Shown: piece after piece, positions 1 through 64,000 of the stretch
How positions within the stretch are numbered: position 1 is the stretch's first letter
Layout of the letters: every line of letters starts with the position of its first letter
From: Sphingopyxis alaskensis RB2256
GTDB lineage: Bacteria > Pseudomonadota > Alphaproteobacteria > Sphingomonadales > Sphingomonadaceae
Assembly: GCF_000013985.1 (NCBI RefSeq)
Contig: NC_008048.1
Span: 2,786,001-2,850,000 of the forward strand
Direction: 5' to 3'
Length of the DNA: 64,000 bases
Translations under genes and position numbers: made by a program
Notes under the pieces: model-generated
Told to the model about the DNA's origin: nothing
Seen by the model: the letters and a program-made list of their open reading frames with translations, nothing else
The model's database searches: none

Positions 1-2038
1 GGCCGTCGGCGAGCAACGCCTGCCAGGCTGCAAAGGGGCTTTCGTCTTCGTCCGAAGGCAAGAGTATCCGGTGACGGATGATCCCCTGTCGCCGGCCATA
101 GCGGTCGAGGCGGCCGATGCGCTGCTCGATCCGGGCAGCGCTCAGCGGCAGGTCGAGATGCACGATCGCATCGGAGAAACTGAGATTGAGACCTTCTTCG
201 GCCGTCCGGTCGCCGATGAGAACCGCAGCATCGGGCGCTTGCGCGAACGCCGCGACGCCGTCCTCCTTGTCATTGCCCGCGTCACCTCCCGAGACGAGTA
301 GAAAGCACGGTGTGTCGCCGAGCGCCTCCTCCAGCGCTCGATGGAACGCGGTTGCCAGCGCCTCAGCCGTCGCGAACACAACGATCTTGGGCTGATCGAC
401 GTCGGCCCGCAGCGTCTTGATTAGCCTCCGCACGCTTTCGACCATCGTTTCGATGCGGTCGGCATCGTCGTAGTCCTGGGCTTGCTCGCGCAGCGCGTCG
501 AGGATTTCCGCCTCGCCGGCGAAGATCGGCATGACACCAGTCAGCCAGGCGCGAAGAGCGTCAGCGCCTTCGGACACCGCGCCGAGAAGATTGCGGTAGC
601 GCGCGGCGAGAAGCGGCACCCCCGGATCGCCATCGACTAGCGAGTCGACCGCAGCCGACCGCCAGTCTTCAAGCGTGCCAAGCAGCACCGCCAGGTTGTC
701 GCTCGGATCGCCTTCGATGCGCACATGGGTCATGGCGCCGCCATCAGGTCCGCGTGGTCGAAACTCCCATCCCTGGGCATCGGCGCGACGCGAGCGGATC
801 AGACGCTGGTGGATGCGATAGCTGTCGGCGATATGCTCCTTGAGCGCGCCGCATAGGTCGACGAGTCGTTCGGGTGCCTCTCGCGTTGCCTCAATCAACT
901 GCGGCGCCAACTCTTGGACTACAGGATCGTCGGGAAAGCTACGGACTAGTTCAGCGCCGCGCTGGCGCAGCACAATGCCCGATGCGTCCGGGTCGAGACT
1001 AAGGAGCAAGCGGCCGATCGCCCGGCGCTGTTCGAGCTTCAGGCGAAAACCGTCAAGATCGTCGAGCGGATGGGTCAGCGGATCGAGCAAATTGAGCAGT
1101 GCCAGGAACCGAGCCTCCTCGCCAAGCGGCGGCGTTGCGGACAGCAGCAACAACACCGGCACGTCTCGGGCGAGCTCGCGCAACCGAGCCGCCGATGCTG
1201 AAAGCGGGCCGTCCTCGAGTCCAACCAGATGATGCGCTTCGTCGACCACCAGAACATCGGGTGTTCGCGCGACCCGCTCGATTTCGGCATGCGAGCAACA
1301 TTCGAAGGGCTCGCCGAACTGGTCGAGGCGGAGCTTTTCGGAAAGTTCGCGCCGCCACTGCTCGCACAGCGCCGACGGGGTCGCGATCAGTACCTCGGTG
1401 TCGGGATTGTCGATCAGATGCTGGCGGATGATCAACCCGGCCTCGATTGTCTTGCCCAGCCCGACCTCGTCGGCGAGGAGATAGCGCTGGATCGGATCAC
1501 TGAGCACGCGGCGCACCGCTGCGACTTGGTGCGGCACGAAGTCGATCCCGGCCGAGAGCAGCGACGTCAGACCTTGAGCCGCACTGGTCAGCGATCGCAG
1601 CGGCGTCAGCGCGGCTTGCCGGCGGTCGTGCAGATACTGGCTTTCGGCGGCGCCGGCCGCGAGCATTTCGGCCGGATCCTCGGGCGCATTCCACGGCCGG
1701 ACGAATAGGTCGATCTCGCTGAAGTCTTTTTGCTTCCCGTTGGGGAAGCGGACCTCATAAGTGACAAGGCCATTTTCCTGCTGAAGATAGTCGCTGATGC
1801 GACCGACCCGCATACGCCCGTCGTCGAGAACATAGGCCCGGGTCTGCGGGCTCAAATAGGCGCGGACGACCGCGCTCACCTCGCACTCGATATCTTCGCT
1901 GCGCTGGATCGAGTGGAAGATCGAGACGACGCAGCGGCCCTCGGCCGCAGATTGCAGCTTCCCGACGCCCTTTTGCCCGGGCAATTCGACGAGCATCCCC
2001 CTGAACAGACCCGTATCCCTCGATGGGCGATTCCCCAC
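1..2038 (-). CDS. dpdE: DpdE-like SNF2/RapA-type helicase (3' part missing)
   Basis: A superfamily 2 SNF2-type helicase whose C-terminus lies beyond the left edge; about 679 residues are visible. Reading the minus strand gives a Walker A region LADEVGLGKTIEAG near residue 186, a DEAH box in VVDEAHH near 262, and helicase motifs V-VI (EEGLNLSF, IGRLDRYGR) near 620-650. These are RapA-like. It lies 62 bp downstream of queC in the same direction, so it is probably DpdE, a restriction-side component of the 7-deazaguanine DNA modification system. The start is uncertain: GTG at 2038 is the longest choice after an in-frame stop, and ATG at 1996 gives MLVELPG. The family call rests on motifs plus context. 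Confidence 0.8.
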   Translation of the reverse strand, partial: MGNRPSRDTGLFRGMLVELPGQKGVGKLQSAAEGRCVVSIFHSIQRSEDIECEVSAVVRAYLSPQTRAYVLDDGRMRVGRISDYLQQENGLVTYEVRFPNGKQKDFSEIDLFVRPWNAPEDPAEMLAAGAAESQYLHDRRQAALTPLRSLTSAAQGLTSLLSAGIDFVPHQVAAVRRVLSDPIQRYLLADEVGLGKTIEAGLIIRQHLIDNPDTEVLIATPSALCEQWRRELSEKLRLDQFGEPFECCSHAEIERVARTPDVLVVDEAHHLVGLEDGPLSASAARLRELARDVPVLLLLSATPPLGEEARFLALLNLLDPLTHPLDDLDGFRLKLEQRRAIGRLLLSLDPDASGIVLRQRGAELVRSFPDDPVVQELAPQLIEATREAPERLVDLCGALKEHIADSYRIHQRLIRSRRADAQGWEFRPRGPDGGAMTHVRIEGDPSDNLAVLLGTLEDWRSAAVDSLVDGDPGVPLLAARYRNLLGAVSEGADALRAWLTGVMPIFAGEAEILDALREQAQDYDDADRIETMVESVRRLIKTLRADVDQPKIVVFATAEALATAFHRALEEALGDTPCFLLVSGGDAGNDKEDGVAAFAQAPDAAVLIGDRTAEEGLNLSFSDAIVHLDLPLSAARIEQRIGRLDRYGRRQGIIRHRILLPSDEDESPFAAWQALLADG

Positions 2039-2100
2039 AATCGCACCGTTAGGACCATCTTACTGACAGAGGGTTGAGAACCAACCAAAAACGGCAAGCG

Positions 2101-2811
2101 CTACTCGTCCAAACTGCTCCGATGTTCTTGCCAGCCCTTCATGCGCAATTCGCAAGCCGGACAGGTGCCACAGCCGTAGCCCCAGTCCTGCAAGCGATCG
2201 TGGTCGCCACGATAGCAAGTATGAGTGCCGGTGCGGATGAGGTCGACCAGTTTCTCGCCACCCAGTATTTTTGCCAGACCCCAGGTCTGCGCCTTATCGA
2301 GCCACATCAACGGCGTGTGGACGACCGAGCGGCTGCCAATACCGAGGTTGAGCGTGACTTGGAGCGATTTGAGCGTATCGTCGCGGCAATCGGGATAGCC
2401 CGAATAGTCGGTCTCGCACATGCCGCCGACGAGATGCCGCAGTTCGCGGCGTGAGGCGAGCGCAGCGGCGAGCGTAAAGAACAACAGATTGCGACCGGGC
2501 ACGAAGGTGTTGGGCAAGCCATCGGCGCGCAGCGCGATCTCGGCATCGCGGGTGAGCGCGGTCTCGCTGACCTGGCCCAGCACCGAGAGGTCGAGCTTGT
2601 GATCCGGCCCGAGCCGCGCGGCCCATGCCGGATTCAATTCAACAATGCGCGCACGAAAATCGTCGCGGCATTCGAGTTCGACGCGGTGACGCTGGCCATA
2701 GTCGAACCCGACGGTCTCGACGGTCTCGAACCGGTCCAATGCCCAGGCAAGACAAGTGGCGCTGTCCTGCCCACCAGAGAAAAGGACGAGCGCGCCAGCG
2801 TCGCCGGTCAT
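2101..2811 (-). CDS. queC: 7-cyano-7-deazaguanine synthase QueC
   Basis: It converts 7-carboxy-7-deazaguanine to preQ0 using ATP and ammonia, in the cytosol. The 236-residue product opens with the PP-loop SGGQDSA and ends with the zinc cysteines of the family (THTCYRG, then CGTCPAC). Length and motifs are normal. ATG at 2811 is preferred over an upstream ATG because it overlaps the queD stop by four bases (ATGA), as elsewhere in this operon. Its place directly after queE and queD, beside dpdA, indicates that it supplies preQ0 for DNA insertion. It may also serve tRNA queuosine. Confidence 0.95.
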
Positions 2812-3182
2812 GCCGCGACTTCCTCGCCCCAATAGGTGCAGGCGTCGCCGCTGCTGTCGCGGTAGACGCTGACCTTGAACAGATTGTCGAGTTCGGGCGA
2901 GAGCCGGTTCCAGATCCAGCGGCTGAGATTTTCCATCGTGGCGGGGCCGAGGTCGTTGATCTCGTCGAGGAAGCGATGATCGAGCGCATCGCGGGCATCT
3001 TCCATCGAGCGCTCGAGCAGGCCGAGATCGACGATCATCCCAGTCGCGGGATCGGGCCGCCCGCGCACGGTCACCTCGGCACGGTAGCTGTGGCCGTGGA
3101 TGCGGCGGCTCGATTCGGTATCGATCGACCGTTCCAGCGTGTGGGCGGCATCGAAACGAAATTGCTTGCTGAGCTCAAACAT
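2808..3182 (-). CDS. queD: 6-carboxytetrahydropterin synthase QueD
   Basis: It converts 7,8-dihydroneopterin triphosphate to 6-carboxy-tetrahydropterin, the first committed step to preQ0. The 124-residue protein shows the zinc histidines of FRFDAAH and HGHSY, the LDHRFL segment and a C-terminal CTYWGEE. The chosen ATG at 3182 shares one base with the queE stop (TGATG). In E. coli QueD a catalytic Cys lies just before the HGH motif; here the sequence is SSRRIHGHS with no Cys there. This is probably a trait of the alphaproteobacterial subfamily rather than a defect, but I cannot verify that here. No folE is visible in the window. Confidence 0.93.
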
Positions 3183-3814
3183 CAGCGGATCCCGATCATC
3201 TTGTGCGACTGGAGCGAGAGGCGCCAGCGCGGGTTCTGGGTGCAATAGGTGATCGCAGCCTCGAGATTGGCGGCGGCGGTCGGCGAATCCATCGGCTGCA
3301 GGAAAAAGTGCTCGAAGGCGAGATGCTCGAACCGCTCGGGCGCCGCCTTCTCCTGCGGGTAGACAAGCTTGAGTTCATTACCTGCAAGTAGCACCAGTTC
3401 GGCATCGGCCTTGGGGCTGACGCAGATCCAGTCGAGCCCCCGCGGCGCGGGTTGTGTGCCATTGGTCTCTATAGCGATTTCGAAACCGCGCGTGTGCAAC
3501 GCGTCGACCAGGTCCTGGTCGACCTGGAGCAGCGGCTCGCCGCCGGTCAGCACGACGTAGCGATCGGCCCGAGCGCCAGCCCATTCGGACTCGATCGCGT
3601 CGGCTAGGGCTTGGTCGTCGGCGAAGCGCCCGCCGCCGCTCCCGTCCATGCCGACAAAGTCGGTATCGCAGAACGTGCAGACCGATGTTGTGCGGTCGCC
3701 CTCGCGTCCTGACCATAGATTGCATCCGGCGAACCGGCAGAACACCGCCGCACGCCCCATCTGGGCGCCTTCACCCTGCAGCGTCTTGAAGATCTCCTTG
3801 ACCGCGTAGCTCAT
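3182..3814 (-). CDS. queE: 7-carboxy-7-deazaguanine synthase QueE (radical SAM)
   Basis: A radical SAM enzyme that contracts the pterin ring to 7-carboxy-7-deazaguanine. The 210-residue product begins with the family signature IFKTLQGEG. It carries the QueE-type expanded cluster motif C-x14-C-x2-C (ending SVCTFCDTDF), then the SAM-binding TGGEPLLQ and ETNGTQ. The gene overlaps the upstream DGQQR gene by four bases (ATGA, 3811-3814) and queD by one base, so the preQ0 genes are translationally chained to the DNA modification genes. Confidence 0.95.
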   Translation of the reverse strand: MSYAVKEIFKTLQGEGAQMGRAAVFCRFAGCNLWSGREGDRTTSVCTFCDTDFVGMDGSGGGRFADDQALADAIESEWAGARADRYVVLTGGEPLLQVDQDLVDALHTRGFEIAIETNGTQPAPRGLDWICVSPKADAELVLLAGNELKLVYPQEKAAPERFEHLAFEHFFLQPMDSPTAAANLEAAITYCTQNPRWRLSLQSHKMIGIR

Positions 3815-4917
3815 GATCTATCGGCCGTGGGTTCAAGGAGCGGCGCCGGCGCCCGCTTGGCCTTCTTGCGCAGGTCCGCCTTCACGATGCCCACCAGATA
3901 ATGTTTGAGCAGCGCGACATCGCGGTTGACGTTCTGCAAGCCATTCCACCGCCGGACCTCGCCATCCATATGCCACTCGCCAGCGGTCCAGGCGGTCTTG
4001 TCCTTAAGGCATTCCATCCCGGTTCTGAAATCCTCGACCGTCCGCGCCTCCCCGCGCTCGGCGAGCACTTCCATGACGTCGCCCATGGCCTGGATGCCGG
4101 CGCCGTGCAGCAGGCGAGAGGTATTTGGCTTCTGGCCGTGCCACGCCTCGGGCCAGACCTTCTTCACTGCGTCGAAGAAATTTGACATCAGCCGCACACA
4201 GCGTTCCTCGCCCTTCGCACCCCGGATCAGCTCGCGCATCACCCCGTTGCTGAGCGACTCCATGATGATCTTCTGCATCACCGTGTCGGCGATGATGCCC
4301 TCGGGACAGGTATGCTGCTTGATATAGCCCTTGAGCGCGGTGTTCTCGAAGTTGAGCCGCGCCGTCAGATCGGAGGCGACCGACCGCCGGCTGAGCCGCG
4401 GTGGCAGATCGCCGACGGTCGGCAGCAGCTCGTAGATCAGCGACTTGGGCAGCGGCTTGGTATTGTTGATGAGCACGAATTGGCGGCGGAGTTCCGCCTC
4501 GTCGCGGCAGATCAGCGCCGAGACGAAGACCTGGAAGTCGCGGTCGAGATCGGCAAGCGCCGACAAACGCTGCTGGCCGTCCACCACCAATCCGGGAACG
4601 CTGCTGCTCATGTCAATCGCCAACTGCACGGCGCCATTCCCGAGGTCCTCAACGCTGACGCGATCGGTAAAGGCGACGACGATCGGGTTGGGCAACACTG
4701 CGTCGGGCTTCTCGAGATAGTCGCGGATCTCGCGGATATGGGCGGCGACTTGCGGCCGCTGGAACCCGCTGAGCTCGCCCTGGGCGTCTCGGCCGATCCG
4801 GTCGATAGCCGCAAAGCGCAGCACGTCCGCGGCTTTTGCCGCGAAGCTGAGCACTTTGTGCTCACTGCTCTGCTGCGCACAGACGGCGAGGTAGGTCATC
4901 ACTTGGTTCAACGGCAC
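3811..4917 (-). CDS. dpdB: DpdB-type DGQQR-domain protein, copy 1
   Basis: A 368-residue DGQHR/DndB-like protein of the ParB-like nuclease superfamily. The signature VVDGQQRLSAL places DGQQR at residues 113-117, preceded by GFQRPQV at 51-57. DpdB is required, with DpdA, to place preQ0 in DNA; its biochemical role (ATPase or DNA-handling partner) is only partly understood. The start overlaps the 3' end of dpdA. ATG 4917 overlaps it by 56 bases, and ATG 4899 (MTYLAV) would reduce this to 38. A second, divergent DGQQR protein lies on the other side of dpdA, so the pair may act as a heteromer or divide roles. Confidence 0.82.
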   Translation of the reverse strand: MPLNQVMTYLAVCAQQSSEHKVLSFAAKAADVLRFAAIDRIGRDAQGELSGFQRPQVAAHIREIRDYLEKPDAVLPNPIVVAFTDRVSVEDLGNGAVQLAIDMSSSVPGLVVDGQQRLSALADLDRDFQVFVSALICRDEAELRRQFVLINNTKPLPKSLIYELLPTVGDLPPRLSRRSVASDLTARLNFENTALKGYIKQHTCPEGIIADTVMQKIIMESLSNGVMRELIRGAKGEERCVRLMSNFFDAVKKVWPEAWHGQKPNTSRLLHGAGIQAMGDVMEVLAERGEARTVEDFRTGMECLKDKTAWTAGEWHMDGEVRRWNGLQNVNRDVALLKHYLVGIVKADLRKKAKRAPAPLLEPTADRS

Positions 4918-6193
4918 GCTTCAAATCCAGTCGTTCGATATGATCTTGGTAGACCGCGAGATTGTGAATCCCGCGGCGCTTGTTGCGATTGCTTCCGCGA
5001 AAGATGATCACATCGATCGCGGCATCCCGGCAGATTTTGCAGGAACATTGCTTCCATGGCCGCTCGGCAAGCGTCGTACGATAGCGCTCGGCCAGGCGCG
5101 CCAGCGACGGGCTCGCGGCGCAGTCCTCGTAAGGCTTTTCCTCGACCAAAGGCGCACTGTAGACGAGCACGTGATGCAGCGTCTCTTCGAGCCCGGCTTC
5201 ATCCCGGTCGAACGCGCGCAATGAGCCCAGCGCCAACGCCTCGAGCCGGACCAATTCCTCGGCCCGGAACATACCCTTCTTGACCGCGCGCTGGAGCTTG
5301 GGGTTTTCGATCGCCTGCGGCACCCGGATCGAGGTGAAGTAGCGCAGCGCCAACCCGTCGCCCGGCAGATAATAGTTCTGCTTCGCGTCCTTGAACGCGC
5401 GAATGAGGGGTGACGTCGTGTCGAAGCTTGAAATGTCGTAGCCGTGGAAGCTGTCGATATCGTCGGCCTTGGCAAAGCCGAGGATGTGGAGGCGTGTCGA
5501 TGCGGGCACCGTGTCGCGGATCGCTTCCAAACATAACTTGATCTCGGGCGACTTGAGCGGAACCATGCCGCCGAGTGCCAGGTAGTCATAGCCCATGGCG
5601 ACCAGCCGACGCGCCGCCTCGGCCATGCTGCCGGGCGACCAGCCCTGGATCACGCCCATCGGGGTGAAGCCCGCGTCCATCACTTTGGCCTCGCGCAGGA
5701 ATCCCTCGGCGTTCTCTAGCGTGATGTCGAAGCGCTGTCGGGCGTCGGTCGACCCGCCAGCCAGCCCCGCGAGGCCGGCGTCGAAATCGAAGATGATATG
5801 GTCGACCGAGGCGCCATGGGTGAAGCCGCATTCGTCGTAGAATTCGGCCATTTCCACCGGCGTGTACGGCGGCTTCTCATCCTGCACATAAGTGAAGGCG
5901 CCGCAATCGCCGAAAATGTCGAGATGTGCGAACTCGGGCTTGTCGAGGCGCAGAAACTTGCGGGCCCCAACCAGGCGGAAGCGGCGCGCCTGGCTGGCCG
6001 TATATTTGCCCTTCACGCGGTGGTCGCCGACGATGCCGCGCGAGACCAGCACCCCGTCATAGGGCGCATAGCCGAGGATCTCGTGCGGATAGGCGTCATC
6101 CCAATATGGCTGGCGCTCGGCGGGGCTGCGATCGGCGATGAAGTCGAATGCAGGATCCACATAATCGAGGCTGTCAGCGAAGATGAACTTCAT
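4862..6193 (-). CDS. dpdA: DpdA, TGT-like DNA 7-deazaguanine transglycosylase
   Basis: A tRNA-guanine transglycosylase paralogue that exchanges guanine in DNA for preQ0. The 443-residue protein has GDCGAF at residues 95-100, the counterpart of the TGT active-site Asp segment. It also has the barrel motif LALGGMVPL and, near the C-terminus, the zinc site C-x-C-x2-C (CSCKIC) followed by a His in RRGIHN. The ATG at 6193 overlaps the upstream stop by four bases (ATGA), which rules out the longer open frame upstream. Flanking DGQQR genes and adjacent queC, queD and queE distinguish it from housekeeping tgt. It is the core enzyme of the cluster. Confidence 0.9.
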   Translation of the reverse strand: MKFIFADSLDYVDPAFDFIADRSPAERQPYWDDAYPHEILGYAPYDGVLVSRGIVGDHRVKGKYTASQARRFRLVGARKFLRLDKPEFAHLDIFGDCGAFTYVQDEKPPYTPVEMAEFYDECGFTHGASVDHIIFDFDAGLAGLAGGSTDARQRFDITLENAEGFLREAKVMDAGFTPMGVIQGWSPGSMAEAARRLVAMGYDYLALGGMVPLKSPEIKLCLEAIRDTVPASTRLHILGFAKADDIDSFHGYDISSFDTTSPLIRAFKDAKQNYYLPGDGLALRYFTSIRVPQAIENPKLQRAVKKGMFRAEELVRLEALALGSLRAFDRDEAGLEETLHHVLVYSAPLVEEKPYEDCAASPSLARLAERYRTTLAERPWKQCSCKICRDAAIDVIIFRGSNRNKRRGIHNLAVYQDHIERLDLKRAVEPSDDLPRRLCAAEQ

Positions 6194-7311
6194 GCTGCCG
6201 CCCGCGCGAGATCGCGCTCGATGTGCACCAGATGATCGCTGAGCTTGGTGATGTGCTGCGAGGTCGACTGGATTTCGTTCCAGGCAAGGCCGAGGCCCTC
6301 CCATGTGCCGGCGGTCCAGCAGCACAAGGGCGCGATGCGCTTGAGCATCGTGCGCACCGCCGCCACCTTGTCCGGCGCCGCATCGGCGCGCAGCATGATC
6401 GTATCCATCAACGCGCCCATCGCGCGGATGCCGGCGGAGTGCATCAGTCGGCTGTCGGCCGGTGGCTTGCCCCAGGCCTCTGGAAAGGTGTCGCGGACCG
6501 CCGACCAGTAGAGGAGAAGCGCATCGTACATGGCGACCGTGTCGTTGCCGTCACCATTATGCTTGAATTGGCCGAGCGCCCCGGCTGGGGTCTTGAGGCT
6601 CGCCTTCATCGTTTCAATGAGCGCATTGTCGGTGACGATGCCGGCACGGTCCTTCGCATCGGACTCGCGCTTGATCAGGCCGAAGAAGGGCGAATTCGGA
6701 TCGGTGTTGAGCGCTTCGCACAGCGCGCTCGGCAACCGGCGTGCCGCCAGATCGCGCGGCAGCAACACGCTCACCTCGGGCAGCAGTTCGTTGATCAGCC
6801 GGGTCGGCAGCGGCCGCGCCTTGTTGACCAGGATGAACTGCTCGCGCTGCGTCTCGAGCGCATCCGACACGAACCCGACCACCGGTACGGCGATCGTTCG
6901 GTCCTTGGCGGCGCTCAGCGCCAGCGAGCGCTGCTGCCCATCGACGATCCAGGCGGCGCGCCGGCCCTCGGGATAGATCGGTATCGACAGCGTGCCCGCA
7001 TCCCCCACTTCGCACATATTGCCCGGCGAGCGGCCACGCGCCGAGGCGAACTCCACTTCGGGCGAGATGGCAAGGATGATCGCATTGGGAAACAGCACCG
7101 GGCCGCTGTCGAGAAAGGCCGTGATCTCCTTAACGTGATCGCGGATCTCGCGGCGTTGGAAGCCCTTAAGCTCCTGATCGTCGCGGCGGATCCGGCTGAT
7201 ATCCGCCACCCGGTTGATATCGGCGCCATAGAGGAAGAACGCAAAGACACTGGTCCCGCCGGCCTGCTCGGCGCGCACCGCGCGGACCTTGAGAGTTTCG
7301 CGTCCGCTCAT
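6190..7311 (-). CDS. dpdB: DpdB-type DGQQR-domain protein, copy 2
   Basis: A 373-residue protein of the same DGQHR family as the gene at 3811-4917. WIVDGQQRSLAL puts DGQQR at 124-128, with a preceding GFQRREI, and a shared NELLP segment lies in the middle. The two copies are similar in length and architecture, but by eye the sequences are clearly diverged, so this is not a recent duplication. It overlaps dpdA by four bases downstream and the YaaA-like gene by four bases upstream. The known role of the family is an accessory to DpdA in inserting preQ0 into DNA. Why two are kept is unknown. Confidence 0.8.
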   Translation of the reverse strand: MSGRETLKVRAVRAEQAGGTSVFAFFLYGADINRVADISRIRRDDQELKGFQRREIRDHVKEITAFLDSGPVLFPNAIILAISPEVEFASARGRSPGNMCEVGDAGTLSIPIYPEGRRAAWIVDGQQRSLALSAAKDRTIAVPVVGFVSDALETQREQFILVNKARPLPTRLINELLPEVSVLLPRDLAARRLPSALCEALNTDPNSPFFGLIKRESDAKDRAGIVTDNALIETMKASLKTPAGALGQFKHNGDGNDTVAMYDALLLYWSAVRDTFPEAWGKPPADSRLMHSAGIRAMGALMDTIMLRADAAPDKVAAVRTMLKRIAPLCCWTAGTWEGLGLAWNEIQSTSQHITKLSDHLVHIERDLARAAA

Positions 7312-8231
7312 GCGCGCTCACTCCGCACCTGGCGGGCCAATTCCGCGAACCGGCCCTGCTCGCACGCGATCCCGAGATCGTCGCGGAAGCGGCGCAGCAG
7401 CCGCGAGGAACTGCCGCGCTCGGCATCCCAATGCGCCCGGATCAGATCAAGCAGCGCTGCGTCATCATGGCGGATGCGGTCCACCTTGGCCGGCATCCGC
7501 CAACCGTCCAGCGTCGCCGACACCTCCGCGGCGTGCTCGGCCGCCGAACGTCCTTGCGGCTCGCCGCGCGTCAGTTCTGCGAAATGGCGAAGCGCCCGGC
7601 CGGCAAAATCGCTGCGCGTGCCGCGATTGCAGCTGTCCGGACCATCGAGCCGGTCGTCATAGGGCATGACGAAGGGCTGTAGTGCGGCAGGAACGCGATC
7701 GAGGCGCGCGCGGGTAAAGAGCCTGAGCCGACCGAGCATCGATGTTGGAAGGGCGAGAAGATCCTCCGCGATCATCTCGATATAGGCGTCTGACAGTGCC
7801 GCGCAGATCAGCCCGTGCGCGCCCTCGACCGCATCATGTAGCGTGACCGCAAAAGGAGAGACCTTGCACAGCGCCTCCCACCAGCGCTCGACGCTGAACG
7901 CGCCGGTTACGCGCGAGCGGACGCTGTCCGGGGCGTCGACGAGCACGGTGCAGGCATAGGGCGGAACCGCTGTCGAAACGTCGATCAGGCCAAGACCCGC
8001 GGAGACGACCAGCAGTCTTGCGTCGAGTAATTCCGCCGCGGTGACGGCTTCGCGAAAGCCGCGACCGCCGTAAATGTCTTCCCCGGGGAACCGCGTCGGC
8101 TCAGCCGCCAGGCGTTGCGACCATTGACGGGCCAGACCATCGAAGTCGGCTGGCGGGAGGGCGGCCATGTGAAGAGCGTCGGAAACCGGCTTGCGCTTGC
8201 GATTCGTACAGGTGGTGATCACGAGCGTCAC
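7308..8231 (-). CDS. YaaA/DUF6884-like protein, candidate DpdC
   Basis: First gene of the dpd operon, 307 residues. The N-terminus TTCTNRKRK and the stretch IYGGRGF then LLVVSAGLGLID resemble YaaA/DUF6884-type proteins, which typically carry a C-x-x-x-K start and an LSAKHGLL-like loop. In described Dpd clusters DpdC is a YaaA-related protein needed to convert inserted preQ0 to the amido form. I infer this gene is its counterpart but cannot show orthology. The called start is GTG 8231; GTG 8222 (VITTCTNR) is an alternative that fits the nearby TATAAT better. It overlaps the next gene by ATGA. Confidence 0.6.
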   Translation of the reverse strand: MTLVITTCTNRKRKPVSDALHMAALPPADFDGLARQWSQRLAAEPTRFPGEDIYGGRGFREAVTAAELLDARLLVVSAGLGLIDVSTAVPPYACTVLVDAPDSVRSRVTGAFSVERWWEALCKVSPFAVTLHDAVEGAHGLICAALSDAYIEMIAEDLLALPTSMLGRLRLFTRARLDRVPAALQPFVMPYDDRLDGPDSCNRGTRSDFAGRALRHFAELTRGEPQGRSAAEHAAEVSATLDGWRMPAKVDRIRHDDAALLDLIRAHWDAERGSSSRLLRRFRDDLGIACEQGRFAELARQVRSERA

Positions 8232-8345
8232 TAATTATAGGCCCCCTATCCGCATTAGCGCATGCATTAATCCATAACGATGGATCGCACGTTTTGCCAC
8301 ATTTAATGCACGAAATCATATCGAACGTTTTGCCAGTAAATGCGC
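8232..8345 (-). promoter_or_regulatory. dpd operon promoter region with direct repeats
   Basis: An AT-rich stretch upstream of the first dpd gene. On the minus strand TATAAT lies at 8239-8234, so close to the GTG start that the message would be leaderless or nearly so. Two 16-base direct repeats, TGGCAAAACGTKCGAT (8335-8320 and 8299-8284), are offset by 36 bp. An imperfect palindrome centred on GCATGC (8253-8270) covers the expected -35. These look like regulator sites; their function is inferred. Positions 8346-8601 hold nothing I can identify. Confidence 0.45.
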
Positions 8346-8601
8346 GCTCCAGCGTCACGCACCGCGATACATAGCGCGCCGCGCGCGCCACATGATCGGC
8401 TAACCGCTGTTCGCGCTGCTGACGCTTAATGCGCGTTTCGGAAAGCGCGAACTGGCGACCCGAAATGGCACCGTTGGGTCGCCGGAGCCCGTGCCAAAGG
8501 TGGCGAAATGCGCTGGGATAGCGGGGCCTCTACGCTCAGTTCCATGCTGCGGATCGATGCTTGCCGGCTTTTCTATCCTGTGGGCCGCAATCGAGAAGGA
8601 T

Positions 8602-9534
8602 TTAATCGCGTCTTCGATTGCGAAAGTCCCAGACGCGGATGCCCATCTTGCGAGCCTTGTCGGCGAGATTGTCCTGGATGCCGGTGCCCGGAAACACGAT
8701 GACACCCCGCGGCATCTTCTCCAGCATGGCATCGTTGCGCTTGAACGGCGCGGCCTTCTTGTGCCGGTTCCAGTCGGGCCGGTAGGGATCCTGCGGCACA
8801 CCCCGGTCGCGCGCCCAGCAGGCGGCGATGCGTTCGGCGCCGGTCGGCGTCGCGCCGTGCATCAGGATCAGGTTCGGAAGCTGGGCGTGGACCTTGTCCA
8901 GCACGGCGTAGATGCGCTGATGGTCGTTGCAGTCGACGCCGCCGGTAAAGGCGATCCGCACGCCATCGGGATCGAAGACCCGTTGCTTCTCCCAGGCGCG
9001 CTTGCCGAGCGCCTTGCGGCTGTCGAGCACTGCAGAGGTCAGCGCCTTGTGGTTCACCATTGCGCCCGAACGCGGCAGCCAGGGCTTGCGGATATGGATG
9101 CGGAACTGGTCGGCGGCAGCATCGCGGAAAAACTCCATGGTGTCCCGGCGCTCGATCGTGGTGATGCCTTCGGCGATCTTGCGTTCCAACTCGACCGACT
9201 TCACCTCGCTGCCATCCTGTTCGCGCTGAAGCCGTTTCTGCGCTTGCTCATTGTCGTCGAGTTCGCGCTCGATCCGCTCGCCGGCGCGGTGGAAGACATT
9301 GACGATGCCCCAGGCGAGATCCTCAAGGTCGGGTTCGATCCGTGTGTCGATCAGGCACGAGACCAGCGCGTCGAACATCTCGGCGACCGCGCCGCCGGCG
9401 ATGCGGTCGTCCGGCAAGGGCCGATGATCGGGTTCATCCTCGAAGGGACGGCAGCCGTAAAGCTGCATTTCCTGAAGCAGGTAGGCGGTAGAGCCGGGCT
9501 GCGCTTCGTGTCCATCGTCCTGGTCGGTCGCCAT
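8602..9534 (-). CDS. DUF2493 (YspA/SLOG-like) domain protein
   Basis: A 310-residue protein whose C-terminal third carries the DUF2493 signature: IAFTGGVDCNDHQRI, then LILMHGATPTGAERIAACWA, then GVIVFPGTG near the end. This fold belongs to the SLOG superfamily of nucleotide- or ligand-binding Rossmann proteins. The N-terminal part is acidic and helical with a likely coiled coil around residues 85-125. The gene is a regular member of alphaproteobacterial ICE/plasmid backbones next to Toprim and strawberry notch genes, as here. Its role is unknown. ATG 9534 is supported by GGAG eight bases upstream. Confidence 0.8.
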   Translation of the reverse strand: MATDQDDGHEAQPGSTAYLLQEMQLYGCRPFEDEPDHRPLPDDRIAGGAVAEMFDALVSCLIDTRIEPDLEDLAWGIVNVFHRAGERIERELDDNEQAQKRLQREQDGSEVKSVELERKIAEGITTIERRDTMEFFRDAAADQFRIHIRKPWLPRSGAMVNHKALTSAVLDSRKALGKRAWEKQRVFDPDGVRIAFTGGVDCNDHQRIYAVLDKVHAQLPNLILMHGATPTGAERIAACWARDRGVPQDPYRPDWNRHKKAAPFKRNDAMLEKMPRGVIVFPGTGIQDNLADKARKMGIRVWDFRNRRRD

Positions 9535-9543
9535 CGAAAATCT

Positions 9544-9587
9544 CCGTGATCTGACAGCCGCGCCTCTCGCGGCCTTCGTGGCGACGG
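9544..9587 (-). promoter_or_regulatory. 5' leader hairpin with AGAGG loop (DUF2493 gene)
   Basis: Minus-strand leader hairpin GCCGCG-AGAGG-CGCGGC (9573-9568 / 9562-9557). It is enclosed by a weaker ACGG/CCGT pairing and followed by GGAG and the start codon at 9534. It matches hairpins before the parB-like and ardC genes. The rest of the 9535-9848 gap is GC-rich and shows no gene. Confidence 0.5.
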
Positions 9588-9848
9588 CAGGCGGCGGGCG
9601 GAGCGGGACAGAACCGCGGCCCTTGGGGCGCGGCCGGAGCGAAGCGGAGGATGGCGGGCGGGCGGCAATTTTGCTTCGCGATGCAAAGAACCGAAGGTTC
9701 GGCGGAAAATAGCCGCCCTTCCGCCATTGCCGTCCTGATCCGTTTGCCGCAGTCGCCCTCTACCGAAGGCACGAGCGCGCGGCGTCTCGAAGATGCCGGT
9801 GATGAGCGTGATCACCCGCGACTAGAGACGTTCCCCGCAGTCCAACCC

Positions 9849-10895
9849 TTACCCCTGCATCAGGAAGCGCTCCGCATCCTCCGTCCGGAGTTGATCCCGC
9901 AGCCTCTGGGTGAGCCGCTCCCGCCCGAAGGTGGTAAGATCGTCGTTGAAATCCCCAAGCCTGGGTTCGAGCGGCACCACCTCGATCCCCGCCGGGATCG
10001 CCCGCTCGGTGAGCGTCTTCAACGCCCCCGCACCGGCAGGATCGTCATCGCGTGCGACATAGAGCCGGCGCAGCATGGCCGGGAACAGAATGGCAGCGAG
10101 ATGCGCGGCCGAGAGCCCGGCGATCGCCGGCATCAGCGGCATGACCTGGCGCAGCGACAGCATGGTCTCGATGCCTTCGCCCGCCATCATGACGGGGCCA
10201 CCTGGCCCGAACCGGACGCCGTGTCCGAGCAGATAGCCCATGGCGCGGCGCGGATAGGCGACGGGAGCTTTGTCGGAGCTGCCCGGTTCCAGCCAGGTCC
10301 GATGAGCCCCGGTGACGCTGCCGTCGAGATCGGTGACCGCCGCGATCATCGCCGGCCATGCGGGACGCGTATCGGGTGCGTCGTCCTTCGACGCGCGATA
10401 CCAGCAGTTGCCGTGAAATCGGAGCGCCTCGCAGCCGGTGAGGTCGATGATTTGCCGGAATGCGAGATAGGCGGCGACGGGGCTTCCGGCGACTGGCTTC
10501 GCCGCTGCCCAGAGCCGCTGCGCTGCTTGCCGTGTGCCGGTCGGCGCCTTGCTGCGTCTAACCGGCTTATCCTCGGACGGCGGCGGTATGGGCAGGCGCA
10601 GAAAATGCCGGGCTTCGTCCAGCGTCTCGCGCATGGTCCGGCAGTTCCGGGTGATGGCGATGATGTCGAGCAGATCGCCATGATCGCCGCTCTGCGCATC
10701 GGTCCATTTGCCGGCTTGGCCGCGCCCGTCGGGGGACGCGGCCAGACGGACATAGAGGCTTCGCCCCGGCGTGTTGTGAACGTCGCCGACCAGCCAGTAG
10801 CGGCCTTCCCGGTGCCCGTTGGGCAGGTAGCGGCGACACACGCTCTCCGCATTCTCGGCGAGACGTTCGGCAATGATGGTTGCGGGGCTTTGCAT
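9849..10895 (-). CDS. Toprim domain protein (primase-like, mobile element)
   Basis: A 348-residue protein with a C-terminal Toprim fold. The catalytic Glu motif is MMAGEGIETMLSLRQ and the DxD motif is YVARDDDPAGAGAL, as in DnaG-type primases and plasmid primase-helicases. The N-terminal half (RRYLPNGHREGRYW, GKWTDAQSG) resembles the CHC2-like/DUF7146 region of plasmid primases, although a full zinc finger is not obvious. The ATG at 10895 has the Shine-Dalgarno TGAGGAG eight bases upstream. It lies 11 bp after the strawberry notch gene, so the two are co-transcribed. It probably acts in replication or transfer of the host element. Confidence 0.82.
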   Translation of the reverse strand: MQSPATIIAERLAENAESVCRRYLPNGHREGRYWLVGDVHNTPGRSLYVRLAASPDGRGQAGKWTDAQSGDHGDLLDIIAITRNCRTMRETLDEARHFLRLPIPPPSEDKPVRRSKAPTGTRQAAQRLWAAAKPVAGSPVAAYLAFRQIIDLTGCEALRFHGNCWYRASKDDAPDTRPAWPAMIAAVTDLDGSVTGAHRTWLEPGSSDKAPVAYPRRAMGYLLGHGVRFGPGGPVMMAGEGIETMLSLRQVMPLMPAIAGLSAAHLAAILFPAMLRRLYVARDDDPAGAGALKTLTERAIPAGIEVVPLEPRLGDFNDDLTTFGRERLTQRLRDQLRTEDAERFLMQG

Positions 10896-10906
10896 CGCGG
10901 GGCTCC

Positions 10907-13900
10907 TCAGGCGGCCTTGCGCATGGAGAGCCGTTCGATCGGATATCGCTCGAGCAGCCGGTCCAGCACATCGGCGCCGACAGCCCCTGCCGGCACGTAG
11001 AGCCTGAGTTTCCACGAGACGATCTCCGAAATCAAGCCCATGGCCTTGAGACGCTCGACACCCAGATCATTGAACCCGGTGATCTCGATCCGCCAGTGGT
11101 GCATGGCACGGACACGCTGGAGCTTCTGCTCCTGCGCCAGATGCAGCACGGCTTCGCCAGTCATGAGCATCGAAAGCGCTTCCTCGCCGGAGAGCCGTAC
11201 CGGACCATCGTCATTGGCGACGCTGGCCGCCCAAGCCGGAGATACGCGGCGACCGATGACACGCTCGCCATCATCGCTCTGGAGCCGATAAACGCGCGTC
11301 GACTCGTCGGGCAGTCGCTTCCATATCGGCAGCAGCAGGCCGGAAACCATGTGCAGCGTCGAAGTCTCGTGCGTCGGCAGTCCTGCCAGTTCCGCCTTCC
11401 ACGCCGCGCTGAACGTTTCGCGGCCTACCTCGTCCCACTGGCTCGCCAGCAGCGTTTCCGCCGGAACGATGCTATCGGTCAGCGGCCAGACCAAGCGCAG
11501 GCGCGGATGAACCGCGCCATCGTCATCGGTCACGCTGCGCGCCCGGCGCTGGACGGCGCCGCGGCCGGTCTTGCTGTTGACCAGCAGTTTCGCGCCTTTG
11601 CCATCGACCATGGCCAGCGCATCCTCGAGCGACAGCGGCGTCAACCGGTCCTTGCGCTCGATGGTCAGAAGCTGCGTCTGCGCGCCCGTGCCCGGATGGG
11701 TGTAGATCGGCATGCGGCCGACAATGCGGAAGCTTTCGGCCTGCAGGGTCTCCAGCCCGATTTCATAGCTGCCCGATGCCCGCGCCTGGTCGATCCGGGC
11801 GACAAGCAGGCCCTCGAACGCCTCGAACAGAAGGTTCTGCATCGCAACCGTGAGCGCGAGCATGCGGTTGAGGAAGGTGTTGATCCCCGGCAGCTCGTCC
11901 TTGAGGCCGCCGTCGCTGTCGAGAAGCGACAGGCCGGTCGCCGCTTCGAAGCGGGCGAGCGAACAGCCTTCGACCTTGCCGCGCGCGAGAAGGATATAGA
12001 GCTGGCGCAGCGCATCGCGGGCATACCAGCTTTCGAAATTGTCCTCGGGCCGGAACATGTTCTGCCCGCCGGTCTGGCGCTGGCCGCGGGTGATCGCGCC
12101 CAGAGAATCGAGGCGCCGGGCGATGGTCGAGATGAAGCGCTTCTGCGCCTTCACATCGGTCGATACCGGCCGAAACAGCGGCGGCTGCTTCTGATTGGTG
12201 CGGTTGGTGCGGCCGAACCCCTGGATCGCGGCGTCGGCTTTCCAGCCCGCTTCGAGCAGGTAATGGACGCGGCGGCGCTGGTTCGCGGCGCCAAGATCGG
12301 CATGATAGGATCGGCCCGTTCCACCGGCTTCGGAGAAGACGAGGATGCACTTGGCGTCATTCTGAAAGGCGTCGGTCTCGTGCAGCGCTGCCGACGCGGG
12401 ACGGTTCTCGACGGCAAAGCGGACCGAGCCGTCCTCATTGTGCCGGGGAACGACGCGGCGTGAACGCCCGGTGACTTCGGCCACCATGTCCGTCCCGAAA
12501 TGCTGGACGATCTGGTCGAGCGCGCCGGGAACGGGCGGGTGCGCGGCGAGCCGTTCGATCATCGCGTCGCGGCGACGCAGGGCCTCGCGATTGACGACCG
12601 GGTTGCCGTCCTCGTCATGGACCGGCCGGGACGAGAGATTGCCATCCCTATCGGTGAACGGCTCGTAGAGCTGCACCGGGAAGCTGTGCTGGAGGTAAGA
12701 CAGAACGCCGTCGCGCGGTGTGATGTCCACCGAGACGTCATTCCATTCATCGGCCGGGATTTCGGCGAGGCGGCGTTCCTGCAAGGCCTCGCCGGTCGAG
12801 ACGATCTGCACCACGGCCGCATGGCCTGCTTCCAGATCACGCTCGATGCTGGCGATGACGCTGGGCGTTTGCATGCTGGTGATGAGATGGTTGAAGAAGC
12901 GCTGGAGCATTCCCTGATAGGCGGATTTCGCGGCCGCCTTGGCCTGGCGGTTCAAGGTGCCGTGGCTCGCACTGGTGACGCCGGCGGCTTCGAGCGCGTC
13001 GTCGAGGTTGTTGTGGATCACCTCGAACGCCGACGCGAAACTGTCATAGATGCGAACCTGCTCGGTCGTGAGCTTGTGTTCGAGCATCTCATATTCGACG
13101 CCATTGAAGGATAGCGAGCGGGCGGCATAGAGGCCGAGGGCCTTCAGATCGCGGGCCAGAACCTCCATCGCCGCGACCCCGCCGTTCTCGATCGCGCTGA
13201 CGAATTCGCCGCGGGTCGCGAAGGGGAAATCCTCGCCACCCCACAGGCCAAGGCGCTGGGCATAAGCAAGGTTCTGCACCGTCGTCGCGCCGGTCGCCGA
13301 AACATAGACAATGCGGGCATCGGGCAGGGCATGCTGGAGCCGCAAGCCGGCACGGCCCTGCTGAGAGGGCGCGACATCCCCGCGCTCGCCCTTGCCGCCA
13401 GCGGCATTGGCCATGGCGTGCGCTTCATCGAACACGATCACGCCGTCGAAGTCCGGCCCCAGCCATTCGACAATCTGCTCGACCCGTGATTTCTTGCCGC
13501 CGCGTTCCTGCGAGCGGAGTGTGGCGTAGGTCGTAAATAGCACGCCCTCCTCGAGCCGAATGTCGCTGCCTTGGCGGAAGCGCGAGAGCGGCGTCACCAG
13601 GAGCCGCTCCTGCCCAAGCGCCGACCAGTCGCGCTGCGCATCTTCAAGCAGCCGGTCCGATACCGAGATCCAGACTGCGCGGCGACGACCCTTGAGCCAA
13701 TTGTCGAGAATGATGCCCGCGACCTGACGCCCCTTGCCCGCGCCGGTGCCGTCGCCCAGGAACCATCCGCGCCGGAATTCCACAGCGTCTTCGGCGTCCT
13801 CCGGCGCGGCGGTGACGACATCGAAGGTCGCGTCGACCTTCCATGCGCCCGACAGATGCCCCGAATGTGCTTCGCCCGCATAGATGACGGATTCGAGCTG

Positions 13901-15256
13901 GGCGTCGGACAATATGCCGAGCGTCACGAGCTGCGGCGGCAGATGCGGGCGGTAGGAGGGCTTGGGCGGCGCGACCGAAGCCATCGCCGCGGACTGAACC
14001 AATGGCGTCGGATGCGCGCTCGCAGAGGGGATCGCGATCGACTGGAGCGCATAGGGTTCGTAGATGCTGTCTCCTAGGCGTTCCGCGGGCGGCGTCCAGT
14101 CGACGATGTCATAGACCAGTTCGACCGCTTCCTGCTCCGGAGCTGAAGGGCTGGGGGCCGCAGCGACAGTGCGCGTATTCGTCCGCACAGGCGAGGCCGA
14201 TGCCGTGACCGGTAGGGCCGCGACCGGAGACGGTGTGGTGGGCGCACGGGGCGGAACCTGTGCCTGAACCCAGCCGAGCAGGGTCGCGGTATCCGGGGCA
14301 ACGCCCGCGCTCGGTGGGAAGATGCAGAGGTCTTCGGCCGGCAGCTTGTCGATTACGGTCAGACGGGTCTCGATCTTCGTGCCATGCTTCGCATAGACCC
14401 TGCCGTCGATCGCGGCGGTGAATACGATGCGCCCCGTCTCCTGCAACCGCGCGAAGGCGTCACGCCACGCTGGCGCATCGGGCGCGCAACTTGCCCCGGT
14501 GATCGCGACCAGGCGGCCGCCGGGCTCCAGCCGCGCGAGCGCTGAGGCGATATGGCGCAGCGCCGCGTCCTTCATAGTGCGCTCGACATGCGCGACCGCC
14601 GAGAAGGGCGGGTTCATCAGCACGACGCTCGGGCGGACGTCGGATGGCAGCCGGTCGTCGATCGAAGCGGCGTCATGGCCCGAGACCGGAACATCCGGAA
14701 ACAGCAGCCGCAGCAATTCCGCGCGGGTCTCGCCGAGCTCGTTAAGCGTGAGCCTCGCCCGCGCCAGCAGGCCGTGGACGGCGAGCATGCCGGTGCCGGC
14801 GGATGGCTCCAGCACCTGATCGCCGGGGCTGATCGAAGCCGCCACGCTGGCGACGAAAGCAAGGCCAGGCGGCGTCGAGAATTGTTGCAGAGCTTGAGAG
14901 CTTTCCGAGCGGCGGGTGTGCGTGGGCATCAAAGCGGCGATGCGCTCGATCAGCGCCAGCGCACTCGGTGCCGCGCGGCCGACAATTGCTTGGCCATAAC
15001 GGCGCAGGAACAGGATTTCGGCGGCCTCGCAGGCGTCGTAGGCGCTTTTCCAGTCCCAGGCGCCTTCGGAATCGCTCGCGCCAAAGGCGCCGGTCACGGC
15101 CAAACGGAGCTGTGCCGTATCAATGGCACGCCCGGCCTCGATTACGGGCAGGAGGCTGCGCGCGGCGGCCAGCAGGGCACAGGCACGCGCCGCAAAGCCG
15201 GATGCAGCCGCAAGGGGCGCGGCGCGAAGCGCCGCGTCGGAAAGGATGTGGGTCAT
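10907..15256 (-). CDS. Methyltransferase-strawberry notch helicase (DarB-like)
   Basis: A 1449-residue bifunctional protein. The N-terminal third is an adenine-type methyltransferase with SAM motif VLEPSAGTGMLAVHG and catalytic LMNPPFS. A Pro/Ala-rich linker follows. The C-terminal two thirds form a strawberry notch SF2 helicase: Walker A GDGTGAGKGRQ, box II VFDEAHAMANAA, the IQGFGRTNRTNQ motif, and SBNO C-terminal regions. The domain order recalls phage P1 DarB, which protects incoming DNA from restriction, so an anti-restriction or DNA-transfer role is plausible. ATG 15256 (MTHILSD) is chosen over the longer frame because GGAGACC precedes it and a leader hairpin would otherwise be coding. 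Confidence 0.88.
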   Translation of the reverse strand: MTHILSDAALRAAPLAAASGFAARACALLAAARSLLPVIEAGRAIDTAQLRLAVTGAFGASDSEGAWDWKSAYDACEAAEILFLRRYGQAIVGRAAPSALALIERIAALMPTHTRRSESSQALQQFSTPPGLAFVASVAASISPGDQVLEPSAGTGMLAVHGLLARARLTLNELGETRAELLRLLFPDVPVSGHDAASIDDRLPSDVRPSVVLMNPPFSAVAHVERTMKDAALRHIASALARLEPGGRLVAITGASCAPDAPAWRDAFARLQETGRIVFTAAIDGRVYAKHGTKIETRLTVIDKLPAEDLCIFPPSAGVAPDTATLLGWVQAQVPPRAPTTPSPVAALPVTASASPVRTNTRTVAAAPSPSAPEQEAVELVYDIVDWTPPAERLGDSIYEPYALQSIAIPSASAHPTPLVQSAAMASVAPPKPSYRPHLPPQLVTLGILSDAQLESVIYAGEAHSGHLSGAWKVDATFDVVTAAPEDAEDAVEFRRGWFLGDGTGAGKGRQVAGIILDNWLKGRRRAVWISVSDRLLEDAQRDWSALGQERLLVTPLSRFRQGSDIRLEEGVLFTTYATLRSQERGGKKSRVEQIVEWLGPDFDGVIVFDEAHAMANAAGGKGERGDVAPSQQGRAGLRLQHALPDARIVYVSATGATTVQNLAYAQRLGLWGGEDFPFATRGEFVSAIENGGVAAMEVLARDLKALGLYAARSLSFNGVEYEMLEHKLTTEQVRIYDSFASAFEVIHNNLDDALEAAGVTSASHGTLNRQAKAAAKSAYQGMLQRFFNHLITSMQTPSVIASIERDLEAGHAAVVQIVSTGEALQERRLAEIPADEWNDVSVDITPRDGVLSYLQHSFPVQLYEPFTDRDGNLSSRPVHDEDGNPVVNREALRRRDAMIERLAAHPPVPGALDQIVQHFGTDMVAEVTGRSRRVVPRHNEDGSVRFAVENRPASAALHETDAFQNDAKCILVFSEAGGTGRSYHADLGAANQRRRVHYLLEAGWKADAAIQGFGRTNRTNQKQPPLFRPVSTDVKAQKRFISTIARRLDSLGAITRGQRQTGGQNMFRPEDNFESWYARDALRQLYILLARGKVEGCSLARFEAATGLSLLDSDGGLKDELPGINTFLNRMLALTVAMQNLLFEAFEGLLVARIDQARASGSYEIGLETLQAESFRIVGRMPIYTHPGTGAQTQLLTIERKDRLTPLSLEDALAMVDGKGAKLLVNSKTGRGAVQRRARSVTDDDGAVHPRLRLVWPLTDSIVPAETLLASQWDEVGRETFSAAWKAELAGLPTHETSTLHMVSGLLLPIWKRLPDESTRVYRLQSDDGERVIGRRVSPAWAASVANDDGPVRLSGEEALSMLMTGEAVLHLAQEQKLQRVRAMHHWRIEITGFNDLGVERLKAMGLISEIVSWKLRLYVPAGAVGADVLDRLLERYPIERLSMRKAA

Positions 15257-15270
15257 GAGTGGAGGTCTCC

Positions 15271-15310
15271 GGGAGAGCGGGAACAGGTGAAGCCCGCCGG
15301 ATGCTCTCCC
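15271..15310 (-). promoter_or_regulatory. 5' leader hairpin of strawberry notch gene
   Basis: A perfect 8-bp stem on the minus strand (GGGAGAGC 15310-15303 with GCTCTCCC 15278-15271) encloses an inner GCGGG/CCCGC stem. It is followed directly by GGAGACC and the ATG. A second hairpin with a GTCAGG/CCTGAC stem and GAGAGT in its loop lies just upstream (about 15340-15365). It resembles, but is not identical to, the AGAG-loop leaders of neighbouring genes. Confidence 0.45.
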
Positions 15311-15548
15311 TTTTGAGGCCCGGCCGGGTTCCCCCTCCCGGTCAGGACTCTCCCTCTTACCTGACGCATTCTCGATGCCGAGCGTTTGCAACCGCGCCAG
15401 TTGCGGAGAGGAAATCAAGTCGATGGAATTTGCATGGACTGGTGCAGGCCGCCCCGGATGCTTACATCATAAGGCAAGGAAATCTGGGCGATTGCACGCG
15501 TTCATTGACTGCTAAGGCCTATCGGCTAGAATGGCGGCGGAGCAAAAC

Positions 15549-15737
15549 ATGCAGCATATTGGCCGTTACAGCTTCTCGGATCATCAGCGTGCGAAGGAAG
15601 CTTCGCGCGCAAGGGATGAGTCTGACCTGCGTAATGGCCATGTTTCGCGCGAAGAACTGCGAGCGGCCAATGGTGTTTTTTCTTCGCTCGATATTGCGGC
15701 GTCATCCATCCGCCGCCGGCGTCTGATTGGCCGCTGA
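15549..15737 (+). CDS. Small basic protein coupled to nucleotidyltransferase gene
   Basis: A 62-residue protein starting MQHIGRYSFS, rich in charged residues, ending in the basic tail SSIRRRRLIGR. ATG 15549 is chosen because GGAG lies six bases upstream; an in-frame ATG at 15531 has no such site. The gene overlaps the following nucleotidyltransferase-like gene by 11 bases, which suggests translational coupling. I do not recognise the family. Its size, charge and position before a possible toxin suggest an antitoxin or DNA-binding partner, which is an inference. The pair is plus-strand, opposite to most genes of the island, and looks like an inserted cassette. Confidence 0.55.
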   Translation: MQHIGRYSFSDHQRAKEASRARDESDLRNGHVSREELRAANGVFSSLDIAASSIRRRRLIGR

Positions 15738-16506
15738 GCGCAAGGAGCCCCTGGCTCGAACGACTGTCATCAAGCTCGCCTCCGTTCTCGGACTGGAGGA
15801 TAATGCGTTTATCGTCGGCGGACAGGCATTGAATCTGTGGGCAGAGCGTTATGCCCTAGGACGCCCCGAGCTGATCGCCTTTGGCCCCTTCACATCCAAG
15901 GATCTCGACTATTTCGGTCATCGGCAGGCCGCGAAGAAGCTGGCCGATGCCTTGAACGGAGAAGTCCACTATCCCGGCCCGGACGATCACACGCCAAATT
16001 CAGCGGTCGTGACCGCGACCATCGACGGAATCGATCTTGAGATCGATTTTCTCAGTGACGTCATCGGCGTGAAGGCGAATGCCCTCGAACGTGATGCGGT
16101 CGAGTTGATCGTGCCGGTACGAGGAAACGGGGTCGACGAACTCGTGCTCCCCGTGATGCATCCGCTGCATTGCCTTCAAAGCCGCGTAGCCAATGTCGTG
16201 ACTCTCGGCCGTCACGATGATGTCGCGATGCGGCAACTCGCAGCGGCGCCGATCGTGCTGCAGGCCTATATCGACGAGATGCTGGCCGAAGGCGACGTGA
16301 AAGAAGCAAAGCTGGTTCTCCAGCGGCTCTTCGAGTTCCTGCGGGGCGACATCGCCGCGCGGAAGTGTCCCGAACTGCCGATGCGCAATCCCGCAGAGAT
16401 ATTCGCTGCATTCCAGCGGGACCGCAGGCTTGATCTGCGATTCCGCTGGTTCAACCTGCGCTCGATGCGACGCACGCTCCGATCAAGGCGCCGTCGGCGC
16501 GAGTGA
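15727..16506 (+). CDS. Nucleotidyltransferase-like (AbiEii-type?) protein
   Basis: A 259-residue protein. FIVGGQALNLW (about residues 28-38) followed by SKDLDYFGH matches the GG...S/T-x-D-x-D core of minimal and AbiEii-type nucleotidyltransferases. A later D-x-E-x-D (IDLEIDFLSD) could supply the third acidic residue. Family members can act as toxins in type IV toxin-antitoxin or abortive infection systems. The start is TTG 15727, immediately after an in-frame TGA, with no Shine-Dalgarno, so translation probably depends on the overlapping small gene. The C-terminus is very basic. Function is inferred; it could also be a host-like nucleotidyltransferase. Confidence 0.6.
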   Translation: MAAERKEPLARTTVIKLASVLGLEDNAFIVGGQALNLWAERYALGRPELIAFGPFTSKDLDYFGHRQAAKKLADALNGEVHYPGPDDHTPNSAVVTATIDGIDLEIDFLSDVIGVKANALERDAVELIVPVRGNGVDELVLPVMHPLHCLQSRVANVVTLGRHDDVAMRQLAAAPIVLQAYIDEMLAEGDVKEAKLVLQRLFEFLRGDIAARKCPELPMRNPAEIFAAFQRDRRLDLRFRWFNLRSMRRTLRSRRRRRE

Positions 16507-16543
16507 TCAATCGCTTGCGCTTCGGGAGGTCGCCGAGGCGCGC

Positions 16544-16759
16544 TCAGGCGGGCGGGATATAGGCTTCGTAGGGGTTGCCGGGAGCGAGATGACCGAACGG
16601 CGTCATCACATAGTCGCCTTCATCGCGGCCCACGGCGCAGATTACAAAGCGGGTCTCGCCGCTTTCCACCTCGGTGCATTCCATCAGCGCCAGATCGCCC
16701 GCCTTGGCAGCTTTCACCAGCGTCTCGAAATTGGCGCGGGCGTAATCAGGGATTGCCAT
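16544..16759 (-). CDS. DUF6117 family protein
   Basis: A 71-residue protein starting MAIPDYARANFETLVKAA and ending NPYEAYIPPA, the pattern of the DUF6117 family found on alphaproteobacterial mobile elements. It has no catalytic motif and no membrane segment. It overlaps the 3' end of the upstream gene (16746) by 14 bases and is part of the leftward run 16544-18473. Function unknown. Confidence 0.72.
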   Translation of the reverse strand: MAIPDYARANFETLVKAAKAGDLALMECTEVESGETRFVICAVGRDEGDYVMTPFGHLAPGNPYEAYIPPA

Positions 16760-17267
16760 AACCGATCTCCCCGTTGGCCTGAGCTTCCTTGTAGAAGCGG
16801 TCGAACAGCGTGTTGGTCGATTCCGAACGGATGGCCTCGGCGGTGATCAGCATGGCGAGGCCGCCGAAGCCATCGACCCGCATCTTCGAACAGGTGAAGG
16901 CCATGGTCACCGTCAGATGATCGAGGTCTGGCGAGCGGCGCACGATGTCCTGCAGCACGTCGGCCCAGATGTCGCCGCACATGTCGAGTTCAATGTCATC
17001 CTCGCCAAGAATCGCATCGGGCTGCTCGTCGAGCAGCTTTTGCGCAAGACGGCTGGTGTCGGGCTTGGCCGCATCGAGGGCTGCCCGGACGTCGCCAACG
17101 GGCATGAAGATAAGGTCGTTGGCACCGTCCTCGCTGTAGTAATAGGCAGTATCGTCAGCGATTTCCTCATCGAACACCTGTGCAAGGAACAGGCGTTCGA
17201 TCGGCAGCATGGCGCTGAGCGGAATAAATGGTTCGACCACGGTCGGAGTGTAATAGTCGGCCATCAT
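16746..17267 (-). CDS. Hypothetical acidic mobile-element protein
   Basis: A 173-residue acidic protein starting MMADYYTPTVVEPFIPL. I recognise no domain. It has conserved-looking patches LFLAQVFDEEIADDTAYYY and CGDIWADVLQDIVRRSPDL and is probably cytosolic. ATG 17267 is preferred because AAGGAG lies six bases upstream; a longer frame to 17330 has no such site. Its neighbours are small DUF proteins of the same mobile-element backbone, so it is likely an accessory of element maintenance or transfer. Nothing firmer can be said. Confidence 0.65.
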   Translation of the reverse strand: MMADYYTPTVVEPFIPLSAMLPIERLFLAQVFDEEIADDTAYYYSEDGANDLIFMPVGDVRAALDAAKPDTSRLAQKLLDEQPDAILGEDDIELDMCGDIWADVLQDIVRRSPDLDHLTVTMAFTCSKMRVDGFGGLAMLITAEAIRSESTNTLFDRFYKEAQANGEIGYGNP

Positions 17268-17347
17268 CTGGCTCCTTGATATGTTTTGCCCCCCGGCGAT
17301 GGGCGCCGAGGGCGGTGGTTTGTTTGACAATGTGCGGTTGCCGTTTG

Positions 17348-17713
17348 TCAGGCAGCGACGGCCTCGAACGGATCGACGTCGCGGTGGATCGGCTGTGCGC
17401 GGCCCATCCAGGGCTCGGGCCGGATGCAGCGGACCCAGTCGGCGAAGCTCGGGATGAACCCCAGATCTTCCCGAATGTGCTGCTCCCCAATCAGGCGAAC
17501 GGGGACGACGCGGCCCGTCGAGATGGTGATCGTCGCGCCGAAGAAGCGTTCGAGCATGAAGATGCCCTCGGCGTGATGACGCAGTGCGCGATGCCGGAAA
17601 TCCGCGGTGATCGCCTTGGATTCATCGAACCACTGGTGGAGCGGCAGATAGTCTTCCGGCTCGCCGCCCCATTTGCGGACCGAGGAAAGCGCATGGTGAT
17701 AGCAATGTCCCAT
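17348..17713 (-). CDS. DUF6915 family protein
   Basis: A 121-residue protein starting MGHCYHHALSSVRKWGG, with DYLPLHQWFDESKAITADFRH and a C-terminal half rich in aromatic and charged residues. This pattern matches the DUF6915 family of mobile-element proteins. The second of two tandem ATGs (17713) is chosen because GAGGAGG is then five bases upstream. The His-rich start could bind metal, but no known site is evident. Function unknown. It is in the same leftward cluster as its neighbours. Confidence 0.7.
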   Translation of the reverse strand: MGHCYHHALSSVRKWGGEPEDYLPLHQWFDESKAITADFRHRALRHHAEGIFMLERFFGATITISTGRVVPVRLIGEQHIREDLGFIPSFADWVRCIRPEPWMGRAQPIHRDVDPFEAVAA

Positions 17714-17723
17714 CATCGCCTCC

Positions 17724-18191
17724 TCACCATTCGTGCGCGTGGTTTTCGGACGAGGTGAACCGCTCATTATAGTCGAGCGTGATCGTCCCGGCGGTCACGT
17801 CGAAGGTGAACTCGCCATAGGCGCCATCATTATTCTCCCATCCGCAATGCGTCTGGCGCAGCAGGTCATAGGCGAGGTTCTCGATCGCCTCGCTTGCCGA
17901 CAGGTAATTGGCGACTGGCTGGCCGGCGCCGTAGTCCAGCATCCTCACTTCAACGGCACCGCCGGACAATTCGGCCGGCTGATCGCCGATGAAGGCGGCG
18001 ACATCCTCGATCTGGCCACTATCGCCATAGCCGTCGAAGGTGACGGTTACGAGCGTGATGCCCGCCGAAGCGAGGCGGGCGAACAGCCGTGCCTTGTTTT
18101 CGGGAACGAGCTTTGCGGCGTCGGCTTCCCACTGCGAGAAACGTTGCATGATTGCCGCCATGTCGAGGGCGGGCTGGGTTGCGTCCGTCAT
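17724..18191 (-). CDS. DUF6878 family protein
   Basis: A 155-residue protein starting MTDATQPALDMAAIMQRFSQWE, with VTFDGYGDSGQIEDV and HCGWENNDGAYGEFTFDV. This Asp/Gly-rich pattern matches the DUF6878 family of alphaproteobacterial plasmids and ICEs. ATG 18191 is backed by AGGAG eight bases upstream. It is preceded by an intrinsic-terminator-like hairpin in its leader. Function unknown. Confidence 0.75.
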   Translation of the reverse strand: MTDATQPALDMAAIMQRFSQWEADAAKLVPENKARLFARLASAGITLVTVTFDGYGDSGQIEDVAAFIGDQPAELSGGAVEVRMLDYGAGQPVANYLSASEAIENLAYDLLRQTHCGWENNDGAYGEFTFDVTAGTITLDYNERFTSSENHAHEW

Positions 18192-18210
18192 TGCGGATCT
18201 CCTGAAAGGC

Positions 18211-18238
18211 AAAAGCCCGACGCGGAGGTCGGGCTTTT
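18211..18238 (-). terminator. Terminator-like leader hairpin
   Basis: A perfect 11-bp stem AAAAGCCCGAC/GTCGGGCTTTT with a six-base loop, 20 bp upstream of the start at 18191. On the minus strand the 3' arm ends in TTTT, so it could terminate or attenuate read-through into the DUF6878 gene. The following TTTCAGGAG is shared with the hairpin at 18494-18518. Confidence 0.6.
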
Positions 18239-18275
18239 GGGGATTGACGAAAACAGGGTGAATGGCGCCGCCGGG

Positions 18276-18473
18276 TCATTCCCGAAGGCCACCGGAGGCG
18301 ATGTCGGCGATCCATTCGACCGCCTCGTCGAAATCCGCGTCGTCGTCCTCGACCTGCCGCGCGAGGGCGATGGCGCCGGGGCGGCCAAGCTGCCCAAGCC
18401 GCTGGAGCGCAAGCAGCAACACGGGCGCCAGTTCATCCGCCGTCGCGGTGTCGATCTGGGAAGTTCGCATCAT
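18276..18473 (-). CDS. Small acidic mobile-element protein
   Basis: A 65-residue acidic protein starting MMRTSQIDTATADELAPVL and ending in WIADIASGGLRE. It looks fully helical and carries no recognised domain. Tandem ATGs at 18473 and 18470 have AGGAG at four and seven bases; the longer is listed. It sits between the ParB-like gene and the DUF6878 gene, and each of the two smaller genes has its own leader hairpin. Function unknown. Confidence 0.65.
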   Translation of the reverse strand: MMRTSQIDTATADELAPVLLLALQRLGQLGRPGAIALARQVEDDDADFDEAVEWIADIASGGLRE

Positions 18474-18493
18474 ATGACTCCTGAAAATGCGAA

Positions 18494-18518
18494 AGCCCGA
18501 CGCGAAATGCGCCGGGCT
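18494..18518 (-). terminator. Leader hairpin, paralogue of 18211-18238
   Basis: A 6-bp AGCCCG/CGGGCT stem with an inner CGC/GCG pairing, then TTTC and a TTTCAGGAG Shine-Dalgarno before the gene at 18473. The sequence GCGTCGGGCTTT is common to both leaders, so they derive from one element. Confidence 0.5.
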
Positions 18519-18570
18519 CGAATGATGAAGGGAGGATGGACGGGACGGCCGAAACCGCCCCGCCCGGATG

Positions 18571-20712
18571 TCAGGCCGCTGCCGCGATGCCTTCACCGCC
18601 GTTATCGACCGGCGGCGCATCGTCATCGAGAAAGGCGGGTAGTTCGGCGGTTTCGGTTTCCGCTGCCGGATCATCGGCAGGTGCATCGAGCAGTTCGGGC
18701 GTTCGCATCGGCTCGGGAAGCCAACCCGAATCCTCCAGCAGCCGTTCGGCCTCGTTCGCCATGTCGCCCTTCTTCAGATGATCGATCATCTCGGCGAACT
18801 TCGGTCCCTTTGCCTCGGCGACGTCGGCAAGGATGCGCGGCTTGGTCACGCTGCGGAAATAGCCCTCGACCGTCGGACGCCAGCCCGCGCCGACCAGATC
18901 GAGGCCGACAGCTCGCGCCAGGACATGGCTATGCGCGATACGCCGCTCGATGCTGTGCTTCGAGATGCGGCCGTTGTCATACTTCGGCACCACCTCATGC
19001 TGCGCGTTCAATGCCTGCGAGGCGCAGTGCGCGAACAGCGCCGCCTGTTCGGCCCCGTCGAACTGGAGCAGCGCGTCCCACAGCTCCTTGTCGCTGTCCG
19101 GCAGCCGGTCGGCCCAGCGCTTGTGGCGCTCAGCAATCGCCTTGACCGGTGCGCTGTCGCGCAAGCCCGATGGCGAAAAACCGAACGACACCTTGCTGAG
19201 CGACAGTTCCAGGCAGGATTCGCGACTGTAGGTGTAGAAGGTGCTGAGCACTAATGCGTGCAGCACCGCCGCGAAGGCCGTGGACGGATTCTGCGCGAAC
19301 GCGTCCTGTAGGGCAAGCGTGCGCCAGGCGGTCAGTTCAGCGACGAGGCGATCGGGAAGGGGCTTGAGGATTTCACCATCCTCCTCGTCATCCCCGCCAG
19401 ATGCCGCGCCGATCGGCACGACATTGGTCTCGGCCGTGCCAGCCAGCGTATCGCCTTCCTCTCCGGCAGAGGCGCCGCCGACGCCGCAAACGGCATCGGC
19501 TTCACCGTCTTCGCCCTCGATGACCGGCTCATCCTCAGGACGGACATAGCCGCGCTCGACGCAGAGCGATCCATCGACCTCGATCGACACGAACACGCCG
19601 GCCCGCGCCATCTCTTGCGCGTCGAAGGTCAGCGGTCGCTCGACCAGCGCGCCGATCTCCGCATCGATGGCAGCAATACGTTCATGCACCTCGTCCGGTA
19701 CGTCCGGATCGTCGGACCACTCCGCTTCGATCTTCTCGGCTTCGGTTTCCAGCGCTGCGAGCCGCGCATCCTCTTCGGGAGTGCGCGGGACTGGCACGCC
19801 GTCGATCTCGCGCAGGCCGTTAGTAACACCCCAAGGCAGGTCGACGGCGGTCGCGACCCACTTCCAGCCCTCGGCGCCGATCTTCTCGCCTTCGACCTGG
19901 AGTTTTTCGGCGACCAGTCGGTCGAGGAGCGCGGGATCGGTCAGCCAGCCGCCATCGTCCTCCTCGAACAGGTCGCGCATTACGCCGCCACCGGCTTCGA
20001 CATAGGCCTCGACCCCGACAAACCGCACCCGCTTATCGGCGACGCGCACGCTGTTCTCGGTCAGCTTCTGCCGGATGTAGGCGCCCGACCGGTTGTAGCT
20101 GTGGGCGAGCAGCTCCCAGACCTGCTCCTGGCGCTCATGGTCGTCGGAGACGGAAAAGGCCATGAGCTGCTCCAGCGTCATGCCGTCCTCGGCATAGACC
20201 TCGTGCAGCTTGGGTGAGACCTTCGCGAGCTTCAGCCGCTGGCTCACGACCGCCGGCGTCACGAGGAAGTGTGCGGCGATCGATTCGATATCCTGGCCCT
20301 TGTCCACCATCTCCCGCATGGCACGGAACTGGTCGAGAGGGTGAAGCTGCTCGCGGAAGGTGTTTTCCGCGTAGCTGTCTTCTTCGGCGGAGATCACGTC
20401 GTTGGCTGCCTTGACGACGCAGGGAATGGGCGCGTCCTTCGCGAGCCGCTTCTGCTTCACCAGCAGCTCGAGCGCCCGGAACCGCCGGCCTCCGGCCGGC
20501 ACCTCGAACTGGCCGGTCTCCTCGCCTTCCGCGTCGAGTATGGGCCGCACGTTGAGGCTCTGGAGCAGCGTGCGGCGGACGATGTCCTCCGCCAGTTCGC
20601 CGATCGATACGCCGGCCTTCACCCGGCGGACATTGGATTGGGACAGATGCAGGCGGTCGAACGGAATGTCGCGCGAGCCGCTGAGGACGAGCTTCTGGGG
20701 CGCTTTGGCCAT
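18571..20712 (-). CDS. ParB/RepB/Spo0J-type nuclease domain protein
   Basis: A 713-residue protein. The N-terminal ParB-like domain is clear: IPFDRLHLSQSNVRR, then a GGRRFRALELL motif (ParB box II-like), then the NTFREQLHPLDQFRAM segment. The HTH follows (IAAHFLVTPAVVSQRLKLAKV). The large acidic C-terminal region is specific to mobile-element versions of about 700 residues and is not a partition-type dimer domain. It probably has a regulatory or DNA-handling role in the island rather than chromosome segregation. No parA lies beside it. The start at 20712 has TGGAG ten bases upstream and is preceded by the AGAG-loop leader. Confidence 0.85.
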   Translation of the reverse strand: MAKAPQKLVLSGSRDIPFDRLHLSQSNVRRVKAGVSIGELAEDIVRRTLLQSLNVRPILDAEGEETGQFEVPAGGRRFRALELLVKQKRLAKDAPIPCVVKAANDVISAEEDSYAENTFREQLHPLDQFRAMREMVDKGQDIESIAAHFLVTPAVVSQRLKLAKVSPKLHEVYAEDGMTLEQLMAFSVSDDHERQEQVWELLAHSYNRSGAYIRQKLTENSVRVADKRVRFVGVEAYVEAGGGVMRDLFEEDDGGWLTDPALLDRLVAEKLQVEGEKIGAEGWKWVATAVDLPWGVTNGLREIDGVPVPRTPEEDARLAALETEAEKIEAEWSDDPDVPDEVHERIAAIDAEIGALVERPLTFDAQEMARAGVFVSIEVDGSLCVERGYVRPEDEPVIEGEDGEADAVCGVGGASAGEEGDTLAGTAETNVVPIGAASGGDDEEDGEILKPLPDRLVAELTAWRTLALQDAFAQNPSTAFAAVLHALVLSTFYTYSRESCLELSLSKVSFGFSPSGLRDSAPVKAIAERHKRWADRLPDSDKELWDALLQFDGAEQAALFAHCASQALNAQHEVVPKYDNGRISKHSIERRIAHSHVLARAVGLDLVGAGWRPTVEGYFRSVTKPRILADVAEAKGPKFAEMIDHLKKGDMANEAERLLEDSGWLPEPMRTPELLDAPADDPAAETETAELPAFLDDDAPPVDNGGEGIAAAA

Positions 20713-20724
20713 GGGACTTCTCCA

Positions 20725-20767
20725 TGACGGACCGCCGCGAGACTCTCTCCCGGCTCCAAGCCCGTCA
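20725..20767 (-). promoter_or_regulatory. 5' leader hairpin with AGAGT loop (parB-like gene)
   Basis: Minus-strand structure: outer stem TGACGG/CCGTCA (20767-20762 with 20730-20725), inner stem CCGGGAG/CTCGCGG with one G-G mismatch, loop AGAGT. TGGAGAAGTCCC and the start follow. The ardC leader has the same plan with a different inner stem, so the pairing is supported by covariation. Confidence 0.6.
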
Positions 20768-20897
20768 TGAAGCCACGGGCTTCCCTCTCCCTCTCAAGGC
20801 CTGCCAAAGGCAGGCCGGAACGCGGCCCGACGCTCCGCTACCGCCGGTCGGCATCAATGCTCTTGCCATTAAGTTCACTATTTGTTCTCATGTCGGC

Positions 20898-21086
20898 ATG
20901 GAACGAATCGAACGACAGGAATTGTCCGCCATCCTGCTGGCGGCGCCCGGATGGGCGCGCGTCGGCCTGACGATGCCTGACGAGCGGATGCGCGAGCGGG
21001 CTGCCGATGCACTGGCGGCAACGATCATCGCGAAGCTCGACGGATCATCCCCTCCCGACGTGAACCAGCTCAACCTTCCACTGTGA
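20898..21086 (+). CDS. DUF6771 family small protein
   Basis: A 62-residue protein starting MERIERQELSAILLAAPGWARVGLT, then DERMRERAADALAATI, matching the DUF6771 pattern common on sphingomonad plasmids. ATG 20898 gives the conserved start; the longer frame to 20724 runs through the parB leader and is rejected. Its last 17 bases overlap the convergent gene at 21070-21264. Function unknown. Confidence 0.65.
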   Translation: MERIERQELSAILLAAPGWARVGLTMPDERMRERAADALAATIIAKLDGSSPPDVNQLNLPL

Positions 21087-21264
21087 GCGGAGATGTGGGC
21101 CGCGCCGTGACGTCGAAGACGCCACGGCGAACGTCGAAACGCTCGGAGAAAGTGACGACATTAGTGCGACCCTCGCGATCGACCTGCGTGAAGCGCAGCA
21201 TGTCGCCTTTCAGGATTTCGATCGTCACCGGCGGCAGTTCGTCGCGGGGATCGTGGAAGGTCAT
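21070..21264 (-). CDS. Hypothetical small protein
   Basis: A 64-residue protein starting MTFHDPRDELPPVTIEILKG and ending TARPTSPLTVEG, predicted mostly beta. ATG 21264 is chosen because AGGAA lies five to six bases upstream; ATG 21279 would add MPRNR. I do not recognise a family. It is convergent with the DUF6771 gene and divergent from parDE. Confidence 0.5.
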   Translation of the reverse strand: MTFHDPRDELPPVTIEILKGDMLRFTQVDREGRTNVVTFSERFDVRRGVFDVTARPTSPLTVEG

Positions 21265-21346
21265 GCGGTTCCTGGGCATGGGGCGACTCCAAAACTGCGA
21301 CCCATGACATAGTAGATGATCGGCACCCACGCTTCCCCCACAAGCC

Positions 21347-21390
21347 TTGTCGCTGTCCACAATATTGCACTATATAAGGACAAAAGGAGG
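21347..21390 (+). promoter_or_regulatory. parDE promoter and possible operator
   Basis: TTGTCG (21347-21352), an 18-bp spacer and TATATA (21371-21376), then AAGGAGG before the parD ATG. An inverted repeat TGTCC...GGACA (21354-21358 / 21378-21382) spans the -10, as expected for an autoregulated toxin-antitoxin promoter; the operator role is inferred. Confidence 0.55.
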
Positions 21391-21395
21391 CGCGC

Positions 21396-21653
21396 ATGAA
21401 CAAGCCGATCACGCTCAATGTCCGGATTAGTGGCGCGCTGGGCGAGTTCGTCGCGGCCAATGTCGGCGATCAGGGCGCCTATGAGAATGTCAGCGAATAT
21501 GTGCGCGACTTGATCCGACGCGACAAGGAGAGGAGCGAGGCGGAGCAGTTCCAACGCCTGAAAGCGGAACTGACGCGCGCCTTCGCTGCCCCCGAAGACA
21601 GCTATGACGCATTGGATGCCGAGGCCGTGATCGCCCGCAATCGCCGGGCGTGA
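21396..21653 (+). CDS. parD: ParD-type ribbon-helix-helix antitoxin
   Basis: An 85-residue antitoxin. The N-terminal ribbon-helix-helix region (ITLNVRISGALGEFVAANV, then YENVSEYVRDLIRRD) binds DNA and represses the operon. The C-terminal part (LTRAFAAPEDSYDALD) would wrap the toxin. The toxin gene starts one base after its stop. The Shine-Dalgarno AAGGAGG is strong, consistent with antitoxin excess. The pair probably stabilises the integrated island. Confidence 0.85.
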   Translation: MNKPITLNVRISGALGEFVAANVGDQGAYENVSEYVRDLIRRDKERSEAEQFQRLKAELTRAFAAPEDSYDALDAEAVIARNRRA

Positions 21654-21654
21654 C

Positions 21655-21969
21655 ATGACAGCATTCCGTGTTTCGGCAATCGCGAGCCGGCGGCTCGACG
21701 AGATTTTTGTCTATTCGCTCGACACATGGGGCCAGGAGCAGGCCGAAACCTATATCCGTGAGTTGTTTGCCTGCTTCGACCGGATCGCGCGCCGCGAATT
21801 GCTCTGGCGCGCGATACCGGCCGAATTCAGCGTCGATGGTTATTATTGCCGCCACGAACATCACTACGTCTATTGGCGGCTGCTCGCCGATGGCGATGTC
21901 GGGATCGTCACTATCCTGCACGAGCGCATGCACCAGATGGACCGTTTCCGCGAGGATGATGGCGCTTGA
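21655..21969 (+). CDS. parE: ParE/RelE-superfamily toxin
   Basis: A 104-residue ParE-like toxin. FRVSAIASRRLDEIFVYSLDTWGQEQAETYIREL is the typical helical start (split here by family motifs), followed by beta strands with GYYCRHEHHYVYWR and VGIVTILHERM. ParE toxins inhibit gyrase, while related RelE toxins cleave mRNA; which applies cannot be told. It is coupled to parD with a one-base gap. Length is normal and intact. Confidence 0.82.
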   Translation: MTAFRVSAIASRRLDEIFVYSLDTWGQEQAETYIRELFACFDRIARRELLWRAIPAEFSVDGYYCRHEHHYVYWRLLADGDVGIVTILHERMHQMDRFREDDGA

Positions 21970-21991
21970 GATCGCTCGCCGGCGATCGGCG

Positions 21992-22399
21992 TTATGGTGA
22001 CAGCGTGCTCGCGCCCGGCGCCGATCCCCGGTGGAGGATGTGTTCACCCTCGACCAGCGATCCGGCGCGGGAAGCGGCCTCGGCATAGACCGAGAGCGGA
22101 AACCTACCCTCGAAGAGGACATCGCGCTCGATTCCGAGACCAAAGGGAAGCTGGATTGATTCCAGTTCTTCCAGCGCAAAGCTCCCTAATTCCGGACAGC
22201 CGAAGCCAAGATCGGCGAGGCCGAAGAGGATACCGTCCTCATCCAGTTCCGTGGCAAGCCATGTGGCGGGGCCAAGGGGATTGAAGAAGCGGACCACCGG
22301 CACCGGGTCGGGTGCGGGTTCACTGCGGCGGAGCGCCTCACAGCGGGCGCGGTGGTTGGCGCGCAGTTGGTCGCGCAATTCTTGTGTGAGGAGGATCAT
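21992..22399 (-). CDS. DUF2958 domain protein
   Basis: A 135-residue protein starting MILLTQELRDQLRANHRA, with KFFNP-like VVRFFNPLGPATWLATEL and DGILFGLADLGFGCPELG, the clear DUF2958 pattern found in plasmid and ICE maintenance regions. Its ATG overlaps the ardC stop (ATGA), so it is co-translated with the antirestriction gene. Function unknown. Confidence 0.85.
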   Translation of the reverse strand: MILLTQELRDQLRANHRARCEALRRSEPAPDPVPVVRFFNPLGPATWLATELDEDGILFGLADLGFGCPELGSFALEELESIQLPFGLGIERDVLFEGRFPLSVYAEAASRAGSLVEGEHILHRGSAPGASTLSP

Positions 22400-23298
22400 G
22401 CCGCCAACTCCTCCGCCTGGGGCTGCTGGGCATGCATCCAGTCGGCGGCCGCCTGGGCCTTGCTGGCCGCGGTGAAGATGGCGCGTGCGTCATCTTTTAG
22501 CGCTCGCAACCACGAGGCAACGTAAGCGGCGTGATCGGGACGCGGGTGATGGGCAATGCCGAGGTCTGCGAGGACAAACGAAGCGGTCAGTTCGGCGCAA
22601 ATCTCCTCGATTGCGAGACTGTCGCGCTTGAAGCGCTCCTTGAAGTTGCGATCGAGCCGGTGTTCCGCCCCAACCGCATGGGCAGCTTCATGTAATAGCG
22701 TGCCCGTGAAATGGGCAGCATCCTCGAACGCCGAGAAGGGTGGCATGAAAATCTGATCGAGATCGATGCGGTAATGCGCGTCATATGCACCGTATGTGAT
22801 GGGAATGCGCAAGGCGTCGAAGAAGGCATCGGCGTGCGTAAATCGTTCGTTCTCGGGCAGAACTACGACTAGAGCCGGCTCATATCCATCCACTTGGGCG
22901 AGGTTGAACACGGTGAAGGCGCGAGCGAACATACGTCCTGACCCTGCTTCGCCATCGTCATGGTCGTCGTCGGCACGCGACGCAGCCTGCTTCCAGAACA
23001 CGACCGTGGTGCCACGCTCTCCCTTGCGCACCTGGGCTCCGAGCGAAGCCCATTGGCGGTAGGTGCCCCACAGGCCACTGGAATATGCGCTGGCTTCCGC
23101 GGCGATCCACAGCGCCAGCACGTTGACGCCTCGGTACTTCCTGCGAGAGATCACGTTCTGCGGCCTGGTAATGGCTGTGCCATCGTGATGCCAGGGCATA
23201 CGCCAGTTTCCGGCGCCGGCTTCGATGGCGGAAATTATCTCGGCGGTGATGCGCGAATAGACGTCGGCACGCGCGGCCGATCCGTTGGTGCGGGTCAT
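22396..23298 (-). CDS. ardC: ArdC-type antirestriction protein (ssDNA-binding, zincin)
   Basis: A 300-residue protein with an N-terminal ArdC ssDNA-binding region (NWRMPWHHDG, RKYRGVNVLALW, WASLGAQVRKGERG) and a C-terminal zincin metallopeptidase fold with HEAAHAVGAEHR. A downstream Glu in EEICAELTASF is the probable third ligand. ArdC proteins protect incoming plasmid DNA during conjugation from type I restriction or nucleases. ATG 23298 follows GGAG and the AGAG-loop leader; the longer frame upstream is non-coding. It is coupled to DUF2958 by four bases. It is the gene nearest the tRNA boundary. Confidence 0.87.
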   Translation of the reverse strand: MTRTNGSAARADVYSRITAEIISAIEAGAGNWRMPWHHDGTAITRPQNVISRRKYRGVNVLALWIAAEASAYSSGLWGTYRQWASLGAQVRKGERGTTVVFWKQAASRADDDHDDGEAGSGRMFARAFTVFNLAQVDGYEPALVVVLPENERFTHADAFFDALRIPITYGAYDAHYRIDLDQIFMPPFSAFEDAAHFTGTLLHEAAHAVGAEHRLDRNFKERFKRDSLAIEEICAELTASFVLADLGIAHHPRPDHAAYVASWLRALKDDARAIFTAASKAQAAADWMHAQQPQAEELAA

Positions 23299-23310
23299 GG
23301 CAGGTCTCCA

Positions 23311-23354
23311 TGACGGGCCGACGGCGAGCCTCTCTCGCCGTGCTGAACCCGTCA
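23311..23354 (-). promoter_or_regulatory. 5' leader hairpin with AGAGG loop (ardC)
   Basis: The best-formed member of the leader family. The outer stem TGACGGG/CCCGTCA is a perfect 7 bp (23354-23348 with 23317-23311). The inner stem ACGGCGAG/CTCGCCGT is a perfect 8 bp with loop AGAGG. TGGAGACCTGCC and ATG 23298 follow. Positions 23355-23613 hold no gene I can support. Confidence 0.62.
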
Positions 23355-23613
23355 CGGCCAACCGGCCGCACTTTTCCTCTGGCGGGGCGTTACGGGGCGG
23401 CAGCCCCGTTCGAAGGGGTCCGGGGAGACGAGGAACGCGGCTCACCGGCAGGGGAAGACATTCCCCTCCAGACTCAGAAAGACCTGCGCCAAGGAACGCC
23501 ATTCAACGCCAGATTAGGAGGGGTCGGTGGTCGCCCGGTGGTCGCCCGCAGCGTTCGGCGCGAATTTGGGCTTCCTGCGAACCCCTCTAATCGATTGATT
23601 TTTCTAGAAAATC

Positions 23614-23688
23614 TGGAGCGGGCGAAGGGATTCGAACCCTCGACCCCAACCTTGGCAAGGTTGTGCTCTACCCCTGAGCTACGCCCGC
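23614..23688 (-). tRNA. tRNA-Gly (GCC anticodon)
   Basis: Complete cloverleaf on the minus strand: acceptor GCGGGCG/CGCCCGC, D-arm GCTC...GAGC, anticodon stem CAACC/GGTTG with loop TTGCCAA (anticodon GCC), T-arm with TTCGAAT, discriminator T, and an encoded CCA (23616-23614). Its 3' end points toward the accessory region, the usual arrangement for an integration target. Confidence 0.96.
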
Positions 23689-23880
23689 TCTGGCGGCTGG
23701 CGTCCGGGTGGGGCCAGCGGGTGAGGCGGGCGATTAGCACCGGCCTTTTGACTCGGCAAGCCCTGATTGCGCATTTTCGCCGAAGGGTTGGCATATCGCC
23801 TGCAAATCCCACATAAGCGGAACATGAGTCCTTTTCGTCCGCGCGAAAAGGGCGCCAATCGAAACAGGAGCACCCCCTTT

Positions 23881-24792
23881 GTGGCCACTCTCGGTCTGAA
23901 TCCGCAGGACAAGGAAGCCGTCGAAGCCTTCCGCCGCGATGTCGTCGAGCCATCGATGACCAGCCTCGTCATCCTCGATTTCTGGGCCGAATGGTGCGGG
24001 CCGTGCAAGCAGCTTGCCCCGGTGCTCGAAAAGGTCGCCGCCGACTATGCCGACAGGGGCGTGGTGCTGGCGAAGGTCGATGTCGATGCGAATCGGTTCA
24101 TCGCCAGCCAGTTCCAGGTCCAGTCGATCCCGACCGTCTATGCGATTTTCCAGGGCCAGCCGGTCGCGAACCTGACCAATGCGCGCAGCGAAAGCCAGCT
24201 TAAAGCGATGCTTGACCAGCTGCTCGCACAGCTGCCGATCGAAAGCGCCACCAAGGATCGCGCGGTCGAGATCGCACCGCTCCTCGAGATGGGAGAGAAT
24301 GTGCTCGCCGAGGGCGACGGCGCGCGCGCTACGAGCATCTTTGGCCAGATCGCCGAAATCGCGCCCGACAATGCCGCGGCGCACGGCGGCCTGATCCGCG
24401 CGATGCTGCTCGCGGGCGACGTCGCGGGCGCGCAGGCGGTGCTCGACGCGCTGCCGGCCGAAATGGCGGACGACCCGGCGATCGCGCAGGCAAAAAGCGC
24501 GCTCGCCCTGGCCGCCGATGCCCCCGATTCGGGCGAGCTTGCGGCGCTCGAAGCCGCGGTCGCCGCAAATCCCGACGACCATCAGGCGCGGTTCGACCTT
24601 GCCGCGGCGCAGATCGGCGTGGGGCAGCGCGATGCCGCCGCCGACAATCTGCTTCACATCATCGCCGCCGACCGCGATTGGCAGGAGGGCGGGGCGCGCG
24701 CCAAATTGCTCGCGCTGTTCGAGGCCGTCGGGCTGGAGGACGCCTGGGTTTCGGCGCAGCGTCGTCGCCTGTCGCTGATCCTGTTCGGGTGA
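23881..24792 (+). CDS. Thioredoxin-TPR protein (YbbN/CnoX-like)
   Basis: A 303-residue cytosolic protein. The N-terminal thioredoxin domain carries the active site WAEWCGPCKQL (about residues 37-47) and the cis-Pro in IPTVYAIF. The C-terminal half is TPR-like helical repeats (TPR_19/20), the plan of YbbN/CnoX, a chaperone-redoxin that protects clients and hands them to GroEL/DnaK. Unlike E. coli, which has SxxC, it keeps CGPC. GTG 23881 is chosen because AGGAG lies ten bases upstream and the product starts ATLGLNPQDKE; ATG 23824 is an alternative. It overlaps the next gene (TGATGA). First core gene after the tRNA. Confidence 0.85.
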   Translation: MATLGLNPQDKEAVEAFRRDVVEPSMTSLVILDFWAEWCGPCKQLAPVLEKVAADYADRGVVLAKVDVDANRFIASQFQVQSIPTVYAIFQGQPVANLTNARSESQLKAMLDQLLAQLPIESATKDRAVEIAPLLEMGENVLAEGDGARATSIFGQIAEIAPDNAAAHGGLIRAMLLAGDVAGAQAVLDALPAEMADDPAIAQAKSALALAADAPDSGELAALEAAVAANPDDHQARFDLAAAQIGVGQRDAAADNLLHIIAADRDWQEGGARAKLLALFEAVGLEDAWVSAQRRRLSLILFG

Positions 24793-25442
24793 TGAGCGCT
24801 ACCGCGCCCCTCACGATTCAGCGGATCGCCATCTTTCCGCTCACCGGCGCGGTGCTGTTTCCGGGGCTGCACCTGCCGCTCCATATCTTCGAGCCGCGCT
24901 ATTCGGCGATGGTGCAGGAGGTGCTGGCGCGCGACCGCCAGATCGGAATGATCCAGCCGCGCCAGATCCCCGGCGAAGAGGATCGCGAGCCGCCCGCGCT
25001 TTACAATGTCGGCTGTGTCGGCCGCATCGTCGATGTCGAGGCGCTCGATGAAGGGCGCTTCAACCTGGTGCTGGAGGGCGTGGCGCGCTTTCGCGTCCGC
25101 CGCGAGCTCGACGTCACGACGCCGTTCCGGCAGGTCGAGGCCGAAATCGAGCTGGAGGCCGAGGATGACGCCGTGCTGGCGAGCATCGAACGCGCGAGCC
25201 TTGAGCGCGAGGCCAAACGGTTCGCCGCGCGGCAGGGCTATGTCGTCGACTGGGATTCGGTCGGCCAGCTCGACGACGCAACACTGGTCAACGGAATCGC
25301 GCAGGTCGCGCCCTTCGACGCCGCGGCGAAGCAGGCGTTGCTCGAGGCGACCCCGATCGATGCCCGCGCCGAGCTGGTGATCCAGCTGATGCAGTTCTTC
25401 GGCCGCTTCGACAGTGACGACGGGCGAGCGACCTTGCAATAA
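24792..25442 (+). CDS. LON substrate-binding domain protein
   Basis: A 216-residue protein consisting of a Lon N-terminal (LAN/PUA-like) domain only: IAIFPLTGAVLFPGLHLPLHIFEPRY, GCVGRIVDVE, FNLVLEGVARFRV, without AAA or protease domains. Such proteins are common beside the thioredoxin-TPR gene in alphaproteobacteria and may bind unfolded substrates. ATG 24792 overlaps the upstream stop by one base, so the two are one operon. Confidence 0.88.
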   Translation: MSATAPLTIQRIAIFPLTGAVLFPGLHLPLHIFEPRYSAMVQEVLARDRQIGMIQPRQIPGEEDREPPALYNVGCVGRIVDVEALDEGRFNLVLEGVARFRVRRELDVTTPFRQVEAEIELEAEDDAVLASIERASLEREAKRFAARQGYVVDWDSVGQLDDATLVNGIAQVAPFDAAAKQALLEATPIDARAELVIQLMQFFGRFDSDDGRATLQ

Positions 25443-25449
25443 GCCCGTG

Positions 25450-26139
25450 TCAATGCGCACCTGGCGGCGCGGCGTGGCGCACCATGTCGGCGAGCGCGCG
25501 GCGCACGATATGCCGGTCGCTTTCGCGCAGGCGTTCGCGCGTCTCGCTCGCCGCGAGATGGCGGCGCACCAGCGCGCATTCGGCCGCGAGGCGCGCCGCG
25601 GCGCGGCCGTCATCGCCGCGCAGCGCCTGGCGGCGGCGGCTGGCCCAATCGCGCACCAGCCGGTCGGCGGCGCGCGCAGCGAGATGATCCGCCGCGGCGC
25701 GTTCGGTCGCCGGTTCGGCGTCACCGTCGACGAGGCAGTCGTCCGCACCCGCCGCTTGCAGCGCATCGAGCGACAGCGTTGCCGCCGCGCGCCGCCGCTC
25801 CGCGCTCCGCTGATCGCCGTGCAGCCGGTGGCGGAGCGCCTGAAGCTCGGCGCGGACCTGCCAGTTCACATAGGTGGTGAAGCGCGCCCGCGCCGGATCA
25901 TAACGCTCGGCGGCGCGGTGGAGCGCGATTGCGCACACCTGCGCCGCGTCCTCGGCGACGTCGGAAAGGCCATAGGCGCGGGTGAAATAACGGATGCGGG
26001 GAGCGAGCAGCGCGGCAAGGCGCGCAAAGCAGCGGTCCGCCAGCGCCCGCGCGCGCGGGCCCGGTGCGGCCTCCAGCACGGTTCGCGCGTGGATATAATC
26101 GGATACCGCTGTTTCGAGCGTGTTGCTTTTCGCCGACAT
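25450..26139 (-). CDS. Sigma-70 region 2 protein, divergent
   Basis: A 229-residue protein. Residues about 40-105 resemble sigma-70 region 2 (YGLSDVAEDAAQVCAIALH, then FTTYVNWQVRAELQALRHR). The C-terminal part, where region 4 should lie, is Ala/Arg-rich with a weak helical match (RLRESDRHIVRRALADMV). It may be an unusual sigma factor or a sigma-derived regulator. It is convergent with the LON gene and stands alone, with no anti-sigma gene nearby. ATG 26139 is the only good start. Moderate certainty on family, low on function. Confidence 0.6.
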   Translation of the reverse strand: MSAKSNTLETAVSDYIHARTVLEAAPGPRARALADRCFARLAALLAPRIRYFTRAYGLSDVAEDAAQVCAIALHRAAERYDPARARFTTYVNWQVRAELQALRHRLHGDQRSAERRRAAATLSLDALQAAGADDCLVDGDAEPATERAAADHLAARAADRLVRDWASRRRQALRGDDGRAAARLAAECALVRRHLAASETRERLRESDRHIVRRALADMVRHAAPPGAH

Positions 26140-26280
26140 GGCGCGTCCTCATCCTGGCCGCGACGTCGTGGCCGCAGGGCCGGGATAGGCAATCATGCTT
26201 AGTGGCGGACTACCGGAGACCCAGGTAAAAATACCTACACAAGCCCCGCTCGACACGAACGGAAAAGGCGCGCGCCCCTT

Positions 26281-26294
26281 GGGTCCTGACCCTA
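26281..26294. repeat. Solo copy of MITE terminus
   Basis: GGGTCCTGACCCTA, identical to the outer 14 bases of the element at 30823-31090, lies at the end of the hydroxylase gene so that its TA contributes to the TAG stop. It is palindromic in its core and looks like a solo REP-type half. Confidence 0.5.
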
Positions 26295-27533
26295 AACTTC
26301 CGCTCCCGCCAGCAAACGCGGCAGGGCGCCCGCTTCGCCGCGCGCTTCGTCCATGAAGAAACGTTTGAGCATCGGCATTCGCTGCACCGCGCCCAGCCCG
26401 GTGCGGCGCACCGCGGCGGCAGCGCGGCCGGGGATGCCGAACAGGCGCGTGAGCCCGTCGGTGGCGAGGCTGACCATCAGATTGTCGAGCCCGCGCCAGC
26501 GCTGGTAACGCGCGAGCAGCGCGGCGTCGCCGAGGTCGAGGCCGAGCCGCGCGCCCTCGACGAGCACTTCGGTCAGCGCGGCAACGTCGCGCAGGCCAAG
26601 GTTCAGCCCCTGCCCAGCAATCGGATGGATGCCGTGCGCGGCGTCGCCGACGAGCGCGACGCGCGTCGCAACGATCGACGCGCTGTGGTGGAAACCAAGC
26701 GGATAGGTCATCCGCGGCGCAACGAGCTGCATCGCGCCGAGCACGCCGCCCGCGCGCTTTTCCAGTTCGGCAGTGAAACCGCGGTCGCCGAGCCTGGCAA
26801 AGCCGGGGCCGTCCTTTTCGGACACCGTCCAGACAAAGGCCGAGCGATGCCGCCCCTCCGCATCGTCGACAAGCGGCAGCAGCGCGAACGGCCCCGACGG
26901 ATAGAAGATTTCGTGCGCCACGTTCGCGTGCGGCCGTTCATGTGCAACAGCGCCGATCATCGCATGATGGTGATAGGACCAGTTCGCGATGTGAAAACCC
27001 GCGGCGTCGCGGGTCGGCGAACGGCGGCCTTCGGCAACGATCAGCAGCGGAGCGGCGAGCCTTGTTCCATCGGCGAGGGTGAGCGTGACGCCATGCGCGT
27101 CGATCACGCGCGAGGCGACGGCAGCCGGCATCATCCGCCGCACCAGCGGCGCTTCGGCCAGCGCCGCGGCGAGCGCGATGCGAAGCTGGCGATTCTCGAC
27201 CATCGTGCCGAGCGGCGGATCGCCTTCGGCGGTGACGAAATCGAGATCACCGCCGCGGCCGCTGTCGGGGGCGCCGTCGCCGACCTTGATCGCGCGGATC
27301 GCGCAGCCATGGCCAGTCAGGCGATCGGCGATGCCCAGCACCTCGAACATCTGCCACGTCGCGCTGGCAATCGCCGAGGCCCGGCCGTCGAAGCCCGGCG
27401 CGATCGAAGCAACCGGATCGGCGGGATCGACGACCTGGACCGACAGGCCGTGATGCGCGAGCGCGAGGGCGAGCGTCTGGCCGACGAGCCCGCCGCCCGA
27501 AATCAGGACATCGCTGCGCAATGGATCGCTCAT
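26292..27533 (-). CDS. UbiH/UbiF/VisC family FAD hydroxylase
   Basis: A 413-residue flavin monooxygenase of ubiquinone biosynthesis. The N-terminal dinucleotide site is ISGGGLVGQTLALALAHHGL, the family DG-type motif lies mid-protein, and the FAD/ribityl site is VALVGDAAHGIHPIAGQGLNLGLRD, the hallmark of the Ubi hydroxylase group. Which ring position it modifies (C5, C6 or C1) cannot be told. It is divergent from ftsK. The stop codon falls inside a repeat. Full length. Confidence 0.9.
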   Translation of the reverse strand: MSDPLRSDVLISGGGLVGQTLALALAHHGLSVQVVDPADPVASIAPGFDGRASAIASATWQMFEVLGIADRLTGHGCAIRAIKVGDGAPDSGRGGDLDFVTAEGDPPLGTMVENRQLRIALAAALAEAPLVRRMMPAAVASRVIDAHGVTLTLADGTRLAAPLLIVAEGRRSPTRDAAGFHIANWSYHHHAMIGAVAHERPHANVAHEIFYPSGPFALLPLVDDAEGRHRSAFVWTVSEKDGPGFARLGDRGFTAELEKRAGGVLGAMQLVAPRMTYPLGFHHSASIVATRVALVGDAAHGIHPIAGQGLNLGLRDVAALTEVLVEGARLGLDLGDAALLARYQRWRGLDNLMVSLATDGLTRLFGIPGRAAAAVRRTGLGAVQRMPMLKRFFMDEARGEAGALPRLLAGAEV

Positions 27534-27656
27534 ACTGTCGCCCTAGCGCGCGGCGAAGCGGTTGGAAAGGGCGCACACCGCCCGGCCCCGCGCTTGACGG
27601 CGACTCCCCCCCGTGCGCATATCGCGACGGTCAATCATCAGGGACATGAAGAGATT

Positions 27657-29972
27657 ATGGCAAGCCGCAAGGCCGCACCCGCAAAGGCCGACTGGCGCAC
27701 GGTTTTCCGCCAGAGCATCGCGCGGTCGATCGTGATCGCGGCGGCGGCGGCGCTTGGCCTGTTCACGCTGTTCCTGACGCTGGCGTTCGCAACCTATGAC
27801 AGCACCGACGCGGCGCTCAACACCGCCGCCGACGGCACCGCGGCGAACTGGATGGGCAATGCCGGCGCGTGGTTCGCCGACATCGGCCTGTCGATCGGCG
27901 GCATCGGCATCATCCTGTTGCTGCCGCTGCTCGCGATTTTTGCGTGGCGGATGTGGAAGGGGAAGCCGCAGCCGCACTGGCCGCGCCAGCTGTCCTACAG
28001 CTTTATTGGCATCCTGCTCGTCGGGCTGGGCGCCGAACTCTGGGCGCCCGCGACCGGCGCGCCGATGCCCGCGGGCTGGGGCGGGATCATCGCGCTGCTC
28101 GTCGGCGGCGCGATCACCCCGCTGTTCGCCAGCGCGGGCGAGCCCGCCGCGGCGCTGATCCGCTTTGCGACGATCCTGCTGCTGATCGGCGTCGGGCTGT
28201 TCCTTGCATGGCGCGCGCTGCGCCTCGAAAAGGGCTGGGCGTCGCGCCTTCGTCTGCCCAAGGCCGATGGGGGACGCGTTGTCGACCCCCAGCGCGCCGT
28301 GCCGTTCGACGGAGACCGGGCGCCGGGTCCGATGGATCGCGTCGTGCGCCCGCGCGCGGTCGCGGAACCTGTGGACCGCGCGCCGCCCGAAATCGCCGAG
28401 CCGGTGCAGCGCACCGCGCCGTCGAAACCGAAGCCCAGGCCGCAGACCGAGCTGTTCACCCACTATCAACTGCCCTCGATCGACCTCCTCACCCCCGCGC
28501 CCGAACGGCCCGCCGGACAGATCGACAAGGCGGCGCTCGAACGCAATGCGCGGTTGCTCGAATCGGTGCTCGAGGATTTCCAGGTCAAGGGCGTCGTCAC
28601 CGCGGTCCGGCCGGGTCCGGTCGTCACCATGTACGAACTCGAACCGGCGCCGGGGACCAAGGCGAGCCGCGTATCGAACCTTGCCGACGACATCGCGCGC
28701 AACATGTCGGCGCTGTCGGCGCGCATCGCACCGATCCCCGGCCGCACCGTCATCGGGATCGAACTGCCCAACGCGCACCGCGAATCGGTCGTGCTGCACG
28801 AAATCATCGGCAGCGCGCTGTTCCAGGACCATGGCGGATCGCTGCCGATCATCCTCGGCAAGAATATCAGCGGCGATGCGATGATCGCCGACCTTGCGCC
28901 GATGCCGCACCTGCTGATCGCGGGGACCACGGGGTCGGGCAAGTCGGTCGGGCTCAACGCGATGATCCTGTCCCTGCTCTATCGCCTGGGCCCCGACCAG
29001 GTGAAGATGATCATGATCGACCCCAAGATGCTGGAACTCAGCGTCTATGACGATATTCCGCACCTGCTCGCCCCCGTCGTGACCGAGCCCAAGAAAGCGA
29101 TCCGCGCGCTCAAATGGGCGGTCGAACAGATGGAGGATCGCTACCGGATGATGTCGTCGCTGTCGGTGCGCAACCTTGCGGGTTATAATGACAAGGTCCG
29201 CGCCGCGCTCGCCAAGGGCAAGTCGCTCGGCCGCCGCGTCCAGACGGGCTATGACCCCGACACCGGCCAGCCGGTTTATGAGGAAGAGACGCTCGATTAC
29301 CAGCCGCTGCCGCAGATCGTGGTCGTCGTCGACGAACTCGCCGACCTGATGATGACCGCAGGCAAGGAAGTCGAGTTCCTGATCCAGCGCCTTGCGCAAA
29401 AGGCGCGCGCGGCGGGCATCCACCTGATCCTCGCGACGCAGCGCCCGTCGGTCGATGTCATCACCGGCGTGATCAAGGCGAACCTGCCGACGCGCATCAG
29501 CTTCAACGTGACCAGCAAGATCGACAGCCGCACCATTTTGGGCGAGGCGGGCGCCGAACAGCTGCTCGGCAAGGGCGACATGCTCTATGTTCCCGGCGGC
29601 AAGCAGATCACGCGCATCCATGGGCCGTTCGTGTCGGACGACGAAGTGCGCGCGGTCGCCGATCACTGGAGGGGACAGGGACGCCCCGACTATGTCGAGA
29701 GCGTCACCGAAGACCCCGAAGATGGCGGTTTCGCGCTCGAAGGCGCGCCCGCGGGCGGCGACAGCGCCGAGGACCGCATGTATGCCAGGGCGTGCCAGAT
29801 CGTCGCCGAAAGCCAGAAGGCCTCGACGAGCTGGCTTCAGCGGCAGCTCCGTATCGGGTACAACAGCGCCGCGCGCCTGATCGAGCGCATGGAGGAGGAA
29901 GGGCTGGTCAGCCCCCCCAACCATGTCGGCCGCCGCGACGTGCTCACCGACCAATATGGCCAGCCGCGGTAA
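27657..29972 (+). CDS. ftsK: DNA translocase FtsK
   Basis: A 771-residue membrane-anchored DNA pump for chromosome segregation at the septum. Four or five N-terminal membrane segments (residues about 25-190) precede a Pro-rich linker. The alpha/beta motor follows, with Walker A GTTGSGKSVGLN (near 423), IMIDPKMLELSVYDDIPHL, and Walker B VVVVDELADLMM. The C-terminal winged helix gamma domain (STSWLQRQLRIGYNSAARLIE) binds KOPS-like sites. ATG 27657 is chosen; a longer frame running back through the divergent hydroxylase gene is artefactual. The linker is short compared with E. coli, usual in alphaproteobacteria. Confidence 0.95.
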   Translation: MASRKAAPAKADWRTVFRQSIARSIVIAAAAALGLFTLFLTLAFATYDSTDAALNTAADGTAANWMGNAGAWFADIGLSIGGIGIILLLPLLAIFAWRMWKGKPQPHWPRQLSYSFIGILLVGLGAELWAPATGAPMPAGWGGIIALLVGGAITPLFASAGEPAAALIRFATILLLIGVGLFLAWRALRLEKGWASRLRLPKADGGRVVDPQRAVPFDGDRAPGPMDRVVRPRAVAEPVDRAPPEIAEPVQRTAPSKPKPRPQTELFTHYQLPSIDLLTPAPERPAGQIDKAALERNARLLESVLEDFQVKGVVTAVRPGPVVTMYELEPAPGTKASRVSNLADDIARNMSALSARIAPIPGRTVIGIELPNAHRESVVLHEIIGSALFQDHGGSLPIILGKNISGDAMIADLAPMPHLLIAGTTGSGKSVGLNAMILSLLYRLGPDQVKMIMIDPKMLELSVYDDIPHLLAPVVTEPKKAIRALKWAVEQMEDRYRMMSSLSVRNLAGYNDKVRAALAKGKSLGRRVQTGYDPDTGQPVYEEETLDYQPLPQIVVVVDELADLMMTAGKEVEFLIQRLAQKARAAGIHLILATQRPSVDVITGVIKANLPTRISFNVTSKIDSRTILGEAGAEQLLGKGDMLYVPGGKQITRIHGPFVSDDEVRAVADHWRGQGRPDYVESVTEDPEDGGFALEGAPAGGDSAEDRMYARACQIVAESQKASTSWLQRQLRIGYNSAARLIERMEEEGLVSPPNHVGRRDVLTDQYGQPR

Positions 29973-30001
29973 GCCGATTGAACCATCGCCTTTTCCCAAT
30001 C

Positions 30002-30077
30002 GTCATCCCGGCGACGACCGCGATTGCAACGAAGCGTCATGCCTGCACGGCGAGATCCCGTTTTTCGCCGGGATGAC
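30002..30077. repeat. 13-bp inverted repeat after ftsK
   Basis: GTCATCCCGGCGA at 30002-30014 is matched by its exact reverse complement at 30065-30077. It lies between ftsK and the lolA-like gene and may serve as a terminator or be a REP-type element. No T-tract follows directly. Confidence 0.5.
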
Positions 30078-30157
30078 CGGGAGATGAAATGACAATTCAG
30101 ATCGCGTTAAACGCCTGACCTTCACGATGCGGGCCTGTAAGCAAGATAGAGAGCCAG

Positions 30158-30778
30158 ATGACCTTCCATAAAATGATCGCCCCCTTCGCCGCCGCCGGAC
30201 TTGCCCTCGCCACCCCCGCGATCGGCCAGTCGGCAAGCGCGCTGTCGTCGGTGCAGGCGCACCTCAAGGCGAGCGACACGATGACCGCCGACTTCGTCCA
30301 GACCGACCGCAACGGCCAGCGCCTGTCGGGCAAGCTCACCCTGAAACGCCCCGGCAAGATCCGCTTTCAGTATCAGAAGGGCGTCCCGATGCTGATCGTC
30401 GGCGACGGCAGCCGGTTGACGGTGATCGACTATGAAGTGCGGCAGGTGCAGAGCTGGCCGGTGAAAAACTCGCCGCTCGGCGCGCTGCTCGATCCCGACC
30501 GCGACCTCGCAAAATATGCGCGAATACTGCCGACGGGCAACAAGGATGTGCTGAGCGTCGAGGTCAAGGATCCCGAGCGTCCCGAATATGGCACGATCAC
30601 CATGGTGTTCGTGCGTGACGCCTCGGCGCCCGCGGGGCTGCGCCTGCGCGGCTGGGTCGCGCTCGATTCGCAGAACAACAGGACGCGCATCGACCTGTCG
30701 AACCAGCGGTTCAACGTCGCGGTCGCCGATTCGGCGTTCCGCTGGACCGACCCGCGCCCCAATCGTCGCGGGCGCTGA
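30158..30778 (+). CDS. lolA: LolA-like outer-membrane lipoprotein carrier
   Basis: A 206-residue periplasmic protein with a signal peptide (MTFHKMIAPFAAAGLALATPAIGQSA, split here at residue 23). The LolA fold follows: TADFVQTDRNGQRLSGKLTL, KPGKIRF-like RPGKIRFQY, and GDGSRLTVIDYE. LolA ferries lipoproteins from LolCDE to the outer membrane. Gram-negative core placement next to ftsK is common, as in E. coli. Its last residues are Arg-rich. Length and motifs are normal. Confidence 0.87.
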   Translation: MTFHKMIAPFAAAGLALATPAIGQSASALSSVQAHLKASDTMTADFVQTDRNGQRLSGKLTLKRPGKIRFQYQKGVPMLIVGDGSRLTVIDYEVRQVQSWPVKNSPLGALLDPDRDLAKYARILPTGNKDVLSVEVKDPERPEYGTITMVFVRDASAPAGLRLRGWVALDSQNNRTRIDLSNQRFNVAVADSAFRWTDPRPNRRGR

Positions 30779-30822
30779 GCCGAAACGCCGCCGTCGGCCC
30801 ATCGACGGATGCCGGATGCGCT

Positions 30823-31090
30823 TAGGGTCAGGACCCATTAATTACCCGTTCGAGGTTTGAAGCGATTTTGCTCAGGGCGAGGAGAAAAGGCGCGGGAATA
30901 TGGATATATTTCAAGACTTTTCGACGCTGCCATGGGCAAAATCGGTCAAATCCCGAAGGGACGCCGAAATGGCTTCGATCCCGGACCTTCGCGGCCTTGC
31001 GGGTAGCGATGCTACCCGCTGCACCCGCCAAGGCCCGATATCTTCGCCATTTCGACGCCTCGAACGGGTAATTAATGGGTCCTGACCCTA
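30823..31090. mobile_element. 268-bp MITE/REP-like element with perfect 33-bp TIRs
   Basis: Positions 30823-30855 and 31058-31090 are exact inverted repeats of 33 bp, beginning TAGGGTCAGGACCC and continuing to CGAGG. The interior codes for nothing and holds a perfect hairpin GCGGGTAGC-GAT-GCTACCCGC (30999-31019). The tips resemble the GGGTCAGGACCC-type ends associated with REP-associated tyrosine transposases (RAYT), so it is probably a non-autonomous RAYT-mobilised element. A direct target duplication is not obvious beyond TA. Confidence 0.75.
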
Positions 31091-31293
31091 GGGCCCGACC
31101 AACCGACGTCAGCCATCGACGAACGGCAAATGTGACGGCGCTGCGGTCATTTTCGTTCAGCTTGGCGACAGGGAAGAAGGGCTATTCGAGCACTCGAAGG
31201 CGCCACCACGGCTCCCGGATTTGGGTTTCCCCCTGTTGCCCCTCCCGGGCTGCCCGGCACCTTCATTCAAGAGCGTGACGAACGCTGACCTTG

Positions 31294-31326
31294 AACCCCC
31301 GTTCCACCGCCCCTGGGACGGGGGTT
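31294..31326. terminator. GC-rich hairpin upstream of xthA
   Basis: Stem AACCCCCGT/ACGGGGGTT (9 bp) with a 15-base loop, followed by TAAC. It is likely a terminator or processing site. The rest of 31091-31400 shows no gene. Confidence 0.45.
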
Positions 31327-31400
31327 TAACGTATCCGGTGCTTTTTGCCGCTGGCGCAATCGCATTGCGAACGGCACCACGCACCGATAGAGCCACCCGC

Positions 31401-32195
31401 ATGACTCGCACCAGCATCGCTTCGTGGAACATCAACAGCGTCCGCGCCCGCATCGGCATTGTCGAGAAGTTCCTTCGCGAAGAAGCGCCCGACATCCTCT
31501 GCCTGCAGGAAACCAAGGTCGAATGCGGCCTGTTCCCGAAAGCGATGTTCGAGGCACTGGGTTACGGGCACATCGTCACCCATGGCCAGCGGATGCATCA
31601 CGGGGTCGCGATCGTCAGCCGCCTGCCCCTTGCCGAGGTGCGCAAATATGACTGGCAGGCGAATGGCGAGGCGCGCCATATCGGCGTCACGCTGCCGTCG
31701 GGGGTGCGGCTCGACAATGTCTATATTCCCGCCGGCGGCGATATTCCTGACCGTGAAATCAATCCCAAGTTCGGCCAGAAGCTCGATTTTCTGGCGCGCA
31801 TGACCGACTGGTCGGGTGGGCTGAACGGAACGCCCACGGTGCTGACCGGCGACTTCAACGTCGCCCCGCTCGCAAGCGATGTGTGGAACCACAAGGCGCT
31901 GCTCGATGTCGTCAGCCATACGCCGATAGAGGTCGAAACGCTCGCCCGCTTGCAGGCGGCGTCGGACTGGGTCGACCTCGGGCGCCATTTCATCGCGGCA
32001 CCGGCGCCGCTTTATACCTGGTGGAGTTACCGCGCGAAGGATTGGGAGGCGTCGAACCGCGGCCGCCGCCTCGACCATATGTGGGTGACGCCCGATCTCA
32101 AGGACAAGGCGGTCGCGCACCGGATCGTCCAGCCGGCGCGGAGCTGGGAGCGGCCATCGGACCATGTCCCGCTCATCACCGAGTTTGCCTTTTGA
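31401..32195 (+). CDS. xthA: Exodeoxyribonuclease III
   Basis: A 264-residue DNA repair enzyme (AP endonuclease and 3'-5' exonuclease). It shows SWNINSVRAR, the metal-binding LCLQETKVE, YIPAGGD, GDFNVAP, and the terminal RLDHMW...SDHVPLI catalytic His motif. ATG 31401 gives the family's usual MTR start; the longer frame has none. It overlaps the ribA TTG start by four bases (TTGA). Confidence 0.93.
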   Translation: MTRTSIASWNINSVRARIGIVEKFLREEAPDILCLQETKVECGLFPKAMFEALGYGHIVTHGQRMHHGVAIVSRLPLAEVRKYDWQANGEARHIGVTLPSGVRLDNVYIPAGGDIPDREINPKFGQKLDFLARMTDWSGGLNGTPTVLTGDFNVAPLASDVWNHKALLDVVSHTPIEVETLARLQAASDWVDLGRHFIAAPAPLYTWWSYRAKDWEASNRGRRLDHMWVTPDLKDKAVAHRIVQPARSWERPSDHVPLITEFAF

Positions 32196-33259
32196 GCGCG
32201 GCGGCACAGGATCGCGGCGCCCGGCGGGCGGCGCGGGCGATCGACGCGCTGCGCCGCGGGTGGCCGCTGCGCGTCACCGGCGCCGACGGCTCGCTCGACC
32301 TGCTCGCGGTCGAAAGCGCGCGCGACGGGGCGCTCGCGGAGTTTGCGAGCGACGATATGCTGCTGTCGGGCGAGCGCGCGGTGACGCTGAAGCTCACCAA
32401 CCAGCGCGCGGCCGCGACTCCCGGCCCCGTGCGGCTCGCCAGCGCCGCCGACACGGTCGCGGCGGCGCTGGCGATCGCCGACCCCGCACTCGACCTTGCG
32501 AATCCATTGAAAGGCCCCTTTCGTACCGTCGCGACGGGTGGCGACGCCGCGGCGGCAGCGGCAATGACGATGGCGCGCCACGCGGGGCTCCTGCCCGCCT
32601 TCTTCGTGCGCGCGGCGGCGGGTGAGGCCGAAACGCAGTGTCGCGCCCACGATGTCGCGACGTTGCTCGACCCCGCGCGGCTCGCCATCGCGGCGCGCGC
32701 GCGGCTGCCCGTGGCGGCGAGCGAGACGGCTGAAATCGTCGCCTTCCGCTCGCCCGAGGAGGCGTCGGACCATGTCGCGCTCATCATCGGTCGGCGTGAC
32801 GGCAATCCGCCCGTCGTCAGACTGCACAGCGAATGCCTGACGGGCGACGTGCTCGGCAGCCTCAAATGCGATTGCGGCCCGCAACTCCACGCCGCGCTGC
32901 ACGCGATGGCCGACGCGCCGTGGGGCGTGCTGCTCTATCTGCGGCAGGAGGGGCGTGGGATCGGGCTGGTCAACAAGCTGCGTGCCTATGCGCTACAGGA
33001 CCAGGGCTATGACACGGTCGATGCCAATCTGCGGCTCGGCTTCCCGGTCGAGGCGCGCGATTTCGCGATTGCGGCGCGGATGCTGGACTTGCTGCGCATC
33101 CCGCGCATCCGGCTGATGACGAACAATCCCGAAAAGGTCGCGCGACTGGAAAAGGAGGGCGTCGAGGTGATCGAGCGCCTGCCCCTCGCGCTGCCGACCA
33201 ACCCGCACAACGAGCAGTATCTCGCGACGAAGCGCGACCGGACGGGGCATCAGCTTTAA
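32192..33259 (+). CDS. ribA: GTP cyclohydrolase II (RibA), N-terminally extended
   Basis: A 355-residue riboflavin biosynthesis enzyme converting GTP to 2,5-diamino-6-ribosylamino-pyrimidinone phosphate. The C-terminal 200 residues hold HSECLTGDVLGSLKCDCGPQL with the three zinc cysteines, RQEGRGIGLVNKLRAY, and TNNPEKV. The N-terminal about 150 residues are Ala-rich and look like a degenerate domain rather than active RibB, because its acidic motif is not visible. The start is TTG 32192, overlapping the xthA stop, the only start compatible with the operon. Confidence 0.88.
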   Translation: MSAAAQDRGARRAARAIDALRRGWPLRVTGADGSLDLLAVESARDGALAEFASDDMLLSGERAVTLKLTNQRAAATPGPVRLASAADTVAAALAIADPALDLANPLKGPFRTVATGGDAAAAAAMTMARHAGLLPAFFVRAAAGEAETQCRAHDVATLLDPARLAIAARARLPVAASETAEIVAFRSPEEASDHVALIIGRRDGNPPVVRLHSECLTGDVLGSLKCDCGPQLHAALHAMADAPWGVLLYLRQEGRGIGLVNKLRAYALQDQGYDTVDANLRLGFPVEARDFAIAARMLDLLRIPRIRLMTNNPEKVARLEKEGVEVIERLPLALPTNPHNEQYLATKRDRTGHQL

Positions 33260-33260
33260 C

Positions 33261-33344
33261 AATCGTCGCCCCCGCGAAGGCGGGGGCCGCTATCGGCGTA
33301 GCGCAAGGCTGCCAGCGGCCCCCGCCTTCGCGGGGGCGACGATT
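33261..33344. repeat. REPIN-like perfect 31-bp inverted repeat
   Basis: Positions 33261-33291 and 33314-33344 are exact reverse complements, and each arm is itself a hairpin (CCCCCGC-GAAG-GCGGGGG). It sits between the convergent ribA and response regulator genes and so probably also acts as a bidirectional terminator. Confidence 0.7.
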
Positions 33345-33347
33345 TGT

Positions 33348-34154
33348 TCAATGCACGAACCGCGCGACCACGTCGCGATAGCTGCGGCTGACCTTCACCT
33401 GCGCGCCCGAACCGAGCACGAGGAAACATTCGCCGTTGGTGTGCGGCTTCACCTGCTTGACCTGGCTCAGATTGACGATCGTCGAGCGATGGACGCGCTG
33501 GAAATTGCGCGGATCGAGCCGCTTTTCCAGATCCTTCATCGTTTCGCGCAGGATCAGGCTGTTGTCGGCGGTATAGATGCACATATAGTCGCCCGCGGCG
33601 TCGATGCGCTCGATGCTGTCGACGTCGACACGGAAAATCTGGCCGCGATCCTTGATGTTGATCATCTTCTCATAGCGGTCCGCGGTCGGCGCCTCAGCGG
33701 CATGTTCGCTTTCGAACTCCTCGACCGCCTCGGGCGCGACTTCGGCGAGCACTGTCTTCAGCCGCTCGACCTCGGCTGCGCCGCGTTTTTCGGTGAGCCG
33801 CTGGCGCACGCGGTCGAGCGCATCGGCGAGCCGTTCGGGCTCGACAGGCTTTACCAGATAATCGACCGCCTGCGCCTCGAACGCGCGGATCGCATGATCC
33901 GAAAAGGCGGTGACGAAGACGACGAGCGGCGGCTCGACCTCCATCAATCCCTGAATCACCGAAAAGCCGTCAAAGCCGGGCATCTGGATGTCGAGGAAGA
34001 CGAGGTCGGGTTTGTGCGTCTTGATCTTGCGAATGGCCTCGCGGCCGTTCTGGGCGGTGTCGACCACCTCGACATCCGGGTGCGCCTCAAGCCGCAGTTG
34101 CAGGCCCTGGGTCGCCAGTTTTTCGTCATCCACCAGAATGGTTCTGATCGTCAT
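33348..34154 (-). CDS. LytTR-family response regulator
   Basis: A 268-residue two-component regulator. The receiver domain has the acidic pair VDDEK, phosphoacceptor Asp55 in VFLDIQMPG, and VTAFSDHAI/VDYLVKPV. The C-terminal LytTR DNA-binding domain has RIDAAGDYMCIYT, RVHRSTIVNL and KVSRSYRD. Its ATG overlaps the kinase stop by four bases. Partner of the upstream sensor; target genes are not visible here. Confidence 0.92.
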   Translation of the reverse strand: MTIRTILVDDEKLATQGLQLRLEAHPDVEVVDTAQNGREAIRKIKTHKPDLVFLDIQMPGFDGFSVIQGLMEVEPPLVVFVTAFSDHAIRAFEAQAVDYLVKPVEPERLADALDRVRQRLTEKRGAAEVERLKTVLAEVAPEAVEEFESEHAAEAPTADRYEKMINIKDRGQIFRVDVDSIERIDAAGDYMCIYTADNSLILRETMKDLEKRLDPRNFQRVHRSTIVNLSQVKQVKPHTNGECFLVLGSGAQVKVSRSYRDVVARFVH

Positions 34155-35302
34155 GTGTCTTCGGTTCCAATTCTTGCTTGCCCATCGGGCTGGAACGGAA
34201 ACTCGATCACCACCGTGAAGCCGCCCTCAGCGCCCGCCTGGGCGTCGAACCGGTGCTGGTCGCCAAAAGCCTGCGCCAGGCGGTCCCGGATATTGGCTAA
34301 ACCCACGCCGGTCGATTCCGTTGCAACGCCCGTGGTGGGGTCGGTGCGGTCACCTGACAATCCCGCGCCGGTGTCGGACACGGTGATCCGGACATTTTGA
34401 CCGGCCAGCTGTGCGGAAATGGTGATGTCGGCGCCATCCTCCTGCGGCGTCACCGCATATTTGATCGCATTTTCGATGAGCGGCTGAAGCAGCAGCGAAG
34501 GCAGGCGCGCGCGCGCGACCGCGGGGTCGATCGCAAAATGCGGCCGCAGCCGGTCCTCGAAGCGCATTTTTTCGATATCGAGATAAAGCTTCAGCGTCTC
34601 GATCTCCTGCGCCAGCGTCACCTGTGCGGTCGGCTCGTTGGCAAGCGTGTAGCGAAGGAAGGCCGACAGGCGCGACAACATTGCATTCGCGGGCTCCGCC
34701 TGTTTCAGGAGCACGAGCGTCGAAATGCTGTTCAGCGTGTTGAACAGGAAATGCGGGTTGAGCTGGTAGCGCAGCATCGCGAGCTGCGCCGACGCCGCCT
34801 GCGCCTCGAGCCGCAGCACGCGGTCATTCTGTTCCTCGAGCTGGAGGAAATAGTTGATCGCGAAATAGAGCGCCGACCAGGCCGCGAGCGAGGTCGCGTC
34901 GATATAGACCGCGCCGAGCAAAAGGCTCGTAAATCCGGCTTCACTCGCCGGGTTCTGGATCTGCGCGACCCAGGCGTCGATGAACGCCCACAGCGCGGTC
35001 GCGAGGCCGGCGAGGCCAAAGCTGACCCCCCACATCAGCAGCGGCCGACGATTGATGAGCGCGCGGTAACAGACCGACAGGATCAGCGTCAGCGAAAAGC
35101 CCGTGATCGCCGAAATCACCTGCGGGATGAGGAAGGTGAACGCCTGTCCGTTGGCGAGCCCTGACACGCCGCGCAACCCGAGCCACGCCGCCCAGCCGAG
35201 GATCTGGAGGTTCCAGAAGGCGCGAACCTTGTTGTCGAAAAAGGGACCGGGCGAGGTCAGTCGGAACAATGGCATGGAAGTGCGGGCGAGAGCGTGGGTC
35301 AA
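34151..35302 (-). CDS. LytS/YehU-type sensor histidine kinase
   Basis: A 383-residue membrane sensor with four N-terminal transmembrane segments (residues about 30-160) and a coiled coil. The His_kinase domain has the phosphoacceptor His in QLNPHFLFNTLNSIS, the N box LLLQPLIENAIKYAV, and the G box DTGAGLSG/GVGLANIRDRL. No extracellular sensor domain is evident. It is coupled to its LytTR regulator by ATGA. Signal unknown. Confidence 0.92.
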   Translation of the reverse strand: MTHALARTSMPLFRLTSPGPFFDNKVRAFWNLQILGWAAWLGLRGVSGLANGQAFTFLIPQVISAITGFSLTLILSVCYRALINRRPLLMWGVSFGLAGLATALWAFIDAWVAQIQNPASEAGFTSLLLGAVYIDATSLAAWSALYFAINYFLQLEEQNDRVLRLEAQAASAQLAMLRYQLNPHFLFNTLNSISTLVLLKQAEPANAMLSRLSAFLRYTLANEPTAQVTLAQEIETLKLYLDIEKMRFEDRLRPHFAIDPAVARARLPSLLLQPLIENAIKYAVTPQEDGADITISAQLAGQNVRITVSDTGAGLSGDRTDPTTGVATESTGVGLANIRDRLAQAFGDQHRFDAQAGAEGGFTVVIEFPFQPDGQARIGTEDT

Positions 35303-35339
35303 CGACCGCGCGCGGCAAGGCGGGCGGCGCTGCCGTGGG

Positions 35340-35858
35340 TCATCCGGCCGCGACCGGCGCCGGCCCGTCGGCGCGCACGCGCGCCTGGCCGAGCGGCTGA
35401 AGCTCCGAGCGATGCTTCCACAGCAGCTCCTTATAACCGATCACGCGGCCGTCGTGCGCGGTCAGCCGGACGGGGCCGATCGGCTGTTCGTCGCGGGCAT
35501 CGACGAGCACGGGGGTGGAAGGCACGCCAGCGCCCCATTTTTCACCCCACTGGCGAAGCGCGATCATCGCGGGCAGCAGGTCGATGCCCTTCTCGGTGAG
35601 CTGGTAGCGCACCTTGCGCCGGTCCTCGGCCATCACCTCGCGCGCCATGATGCCATGGTCGACCAGCTTCGACAGGCGGTTCGACAATATGTTGCGCGCG
35701 ATGTTGAGCTCCTGCTGGAACTCCTCGAAATGATGGACGCCGTTGAACGCCGCGCGCAGGATCATGAACGACCAGCGTTCGCCCATCGCCTCCAGCGCCA
35801 GCGGCAGCGCGCAATTGCCGCCATCGAGATCGTTCAAGACTTCGCGTAATTTTCCCAT
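35340..35858 (-). CDS. HxlR-family transcriptional regulator
   Basis: A 172-residue winged-helix regulator: CALPLALEAMGERWSFMILR, then FEEFQQELNIARNILSNRLSKLV (split motif), then RRKVRYQLTEKG, the HxlR signature. HxlR members often sense redox or electrophiles through Cys; here the Cys in GGNCALPLA is the conserved one. ATG 35858 is preferred to TTG 35864. A longer than usual C-terminal tail follows. No obvious divergent target. Confidence 0.87.
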   Translation of the reverse strand: MGKLREVLNDLDGGNCALPLALEAMGERWSFMILRAAFNGVHHFEEFQQELNIARNILSNRLSKLVDHGIMAREVMAEDRRKVRYQLTEKGIDLLPAMIALRQWGEKWGAGVPSTPVLVDARDEQPIGPVRLTAHDGRVIGYKELLWKHRSELQPLGQARVRADGPAPVAAG

Positions 35859-35943
35859 GGCCAAGCCCTAACGTAAAATCGCCGCCCGTGCCAAAAAAAT
35901 ATAGAGGCTTCGTTGCATTTCGCAACGGGAAGCGGGTGGTGCG

Positions 35944-36828
35944 TCAGCCGAGCAGGCGGTTGCGCGCGACGACGAGCGACCAGCGCGCCAGCGCGGGCAG
36001 GCGCGCGATGACCGGCGCCGGATGCGCACGCAGCGCGCGGCCAACGAGGTCGAAGCGCCAGCGCCGCTGGCTGCGCAGCGCCAGGCCGAGGAGGATTTCG
36101 CTGCGGCTGCGCGCGGGCAGCGTGCCGGGAAGCGCGCGCTCGACGATTTCGGCGGTCAGCGCCTGAATCTGGTCGGAACGCCGACTGGTCAGGCTGCCGC
36201 CGTGCTTGCGGTAGACATAGAGATCCTCGTGCAGCGTGACGAAGGCGAAGCGCTGCGCCGCGCGCAGCCAGAAATCATAATCCTCGACCCCGAACAGGGC
36301 GGGATCATAGCCGCCGAGCGCCTCGGTCACGCGCGCGCGATAGAGGAAGCAGGCGCCGATATTATTGCCGTAGAGCAGCCGTTCGACGGGCCCGACGCGC
36401 GAGCGGCCGAGTTCGCGGCCCGCATCGTCGATCAGCATGAAATCGGCGTGGACGATGTCGGCGTGCGGATGCGCATCGAGCGTCGCGACGAGGCGCGCAA
36501 GCATCTGCGGGCGGAGCAGATTGTCGTCGGAGGTCCAGCTGTGCAGCGATCCCCGCGCGGCAGCAAAGCCATGGTTGAGCGCGGCAGGCAGGCCGACATT
36601 GGTGTCGAGCCGCAGGATCCGGACGCGCGCATCGCGCGTCGCGGCATCGGCCATGATCGCGGGAGAGGCATCGCGCGAGGCGTCGTCGACGAGGATCAGC
36701 TCGAAATCGGTGAACTCCTGGGTGAGCACCGACTCAATCGCATCCGCGAGCCAGCGCGCACCATTGTGCACGGGCATCACCATCGACACGCGCGGCGGCG
36801 GCGTCGAATCAAGAGCTTCGGTCCCCAT
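35944..36828 (-). CDS. Family 2 glycosyltransferase
   Basis: A 294-residue GT-A glycosyltransferase: SMVMPVHNGARWL, ILVDDASRDASP, then the DxD-like WTSDDNLLRP, and a GVEDYDFWLRA acceptor motif. It probably transfers sugars for a surface polysaccharide. ATG 36828 is chosen; the frame continues back through the rsh gene but that is antisense to a real gene. Divergent from rsh. Standing alone, its pathway is unknown. Confidence 0.85.
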   Translation of the reverse strand: MGTEALDSTPPPRVSMVMPVHNGARWLADAIESVLTQEFTDFELILVDDASRDASPAIMADAATRDARVRILRLDTNVGLPAALNHGFAAARGSLHSWTSDDNLLRPQMLARLVATLDAHPHADIVHADFMLIDDAGRELGRSRVGPVERLLYGNNIGACFLYRARVTEALGGYDPALFGVEDYDFWLRAAQRFAFVTLHEDLYVYRKHGGSLTSRRSDQIQALTAEIVERALPGTLPARSRSEILLGLALRSQRRWRFDLVGRALRAHPAPVIARLPALARWSLVVARNRLLG

Positions 36829-36954
36829 CGGCCGACCGTCGTAGCGGTCGCGCACGATGCTTCCAACGCGCTTTACCAAAATTGCTGACCTCCTGCGCGC
36901 CACGCACGCAAGTTTCGCATTGCAATATGCGCGCCAAGGGCGACATTGAGGGTG

Positions 36955-39048
36955 ATGCTGAGGCAATATGAACTTGTCGAGCGCGTGCGCGCCTATGATC
37001 CCGACGTCGACGAGGCGCTGCTCAACCGCGCCTATGTCTTTACGGTGCAAAAGCACGGCAGCCAGAAGCGCGCCTCGGGCGACCCCTATTTCAGCCATCC
37101 GGTTGAGGTCGCGGGGATTTTGACCGACCTGCATCTCGACAGCGAAACGATCGTCACCGCGCTGCTCCACGACACGCTTGAGGATACGCTGACGACGCCC
37201 GAGGAGATCGAACGCCTGTTCGGCCCCGACGTCGGGCGGCTGGTCGATGGCGTGACCAAATTGAGCAAGATCGAGGCGCAAACCGAAAACGAGCGCGCCG
37301 CGGAAAATCTGCGCAAGTTCCTGCTCGCCATGTCCGACGACATCCGCGTGCTGCTCGTCAAGCTCGCCGACCGGCTGCACAATATGCGCACGCTGCACTT
37401 CATCCAGAACCCCGAAAAAAGACGGCGCATCGCCAGGGAGACGATGGACATCTATGCCCCGCTCGCCGAGCGGATCGGCATGTACGAATATATGCGCGAA
37501 ATGCAGTTGCTGGCGTTCCGCGAGCTCGAACCCGAAGCCTATGCGACGATCACCGGCCGCCTCGCCAAGCTGACCGCCGGCGGCAAGGACAAGGTCGCCG
37601 CGATCAGCCGCGAGTTCAGGGAGCTGCTGTCCGCCGCGGGGATCGAGGCCGAGGTATCGGGGCGCGAGAAGCATCCCTACTCGATCTGGCGCAAGATGCA
37701 GGAGCGCCACGTCAGTTTCGAGCAGGTGACCGACATCATCGCCTTTCGCATCGTCACCCCGACCGACGCCGACTGCTATGCCGCGCTGGGGCTGATCCAC
37801 CGCAAGTGGAAAATGGTGCCGGGCCGCTTCAAGGACTATATCTCGACCCCCAAGCGCAACGGATACAAGTCGCTGCACACGACGATCATGCACCAGCAGA
37901 ATATGCGGATCGAAATCCAGATCCGCAGCGTCGGGATGCATCAGCAGTCCGAATTCGGCCTCGCCGCGCACTGGGCGTACAAGCAGGGCGGCAGCGGCCC
38001 CGACGGGCAGGCGGGGTGGATCCGCGACCTCATCGAAATCCTCGAACAGACGCACGACCCCGACGAGCTGCTCGAAAACACGCGCATCGCGATGTATCAG
38101 GATCGCATCTTTGCCTTTACCCCCAAGGGCAGCCTGCACCAGCTGCCCAAGGGCGCAACGCCGGTCGATTTCGCTTATGCCGTCCACACCGGGCTCGGCG
38201 ACCGCACCGTCGGGGCCAAGGTCAACGGGCGGCTTGTCCCGCTGCGTACGCAGCTTGTCAATGGCGATACGGTCGAAATCCTGTCGTCGGACAAACAGAC
38301 GCCGCAGCCCGCCTGGCTCGGCTTTGCGGTCACCGGCAAGGCGCGCGCGGCGATCCGCCGCCACGTCCGTTCAAAGGAAAAGGTCGAACTCGCGGCTTTG
38401 GGTCGCAAGATGTACGACGAGATCGCCCGCCGCCTGCCGAACAAGGTCGGCGACAAGGCGCGTGCCGCGGCGTTGACGCGCTTGAAACTCGAAGACGACA
38501 GCGCACTCTATATCGCGATCGCCAAGCAGCGGCTGACAGACGACGCGGTGCTCGAGGCGCTGGTGCCCGGCATCACTGCCGAGATGAAGACCAAACCCGG
38601 CAAGCTTGTCCAGGGCGCGGCGGTGTCGATTGCAGGATTGACGCCCGGCGTCGCCTATCAGCTCGCCGATTGCTGCCACCCGGTGCCCGGCGACCGGATC
38701 GTCGGCCTGTCGCGTCCCGGCGAAGGGATCGAGGTGCATGTCATTGATTGCCCCAGCCTCGCCGATGGCGTCGATGCCGACTGGATCGACCTGCGCTGGC
38801 AGGAGGACAGCGAGGGCGGCAATGCACGGCTGTGCATCGTCATCCTGAACGAGCCGGGAACGCTGGCCGAAATGTCGGGTATCCTTGCCGCCAATATGGC
38901 GAACATCACCAATTTGCGCCTGTCGAACCGCGAGGGCGGATTCCACACCTATGACGTCGTCGTCGAGGTGCGCGACGTCCAGCACCTGATGCGCATATTG
39001 TCGGCGCTGCGCGCGTCGGACAGCGTCGTGCAGGCCGAGCGGTTATAG
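36955..39048 (+). CDS. rsh: Bifunctional (p)ppGpp synthetase/hydrolase Rsh (RelA/SpoT)
   Basis: A 697-residue stringent response enzyme. The N-terminal HD hydrolase has FSHPVEVA and LLHDTLEDT with H72-D73. The synthetase has YSIWRKMQER, DIIAFRI and FKDYISTPKRNGYKSLHT. TGS (FAFTPKGSLHQLPKGATPVDFAY, split) and a C-terminal ACT domain follow. Full HD and synthetase motifs indicate both activities, as in the single Rsh of alphaproteobacteria. ATG 36955 has GAGG four bases upstream; the TTG nine bases earlier is less likely. Confidence 0.95.
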   Translation: MLRQYELVERVRAYDPDVDEALLNRAYVFTVQKHGSQKRASGDPYFSHPVEVAGILTDLHLDSETIVTALLHDTLEDTLTTPEEIERLFGPDVGRLVDGVTKLSKIEAQTENERAAENLRKFLLAMSDDIRVLLVKLADRLHNMRTLHFIQNPEKRRRIARETMDIYAPLAERIGMYEYMREMQLLAFRELEPEAYATITGRLAKLTAGGKDKVAAISREFRELLSAAGIEAEVSGREKHPYSIWRKMQERHVSFEQVTDIIAFRIVTPTDADCYAALGLIHRKWKMVPGRFKDYISTPKRNGYKSLHTTIMHQQNMRIEIQIRSVGMHQQSEFGLAAHWAYKQGGSGPDGQAGWIRDLIEILEQTHDPDELLENTRIAMYQDRIFAFTPKGSLHQLPKGATPVDFAYAVHTGLGDRTVGAKVNGRLVPLRTQLVNGDTVEILSSDKQTPQPAWLGFAVTGKARAAIRRHVRSKEKVELAALGRKMYDEIARRLPNKVGDKARAAALTRLKLEDDSALYIAIAKQRLTDDAVLEALVPGITAEMKTKPGKLVQGAAVSIAGLTPGVAYQLADCCHPVPGDRIVGLSRPGEGIEVHVIDCPSLADGVDADWIDLRWQEDSEGGNARLCIVILNEPGTLAEMSGILAANMANITNLRLSNREGGFHTYDVVVEVRDVQHLMRILSALRASDSVVQAERL

Positions 39049-39278
39049 GCGGTTGGTTCCGCCCGCTTCGGGGTGGCGCACGGACCCTGGCTTTCTCTCG
39101 GTCGGCCTCTCGCTCGGCAGCGTGGAAGGGCACGGCCGGAAGGATCTCGATCAACCTGCGCAGCTGTGCGATCGCCGGGCATCGACGCCGGTTTACGATC
39201 ATTCGCCTTGGAGCGGCAGCGCAAACAACCGCTATCCTGATCTGCTCCCGCTTCCCCATACTCAATCCGCGCGACCCC

Positions 39279-39533
39279 TTGGGGCTCGATCCGTTGGCCA
39301 TAATCAACGCGATCGGCCCGGTCCTGGTCGGCGACGTGCATCTCGCAGGCCATGGCTCGGCGGCGACTGCGGCAATGGTCGCAATCCGTGCGCGGGTCGG
39401 CCCGCCGAGCAGCATCTGTAACCTTCTCGATCGCTGCGCCGAACCCGAAGACGAAGACCATTTGCCGCCTGATGACATCATAACCGCGCTTGTAGCGCTG
39501 ATGGAGGCTGGGGCATTACAAGGGGTGGAATAG
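39279..39533 (+). other. Open frame of uncertain status before doxX, possible buf-operon remnant
   Basis: The gap 39049-39536 holds one frame that stays open back into the end of rsh, has no ATG or Shine-Dalgarno (only TTG 39279), and stops three bases before the doxX ATG. It contains VHLAGHG, reminiscent of the HLAGH motif of DUF692 (MNIO) proteins, and ends ITALVALMEAGALQGVE, a little like DUF2063 tails. SigF-DoxX loci usually carry such genes, so this may be a decayed remnant. The SigF promoter lies inside it. Weak evidence. Confidence 0.25.
39418..39443 (+). promoter_or_regulatory. SigF-type promoter of doxX-sigF-nrsF operon
   Basis: GTAACC (39418-39423), 16-bp spacer, CGAA (39440-39443), 93 bp upstream of doxX. 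It matches the Caulobacter SigF consensus as I recall it and recurs at four other places in the window, so sigF is probably autoregulated. Confidence 0.75.
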
Positions 39534-39536
39534 GCG

Positions 39537-40007
39537 ATGCTGGTTGTTACGCTTTACGATCGGGTTATCAACTGGGTAGCGGGACGGATTCCCGAAGGCT
39601 TCGCGCTGTTATTCATGCGCGTGGTGCTGGCAGGAATCTTCTGGCGATCCGGCCAGACCAAGATTGCCGAGGGCACATGGTTCACAATCAGCGAAAATAC
39701 CTTTTACCTTTTTCAGGACGAGTATAGCGGGGTGCCGCTGCCCAGCGATCTTGCCGCCGTGATGGCCACGGTCTCCGAGCATCTGTTTCCGATTTTGCTC
39801 GTGCTCGGCCTGTTCACCCGGCTTTCGGCCTTTGCACTGCTGGGCATGACAATGGTGATCCAGATCTTTGTTTATCCCGATGCCTGGTGGCAGGTGCATT
39901 CGCTTTGGTTTGCCATGGCGCTCATCCTCATCGTTCGCGGCGGCGGGTGGCTGTCACTCGATTCGGTGTTGGTCCGCAGGCTGCGGGGCGACCGGGCAGC
40001 AGCATGA
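39537..40007 (+). CDS. DoxX family membrane protein
   Basis: A 156-residue inner-membrane protein with four hydrophobic segments. FALLFMRVVLAGIFWRSGQTKI is the typical DoxX start and LFPILLVLGLFTRLSAFALL a central motif. DoxX proteins of SigF loci accompany copper/oxidative stress systems. ATG 39537 follows GGGGTGGAA. Its stop overlaps the sigF start by ATGA. Confidence 0.88.
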   Translation: MLVVTLYDRVINWVAGRIPEGFALLFMRVVLAGIFWRSGQTKIAEGTWFTISENTFYLFQDEYSGVPLPSDLAAVMATVSEHLFPILLVLGLFTRLSAFALLGMTMVIQIFVYPDAWWQVHSLWFAMALILIVRGGGWLSLDSVLVRRLRGDRAAA

Positions 40008-40528
40008 AGTCGGACGAGCCATCGCTTGCCCGCCTTATGGCAATGGCGCAGCGGGGCGACCGACTGGCCTATCGCACGCTACTGATCGAATGCCGGGTCT
40101 GGCTCAGGCGATATTTTGGCCGGAAAGTGGCGCCAAATCATCTGGAAGACCTGGTGCAGGATACGTTGCTGTCGCTGCACAGCAAGCTGGCTACCTATGA
40201 TCCATCCCGCCCCTTCCTCCCCTGGCTCGCCGCGATCGCCCGCTATCGTTGGGTCGATCAATTGCGCCGCGTCTATCGCGCAGCGGAAATGGAGCTTGAG
40301 GAGGAGTTGATCGGAAGCAACGACGAGCCGGCGATCGTCGCGCGCATCAGCCTCGAAAGGCTTTTCGCGCAGTTGCCGTCGGCGCAGGCCCGGGCGATTG
40401 AGCTGGTCAAGATCGAAGGGCTGTCCGTCGCCGAGGCATCCCTGGCCTGCGGGCAAAGCGAGTCCCTGATAAAAGTCAACATCCACCGTGGCCTGAAGAG
40501 ATTGGCCGCGATGATCGAGAAAGCGTGA
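40004..40528 (+). CDS. sigF: ECF sigma factor SigF
   Basis: A 174-residue ECF sigma factor. Region 2 shows HLEDLVQDTLLSLHSKLATYD and FLPWLAAIARYRWVDQLRR. Region 4 shows LPSAQARAIELVKIEGLSVAEAS and SLIKVNIHRGLKRLA. It is followed five bases later by the membrane anti-sigma NrsF, the diagnostic partner of SigF. In Caulobacter this pair responds to heavy metals and directs GTAACC-N16-CGAA promoters, which are found here. It overlaps doxX by four bases. Confidence 0.9.
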   Translation: MKSDEPSLARLMAMAQRGDRLAYRTLLIECRVWLRRYFGRKVAPNHLEDLVQDTLLSLHSKLATYDPSRPFLPWLAAIARYRWVDQLRRVYRAAEMELEEELIGSNDEPAIVARISLERLFAQLPSAQARAIELVKIEGLSVAEASLACGQSESLIKVNIHRGLKRLAAMIEKA

Positions 40529-40532
40529 AAAC

Positions 40533-41177
40533 ATGTCCCGCGATAGCAATTTCCTGATTACCGAACTGGTCGGCGGACTCGAGCCGATACGACCGCTGCG
40601 CTTTTCAAGCGGGCTTGGCTTCGCCCTGGCCGGGCTGGGCGTCACATTGGGGGCCGTCGCATGGCTGTTCGGATTTCGCACGGACGTGCTGGCGGGCAAC
40701 TTCGATCCGGTCTTCCTGCTTGCGGCCGGATTGTTCTTCCTGCTCGGTCTCGCGACCTCGGCGACCGTTGTCGTCATGAGCCGGCCCCATATCGGCAGCG
40801 ATCATAGCGGTTGGAGATGGGCCGCCGCCATGACGGCGCTGCTGCCGATTGCCGCTATCCTGACGAGTCTCGAACGAGGCCGCATGGCTGTTTCCGCCGC
40901 AGATGCCGGACATGGTTTCGATTGCCTTGTCGCCGGCAGCGCACTCGGCTTGCTGATCGCCGCGGTGCTGGTGTGGTGGTTGCGGCGCGGCGCCCCCACG
41001 TCGCCCGAGCGCGCCGGACTGCTCACCGGAATCGCCGCAGGCAGCTTTGGCATGTTCGCCTTCTCTTTGCACTGCCAGTATAATGATATTATCCATATCG
41101 GACTGTGGCACGGCCTTGCCGTCGCGGCGACCGCAGGCCTGGGCAGACTCGTTATTCCGCGCCTGATCCGCTGGTAG
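40533..41177 (+). CDS. nrsF: NrsF-type membrane anti-sigma factor (DUF1109)
   Basis: A 214-residue protein with six predicted transmembrane segments that sequesters SigF. Cys131 (GFDCLVAG) and Cys181 (SLHCQYND) fall at the positions I recall as the metal-sensing cysteines of Caulobacter NrsF (131 and 181), in periplasm-facing regions. It directly follows sigF. This makes a chromate/cadmium- or copper-type sensing mode likely, by inference. Confidence 0.9.
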   Translation: MSRDSNFLITELVGGLEPIRPLRFSSGLGFALAGLGVTLGAVAWLFGFRTDVLAGNFDPVFLLAAGLFFLLGLATSATVVVMSRPHIGSDHSGWRWAAAMTALLPIAAILTSLERGRMAVSAADAGHGFDCLVAGSALGLLIAAVLVWWLRRGAPTSPERAGLLTGIAAGSFGMFAFSLHCQYNDIIHIGLWHGLAVAATAGLGRLVIPRLIRW

Positions 41178-41253
41178 CGATCGGCGCACCAGCCGATGCC
41201 GGGCATGTGCTGAAAAATCTGGAAGAGCAGCTTGTCCGGTGCGATGAGCGGGA

Positions 41254-41637
41254 ATGATGAGGGAGACAATCGCAAAGCTCGCTGATCAGAATGTCCGCCG
41301 CGCGATCGGTTTGCATTTCGAAGCGTTTGTCAACGACGCGTTCCAGGTGGTACGCTGGTCCGCCATGGTGGGTTTCGCCCAGTTTCTGGCCGCCCGTTAC
41401 CCCAAACCGCTCTTCAGCCTGCTCTATTGGTGTTTGGCGAGTTTGCTCTTCGGCTACATCGCCTCGCGCTTCCTGCTTCGCCCCGAAATCCGGATATTCC
41501 CGACGGGCGCTTCGCGCTGGCAGCGGTTCGTCCAGAGCGCTTTCAATTTCCTGCTTTGTATCGTCCTATTTCTGGGTCTGCTGTCGGCCATTGCGGCGGT
41601 CACGAACGGCATCGCAGAACATCGGTTCGCACAGTGA
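41254..41637 (+). CDS. Hypothetical small membrane protein
   Basis: A 127-residue protein starting MMRETIAKLADQNVRRAIGLH, with membrane segments around residues 53-72 and 88-112. I recognise no domain. The TATG-ATG start lacks a strong Shine-Dalgarno, but codon use and hydrophobic pattern look real. It lies between nrsF and the convergent merA, 76 bp after nrsF, and may be the last gene of the SigF operon. Confidence 0.5.
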   Translation: MMRETIAKLADQNVRRAIGLHFEAFVNDAFQVVRWSAMVGFAQFLAARYPKPLFSLLYWCLASLLFGYIASRFLLRPEIRIFPTGASRWQRFVQSAFNFLLCIVLFLGLLSAIAAVTNGIAEHRFAQ

Positions 41638-41774
41638 GGCGAATTGAGCACGTCGGCGCCGCTGCCCATGGCTTCGATGCGTCTCCGACAAGAGGCGCAA
41701 TGCAGACGCGGTGAGCGTGCAGGCGCTGGAAAGGCGCATGGCTGGATTGCAGAACCAATTCAGGTGGTGCCTTG

Positions 41775-43202
41775 TCATCCGGCACAACAGTATAGCTTTG
41801 TGACGTCCTTGCCAAAGCCTTGCGCCGCCAGCTTCAGCGCCTCGACCGTCGTTAGATAGGGGAAGATTGTTTCACCAAGTTCGGCGACCGTCATGCCGTG
41901 TCTGAGAGCGAGGGCCAATGTCTGGATGCTGTCGGCACCTTCGGGCGCAATGATCTGTCCACCAAGAAGAAGATCGCTCCCGGCATCGGCGACCAGCTTG
42001 ACAAGCCCGCGCGTATCGCGCGCTGCAAGCGCCCGCGGCACCAGATCGAGCGGCAAAATCGATGTTTTTGTCTCAAAGCCCGCTGATTTCGCGGCAGCTT
42101 CGGAGAGGCCAACGCCGGCAAGCTGCGGGTCGGTGAACACGACCCACGGCATCGTCGCATTATCATAGGTCAGACTATCGCCGTTCAGTGCGTTGAGCGC
42201 GGCCAGCTTGGCGCCATAGGCCGCCATATAGACGAACTGGTCACGGTTGGTGACGTCGCCAGCGGCATAGATGTCGGCTTTTGAGGTGCGCATGTGATTA
42301 TCGACGACGATGGCGCCTCGCGCGTCCCGGGCGATGCCCGCTTCCTCGAGCCCCAGCCCCTCGGTGTTTGGCGTGCGCCCCGTGGCGACCAGCAGCCGTT
42401 CGGCCTTGAGTTCGATCGGCCTGCCGCCTTCCTGGACGCAGAGCATGACCCCTCGCTCGTCCTCCCGGCAGGCATCATAGGCGATGCCGCAGTAGAGGGT
42501 CATGCCCTCGGACCGGAATATCCCGGCCAGAGCTTCCGACACCTGCGGCTCCACCTGAGGCAGGAGGCGCGAGCGGCACACCATAGTGACATCGACACCC
42601 ATACGCGCCATCATCTGCGCAAGTTCCGCGCCGACATAGCCGCCGCCGACGACGATCAGGCTTCGGGGCAGTTCCTGTAGGTCCAGCAGCGATGTGCTCG
42701 TCAGGTAGTTCACTGTCTCGATGCCCGGTATCGGCGGTACGGATGGACGGCCACCAGTGGCGATGATGATCTTTCCGGCGGTAATCGGCTCGTCGCCAAC
42801 GATCACGCCCGCGCCATCGAGCCGTGCAGCGCCCTCCAGATAGGTGATGCCGTCATACTCGGGCAGCAGGTCGACATATTTCCTCTGCCGCAGGTCCGAG
42901 ACGAGGTCGTCCTTGGCGGCAATCAGACTGTGCCAGTCATCCACCTGCGCATTGCCGGAAACGCCGGGAAAGCGCGCCGCTGCGCGCGCGCCGTGCAGCG
43001 CCTCGGCGGCGCGGATCATCGTCTTCGACGGGACGCAGCCGACATTGACGCAGGTTCCGCCGATGGTCCCGTGGCCGATCAGCGCGACATTGGCGCCCTG
43101 ATCGGCGGCCGTGATCGCAGCGGAGAACCCGGCCGAACCCGCGCCGATGACGGCAAGGTCATAGACGGTCTCTCTTCCTTTGGGCGCATGGTAGTCCGTC
43201 AT
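41775..43202 (-). CDS. merA: Mercuric reductase MerA
   Basis: A 475-residue FAD disulfide reductase that reduces Hg(II) to volatile Hg(0) with NADPH. The redox pair is C51/C56 in GTCVNVGCVPSK. The C-terminal vicinal pair Cys472-Cys473 (LYCCAG), unique to MerA, receives Hg(II). FAD and NAD motifs are present (AVIGAGSAGFSAA, VVGGGYVGAELAQ, IYAAGDVTN). It lacks the N-terminal heavy-metal (NmerA) domain, so it is the short form. It follows merT-merP in a leftward operon. Confidence 0.95.
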   Translation of the reverse strand: MTDYHAPKGRETVYDLAVIGAGSAGFSAAITAADQGANVALIGHGTIGGTCVNVGCVPSKTMIRAAEALHGARAAARFPGVSGNAQVDDWHSLIAAKDDLVSDLRQRKYVDLLPEYDGITYLEGAARLDGAGVIVGDEPITAGKIIIATGGRPSVPPIPGIETVNYLTSTSLLDLQELPRSLIVVGGGYVGAELAQMMARMGVDVTMVCRSRLLPQVEPQVSEALAGIFRSEGMTLYCGIAYDACREDERGVMLCVQEGGRPIELKAERLLVATGRTPNTEGLGLEEAGIARDARGAIVVDNHMRTSKADIYAAGDVTNRDQFVYMAAYGAKLAALNALNGDSLTYDNATMPWVVFTDPQLAGVGLSEAAAKSAGFETKTSILPLDLVPRALAARDTRGLVKLVADAGSDLLLGGQIIAPEGADSIQTLALALRHGMTVAELGETIFPYLTTVEALKLAAQGFGKDVTKLYCCAG

Positions 43203-43244
43203 GGCAGCTTCTTTTCCCGTTCGTCTGGATCTCCATCGCGCTCC

Positions 43245-43574
43245 TCACGGGCTTCTGTTCTTGACCGATGCCGGATAGCCCGCGTTTGTGGAAGCGGCAG
43301 CGATAGCCGTGATCGTTGCTGTCGATGGATCAAACACCACTGTGGCGGTCTTGGCATCGAAGTCGATCCGGACCGACTTCACGCCCTTTACGCCCTCCAT
43401 GGCCTTCTTGACCGTAACCGGGCACAGGGCGCAGGTCATGTTCTCGACCGTGAAGATCGCCGTTCGGCTCGCGGCGGCCGTGTTCGAGGACGGTTGCGCG
43501 ACGGAAGCGGTCAAGGGGATGGCCGCAGTCGCGATGGCAAGCGCGCCGCCCGCAACGATTGCAAGTCGTTTCAT
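43245..43574 (-). CDS. merP: Periplasmic mercury-binding protein MerP
   Basis: A 109-residue protein: signal peptide to about residue 26, then an HMA domain with the metal site ENMTCALCPVTV (Cys48, Cys51). The pair passes Hg(II) to MerT. CALC replaces the commoner CxAC spacing only in residue identity, not length. ATG 43574 is chosen with AGGAGAAAG upstream. It lies 11 bp after merT. Confidence 0.92.
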   Translation of the reverse strand: MKRLAIVAGGALAIATAAIPLTASVAQPSSNTAAASRTAIFTVENMTCALCPVTVKKAMEGVKGVKSVRIDFDAKTATVVFDPSTATITAIAAASTNAGYPASVKNRSP

Positions 43575-43585
43575 GCTGCTTTCTC

Positions 43586-43984
43586 CTAGTAGAAATAGGG
43601 TGCCCACCAGTCGATCGTCAGTGCGAGGAGGACCAGCACGGTCGAAAGCCAGAGGATCGTTTTGGTGATGACGGACGATTGCGGACGAGCGCAGTAGGAC
43701 CCTTCCTCACAGGCTGGCCGGGCCTTGAGATAGACTTGCCGGAAACCCAGAGCGATGAAGACAAGCGCGATGCCGGCGGAGATCGGCCTATAGGGTTCGA
43801 GCAGGGTGAGATTGCCGATCCAGGCGCCGGAGACGCCGAGCGTCAACAGGAGCAGCGGCACGATACAGCAGGTGGAGGCCAGCACCGCTCCGATCGCACC
43901 GCCCGCAGCAAACCAGGTCTTCCTTCTGTCCTCGGGCTGTTGAGATGCGCGCGGCGCCACAGCCTCGATGTTCGAATTGCTCAT
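43586..43984 (-). CDS. merT: Mercuric ion transporter MerT
   Basis: A 132-residue inner-membrane protein with three transmembrane helices. The first carries the Cys39-Cys40 pair (LASTCCIVPLLLL). A cytoplasmic loop carries Cys92 and Cys98 (ACEEGSYCAR), the second relay site that hands Hg(II) to MerA. First gene of merTPA, downstream of the MerR-controlled promoter. Confidence 0.93.
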   Translation of the reverse strand: MSNSNIEAVAPRASQQPEDRRKTWFAAGGAIGAVLASTCCIVPLLLLTLGVSGAWIGNLTLLEPYRPISAGIALVFIALGFRQVYLKARPACEEGSYCARPQSSVITKTILWLSTVLVLLALTIDWWAPYFY

Positions 43985-44015
43985 GCGAATCGTCTCTCGA
44001 TCTTTATATGGTCAC

Positions 44016-44046
44016 TGTGTAAGGTCTGTAGCAGCTACAGACTCAA
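44016..44046 (-). promoter_or_regulatory. MerR-controlled merTPA promoter and operator
   Basis: On the minus strand -35 TTGAGT (44046-44041) and -10 TACACA (44021-44016) are separated by 19 bp. This over-long spacer is diagnostic of MerR-type promoters. It contains the perfect dyad GTCTGTAGC-n-GCTACAGAC (44024-44042). The divergent merR promoter overlaps. Confidence 0.85.
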
Positions 44047-44059
44047 GGGCTATTTTCGG

Positions 44060-44578
44060 ATGCAAAACCATCGCCTTTCGGAAGAGCGCTACCGGCGGGC
44101 CGACCTCGCCAAAGCTACGGGCTGCAACCTCGAAACCATCCGCTATTATGAAAAGGTCGGCATGATGCCCGACCCACCCCGAACGGCGGCGGGCTACCGT
44201 GTTTATGGGGCAAGGCATGTTTCGCGCCTTCGTTTCATCATGCGCGGGCGCGATCTGGGCTTCACCATCGAGGAGATCCGTAGCCTCCTCGCGCTCATCG
44301 ACTACGGCACGCAAACCTGCGGGGAGGTGAGGGCCAGGACCGAGCGCCATCTGAGCGATGTGCGCGCCAAGATCGCCGACCTTCGCCGCATCGAGACCGT
44401 CCTCGCCCGAACCGCAGCCAAATGTTCGGGAGACGCGGCACCCGAATGCCCCATCCTTGACGCGCTGGGGCATGAGGCACTGTCTTCGTCGTCGCACGCG
44501 ATCATGGCATCACCTGTACCCCGACCACGGCCCACGACAGCGAATGATGATCGAAGCCGCGAGCCAGCGTCGGCTTGA
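44060..44578 (+). CDS. merR: Mercury-responsive regulator MerR
   Basis: A 172-residue MerR regulator with an N-terminal winged helix (ADLAKATGCNLETIRYYEKVGMM, split) and dimer helix. The Hg(II) ligands are Cys87 (TQTCGEV), Cys122 and Cys130 (KCSGDAAPEC), the three-cysteine pattern of true mercury sensors. Divergent from merTPA over a shared operator. The C-terminus is about 28 residues longer than Tn501 MerR and overlaps the convergent YiiX-like gene by 77 bp. Confidence 0.92.
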   Translation: MQNHRLSEERYRRADLAKATGCNLETIRYYEKVGMMPDPPRTAAGYRVYGARHVSRLRFIMRGRDLGFTIEEIRSLLALIDYGTQTCGEVRARTERHLSDVRAKIADLRRIETVLARTAAKCSGDAAPECPILDALGHEALSSSSHAIMASPVPRPRPTTANDDRSREPASA

Positions 44579-45257
44579 CGATTTCGAAATAGGGAGAAAC
44601 GTCGAAATCGCGCGGCGTGAACAGGCTGTGATGACGGATATGCAGGATGTCGCGCACGCAGCCGAGGCAATTCGGATCGTCGATCAATTCTTGCGTTATT
44701 TCGGGCAGGATCGGGTAGCCGATCGACTGAAATGCCTGCGCGATCAGGGTCGAGCATATTGCCTTGGTGGGTTCGCCGCTGCCGAGCGCGATCATGCGGC
44801 GGCGCCAGCGCGAAGGCACGGGCGGCGTCGGACAGAGAAAGCGGGCGAGGTCGACGACATTGGCAAGGTCATAGGCGTCGCCGATATGCGCGCGAGCAAA
44901 ACCGGTCACCGCGTCGATCTCATCCTCGTCCAGTCCCACCGGACGGCATATCCGGCAGTGGAGACCTGCGAATTCCTCGCTGGTGACGAGCCGGACCCCT
45001 TCGATCGCGTCGGCTTCGACAAATAACGGCCGATCGCCGGACGCTTCGACACAGAGTGCCGCATGCGACCAGGTCGATTGGGTAAGATATTTGATCGCGG
45101 TGCTGACACGCTGGCGACCTTCCACCAACAACACATCGCCGGTCATGATCGTGGCGGCCAGAGCGGATTCGTCCGTGGGAACATTGGCATAGGGCGCCCG
45201 CGACGGACCTGTCAGATATCCGGCCAGCAGCCGCCCGATGCCAAGCAGCAAGCCCAT
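44502..45257 (-). CDS. YiiX/YebB-like NlpC/P60-superfamily hydrolase
   Basis: A 251-residue protein with a permuted papain-like fold: MTGDVLLVEGRQRVSTAIKYLTQSTWSHAAL (split; His after TWS), then the late catalytic Cys in TKAICSTLIAQAFQ. The first residues form a membrane anchor or signal-like stretch. Such proteins are lipid- or peptidoglycan-related hydrolases of unknown substrate. It is four bases downstream of the CBS gene, so part of the SigF-controlled pair. Confidence 0.8.
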   Translation of the reverse strand: MGLLLGIGRLLAGYLTGPSRAPYANVPTDESALAATIMTGDVLLVEGRQRVSTAIKYLTQSTWSHAALCVEASGDRPLFVEADAIEGVRLVTSEEFAGLHCRICRPVGLDEDEIDAVTGFARAHIGDAYDLANVVDLARFLCPTPPVPSRWRRRMIALGSGEPTKAICSTLIAQAFQSIGYPILPEITQELIDDPNCLGCVRDILHIRHHSLFTPRDFDVSPYFEIVKPTLARGFDHHSLSWAVVGVQVMP

Positions 45258-45260
45258 GGC

Positions 45261-45716
45261 CTATCCCGGCATCGCAAGCAGGCGCGAACGCGCGAGATCG
45301 CGCAAGACGCCGGCTTCGAGCCGCGCCTCTTCGAGCAGCGCCGCGACAAGATCGCCGAGCGACACAAGGCCCGCTATTGTGCCAGCGGCATTCCAGACGA
45401 CCGCGTGACGGCAGCGCTCGCGGGTCATTACGTGCATCACGTCGGCCGCATTGTCGTCACAGCGACAGGATAATACGGGTTTGCGCATGAAATCCGCCAC
45501 GGGTCGGCTCAATGCATCGGCGCCGTGCAGCGCGATCGCCGAAGTCAGTTCCTGCTGTGAAACGAGTCCGGAGATGATGGCTCCACGCCCCGTCGCCACG
45601 CCGACCGACCCGATGGCCTTGCGATGCATCACATCGACAGCCTCGGCCAGGGACGACCTTTCATCGACGGTCTCGAACTCGCGCCCCTTTCGGGAAACGA
45701 TAGCTGCAATCTTCAT
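45261..45716 (-). CDS. CBS-domain pair protein
   Basis: A 151-residue protein built of two CBS motifs (DERSSLAEAVDVMHRKAIGSVGV and CRCDDNAADVMHVMTRERCRHAVV, each split). It probably binds an adenine nucleotide and signals energy or redox state; two close cysteines (CRC) are unusual. A SigF-type promoter lies 38 bp upstream. It is co-transcribed with the YiiX-like gene. Confidence 0.87.
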   Translation of the reverse strand: MKIAAIVSRKGREFETVDERSSLAEAVDVMHRKAIGSVGVATGRGAIISGLVSQQELTSAIALHGADALSRPVADFMRKPVLSCRCDDNAADVMHVMTRERCRHAVVWNAAGTIAGLVSLGDLVAALLEEARLEAGVLRDLARSRLLAMPG

Positions 45717-45753
45717 GTCCGAAACCTCCAGTTGCTCGCTTCCCTGTGCTGGA

Positions 45754-45779
45754 TTCGGAGGATGCAGGACACTGGTTAC
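45754..45779 (-). promoter_or_regulatory. SigF-type promoter (CBS gene)
   Basis: Minus-strand GTAACC (45779-45774), 16-bp spacer, CGAA (45757-45754), 38 bp before the ATG at 45716. Confidence 0.72.
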
Positions 45780-45867
45780 ACAGACCGGAGCCGCGCGCCT
45801 GAAAAGGGAAGGTCAAAGCCGCCGCAGAGATTCGGCGACCGCCGCAAAAGGCTTGGCGGATCGATTT

Positions 45868-46524
45868 CTAATCGAGGCCCAGGCCGCCGATCTTGGCGTC
45901 GAGATCAATCGGACAGATCGCCAGAATATCATTTCCCGCTTCATAGGCAGCCGCACCGCCTGCCTTGACCAGTTCGGCTAACGCCGCGTCGCGGGCGCGC
46001 AGCAACCCGGCCAGCTCGCACCGGTAGAGCGCCACCATGGCGGTCAACAGCCGGTTCACAAGATCATCTTCTTCTGTATTATCGACATTATAGCGGTCGA
46101 GATGGGCGATCATCGTTTCAGCCGGATAGAGGAACTCGTCGGTTACCCACCGGTTCGTCGCGAACCAGGCACGAGGTACGCCGTCGTGATCGACCGACAG
46201 ACCTGCAACATGCGCGACATGGGCTGGCGCGGCCTCGCCTTCAGCAGGCACGGCCAGCGGTTCGGACGCGGCGTCGAGCTGGGTTCGGTGCAGAAAGAGA
46301 TGAAAATGCCCGTGTTCATCCGGGTCGCGCATACCGGGCGGATGTATATGATAATACCACCGTGAGCGCGTTTTCTTGTCGCGCGCGTCATCGTCGGGAT
46401 AATGCGCCCACCAGTGGACGCCCGCAGGCGGAAGGACACGCTGCATGAGTGGTCGCGCTTCGCCCGCCATCTGCACAATCGTGTCGATCACCACAGTCGC
46501 AGCCTCGATCGCTTCCATGACCAT
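45868..46524 (-). CDS. DUF6969 family protein
   Basis: A 218-residue protein with MQRVLPPAGVHWWAHYP, DKKTRSRWYYHIHPPGMR, HGHFHLFLHR and WFATNRWVTDEF, a His/Trp-rich pattern matching the DUF6969 family. The many His residues suggest metal binding, but no function is known. ATG 46524 is listed; ATG 46518 has GGGGA six bases upstream and is an alternative. It sits between the CBS and Cys-pentapeptide genes of the metal-stress region. Confidence 0.68.
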   Translation of the reverse strand: MVMEAIEAATVVIDTIVQMAGEARPLMQRVLPPAGVHWWAHYPDDDARDKKTRSRWYYHIHPPGMRDPDEHGHFHLFLHRTQLDAASEPLAVPAEGEAAPAHVAHVAGLSVDHDGVPRAWFATNRWVTDEFLYPAETMIAHLDRYNVDNTEEDDLVNRLLTAMVALYRCELAGLLRARDAALAELVKAGGAAAYEAGNDILAICPIDLDAKIGGLGLD

Positions 46525-46782
46525 CCCCGAACATTGCGAAAAATTGCGAATAATGGATCCGGGCCCTGACGCCTTGCTGTATCGGCGGCACTGGCAAGAC
46601 AAGCGGCATATGAAAACAAGGAAGCGAGCGGCTTCGCAATGTCTGTGCACACCCCCCGATGGTCGGCGCGCCAGGGAAAGCGGCGACAACCCGTCAGGCG
46701 ATCGCCGCTTTCGAAGCGCCACCTCCCGCGCCGACGCAAACGAGCGCTGCCCGCCGATCGTCTGCGCGGGAGCGAGGCCGCG

Positions 46783-47055
46783 TTATTTCTTGGCGGCGCA
46801 GGGCTTGGCGGCGCAAGGCTTCGCGCCGCATTCTGTCGCCGCACACGGTTTTGCGGAACATTCCCTGGCGGCGCACGGACCTGCCGCGCAAGGCGCAGCG
46901 GCGCAATTGTCAGTCGCCGTTCCATCGTCCGCAAGGTCCACAGGCGTCGCTGCGGGCTGCTCGTCGACCGGCTTGCTTTCCGAACAGGCCGATGTCGCCA
47001 TCGCGAGGCCGCCGGCCACCGCCAACATCGATGCGAATTTCGCTCTCTTCATCAT
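46783..47055 (-). CDS. Cys-pentapeptide-repeat lipoprotein-like protein
   Basis: A 90-residue protein. A signal sequence with a lipobox-like end (LAMATSAC, Cys24) is followed by an acidic linker. From Cys51 to the end come eight exact pentapeptides of the form C-(A/G/S)-A-x-(P/E/K), with cysteines at 51, 56, 61, 66, 71, 76, 81 and 86. A regular cysteine ladder implies metal binding or a modified metallophore peptide, like bufferin/HvfA-type proteins, though no DUF692 modifying enzyme is in the window. A SigF promoter lies upstream, consistent with metal stress. GGAG precedes the tandem ATGs 47055/47052. Function inferred. Confidence 0.72.
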   Translation of the reverse strand: MMKRAKFASMLAVAGGLAMATSACSESKPVDEQPAATPVDLADDGTATDNCAAAPCAAGPCAARECSAKPCAATECGAKPCAAKPCAAKK

Positions 47056-47240
47056 TCTACTCCCAACATTATGGGCTGAAAGGTCGGCTGCGGCGGCGCC
47101 CTGTAACCGCATCCGAAACGTCCGACCAGATGGTCGCCCGAATAGCCCGGTTTCCCCGCGCAATGCATGCGAAGGCGATATTCGACAGTATCGAAGGGAC
47201 CGCTTTCGCTTTGTGCGGGCAAAACCTCGCTCTCCGCAGG
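47052..47240 (-). other. Leader of Cys-pentapeptide gene with possible coupled small ORF
   Basis: Between the SigF promoter and the gene lies a leader of about 180 bases. It holds a 37-codon open frame from ATG 47165 (MHCAGKPGYSG) whose TGA overlaps the ATG at 47055. It could couple translation, but no Shine-Dalgarno is seen. From 47267 to 47593 I see no supported gene. Confidence 0.3.
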
Positions 47241-47266
47241 TTCGCAGTCTGACGACGCCTGGTTAC
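47241..47266 (-). promoter_or_regulatory. SigF-type promoter (Cys-pentapeptide gene)
   Basis: Minus-strand GTAACC (47266-47261), 16-bp spacer, CGAA (47244-47241). It is about 185 bp before the start at 47055. Confidence 0.68.
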
Positions 47267-47593
47267 AGCTCGCGGCGACCGACCCGTTCTTGTTTCCGGC
47301 GTATCCGCGCATCGTCGATGGACCGCGAGGCCGCGTCGCCTCGGAAGAGGGTGGAGAGGTGACGCGTCGCGGCCGAAATAGGACTATTCGGCCGTTCCAC
47401 CCCGTTCGGCCCGGCCTGGATTTGACCGCAGTGCGCGAAGCCCCGTGTCATATTCCGGCTTGCCTGGCCGAGGCACCTGGCGCGACAGCAACCGTCCGGC
47501 GCGGCGAGCGTAGTGATGGGAACGCCGATATCGGCACCGTCCGGGCGACAATCATCGCCAGTCGGGACGGAAAGTTCGAGAAAGGGCCATATC

Positions 47594-48298
47594 ATGACCG
47601 ACCCGCTCATCCCGCTCCGGGCGATCTTCATCAACTGCACGCTTACGCCATCGCCCGGCGTCTCGCACACGCAGCGGCTCATGGACAATGCGGTCGCGAT
47701 CATGCGGGCCAATGACGTGGCGGTCGAAACCGTTCGCGCCGTCGATTGGAATATCGCCCCCGGGGTCCAGCCGGACATGACGGAACATGGCTGGTCGCAG
47801 GACGACTGGCCCGAAATCCAGGCCAAGGTCATGGAGGCCGATATTCTCGTTCTGGGAACGCCGATCTGGCTCGGCGACAAATCTTCGGTTTGTACGCGCG
47901 TGATCGAGCGGCTCTATTCCTATTCGGGGACGCTGAACGACAAGGGGCAATATGCCTATTATGGGCGCGTCGCCGGCTGCATCGTCACGGGGAACGAAGA
48001 TGGGATCAAGCATTGCGCGATGAACATGCTCTATTCGCTCCAGCACCTGGGTTATGCCATCCCGCCACAGTCGGATGCGGGATGGATCGGCGAAGCCGGC
48101 CCCGGCCCATCCTATGGCGACGATGGAACCGGGCTGAAAAATGACTTCACCCGTCGCAACACAACCTTCATGGCCTGGAACCTCATGCACCTCGCACGGC
48201 TGCTGAAAGCCGCGGGCGGCCTGCCCGCCCACGGAAATCAGCGGTCGGCGTGGGATGCGGGTTCGCGCTTCGACCATCCCAACCCCGAATATCGCTAG
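47594..48298 (+). CDS. NADPH-dependent FMN reductase-like flavodoxin-fold protein
   Basis: A 234-residue protein: AIFINCTLTPSPGVSHTQRLMD is the phosphate-binding loop of FMN-dependent reductases, LVLGTPIWLGDKSSVCTRVIERL the flavin motif, and GCIVTGNEDGIKHC the third conserved segment. It probably reduces quinones or other electrophiles with NAD(P)H. ATG 47594 has GAAAGG upstream. It precedes a TetR regulator by 80 bp in the same direction. Confidence 0.85.
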   Translation: MTDPLIPLRAIFINCTLTPSPGVSHTQRLMDNAVAIMRANDVAVETVRAVDWNIAPGVQPDMTEHGWSQDDWPEIQAKVMEADILVLGTPIWLGDKSSVCTRVIERLYSYSGTLNDKGQYAYYGRVAGCIVTGNEDGIKHCAMNMLYSLQHLGYAIPPQSDAGWIGEAGPGPSYGDDGTGLKNDFTRRNTTFMAWNLMHLARLLKAAGGLPAHGNQRSAWDAGSRFDHPNPEYR

Positions 48299-48343
48299 GG
48301 TGCGGACACTGGCCGTGCATGAAGCGCTCGCCCCAGCGCAGTA

Positions 48344-48360
48344 TTGACCGATCGTTCCAA
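48344..48360. promoter_or_regulatory. Putative TetR operator, upstream site
   Basis: TTGACCGATCGTTCCAA, an imperfect palindrome 18 bp before the tetR ATG. Its right half, GTTCCAAACAAT, matches GTTCCATACAAT at the second site in 11 of 12 positions. Confidence 0.55.
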
Positions 48361-48378
48361 ACAATCTAGGACGGCGAC

Positions 48379-48960
48379 ATGCCATGGGAAAAGCGATTCG
48401 ATGTCGGCGAGACGCTGACGCGTGCGATGCACGCATTCTGGACGCGCGGCTATGAGGCGACATCGATGCAGGATCTCGTGGCCGCGACGGGTGTCAACCG
48501 GGCGAGCCTTTATGCGACCTATGGCGACAAGCGCGAATTGTTCCTCGCCGCGCTCCGCAAATATGACGGCGAGGTCCGCGGCCACACGCTGCAGGAGCTT
48601 GCGCGCGTCCATGCGCCGGCCGATGCGATCGGTGCGCTGTTCGATAAATTCATCGCCCAGACGGCGGTGCCCGGCCAGAACTGGGGTTGTTTCCTCATCA
48701 ACACCGCGCTTGAACTCGCGGCGCACGACGCGGAGATCGCCGAGCTGGTCAATGCGGCGCAGGACGACATCGAAGCCTTTTTTCTCGCGATGATCCGCAA
48801 GGGCCAGGCGAGCGGAGCGTTCAACCGCGAACGCGATGCGGCGCTGCTCGCGCACCAGGCGCTCGCTTCCTTGCTCGGCATGCTCGTGATGATCCGCAGT
48901 CGCCCTGAACGAAAATATCTCGATGCCGTCCGCGACGGCGTCCTTCGTTCGCTCGGCTGA
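48379..48960 (+). CDS. TetR-family regulator
   Basis: A 193-residue repressor. The N-terminal HTH is clear (GYEATSMQDLVAATGVNRASLYATYGDKRELF, split) and the C-terminal ligand domain is of the TetR_C_16/ComR type (WGCFLINTALEL). Matching operators before itself and before the tautomerase gene suggest that it represses both. Confidence 0.9.
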   Translation: MPWEKRFDVGETLTRAMHAFWTRGYEATSMQDLVAATGVNRASLYATYGDKRELFLAALRKYDGEVRGHTLQELARVHAPADAIGALFDKFIAQTAVPGQNWGCFLINTALELAAHDAEIAELVNAAQDDIEAFFLAMIRKGQASGAFNRERDAALLAHQALASLLGMLVMIRSRPERKYLDAVRDGVLRSLG

Positions 48961-48977
48961 ACCCCTTTTTTGCGCAG

Positions 48978-48997
48978 TATGGAATGATTGTTCCATA
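48978..48997. promoter_or_regulatory. Putative TetR operator, downstream site
   Basis: Perfect palindrome TATGGAA-TGATTG-TTCCATA, 19 bp before the tautomerase ATG. It is related to the site at 48344-48360. Confidence 0.6.
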
Positions 48998-49016
48998 CAA
49001 TAGAAAGGAAAGACAT

Positions 49017-49244
49017 ATGCCCCTCGTCCAGATTGGCGGCGTCGGCGACTATCTGACGCTTGACCAGAAGCAGGAACTGATCCGCCGCGTGACCGATGCC
49101 GTCGTGGCCGTCGAGGGCGAAGGCCTGCACGGCGTGACCTGGGTGACGATCGCCGACATCCAGCCGGGCGCGTGGGGCGTCGGCGGCACCCCCGTCACCG
49201 CCGACGACCTGCGTGCGATGGCCGCCGCGCCGACGTCCGCCTGA
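49017..49244 (+). CDS. 4-oxalocrotonate tautomerase-like protein
   Basis: A 75-residue tautomerase. The start MPLVQIGGVG exposes the catalytic Pro1 after Met removal. The rest (LTLDQKQELIRRVTDAVV, then VTWVTIADIQPGAWGVGG) fits the 4-OT fold. ATG 49017 is fixed by that proline. It lies in a TetR-controlled unit with the carboxymuconolactone decarboxylase-like gene; the true substrate is unknown. Confidence 0.88.
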   Translation: MPLVQIGGVGDYLTLDQKQELIRRVTDAVVAVEGEGLHGVTWVTIADIQPGAWGVGGTPVTADDLRAMAAAPTSA

Positions 49245-49269
49245 CATCAACCCGAGAAAGGACCAGCAA

Positions 49270-49845
49270 ATGACCGAGACATTTCGTACCACATTGCCGC
49301 TGCGCCGCGCCGACGATGCCGACCCCGCCGTGAGCGGTCCGCTCCAGGCCGCCCAAAAGGCCATGGGCATGGTGCCCAACATGTATGCCGCGATGGCGAA
49401 CCTTCCCGCGTTGCTCGAAACCTATAATTTCGCTTACGGAAAGTTCCGTAGCGAAGGCGGCTTTACCCCGGTCGAGCAGGAAGTCGTGCTGTTGGCGATC
49501 AGCCGCGTCAACGAGTGCCATTATTGCGTTGCCGCGCACAGTTTCGTCGCCGACGCCATGTCGAAGGTGCCGACTGAAGTTACCGACGCGATCCGCGCCG
49601 ACCAGCCGATCGCCGATGCGAAGCTCGAGGCGCTCCGCCGCTTTGCTGCGACCATGACCGAAAGCCGCGGCAATCCGTCGCCGGCGGACGCCGAGGCGTT
49701 TCTTGCCGCCGGCTATTCGGAAACGCATATCCTCGGCATCATCCTCGCGCTGAGCGCAAAGATCATCTCGAACTACAGCAACCATATTTTCCACACCGAA
49801 GTCGATCCCGCCTTCGCGGGGCGTGCCTGGACGCCGCCCGCCTGA
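49270..49845 (+). CDS. Carboxymuconolactone decarboxylase/AhpD-like protein
   Basis: A 191-residue alkylhydroperoxidase-like protein. The redox site ECHYCVAAHS (Cys-x-x-Cys plus His) lies near residue 82, in the AhpD fold. It probably reduces peroxides or carries thiol-disulfide exchange. ATG 49270 follows GAAAGGA. It is the last gene of the TetR unit, followed by a terminator hairpin. Confidence 0.87.
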   Translation: MTETFRTTLPLRRADDADPAVSGPLQAAQKAMGMVPNMYAAMANLPALLETYNFAYGKFRSEGGFTPVEQEVVLLAISRVNECHYCVAAHSFVADAMSKVPTEVTDAIRADQPIADAKLEALRRFAATMTESRGNPSPADAEAFLAAGYSETHILGIILALSAKIISNYSNHIFHTEVDPAFAGRAWTPPA

Positions 49846-49926
49846 GCCCGGTTTTCTGCCTTCCGGCATCGGCCCGTTCGCAAAACAGCCCCCAAGCCGG
49901 GCGAACGGGCCGTAACGCCGGCGGAG

Positions 49927-49966
49927 CCCCATCGCTGCCGGGTCGCAATCAGCGGCGATGGGGTTT
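49927..49966 (+). terminator. Terminator hairpin
   Basis: Stem CCCCATCGC/GCGATGGGG (49927-49935 / 49955-49963) followed by TTTCG. It closes the tautomerase unit. Confidence 0.6.
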
Positions 49967-50262
49967 CGTGATCATGCGTCGAATCCGACCCGCCGACCAG
50001 GCGGAACCAGAACAGAGAGGGGATAGAGCGGCGTGCCGATATTCGCGGCGCAGCCGGGCTGGGGCTGATCGTGGTGTTGGGCTTTCTCGCCGCCTTTTTG
50101 CTGGGCCCGACCTATGGCGCTTCGATGCGTCACAGCGACGGCAGCGAATTGACAATCGCGGGCGTCAATGCTGCCGTGATCGTCATGTCAGCGGCGGCAG
50201 CCGTACTTGGGCTGCTGTGGGCGCGCGGCGGCGCGGCGCTCACGACAAGCGCGGACAGCGGG
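49967..50262 (+). other. Gap with possible membrane-protein remnant
   Basis: A plus-strand frame encodes two hydrophobic stretches (LGLIVVLGFLAAFLLG and AAVIVMSAAAAVLGLLWA), but it lacks a good start (GTG 50071 only) and runs on antisense through the next gene. It is either a decayed small membrane protein or chance. Confidence 0.25.
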
Positions 50263-50871
50263 CTACGTCCTGCTTGTCGCGAGGCCCCATTTCTCGGCCA
50301 GCAGCGAATAGCTGCGTTCCGCCGCATGGGCGCCGGACGCAGTTTCCCCCGGTGCCAGTCGCGCCGCGCGCGCCGCGCGCTCAGCCTCGCCCTCGGCGAG
50401 GGGATCGATCCGGACGCCCGCGCCCTCGACGATGCGATTCATGAGATTGAACAGCGCGCAGACACTGATCGCGGCGAACAATGCTTCCTCGCTCCAGCCC
50501 GCGGCATAAACCGCCGCCGCGTCACGGCCGCAGATCTTGGCAGGCTCGCGGGTGAGCTTGGCGACAAAGGCAAGGAGCGGCTTAAGCGCCGGATCGATCG
50601 CAGCGGTCTCGACATCTTGCATCAGGCTCTCGAACAATGTCGGATCGATGCCAAACGCTTCGGCGGCAAGCAGATGCGAGCCATGACAATAGGTGCACGC
50701 ATTGAGCCCCGACACATAGGCCGCGATCAACTCGCGCGTTGCGACCGTCAGCGGCGAATCGTCGCGCAGGATATCGTCATGATAGGAAAGGAGCGCCGGA
50801 ACGCCGGTGGTAAATCTGCGGAACACATCGGCGAGCTGGGCATCGACCGGCAATGAGGGAAAGATGGACAT
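50263..50871 (-). CDS. Peroxidase-related carboxymuconolactone decarboxylase-like protein
   Basis: A 202-residue AhpD-fold protein with NACTYCHGSHLLAA, the CxxC-H redox motif of peroxidase-related CMD proteins, near residue 60. The start MSIFPSLPVDAQL is typical of the subgroup. It lies nine bases downstream of the CDP-alcohol gene and ends the leftward TBDR-NupC cluster. Substrate unknown. Confidence 0.88.
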   Translation of the reverse strand: MSIFPSLPVDAQLADVFRRFTTGVPALLSYHDDILRDDSPLTVATRELIAAYVSGLNACTYCHGSHLLAAEAFGIDPTLFESLMQDVETAAIDPALKPLLAFVAKLTREPAKICGRDAAAVYAAGWSEEALFAAISVCALFNLMNRIVEGAGVRIDPLAEGEAERAARAARLAPGETASGAHAAERSYSLLAEKWGLATSRT

Positions 50872-50880
50872 GAAATCTTC

Positions 50881-51483
50881 CTATCGAAACATGCGCCAAG
50901 CCATCACCGATCGCTGCACGACAGTGACAAGGCAAAGCGCGGTGTATATTGCGGCGATCGGGGCAAAGTGCTGCGGCATGAGGCACATCAGCGCGAAGCA
51001 CACGATCGTCTCGGCCCCCTCGGCGAGGCCGGTGCTGTAAAAGAAGCTCTTACGGCCATGCGCCGCGGTCTCGATGCCACGTTTCGCCGCGAGGGTCGCA
51101 TAGGCAAGGAAACTTGTACCGGTGAGCGCGAAGGCGGCGACCAGCAGCAAGGCAGCAAAGCTGTCGCCCGGCGCCGCCACCGCAAAACCGACCGGGACCG
51201 CCACATAGAAGACGAAATCGGCAACGATATCGAGATAGCCGCCAAAATCGCTCATCCCTGTCGCGCGTGCGACCGCGCCGTCTAGACCGTCGAGCAGGCG
51301 ATTGACCAGAATTAGCACGAGGCCTGCTGCATAAAGGCCGTTCGCGATGGCAGCCGCGGCCGCGAGTCCCGCAAACATGCCGGCGAACGTCACGGCATCG
51401 GCGCCGATGCCCCAAGCGGCGAGCCGGCGCCCCGCTGCATTGAGCGGCGGGTCGATCAGAGGGCGAAGTCGGGCATCGAACAT
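50881..51483 (-). CDS. CDP-alcohol phosphatidyltransferase family protein
   Basis: A 200-residue inner-membrane enzyme with six transmembrane segments. The complete CDP-alcohol signature D-G-x2-A-R-x8-G-x3-D-x3-D is present (LDGLDGAVARATG, then FGGYLDIVADF). It would join a CDP-activated lipid or alcohol to an acceptor; the substrate is unknown. It is four bases after nupC, so co-transcribed. Confidence 0.88.
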   Translation of the reverse strand: MFDARLRPLIDPPLNAAGRRLAAWGIGADAVTFAGMFAGLAAAAAIANGLYAAGLVLILVNRLLDGLDGAVARATGMSDFGGYLDIVADFVFYVAVPVGFAVAAPGDSFAALLLVAAFALTGTSFLAYATLAAKRGIETAAHGRKSFFYSTGLAEGAETIVCFALMCLMPQHFAPIAAIYTALCLVTVVQRSVMAWRMFR

Positions 51484-51487
51484 CGCT

Positions 51488-52753
51488 CTAGGCCCAGGTC
51501 ACGAGACCGATGACCGCCCCGGTCATCGCCGACGCCATGTTGCCCGCGATCCAGCTCTTCATCCCGAGCTCCGCGACATCGCGGCGGCGCTTCGGCGCCA
51601 GCGTCGCGATCGTCGAGACGAGAAGGCCGACGCTCGCAAGATTGGCGACCCCGCTCAAAGCATAGGTCGTGATCAGCAGGCTGCGCGGATCGAGCGTCCC
51701 GGCGGGCATCGCGGCAAGGCCGAGGTACGCCACATATTCGTTGAGGATCGCCTTCGTCCCCATCAGCCCGCCCGCAGCGGGCGCCTGCTCCCAGGGAATG
51801 CCGATCGCCCACATCAGCGGCGCGAACAGCCAGCCGAACAGCCGCTGGAGCGTCAGCGGCGCCCCATTGGCCGGCGGCAGCAGCGCAAGCAGCTGGTCGG
51901 CGAGATTGACGAGCGCGAAGACGACAATGATGATCCCGATCACCGCGAGGACGAGCTGGACGCCCTCCATGGTGCCGCGGACCACCGCATCCATGCTGCT
52001 TTCATAGGCAAGGTCGGGTTCGGCGGCATCGGCGCCCGGCGAACCGTCGCCCGGCACGATGATCCGCGCGACCAGCACTCCTGCCGGAAGCGAAATGAGT
52101 GACGCAACGATCATGTGGCCGACCGCGTTCGGCACCGTCTTCGCGAGCGTGGTGGCATAGAGAATCAGGATCGCGCCCGAGATCGTCGCCATGATCATCA
52201 CCATGATCATGAACAGTTCGGCGCGGCTCATCCGGTCGAACCAGGCGCGCAGCACGAGCGGCGATTCGACAACGCCGAGGAAGATCGTCGCGCCGCCGCC
52301 GAGGCCGACGACCCCGCTGACTCCAAGCGTCCTGCGTAGCGCCCACGACAGCCCGCGAACCAGCGCGCGCAGCACACCCCAGTGCCAGAGCAACGCCGAG
52401 ATCGCTGAAAAGACGATGATCAGCGGCAGTATCTGAAAGGCGATCACGACCGGCGGCTCGGCGCCGGGCTTGAGCAGGAACGGGATCGGGGCGCCGCCGG
52501 TATAGCCGAACATGTAGCTCGACCCGACAAGCGTCGCTTTCTCGATCGCCGTGACCGCGCCGTTGGCAAAACCGACAAGGGTCCAGACAAAGGGGATGCG
52601 CGTCACTGTGAAAGCGATGGCAAGCTGGAGCAGCAGCGCGCCGCCGATCCAGCGCCAGCCCGGCCGGGCGCGGCGATCCTCGGAGAGAAGCCAGGCCAGC
52701 AGCAGGATGGCCGTCAGGCCGACCAGTCCCTGCAGGTTTGCGAGCCACGCCAT
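51488..52753 (-). CDS. nupC: NupC/CNT-family nucleoside transporter
   Basis: A 421-residue cation-coupled nucleoside importer with about ten membrane segments. The CNT signatures are GLGGGATIFLGVVESPLVLR and GTKAILNEYVAYLGL, with the Gate-type NASVG region in SGVANLASVGLLVS. It follows the TonB-dependent receptor by 15 bp, so the two probably move nucleosides across outer and inner membranes in series. Confidence 0.92.
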   Translation of the reverse strand: MAWLANLQGLVGLTAILLLAWLLSEDRRARPGWRWIGGALLLQLAIAFTVTRIPFVWTLVGFANGAVTAIEKATLVGSSYMFGYTGGAPIPFLLKPGAEPPVVIAFQILPLIIVFSAISALLWHWGVLRALVRGLSWALRRTLGVSGVVGLGGGATIFLGVVESPLVLRAWFDRMSRAELFMIMVMIMATISGAILILYATTLAKTVPNAVGHMIVASLISLPAGVLVARIIVPGDGSPGADAAEPDLAYESSMDAVVRGTMEGVQLVLAVIGIIIVVFALVNLADQLLALLPPANGAPLTLQRLFGWLFAPLMWAIGIPWEQAPAAGGLMGTKAILNEYVAYLGLAAMPAGTLDPRSLLITTYALSGVANLASVGLLVSTIATLAPKRRRDVAELGMKSWIAGNMASAMTGAVIGLVTWA

Positions 52754-52768
52754 CCGCCTATGTCTCCC

Positions 52769-55700
52769 CTAAAACTTCCATGCCGCGCCGAACTGGAACT
52801 GGCGCGGCGGCCCGGCATTGCGCTGCACGAAGGGCGCCCCGCCACCGAACTGCACCTGATTGGACGTTGTCGCGGCATTCGCAAAGCCCGATTCATTGTT
52901 GGCGTTGAACAGATTGAAGACATCGGCGCTGAGCTCGATCCGGCCGTCGAAGGCGGGAATCGCATAACGCAGCCCGACATCGACCGTCGCCGACCAGGGC
53001 AGCCGCGCCGAATTGCGCGCGGCGCCCGGATAGCGGTCCGAGTTGCCGACGAAATTCTCGCCGAACGAGGCGCCGTCGCCATTGAGATCCTGCGTTCCGA
53101 AAATCCGCGCATCGGGGACGAGGTTCACCGGCTGGCCCGACTGGAAAAGCCCTGCGACGCTGAGCGTCAGGCCCTTCAGCGGATAAAGATAGCCGACCGC
53201 CGAGATGACGTGTCGGCGGTCGTTGGCCGATGGGCCCCATTCGGCGGAAAAATCGTTGGAATTGGACGCCCGGAAGTTGATGTCGTCGGTATCGTTGCTG
53301 AGCTTCGAGAGCGTATAGGACAGGCGGAACGCATATGCATCGCTGCCGCGGGCCTTGGCGAGTTGCAGGATCAGCGCCCTATATTCGGACTCGCCCGCCG
53401 TTTCCGACACGGTGATCTGGCGCGCGCCGCCGGCCACTAGTGCTACCGGCCGGGTTGCATCGGCGGCCGCCTGCGAGCGAACGAGACCGAGCGCCTCGGC
53501 GAGCGCGAAGCGCGCCGCATTGTCCTGTTGCGCGCGCAGCAACGCGATATTGGCGTCGGTGAGGTTGGCGAGATTGGGCGTGAAAGGCGCGGGCGCGTTG
53601 AGGTCGCGGAGCCGGACGAGATTATGCGTGCGACTGTAGACGAGATCGGCGCTCAGGGTCAGCGTGTCGTTCGCCTGATATTGATAGCCGCCGCTGAGCT
53701 GGAGGCTCCACGGGCTGCGATAGCCGGTCGGGCCGAGGATGCGGGCTTCACCCAGCGTGGCGGTCTCGCGCAGCGCCTGAACCTCCGCCGGGGTCGGGCA
53801 GGTCGACACCGTCGCGCAGGGCGGCGACACGCCAAGATTGCCGGCGAAGGTCAATGCCGAAACATCGGTGCCAGCCGGAATGATGCCCTGCGCCTGCAGC
53901 GACCCCAGCTGGGTCAGAAAGCCCGCCGAAGTCGTATTGCGCTGGAGCGCGTCCGAAATCACGGCATAGGAAAGCTTGCCGGTGAAAATCCCCGCGCCGA
54001 AGCGCAGCGTCGAACGCGCATCGGGCCGGTAATTGAGCGCCAGACGCGGCGCGACATTGTCATAATCGCCGCCGCCGCCTTTGGCGGTCAGGCTGTCATA
54101 ATCCCAGCGCACGCCGAACGTCGCGGTCAGGCGCGGCGACAACTGCCATTCATCCTCGACATAGAAGGCGATCTGGGTCTGGCCGGTGCCGAACGACTGC
54201 GGCCTGAGCTCGACCGAATAATTGGCGACCGCGGGATCGAGCGCGAGGACATCGTCCGCCGAAAGGGCGAGCCCCCGCCCGCCCGCTGCCAGTTGGGACA
54301 ACTGCGAGGCGGTCAGATCGACGATGTAGTTGCCGTCGGGATTTCCGCCCCCGAGGAGTGAAAAATCGGAATGGATGAGATCGGCGCCGAAACGCAGGCG
54401 ATGGTTGCCGAGCCGTCGTTGCACGCGGTGGGTCGTCTGCCAGCTTTCCTCGACATCGTCAAAGACGAAACCCGGATGGCCGACGACACCGACCGTGAGC
54501 CCGCTCGGATCGCGGATGGTGACTTGCGGTCCCGCGGGTCCCTTCGGCTTGCCGTAATTCCAGCGGAAGCGGCTGAACTGGAGCGCACCGTCATAGCTCC
54601 AGACATCGCCCGAGTAGCTCGCGGTCGCGGCAACCAGGGTCGAGAAGCGATCCTGGTCCGACCCCGCCGAAGGAAAGGTGACATTGCCGCCGCCGAGCCC
54701 GCCGCCCGGACGGTCGATGGTGACGCGGCCGACATTGGCGCGCAGCCCGAGCGTCCAGTCGGCGGTGAGGCGGTGATCGAGGCGCAGCGAACCGAGATAA
54801 AATTGATTGTTGCCGGTCACATTGGCGACGGTGCCAAGCGCGGGCGCATCGACGATCTGGACATTGCGATCGCGCGTATATTCGAAATTGGCATAAAAGA
54901 AGGTGCGGTCGCGCACGATCGGTCCGCCGAGGCTCGCGCCCGCCTGGTAGCGCTCGAAGCTCTCGCCGACCGGATTGCCCGAAAGGTCGCGGCGCGGAAA
55001 GGGCGAGCGGGCATCGAAGGGGCGCCCCGGACGCACCAGCGCATAGACTTCGCCATGATAGTCGTTGGTGCCCGATGGCGTGGTATAGTTGACGATGCCA
55101 TTGGCGGTGCGGCCATAAGCCGCCGAATAGCTGTTCGCGAGCACGGTCACCTCGCGCGTGAAACCGAGCGGCACCGGGAACTTGATCCCGCCGAGGAAAT
55201 TCTCGTTATTGTCGAGCCCGTCGATCAGATAATGGGTGTCGAGGCCGTTCGATCCGTTGATCGAAATCGACGGCGCCTCGGGAAAAAAGCCGGTTGAGGG
55301 CACGACGCCCGGCAGCCGGATCAGCGCGCCCAGCACGTCGCGTCCCTCGATCGGCAGCGCGACAAGCTCCTCGCGGCCGAGCGATGCCGACACTTCGGCA
55401 TTGACGCTGTTGAGCGCGGTGATGCCGCGCCTGCCGGTAACGACGATCGCAGTCCCGGCCGGGACAAGCCTCAGCGTCACGCTGCTTGAAAAATTGGCGC
55501 GCAGCGAAAGGCGCGCCGGCTCGCCCGGTTCAAAGCGATCGCTGGCCTGCGCCGAGACGCGATACTCGCCCGCCGTGGTCAGTCCCTCGACCCGCGCCAG
55601 CCCCTGCGCATCGCTTCGGACGATGCGGCGAAAGCCGATGCCCGGATTCTCCACCAGCACCTCGACATCGGGCAAAGCACGCCCATCGTCGGCGACCACG

Positions 55701-55801
55701 GCGATCTGGATGCCGGCCTGCTGCGCCGAGGCAGGCAGCGCAAAGCCGATAGCAAGGGCTGATGCGGCGGCACCAGCCGAGAGACGCGCGAAGAGGGTCA
55801 A
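52769..55801 (-). CDS. TonB-dependent receptor with carboxypeptidase-regulatory domain
   Basis: A 1010-residue outer-membrane transporter. It has a signal peptide ending near PASAQQA, then a CarboxypepD_reg-like beta domain (VEVLVENPGIGFRRIV), a plug with DVLGALIRLPGV and YLIDGLDNN, and a 22-strand barrel ending in the aromatic FQFGAAWKF. The start is TTG 55801 with GGAG six bases upstream. Upstream lies a TGTAAG-N16-CGACCAA promoter. Coupling to NupC suggests nucleoside or purine cargo, by inference. Confidence 0.92.
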   Translation of the reverse strand: MTLFARLSAGAAASALAIGFALPASAQQAGIQIAVVADDGRALPDVEVLVENPGIGFRRIVRSDAQGLARVEGLTTAGEYRVSAQASDRFEPGEPARLSLRANFSSSVTLRLVPAGTAIVVTGRRGITALNSVNAEVSASLGREELVALPIEGRDVLGALIRLPGVVPSTGFFPEAPSISINGSNGLDTHYLIDGLDNNENFLGGIKFPVPLGFTREVTVLANSYSAAYGRTANGIVNYTTPSGTNDYHGEVYALVRPGRPFDARSPFPRRDLSGNPVGESFERYQAGASLGGPIVRDRTFFYANFEYTRDRNVQIVDAPALGTVANVTGNNQFYLGSLRLDHRLTADWTLGLRANVGRVTIDRPGGGLGGGNVTFPSAGSDQDRFSTLVAATASYSGDVWSYDGALQFSRFRWNYGKPKGPAGPQVTIRDPSGLTVGVVGHPGFVFDDVEESWQTTHRVQRRLGNHRLRFGADLIHSDFSLLGGGNPDGNYIVDLTASQLSQLAAGGRGLALSADDVLALDPAVANYSVELRPQSFGTGQTQIAFYVEDEWQLSPRLTATFGVRWDYDSLTAKGGGGDYDNVAPRLALNYRPDARSTLRFGAGIFTGKLSYAVISDALQRNTTSAGFLTQLGSLQAQGIIPAGTDVSALTFAGNLGVSPPCATVSTCPTPAEVQALRETATLGEARILGPTGYRSPWSLQLSGGYQYQANDTLTLSADLVYSRTHNLVRLRDLNAPAPFTPNLANLTDANIALLRAQQDNAARFALAEALGLVRSQAAADATRPVALVAGGARQITVSETAGESEYRALILQLAKARGSDAYAFRLSYTLSKLSNDTDDINFRASNSNDFSAEWGPSANDRRHVISAVGYLYPLKGLTLSVAGLFQSGQPVNLVPDARIFGTQDLNGDGASFGENFVGNSDRYPGAARNSARLPWSATVDVGLRYAIPAFDGRIELSADVFNLFNANNESGFANAATTSNQVQFGGGAPFVQRNAGPPRQFQFGAAWKF

Positions 55802-55852
55802 GTTTCACTCCATGGACAGGGCGCCGAAGCGCTTTTGCTTGTTGTTCGTCCG

Positions 55853-55881
55853 TTGGTCGCCGGGCAGCGCCAATCCTTACA
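55853..55881 (-). promoter_or_regulatory. TGTAAG-N16-CGACCAA promoter (TonB receptor)
   Basis: Minus-strand TGTAAG (55881-55876), 16-bp spacer, CGACCAA (55859-55853), 51 bp before the TTG start. It is identical in boxes and spacing to two others in the window. Confidence 0.7.
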
Positions 55882-55911
55882 GCCGCAGCACCGCTGTTTG
55901 CTGCGGCATTT

Positions 55912-55937
55912 GTAACCGGCCTGCTCCCTCGGGCGTA
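55912..55937 (+). promoter_or_regulatory. SigF-type promoter variant (thioredoxin-like gene)
   Basis: GTAACC (55912-55917), 16-bp spacer, CGTA (55934-55937), 24 bp before the ATG at 55961. The -10 differs from CGAA at one base. Confidence 0.5.
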
Positions 55938-55960
55938 TGGAAGACGAAGGAGACGCACAG

Positions 55961-56344
55961 ATGGCGCCCATTTGGCCGAACGCAGGGTTTCTGCTCGCCG
56001 CCGCGGTTGCTGCGAGTGCGGCGGCCGAAAGCCCCGTGACCTTCGATGCAGCCCTGTTCGCCGCAGCGCAGCGCGAAGGCCGAACCATCGTCGTCGAAAC
56101 CTATGCTCCCTGGTGCCTGCCTTGCCGCGTGCGAGGTCCCGTCCTGCGGGATATCCTGCGGCGCGAGCGGCACCGCGCCATCCTCTTCCTGCGCGTCGGC
56201 GAAAAGACGGTCGATGCCGATTGGAAACGAATCGGCGCAAAACGCTATGGCATGCTCCACATCTACGAGGGGCCGCAGCGCGTGGCCGCAGGCGCCGCGA
56301 CGCGCGAGGACGAGATTGTGGCGATGCTCGAACGCGCGCGTTAA
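55961..56344 (+). CDS. Thioredoxin-fold protein, periplasmic
   Basis: A 127-residue protein with an N-terminal signal-like hydrophobic stretch and the redox site YAPWCLPCRVRGP near residue 47. The fold is a short thioredoxin. It probably reduces or carries disulfides in the periplasm under SigF stress. ATG 55961 has GGAG nine bases upstream; ATG 55937 overlaps the promoter -10. It is convergent with the DoxX-like gene, sharing TTAA. Confidence 0.82.
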   Translation: MAPIWPNAGFLLAAAVAASAAAESPVTFDAALFAAAQREGRTIVVETYAPWCLPCRVRGPVLRDILRRERHRAILFLRVGEKTVDADWKRIGAKRYGMLHIYEGPQRVAAGAATREDEIVAMLERAR

Positions 56345-56766
56345 CCGCGCCGCGCCAGCAAGCGGTCGAGCGCAAGCCGGTCTTCATCCCGGAAGGCGAG
56401 GAGCACGAGCGTCGCCCCCGCGACGGCCAGCGAGGGGAAGAATAGCACCTGGCTGCTTTCGCGGTCGAGGAGCCAGAGACCGAGCGGGTCGAGCAGATAT
56501 TTCCATATCGACAGCGCCCCCGTCACCAGAATGACCGCCTGCGCCGGGTAAGCGAAACGGCGAAAAAGACCAACGACCGTGAGCAGTCCGACGACCAGCA
56601 GGATCGCGCCCCAGATGAGCTGAATCGTATCGCTCGCGCCGAGCCCGGCATAATATTTGACGCTGACCCCCGCGCCCTTGTCAGGGCTGACGAGGCGGAT
56701 AAGGCCCCACACGACGAGCAGCAATCCAGTTCCGATGCGGAGCAAGAGTAGCGACTGCGCCTTCAT
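56341..56766 (-). CDS. DoxX-like membrane protein
   Basis: A 141-residue protein with four hydrophobic segments: LLLRIGTGLLLVVWGLIRLV, IQLIWGAILLVVGLLTVVGL, YPAQAVILVTGALSIW and a last one near 115-132. The pattern fits DoxX/DoxD-like proteins. ATG 56766 has AGGGAG eight bases upstream. A SigF-type promoter precedes it. Confidence 0.72.
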   Translation of the reverse strand: MKAQSLLLLRIGTGLLLVVWGLIRLVSPDKGAGVSVKYYAGLGASDTIQLIWGAILLVVGLLTVVGLFRRFAYPAQAVILVTGALSIWKYLLDPLGLWLLDRESSQVLFFPSLAVAGATLVLLAFRDEDRLALDRLLARRG

Positions 56767-56802
56767 ATCTGGACTCCCTGAAATGCTGATTGAACAGGTG
56801 GA

Positions 56803-56828
56803 TTCGCGGCAATGCACCCGTTGGTTAC
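56803..56828 (-). promoter_or_regulatory. SigF-type promoter (DoxX-like gene)
   Basis: Minus-strand GTAACC (56828-56823), 16-bp spacer, CGAA (56806-56803), 37 bp before the ATG at 56766. It overlaps the 3' region of nothing coding. Confidence 0.72.
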
Positions 56829-56850
56829 AATAAACGGCCGGCAAATTGCC

Positions 56851-59004
56851 TTATCCGCGTCGCCAGTCGTGATAACGCCCGACCAGCTTGAGCAGGCGTT
56901 CGGGCGCATGCGCCCGCTTCCATTCGCCTGCGGCATATTTGTTCGCCTCGGCCATCGTCGGATAGGTGTGGATGGTGCCGAGGATCTTTCCGAGACCGAG
57001 ACCATGCTTCATGGCAAGCACATATTCGGCGAGCAGTTCGCCGGCATGTTCGCCGACGATCGTCACGCCGAGGATGCGGTCCTTGCCGGGCGGGGTCAGG
57101 ACCTTGACGAAGCCCGTCGTCGCCGAGTCCGCAATCGCACGGTCGAGGTCGTGGAGCGGGTAGCGCGTGACCTCGAACGCCACGCCCTTCTCGACCGCCT
57201 CGGCCTCGCTGAGCCCGACCCGCGCGACCTCTGGGTCGATGAAAGTTGTCCAGGGGATCACACGATAGTCGGCCTTGAAACGTCGGAACTGGCCGAAGAG
57301 CGCGTTGACGCTGGCATACCAGGCCTGGTGCGCCGCGCTGTGCGTGAACTGATAGGGTCCGGCGACGTCGCCCGCAGCATAGATATTGGGATAAACGGTT
57401 GCGAGATATTCGTCGGTCACGACCGTGCGCTGCGTTTCGATGCCAAGATCCTCGAGCCCATAGCCGGTCAGGCGTGCCTTGCGCCCGACCGCGACGATCA
57501 GCGCGTCGAAGGCGATCGCGCGCTCGCCGCCGGCGTGGCGGACAATCAGCCGCCGGTCAGCCTCGATCCCTTCCACGCGCAGCGCTTCGTGCCCGGTCAG
57601 GACTTCGACTCCGGCGTTTTCCAGCGCATCGCGCGCCAGTTCGGACACCTCATCATCCTCGCGTGGCAGCAGGCGATCACCGCGTTCGATCTGCGCGACA
57701 TCGGCACCGAGCCGCGCGAAAGCCTGCGACAGTTCCGATCCGATCGGTCCGCCGCCCAGGATGACGATGCGCTGCGGCATCGTGTCGCGCGCCGCAAATG
57801 CCTCCCACAGCGTATCGCTGGTCAGATACCCCGACTCCGCTAGCCCCGGCAGGTCGGGGACGACCGGCTCGGCGCCCGCCGCGACGACGATCGCGCGGGT
57901 CGTGAGCCGCTGGACTTCGCCGTCGTTGCGCGCGATTTCGACCGTCCAGGGATCGACGATACGGGCATAGCCTTGCACCACATCGACCCCAAGCTCGGTA
58001 TAGCGCTCGACGCTGTCGTGCGGCTCGATCGCGGCGATGATGTCGTGGATGCGCTGCATCACCGAGCGGAAGCGAATCTGGGGCGATGCGGCGACAAGTC
58101 CGTAGCGATCCGCATGTCGCATCTGCTCCGCAATGCGGGCCGACTTGATCAGCGCCTTTGACGGCACGCAGCCATAGTTGAGGCAATCGCCGCCCATTTT
58201 CGAGGCCTCGACGAGCGTCACCTTCGCCTTCACCGTCGCGGCGATATAGGAGGATACCAGTCCCGCCGCCCCGGCGCCGATCACGACGAGATTGCGATCG
58301 TAGCGGCGCGGGCGGCGGAAACGCCCATATACACGGCGGCGCTTGATCGCCGCCATGATCCATTTGCCGAGCCAGGGCAGCAGGCCGAGCGCGGCGAAGG
58401 AAGCGAGCAGCCCCGGCGAAGCGATGTCGGACAGCGCATCGATGCGCGCAAGCTGGGTGCCTGCATTCACATAGATGACGGTCCCGAGGAACATGCCGAG
58501 CTGGCTGACCCAGAAATAGGTGACGGTGCGGATCGGCGTCAGCCCCATCAGCAGATTGACCGCGAAGAAAGGAAATACCGGAACGAGCCGCAGCGAGAAC
58601 AGATAGAAGGCACCGTCGCGCGCGATGCCATCATTGACGCGCCGCAACCGGTCGCCGAAGCGCGCCTGCACGGCGTCGCGGAAGAGATAGCGCGAGGCGA
58701 GGAACGCGAAGGTCGCGCCGATCGTCGAGGCAAAGGAGACGATCAGCGTTCCCCAGTAGAGGCCGAAGATCGCCCCCGCCGCGAGCGTCAATATCGCCGC
58801 GCCGGGAACCGAGAGCGCCGTCAACACCACATAGACGACGAAAAACAGTCCCGCCACGAGCAGCGGATTGGCGCGAAAATAGCCGTCGATCGCCGCCTGC
58901 TGCGATTTCAGCGCCTCGAGGGTCAGCCAGTCGCCGAGGTCGAAATACACCCATGCACCAAATGCCAGCGCGACAAGCAGCAGCAGGATGAGACGTTTGT
59001 TCAT
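56851..59004 (-). CDS. TVP38/TMEM64-flavoprotein disulfide reductase fusion
   Basis: A 717-residue fusion. Residues 1-230 are a DedA-like TVP38/TMEM64 membrane domain (VPGAAILTLAAGAIFGLYWG, RLVPVFPFFAVNLLMGLTPI). Residues 240-717 are a MerA/Lpd-type FAD disulfide reductase with GAGAAGLVSSYIAA, the redox pair in GGDCLNYGCVPSKALIKS, VILGGGPIGSELSQAF, and the dimer motif HTYPTMAE. The MerA C-terminal CC pair is absent, so it is not a mercuric reductase. It couples membrane and redox functions; substrate unknown. A TGTAAG-type ECF promoter precedes it. Confidence 0.88.
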   Translation of the reverse strand: MNKRLILLLLVALAFGAWVYFDLGDWLTLEALKSQQAAIDGYFRANPLLVAGLFFVVYVVLTALSVPGAAILTLAAGAIFGLYWGTLIVSFASTIGATFAFLASRYLFRDAVQARFGDRLRRVNDGIARDGAFYLFSLRLVPVFPFFAVNLLMGLTPIRTVTYFWVSQLGMFLGTVIYVNAGTQLARIDALSDIASPGLLASFAALGLLPWLGKWIMAAIKRRRVYGRFRRPRRYDRNLVVIGAGAAGLVSSYIAATVKAKVTLVEASKMGGDCLNYGCVPSKALIKSARIAEQMRHADRYGLVAASPQIRFRSVMQRIHDIIAAIEPHDSVERYTELGVDVVQGYARIVDPWTVEIARNDGEVQRLTTRAIVVAAGAEPVVPDLPGLAESGYLTSDTLWEAFAARDTMPQRIVILGGGPIGSELSQAFARLGADVAQIERGDRLLPREDDEVSELARDALENAGVEVLTGHEALRVEGIEADRRLIVRHAGGERAIAFDALIVAVGRKARLTGYGLEDLGIETQRTVVTDEYLATVYPNIYAAGDVAGPYQFTHSAAHQAWYASVNALFGQFRRFKADYRVIPWTTFIDPEVARVGLSEAEAVEKGVAFEVTRYPLHDLDRAIADSATTGFVKVLTPPGKDRILGVTIVGEHAGELLAEYVLAMKHGLGLGKILGTIHTYPTMAEANKYAAGEWKRAHAPERLLKLVGRYHDWRRG

Positions 59005-59037
59005 GAACTTCCTTCCGGCGGGAGGCCTTTAGCGAGA

Positions 59038-59066
59038 TTGGTCGCGCGAGACGGCAAAAGCTTACA
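59038..59066 (-). promoter_or_regulatory. TGTAAG-N16-CGACCAA promoter (TVP38 fusion)
   Basis: Minus-strand TGTAAG (59066-59061), 16-bp spacer, CGACCAA (59044-59038), 34 bp before ATG 59004. The -35 overlaps the end of the anti-sigma gene. Confidence 0.72.
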
Positions 59067-59256
59067 CGCCATGACCGTCCTCTTTCGCCGCGAGGCGCTT
59101 CGCGGCTTCGCCCAGGAGCGGGATTTGCCGTTCGAAATTGGCGCAGTCGCGGCACAGCCCCGCGTGCAGGCGCAGCTTCATGCGCTCCGAAAAGCGGAGA
59201 TCGCGCTCGCGCCGCTGCGACATCAGGAATGTCGCGTCGTGGCAGTTGAGCATCAT
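59062..59256 (-). CDS. Zinc-finger anti-sigma factor (zf-HC2 type)
   Basis: A 64-residue soluble anti-sigma factor: MMLNCHDATFLMSQRRERDLRF carries the first Cys/His, and HAGLCRDCANF the His-x3-Cys-x2-Cys of the ZAS motif. It holds the sigma factor until zinc is lost or thiols are oxidised. ATG 59256 overlaps the sigma stop by four bases. It lacks any membrane domain. Confidence 0.82.
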   Translation of the reverse strand: MMLNCHDATFLMSQRRERDLRFSERMKLRLHAGLCRDCANFERQIPLLGEAAKRLAAKEDGHGV

Positions 59257-59861
59257 CGCACCGCCTCCGCGAACCAGTGATGCTGGAGACAGGCGCGCAG
59301 CGCGAGCCGCGCGCGGTGCAGGATGACATGGATGTTCCCGCTGGTGAGACCAAGCTCGTCGCAAATTTCATCGGTGGCGAGTTCGACCACTTCGCGCATC
59401 ATGAACACCTGGCCCTGCTGCGCCGGCAGCCGGTTCAGGCAGGCGTCGAAAATGGCGAGGAACTGGTCGCTGTGCAGCCCCGCCTCGGGATTTTCCCATG
59501 CCGCGGGCCGCGCCGCTTCGCGCCACATGCCGCGCTCGTCGAACAGCGCCGGAAGCGTGCCGCCATCCTCCTCCTCGGCCGCCATCTGGCTCGCGCCGAG
59601 CGGACGGCGTCGGCGCTGGCGCAAGAGGTCGGCGATTTTGTTCTTCAGGATGGCGATCATCCAGGTCTTGAGCGCCGCCTCGCCGCGAAACTGATCGCCG
59701 TTGCGCAGCGCCGCGGCGAGGGCTTCCTGCACCGCATCCTCGGCTTCGTCGTCGCTGCCGAGCTGGAGACGCGCGAAGCGGAGCAGGTCGCCGCGCACGC
59801 GCGCGACGAACGCCGGATCGATCGACGATGCGATTGAATGCCGCTGCGGAGGATGCGCCAT
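59253..59861 (-). CDS. ECF sigma factor (RpoE-like)
   Basis: A 202-residue ECF sigma factor. Region 2 shows SDDEAEDAVQEALAAALRNGDQF and ALKTWMIAILKNKIADLLRQR, and region 4 shows LPAQQGQVFMMREVVELATDEICDEL and SGNIHVILHRARLALRACL (both split). A central insert of about 40 acidic residues separates them. It is followed by the ZAS anti-sigma with ATGA overlap. It is downstream of a TGTAAG-N16-CGACCAA promoter that recurs before other genes here, so it is very likely the factor that reads them. Confidence 0.9.
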   Translation of the reverse strand: MAHPPQRHSIASSIDPAFVARVRGDLLRFARLQLGSDDEAEDAVQEALAAALRNGDQFRGEAALKTWMIAILKNKIADLLRQRRRRPLGASQMAAEEEDGGTLPALFDERGMWREAARPAAWENPEAGLHSDQFLAIFDACLNRLPAQQGQVFMMREVVELATDEICDELGLTSGNIHVILHRARLALRACLQHHWFAEAVR

Positions 59862-60089
59862 TCAGCCCTCCATCGCCTGGCGCACGCGCGCCGCGCTATA
59901 GCTGGCCACCAGAAAGGGCACCGCATAGTTGAGCGCGAAACGGGGCCAGTCGATGGCGGCGCCATTCCAGACCGCCGCGCTTTGGTTGATAGCATTGAGG
60001 ATGCTGCCGACGACGGCCGACACGCGCAGGGCATTGGCCACCACGGGGCGCGCGATCATATGTGCAAGCAAAGCCGCCAACCTCCTCAT
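59862..60089 (-). CDS. NrtS-like small membrane protein
   Basis: A 75-residue protein with two hydrophobic segments: VVANALRVSAVVGSILNAINQ and FALNYAVPFLVASYSAARV. This is the pattern of the NrtS nitrate/nitrite transporter family. ATG 60089 overlaps the upstream stop by four bases; the sigma gene starts directly after its stop. The link to nitrate is only by family. Confidence 0.72.
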   Translation of the reverse strand: MRRLAALLAHMIARPVVANALRVSAVVGSILNAINQSAAVWNGAAIDWPRFALNYAVPFLVASYSAARVRQAMEG

Positions 60090-61210
60090 GACCGAAACTG
60101 TCCGAACCCGGCGTAGCGTTCGACGAAGCGGCGGTCGATCCAATCCTTCAGTCGCCAGACAAGATGTCCCCCGGCGGTCAGGCGTCCCCAGGACAGAATG
60201 GCACGCTCGTCGCCAGTCGCCAGAAGATAAAGCGTGCGGCGGCGCGGGATATAGTCCCGCGTCGCGGTACCCGCGAGCACCGCTTTCAGATTGGCAGCGA
60301 TCACCGGGCCGGCCTTGACGGCATGAACGCCCGAGCGTTCGACACGGCGGTCGCTGCGCGAGACAATGTCGCCTGCCGCAAAGATGTCCGGGTGCGACGC
60401 GCTGCGAAGGTCCGAACCGACCGCTACAAATCCGCCCTCGCGCACCGCAAGCCCGGTGTCGGCGATCCAGCCCGGCGGACGGCTTCCGGTCGCGGCGATA
60501 ACCGCATCGAACGCCAGCGCCGTTCCATCGGGCAACATCAGACCGTCGGGCGCGCCAGCCGCGTGACCGTCATGGAAAGCGATACCACGCGCGCGCAGGA
60601 GGTCGCTCGCGCGGCGGCGAACGGCCTGATCGTGACCGGCAAGCAAGGTGTCACGCGGCGCTACCAGCGCAACCTTGGTCTTTCCGCCCAACCGGCGGCG
60701 CAACGACTGCTCGGCGGCGAGCGCCAGTTCAACGCCAGCGGCGCCGCCGCCCACGACCGCGACCCGCGTTGCCACACGCCCTTGTCGGCCGCCCAGGAAG
60801 GCCTCCCAACGGGCCATGAAGGGCTGGACTGGACGGACCGGCAACAGGCGGTCGCCAAGCGCCGCCAGATGCGAAATGTCGCTTTCGCCGCCGGTGGCAA
60901 GGGACAGCAGATCGAAGCCGAGGCGTACACCGGTCGATAGCTCGAGCAAACGCCGGTCGGGATCGAGGCCGACGACGTCGGCAATTACCAGCCGCGCACC
61001 GGCAAGACGCGCGAGCGGCTCAAGGTCGATCGTGAGCGCCTCAGCCGGATAAGCACCGGCGATCCAGCCGGGGAGCATACCCGAATAGGCGGTGTGACGA
61101 TGCGACGTCACGAGCCAGCGCTCGGTGCCCTCGGGCGGCGCACCGATCCAGTCAGCGAGCACCGCAAGATGGGCATGGCCGCCGCCTGCCAGGACCATCC
61201 GTATCGACAT
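60086..61210 (-). CDS. FAD-dependent pyridine nucleotide oxidoreductase (NDH-2/SelA-like)
   Basis: A 374-residue flavoprotein starting VLAGGGHAHLAVL, the form seen in the NADH dehydrogenase-like domain of selenide-water dikinase fusions. It also has LLSLATGGESD, VVGGGAAGVELALAA and IFAAGDIVSR. It has no redox CxxC pair, like type II NADH dehydrogenases, so it may pass electrons to quinone. First gene of the sigma operon. The TGTAAG promoter ends 43 bp upstream. Confidence 0.85.
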   Translation of the reverse strand: MSIRMVLAGGGHAHLAVLADWIGAPPEGTERWLVTSHRHTAYSGMLPGWIAGAYPAEALTIDLEPLARLAGARLVIADVVGLDPDRRLLELSTGVRLGFDLLSLATGGESDISHLAALGDRLLPVRPVQPFMARWEAFLGGRQGRVATRVAVVGGGAAGVELALAAEQSLRRRLGGKTKVALVAPRDTLLAGHDQAVRRRASDLLRARGIAFHDGHAAGAPDGLMLPDGTALAFDAVIAATGSRPPGWIADTGLAVREGGFVAVGSDLRSASHPDIFAAGDIVSRSDRRVERSGVHAVKAGPVIAANLKAVLAGTATRDYIPRRRTLYLLATGDERAILSWGRLTAGGHLVWRLKDWIDRRFVERYAGFGQFRS

Positions 61211-61252
61211 TCGCCTGTCCGCCCCTTCGCCTTGGTTATCTCGTCACATGCC

Positions 61253-61281
61253 TTGGTCGTCGGGCACAGCGATTTCTTACA
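61253..61281 (-). promoter_or_regulatory. TGTAAG-N16-CGACCAA promoter of ECF sigma operon
   Basis: Minus-strand TGTAAG (61281-61276), 16-bp spacer, CGACCAA (61259-61253), 43 bp before ATG 61210. Implies autoregulation of the sigma operon. Confidence 0.75.
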
Positions 61282-61705
61282 CCCGACGCCGGGATTTTTT
61301 CCGAGCGCGGCGTGGGTCAGGACGCCAGGCCCAGGACTCATCGATTGAGCGAGAAGATGACGGTTGCTGCAATGCTGATGGCGGACATGAGATGTGGGCA
61401 TCGGCCGTAGGGCCAGAAGCGGCCGGAAACGTTCGAACTCCACCGTCTCGCGGCCAAAGCCCCAAGCGGATCATCGCGACGGGACGCTATCGCTGCTCGC
61501 GATGTTTCGCCTGTCGACCGAGACTGGCCGCGAGGTTCCAGATCGGGATATCGCCTATGTCGATCGCGCGGCCGATGCGCTCGCGAGCGCTGAAGCGAGG
61601 GGCGACCGATCAAGATAAGTCGGAATTCCGACTTGGAAAAAGTCGGAATGAAAGTTTCACCTGAAACAAAAATCCCGCCAACTCATTGAGAAGGCGGGAT
61701 TATTT
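61282..61705. other. Gap upstream of sigma operon with palindrome
   Basis: No gene is supported. It holds the perfect 18-bp palindrome AAGTCGGAATTCCGACTT (61617-61634), then a repeat of AAGTCGGAAT (61640-61649). A plus-strand frame ending at 61618 might be a gene remnant, but it lacks any recognisable motif. Confidence 0.4.
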
Positions 61706-61782
<77 letters not shown>

Positions 61783-61886
61783 TCAACCAGTCACACGATC
61801 CCGGGCGGGATCGCGGAAACAGCAAAGGGCGGCCAACGCCGCCCTGACTTTGTGAATGGGTTCTTTCGACCTTACGCCGGCCACAA

Positions 61887-62003
61887 TGCCTGGCGACGTC
61901 CTACTCTTCCGGGGCTTGAGCCACAGTACCATCGGCGCTGTCAGGTTTCACGGCCGAGTTCGAGATGGGATCGGGTGGGTCACTGACGCCATGGTCACCA
62001 AGC
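61887..62003 (-). rRNA. rrf: 5S ribosomal RNA
   Basis: The conserved 5S sequence reads leftwards (GCTTGGTGACCATGGCG at the 5' end, CGTCGCCAGGCA at the 3' end), about 117 nt. The ends are approximate. It lies between 23S and tRNA-fMet. Confidence 0.95.
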
Positions 62004-62116
62004 AATGAAGCCGGCGTAGGTCAAAAGGGTTTCAATCGATATCCGTGCAATACTGTCTGATCAATCATCCACGCATCGTGGACAAACCGTTCAGGCTTGT
62101 CGTTGATGGCGGGACT

Positions 62117-64000
<1,884 letters not shown>

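Follow-up and report, generated by a model that had tools for sequence, protein, structure and literature searches.

Two DpdB clades flank DpdA in a mainly alphaproteobacterial subtype of the Dpd DNA-modification operon with an operator-like array

The left end of a 64,000-nucleotide stretch of the Sphingopyxis alaskensis RB2256 genome (hereafter, the window) carries the modification genes of a Dpd restriction-modification island, a kind of system that places 7-deazaguanines in DNA. The island belongs to a two-DpdB subtype seen chiefly in Alphaproteobacteria. In Dpd systems, DpdA inserts preQ0 into DNA and DpdC converts the dPreQ0 to dADG. The genes and candidate regulatory sites are, by window position:

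1 to 2038, minus strand: 5' part of dpdE, a SNF2 helicase gene that continues past the left edge of the window
2101 to 2811, minus strand: queC, 7-cyano-7-deazaguanine synthase (PF06508, 221.2 bits; TIGR00364, 195.8 bits, cut-off 150.3)
2808 to 3182, minus strand: queD, 6-carboxytetrahydropterin synthase family (PF01242, 111.5 bits; under the NCBIfam QueD cut-offs)
3182 to 3814, minus strand: queE, 7-carboxy-7-deazaguanine synthase of the Cx14CxxC type (TIGR04508, 359 bits, cut-off 240)
3811 to 4917, minus strand: dpdB2, 368 aa from a GTG start, DGQQR at residues 113-117 (window 4567-4581; NF041060, 384.2 bits)
4862 to 6193, minus strand: dpdA, 443 aa, TGT-like enzyme for preQ0 insertion into DNA (NF041059, 547.6 bits)
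6190 to 7311, minus strand: dpdB1, 373 aa, B1 clade, DGQQR at residues 124-128 (window 6928-6942; NF041060, 457.2 bits)
7308 to 8231, minus strand: dpdC, 307 aa from a GTG start, first gene of the operon (PADLOC DpdC PDLC02815, 441.6 bits)
8264 to 8270, no strand assigned: half-site GCATTAA (site 3), -39 from the dpdC start, candidate operator
8299 to 8309, no strand assigned: dyad ACATTTAATGC (site 2), -78/-74, one of the two matches to RCATTWAATGY in the 3.37-Mb genome
8337 to 8343, no strand assigned: half-site TAAATGC (site 1), -112, candidate operator
8426 to 8432, no strand assigned: distal half-site TTAATGC, -201, candidate operator

From dpdC through dpdB1, dpdA, dpdB2, queE and queD to queC, neighboring genes overlap one another throughout, and the operon is probably co-transcribed. 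The overlaps are 4 bp for dpdC/dpdB1, 4 bp for dpdB1/dpdA and 56 bp for dpdB2/dpdA when counted from the dpdB2 GTG, although the true start of dpdB2 may be the ATG at 4899 (362 aa). Beyond the left edge of the window, the genome continues with dpdF, G, H, a gene in the dpdI position, J, K and D (L003 and L004). PADLOC families matched dpdE (1341 bits; L004 862-4038) as well as dpdF, G, H, K and D (L004); the protein in the DpdJ position was matched solely through comparison with annotated enteric DpdJ, and that in the dpdI position matched no PADLOC family. By content, the locus thus joins dpdA, B and C to the restriction set dpdD-K. The Dpd system of enteric type, exemplified by Escherichia coli and shared by Salmonella Montevideo, comprises dpdC-dpdA-dpdB and dpdD-K. 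It has the same enzymes with adjoining restriction genes, and its DpdB likewise overlaps the end of dpdA (L036, L063 and L064). The enteric operon carries, however, a single DpdB downstream of dpdA and no RCAKTWA array, whereas in the window a second, diverged DpdB lies between dpdC and dpdA and the array precedes dpdC.

A sequence-only reading of the window had proposed that dpdA is bracketed by two divergent DpdB proteins of one family, kept together; its gene boundaries and DGQQR residues are exact, and so is the bracketing. Both proteins, which are 33% identical across 377 columns (E about 3e-48), exceed the 300-bit cut-off of the DpdB equivalog model NF041060 (that of the DpdA model NF041059 is 200 bits). 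They also match the PADLOC DpdB family PDLC02811 (B1, 457.7 bits; B2, 426.2 bits), both are encoded beside dpdA, which they overlap, and public annotation calls both copies DpdB in several records. The DGQQR motif is intact in the two proteins and invariant in alignments of 15, 48 and 47 sequences. The Pfam DndB model (PF14072, gathering cut-off 29.1 bits) found exactly these two proteins in the genome (B2, 55.4 bits; B1, 49.4 bits) and no third. Because enteric DpdB proteins have the PF14072 domain as well, the model does not single out DndB. A search of PDB sequences with B1 gave no match; the predicted structural models of both B1 and B2 resemble the repressor KorB. We rejected an origin of either copy among unrelated DGQHR proteins, which the earlier reading had named as counting against its proposal, since both pass NF041060 and fall inside the DpdB family in two supported clades.

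Among the alphaproteobacterial dpdA loci examined, 35 of 39 had the arrangement dpdC-dpdB1-dpdA-dpdB2, as did one genome from another class. The 39 are what remained once identical or near-identical copies were removed, and the counts are not independent, because some kept loci are closely related (for example, L007/L051 and L021/L024/L025). The loci removed were a near-identical copy of the window's operon (L005), other identical or near-identical loci (L022, L043, L045 and L047), pieces or loci without the start of the dpd operon (L001-L003 and L054-L058), and loci without a dpdC of this type with DpdB beside dpdA (L037-L042). DpdA searches of the GTDB genome collection gave 24 loci, 22 of them with the arrangement. 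The exceptions were Novacetimonas maltaceti (L026), where B1 is a remnant of about the last 110 residues and B2 and DpdA are intact, and Sandaracinobacteroides hominis (L027), where dpdA is broken, B2 is missing and B1 is intact. Alphaproteobacterial plasmid records with DpdA carried two DpdB proteins in nine cases of 11 and none in two (Acetobacter pasteurianus and Methylorubrum extorquens AM1). Within the window's family, nine of 397 genomes had a DpdB match at E 1e-40; eight had two copies flanking dpdA and the ninth was the S. hominis locus. A phylum-wide sample returned three of 398 genomes above the DpdB cut-off, namely the window's own (two copies), one from a different class (G862, two copies) and one of enteric type (G930, one copy), together with a partial match under the cut-off (G952). 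A class-wide search with DpdA found only the window's own genome (1 of 385) above the cut-off, a search of 125 genomes of the G862 family found only G862, and two IMG/VR scans with DpdA, which reach close relatives only, gave no match.

The enteric dpdC-A-B region was matched in 161 of 5,426 E. coli genomes, in 159 of them across at least 80% of the region; dpdA and DpdB were annotated in 19 of 20 among the matches listed, and both regions inspected had one DpdB. The premise that described Dpd clusters have one DpdB thus holds for the enteric loci seen and fails for the alphaproteobacterial ones, which usually have two. Since two copies are present in most alphaproteobacterial loci seen, they are the rule there rather than an oddity of the window, and the alternative that most Dpd clusters have two copies was borne out within Alphaproteobacteria (35 of 39 dpdA loci) but not in the enteric lineage. 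The two-DpdB arrangement is therefore a lineage subtype. Extra dpdB copies as such are already known: the parts seen of a 2025 preprint describing a GATOR-GC survey report dpdB as the dpd gene with the most additional copies (n=801; 2,335 unique windows) and count these copies without giving arrangement, clades or operator (PMC11888242). What is new here is that the two-DpdB arrangement constitutes a lineage-wide subtype with two clades, together with the operator-like array before dpdC. The literature searched, a scope that lay outside the founding Dpd papers, contained no description of the two-DpdB arrangement or of a dpd operator.

Phylogenetic analyses separated the two copies. In a 180-sequence tree that included close copies, B1 (48 sequences) and B2 (48 sequences) were each monophyletic (support 0.999 and 1.0, respectively). 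In a 70-sequence tree with an outgroup, ultrafast bootstrap (UFBoot) values were 97 for B1, 100 for B2 including an orphan from Variovorax and 91 for B2 without it, which places this orphan as the sister of B2. The order of branching among B1, B2 and the single DpdB proteins differed by method: FastTree joined B2 and the singles (0.64), and IQ-TREE joined B1 and B2 (68) and did not keep the singles together. Mean identity to the single DpdB proteins was similar for B1 (0.365) and B2 (0.373). For the column, omega and mirror-tree analyses, which left out L059-L062, 43 columns shared one residue across B1, B2 and single DpdB (at least 95% of sequences in each group), and 26 were fixed differently (at least 85%) between B1 and B2. 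The latter include LVNK in B1 versus LINN in B2 (LVNS in single DpdB), a position that, on our own reading, corresponds to the phosphate motif of ParB. Pairwise omega was 0.02-0.13 for B1 and 0.04-0.19 for B2; both copies are under purifying selection. With reading frames intact and omega low, a pseudogene or decaying duplicate was rejected.

Upstream of dpdC, half-sites of the form RCATTWA/TWAATGY lie at -201, -112, -78, -74 and -39 (window 8264-8432), and five of the six such half-sites in the 64 kb fall there. The spaced pair CATTWA-N24-34-CATTWA occurs here only in the 3.37-Mb genome (control, 0), and the dyad RCATTWAATGY occurs in two places, one of them here (reversed control pattern, 1). 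Across loci, with site patterns that were set after most regions had been viewed, T-type sites were present in all 23 Sphingomonadales-type two-DpdB loci (at least one in 23/23 and at least two in 21/23; mean 2.74 per 250 bp versus 0.018 elsewhere). The 13 divergent two-DpdB loci had a one-base variant, RCAGTTW (G-type; mean 2.46 versus 0.053; at least two in 11/13), and L019 had both types together. Counting either type within 200 bp, 35 of 36 two-DpdB loci had at least one site and 33 had at least two, versus at least two in 10 of 3,420 null windows and in 27 of 3,909 AT-rich null windows (overlapping, step 50). Loci unseen when the pattern was fixed agreed: L059, L061 and L062 all had at least two G-type sites, and the S. 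hominis locus (L027/L046, one locus, scored apart from these counts on account of its broken dpdA) had T-type sites. By comparison, sites were absent from all five comparison loci (two enteric-type singles, two without DpdB, and L026) and from the enteric loci L063 and L064. The columns that separate T-type from G-type loci gave no pointer to B1.

Two loci that lost one copy bear on which protein may read the array. It is absent at the N. maltaceti locus, where B1 is truncated and B2 and DpdA are intact, and intact at the S. hominis locus, which retains B1 but has no B2 and a broken dpdA. The earlier reading had offered two functional options for the pair, a heteromeric partner or one insertion cofactor and one regulator, and the latter gains support from the array and these two loci. 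The array, as a candidate operator known from its sequence, could instead be read by a host regulator, with B1 acting as a second cofactor or redundant copy. We consider this improbable, because operator type goes with the dpd lineage and not with the taxonomy of the host, the spaced array occurs once in the window's genome, and no array was seen where B1 is missing.

Co-variation inside the operon linked B2 closely to DpdA. Distance correlations over 29 loci were 0.984 for DpdB2-DpdA, 0.939 for DpdB1-DpdC and 0.896 for DpdB1-DpdA. Tree distances over 32 loci gave 0.988 for A-B2 and 0.924 for A-B1, with a bootstrap 95% interval of 0.025-0.134 for the difference; the intervals were -0.001 to 0.061 for r(C,B1)-r(C,B2) and -0.050 to 0.079, no resolved difference, for r(C,B1)-r(A,B1). 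In the 29-locus set, DpdB1 tracked DpdC above DpdA although dpdB1 overlaps dpdA. Recombination accounts for part of this pattern: similarity of L023 to the window climbs at the dpdB1/dpdA border, and in L049 dpdC-dpdB1 is less similar to the window than dpdA-dpdB2. At a minimum, the pattern indicates that A tends to be co-inherited with B2 and that B1 is separable from both. Two Moritella-type genomes have two dpdA genes each, every one with its own downstream DpdB, in line with dpdA followed by dpdB as the basic unit.

The operon could also be built of two cassettes, [dpdC-dpdB1] and [dpdA-dpdB2], with one DpdB per enzyme and B1 serving DpdC, for example by gating dPreQ0 to dADG conversion. 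The B1-DpdC partial correlation of 0.59-0.60 given DpdA or B2 would fit, as would the similar A-B2 and more diverged C-B1 of L049 and L023. A recombination breakpoint at dpdB1/dpdA would, however, give the same pattern, and r(C,B1) is not separated from r(A,B1). Furthermore, dpdC is kept without B1 in L026, L031 and L035, enteric dpdC has no B1, and no observation connects a ParB-fold protein with the chemistry of DpdC. We regard the cassette reading as very unlikely.

The main rival to a division of labor between the copies is a heteromeric B1-B2-DpdA machine, in which insertion would require both DpdB proteins and the heteromer itself, or some other protein, would bind the operator. It is favored by the family-invariant residues kept in both copies, the purifying selection on both, their joint retention in most alphaproteobacterial loci and the overlap of dpdA by dpdB1 in every two-DpdB locus measured and by dpdB2 in most; among the loci examined, none had an intact dpdA with B1 alone. 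Yet the N. maltaceti locus combines an intact dpdA and B2 with a mere remnant of B1, the B1-DpdA partial r falls to 0.15 once B2 is accounted for, far below B2-DpdA, and a single DpdB accompanies each dpdA in the enteric and Moritella-type operons. On balance, we judge the obligate heteromer unlikely, if less so than the other two alternatives. It and autoregulation are not exclusive, because a B1 that bound both array and enzyme would couple expression to activity.

Together, the two clades and the array suggest a split in which one DpdB copy assists the enzyme while its counterpart acts as a switch for the operon. We put at about even the chance that B2 is the DpdA partner and B1 an operator-binding autoregulator. 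The close co-variation of B2 with DpdA and the downstream place of the single enteric DpdB lead us to infer the partner role for B2; the array-binding role of B1 is suggested more weakly. In the proposed pathway, QueE, QueD and QueC would supply preQ0, DpdA would place it in DNA aided by the putative ParB-fold protein DpdB2, and DpdC would convert dPreQ0 to dADG. DpdB1, with the same fold and the motif kept, would act mainly like DndB or KorB: as an NTP-sensing autoregulator, it would bind the RCAKTWA-type sites before dpdC and limit transcription of the operon. The closest known systems include KorB of plasmid RK2 and the ParB-type CTPases Noc and ParB. DndB of phosphorothioate Dnd systems shares PF14072 with the window's DpdB proteins and, according to the parts seen of its description, regulates its own operon via promoter palindromes (PMC4507180). 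DndB adjoins dndCDE, whereas the neighbors of the window's DpdB proteins are dpdC, dpdA and queE/D/C, with no dnd operon; the DndB box TACG-N10-CGTA was absent upstream of all 35 dpdC genes examined.

Within the machinery for 7-deazaguanine DNA modification, DpdB is poorly understood. The parts seen of one study describe it as an ATPase acting alongside DpdA in dPreQ0 insertion, yet as dispensable in some clusters (PMC12839542). Two-copy loci and the natural one-copy losses allow a role as cofactor to be told apart from one as regulator. If the proposed division holds, the array would be a defined operator through which transcription of a Dpd system is controlled and, by the parallel with DndB, ParB-fold proteins would regulate two chemically unrelated DNA-modification systems.

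A tentative and, in its entirety, rather doubtful extension concerns the origin of the pair. An ancestral DpdB may have been both base-exchange cofactor and repressor of its own operon, with B2 keeping DpdA and B1 the operator after an alphaproteobacterial duplication. In the same scenario, the Sphingomonadales lineage would have changed an original RCAGTTA-type operator to RCATTWA. Given the array phasing of ~28-39 bp, B1 could then work like ParB or KorB, as an NTP-switched protein that senses nucleotide or modification state. The proposal of an ancestral RCAGTTA operator comes from a Moritella-type operon with one DpdB, in which an RCAGTTA-type operator is still present as a palindrome.

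The Moritella-type genomes G1690 and G1700 (loci L065-L068) each carry two DpdA genes, spaced approximately 10 and 22 kb apart, and every DpdA gene is followed by its own DpdB gene. One set has the gene order queE-dpdC-dpdA-dpdB, with the palindrome ACAGTTA-N6-TAACTGT in the queC/queE interval. Acetobacter pasteurianus (L031, 5140-7359) and Methylorubrum extorquens AM1 (L035, 5147-7341) have dpdC-dpdA and no DpdB in the stretch. In Novacetimonas maltaceti (L026, 9645-10001), intact dpdC and dpdA genes flank a B1 remnant, a short open frame matching only the last ~110 residues of B1.

DpdB-family genes also occurred away from dpdA. On a plasmid of Variovorax sp. SRS16 (L042, 6998-8565), a B2-type orphan DpdB, with no dpdA found within 7 kb, is followed by a small DUF6884 protein, and the pair adjoins type I-E CRISPR genes; this match recurs on three further Variovorax plasmids. 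Without dpdA nearby, such genes adjoin dnaE in Nonomuraea (L040, 7001-8107) and lie close to DNA cytosine methyltransferase genes in Euzebya (L041, 6989-8134). 

Where cyanobacterial plasmids have a long DpdA, the opposite strand carries a DGQHR/DndB-like gene that is distant (L038, 5069-6175; L039, 8149-9246). The Paenibacillus sp. 37 plasmid stretch (L037) has no annotated DpdB; close to its dpdA are queC/D/E, a gene for a VUT transporter and another gene, the second, of queuine tRNA-ribosyltransferase-like type.

A record labelled Bacteriophage sp. (L043, MT835580.1) contains a dpd operon with match scores identical to those of Sphingomonas parapaucimobilis (L019), and is possibly a mislabelled bacterial contig.

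Mobile-element-like genes in the window extend to a tRNA gene that may be the attachment site of the island:

8602-23688, mobile-element-like genes, ending at tRNA-Gly
23614-23688, tRNA-Gly

This stretch encodes YAcAr/SLOG, Toprim, strawberry-notch helicase and ArdC-type anti-restriction proteins, and a 713-aa protein with a weak ParB_N match.
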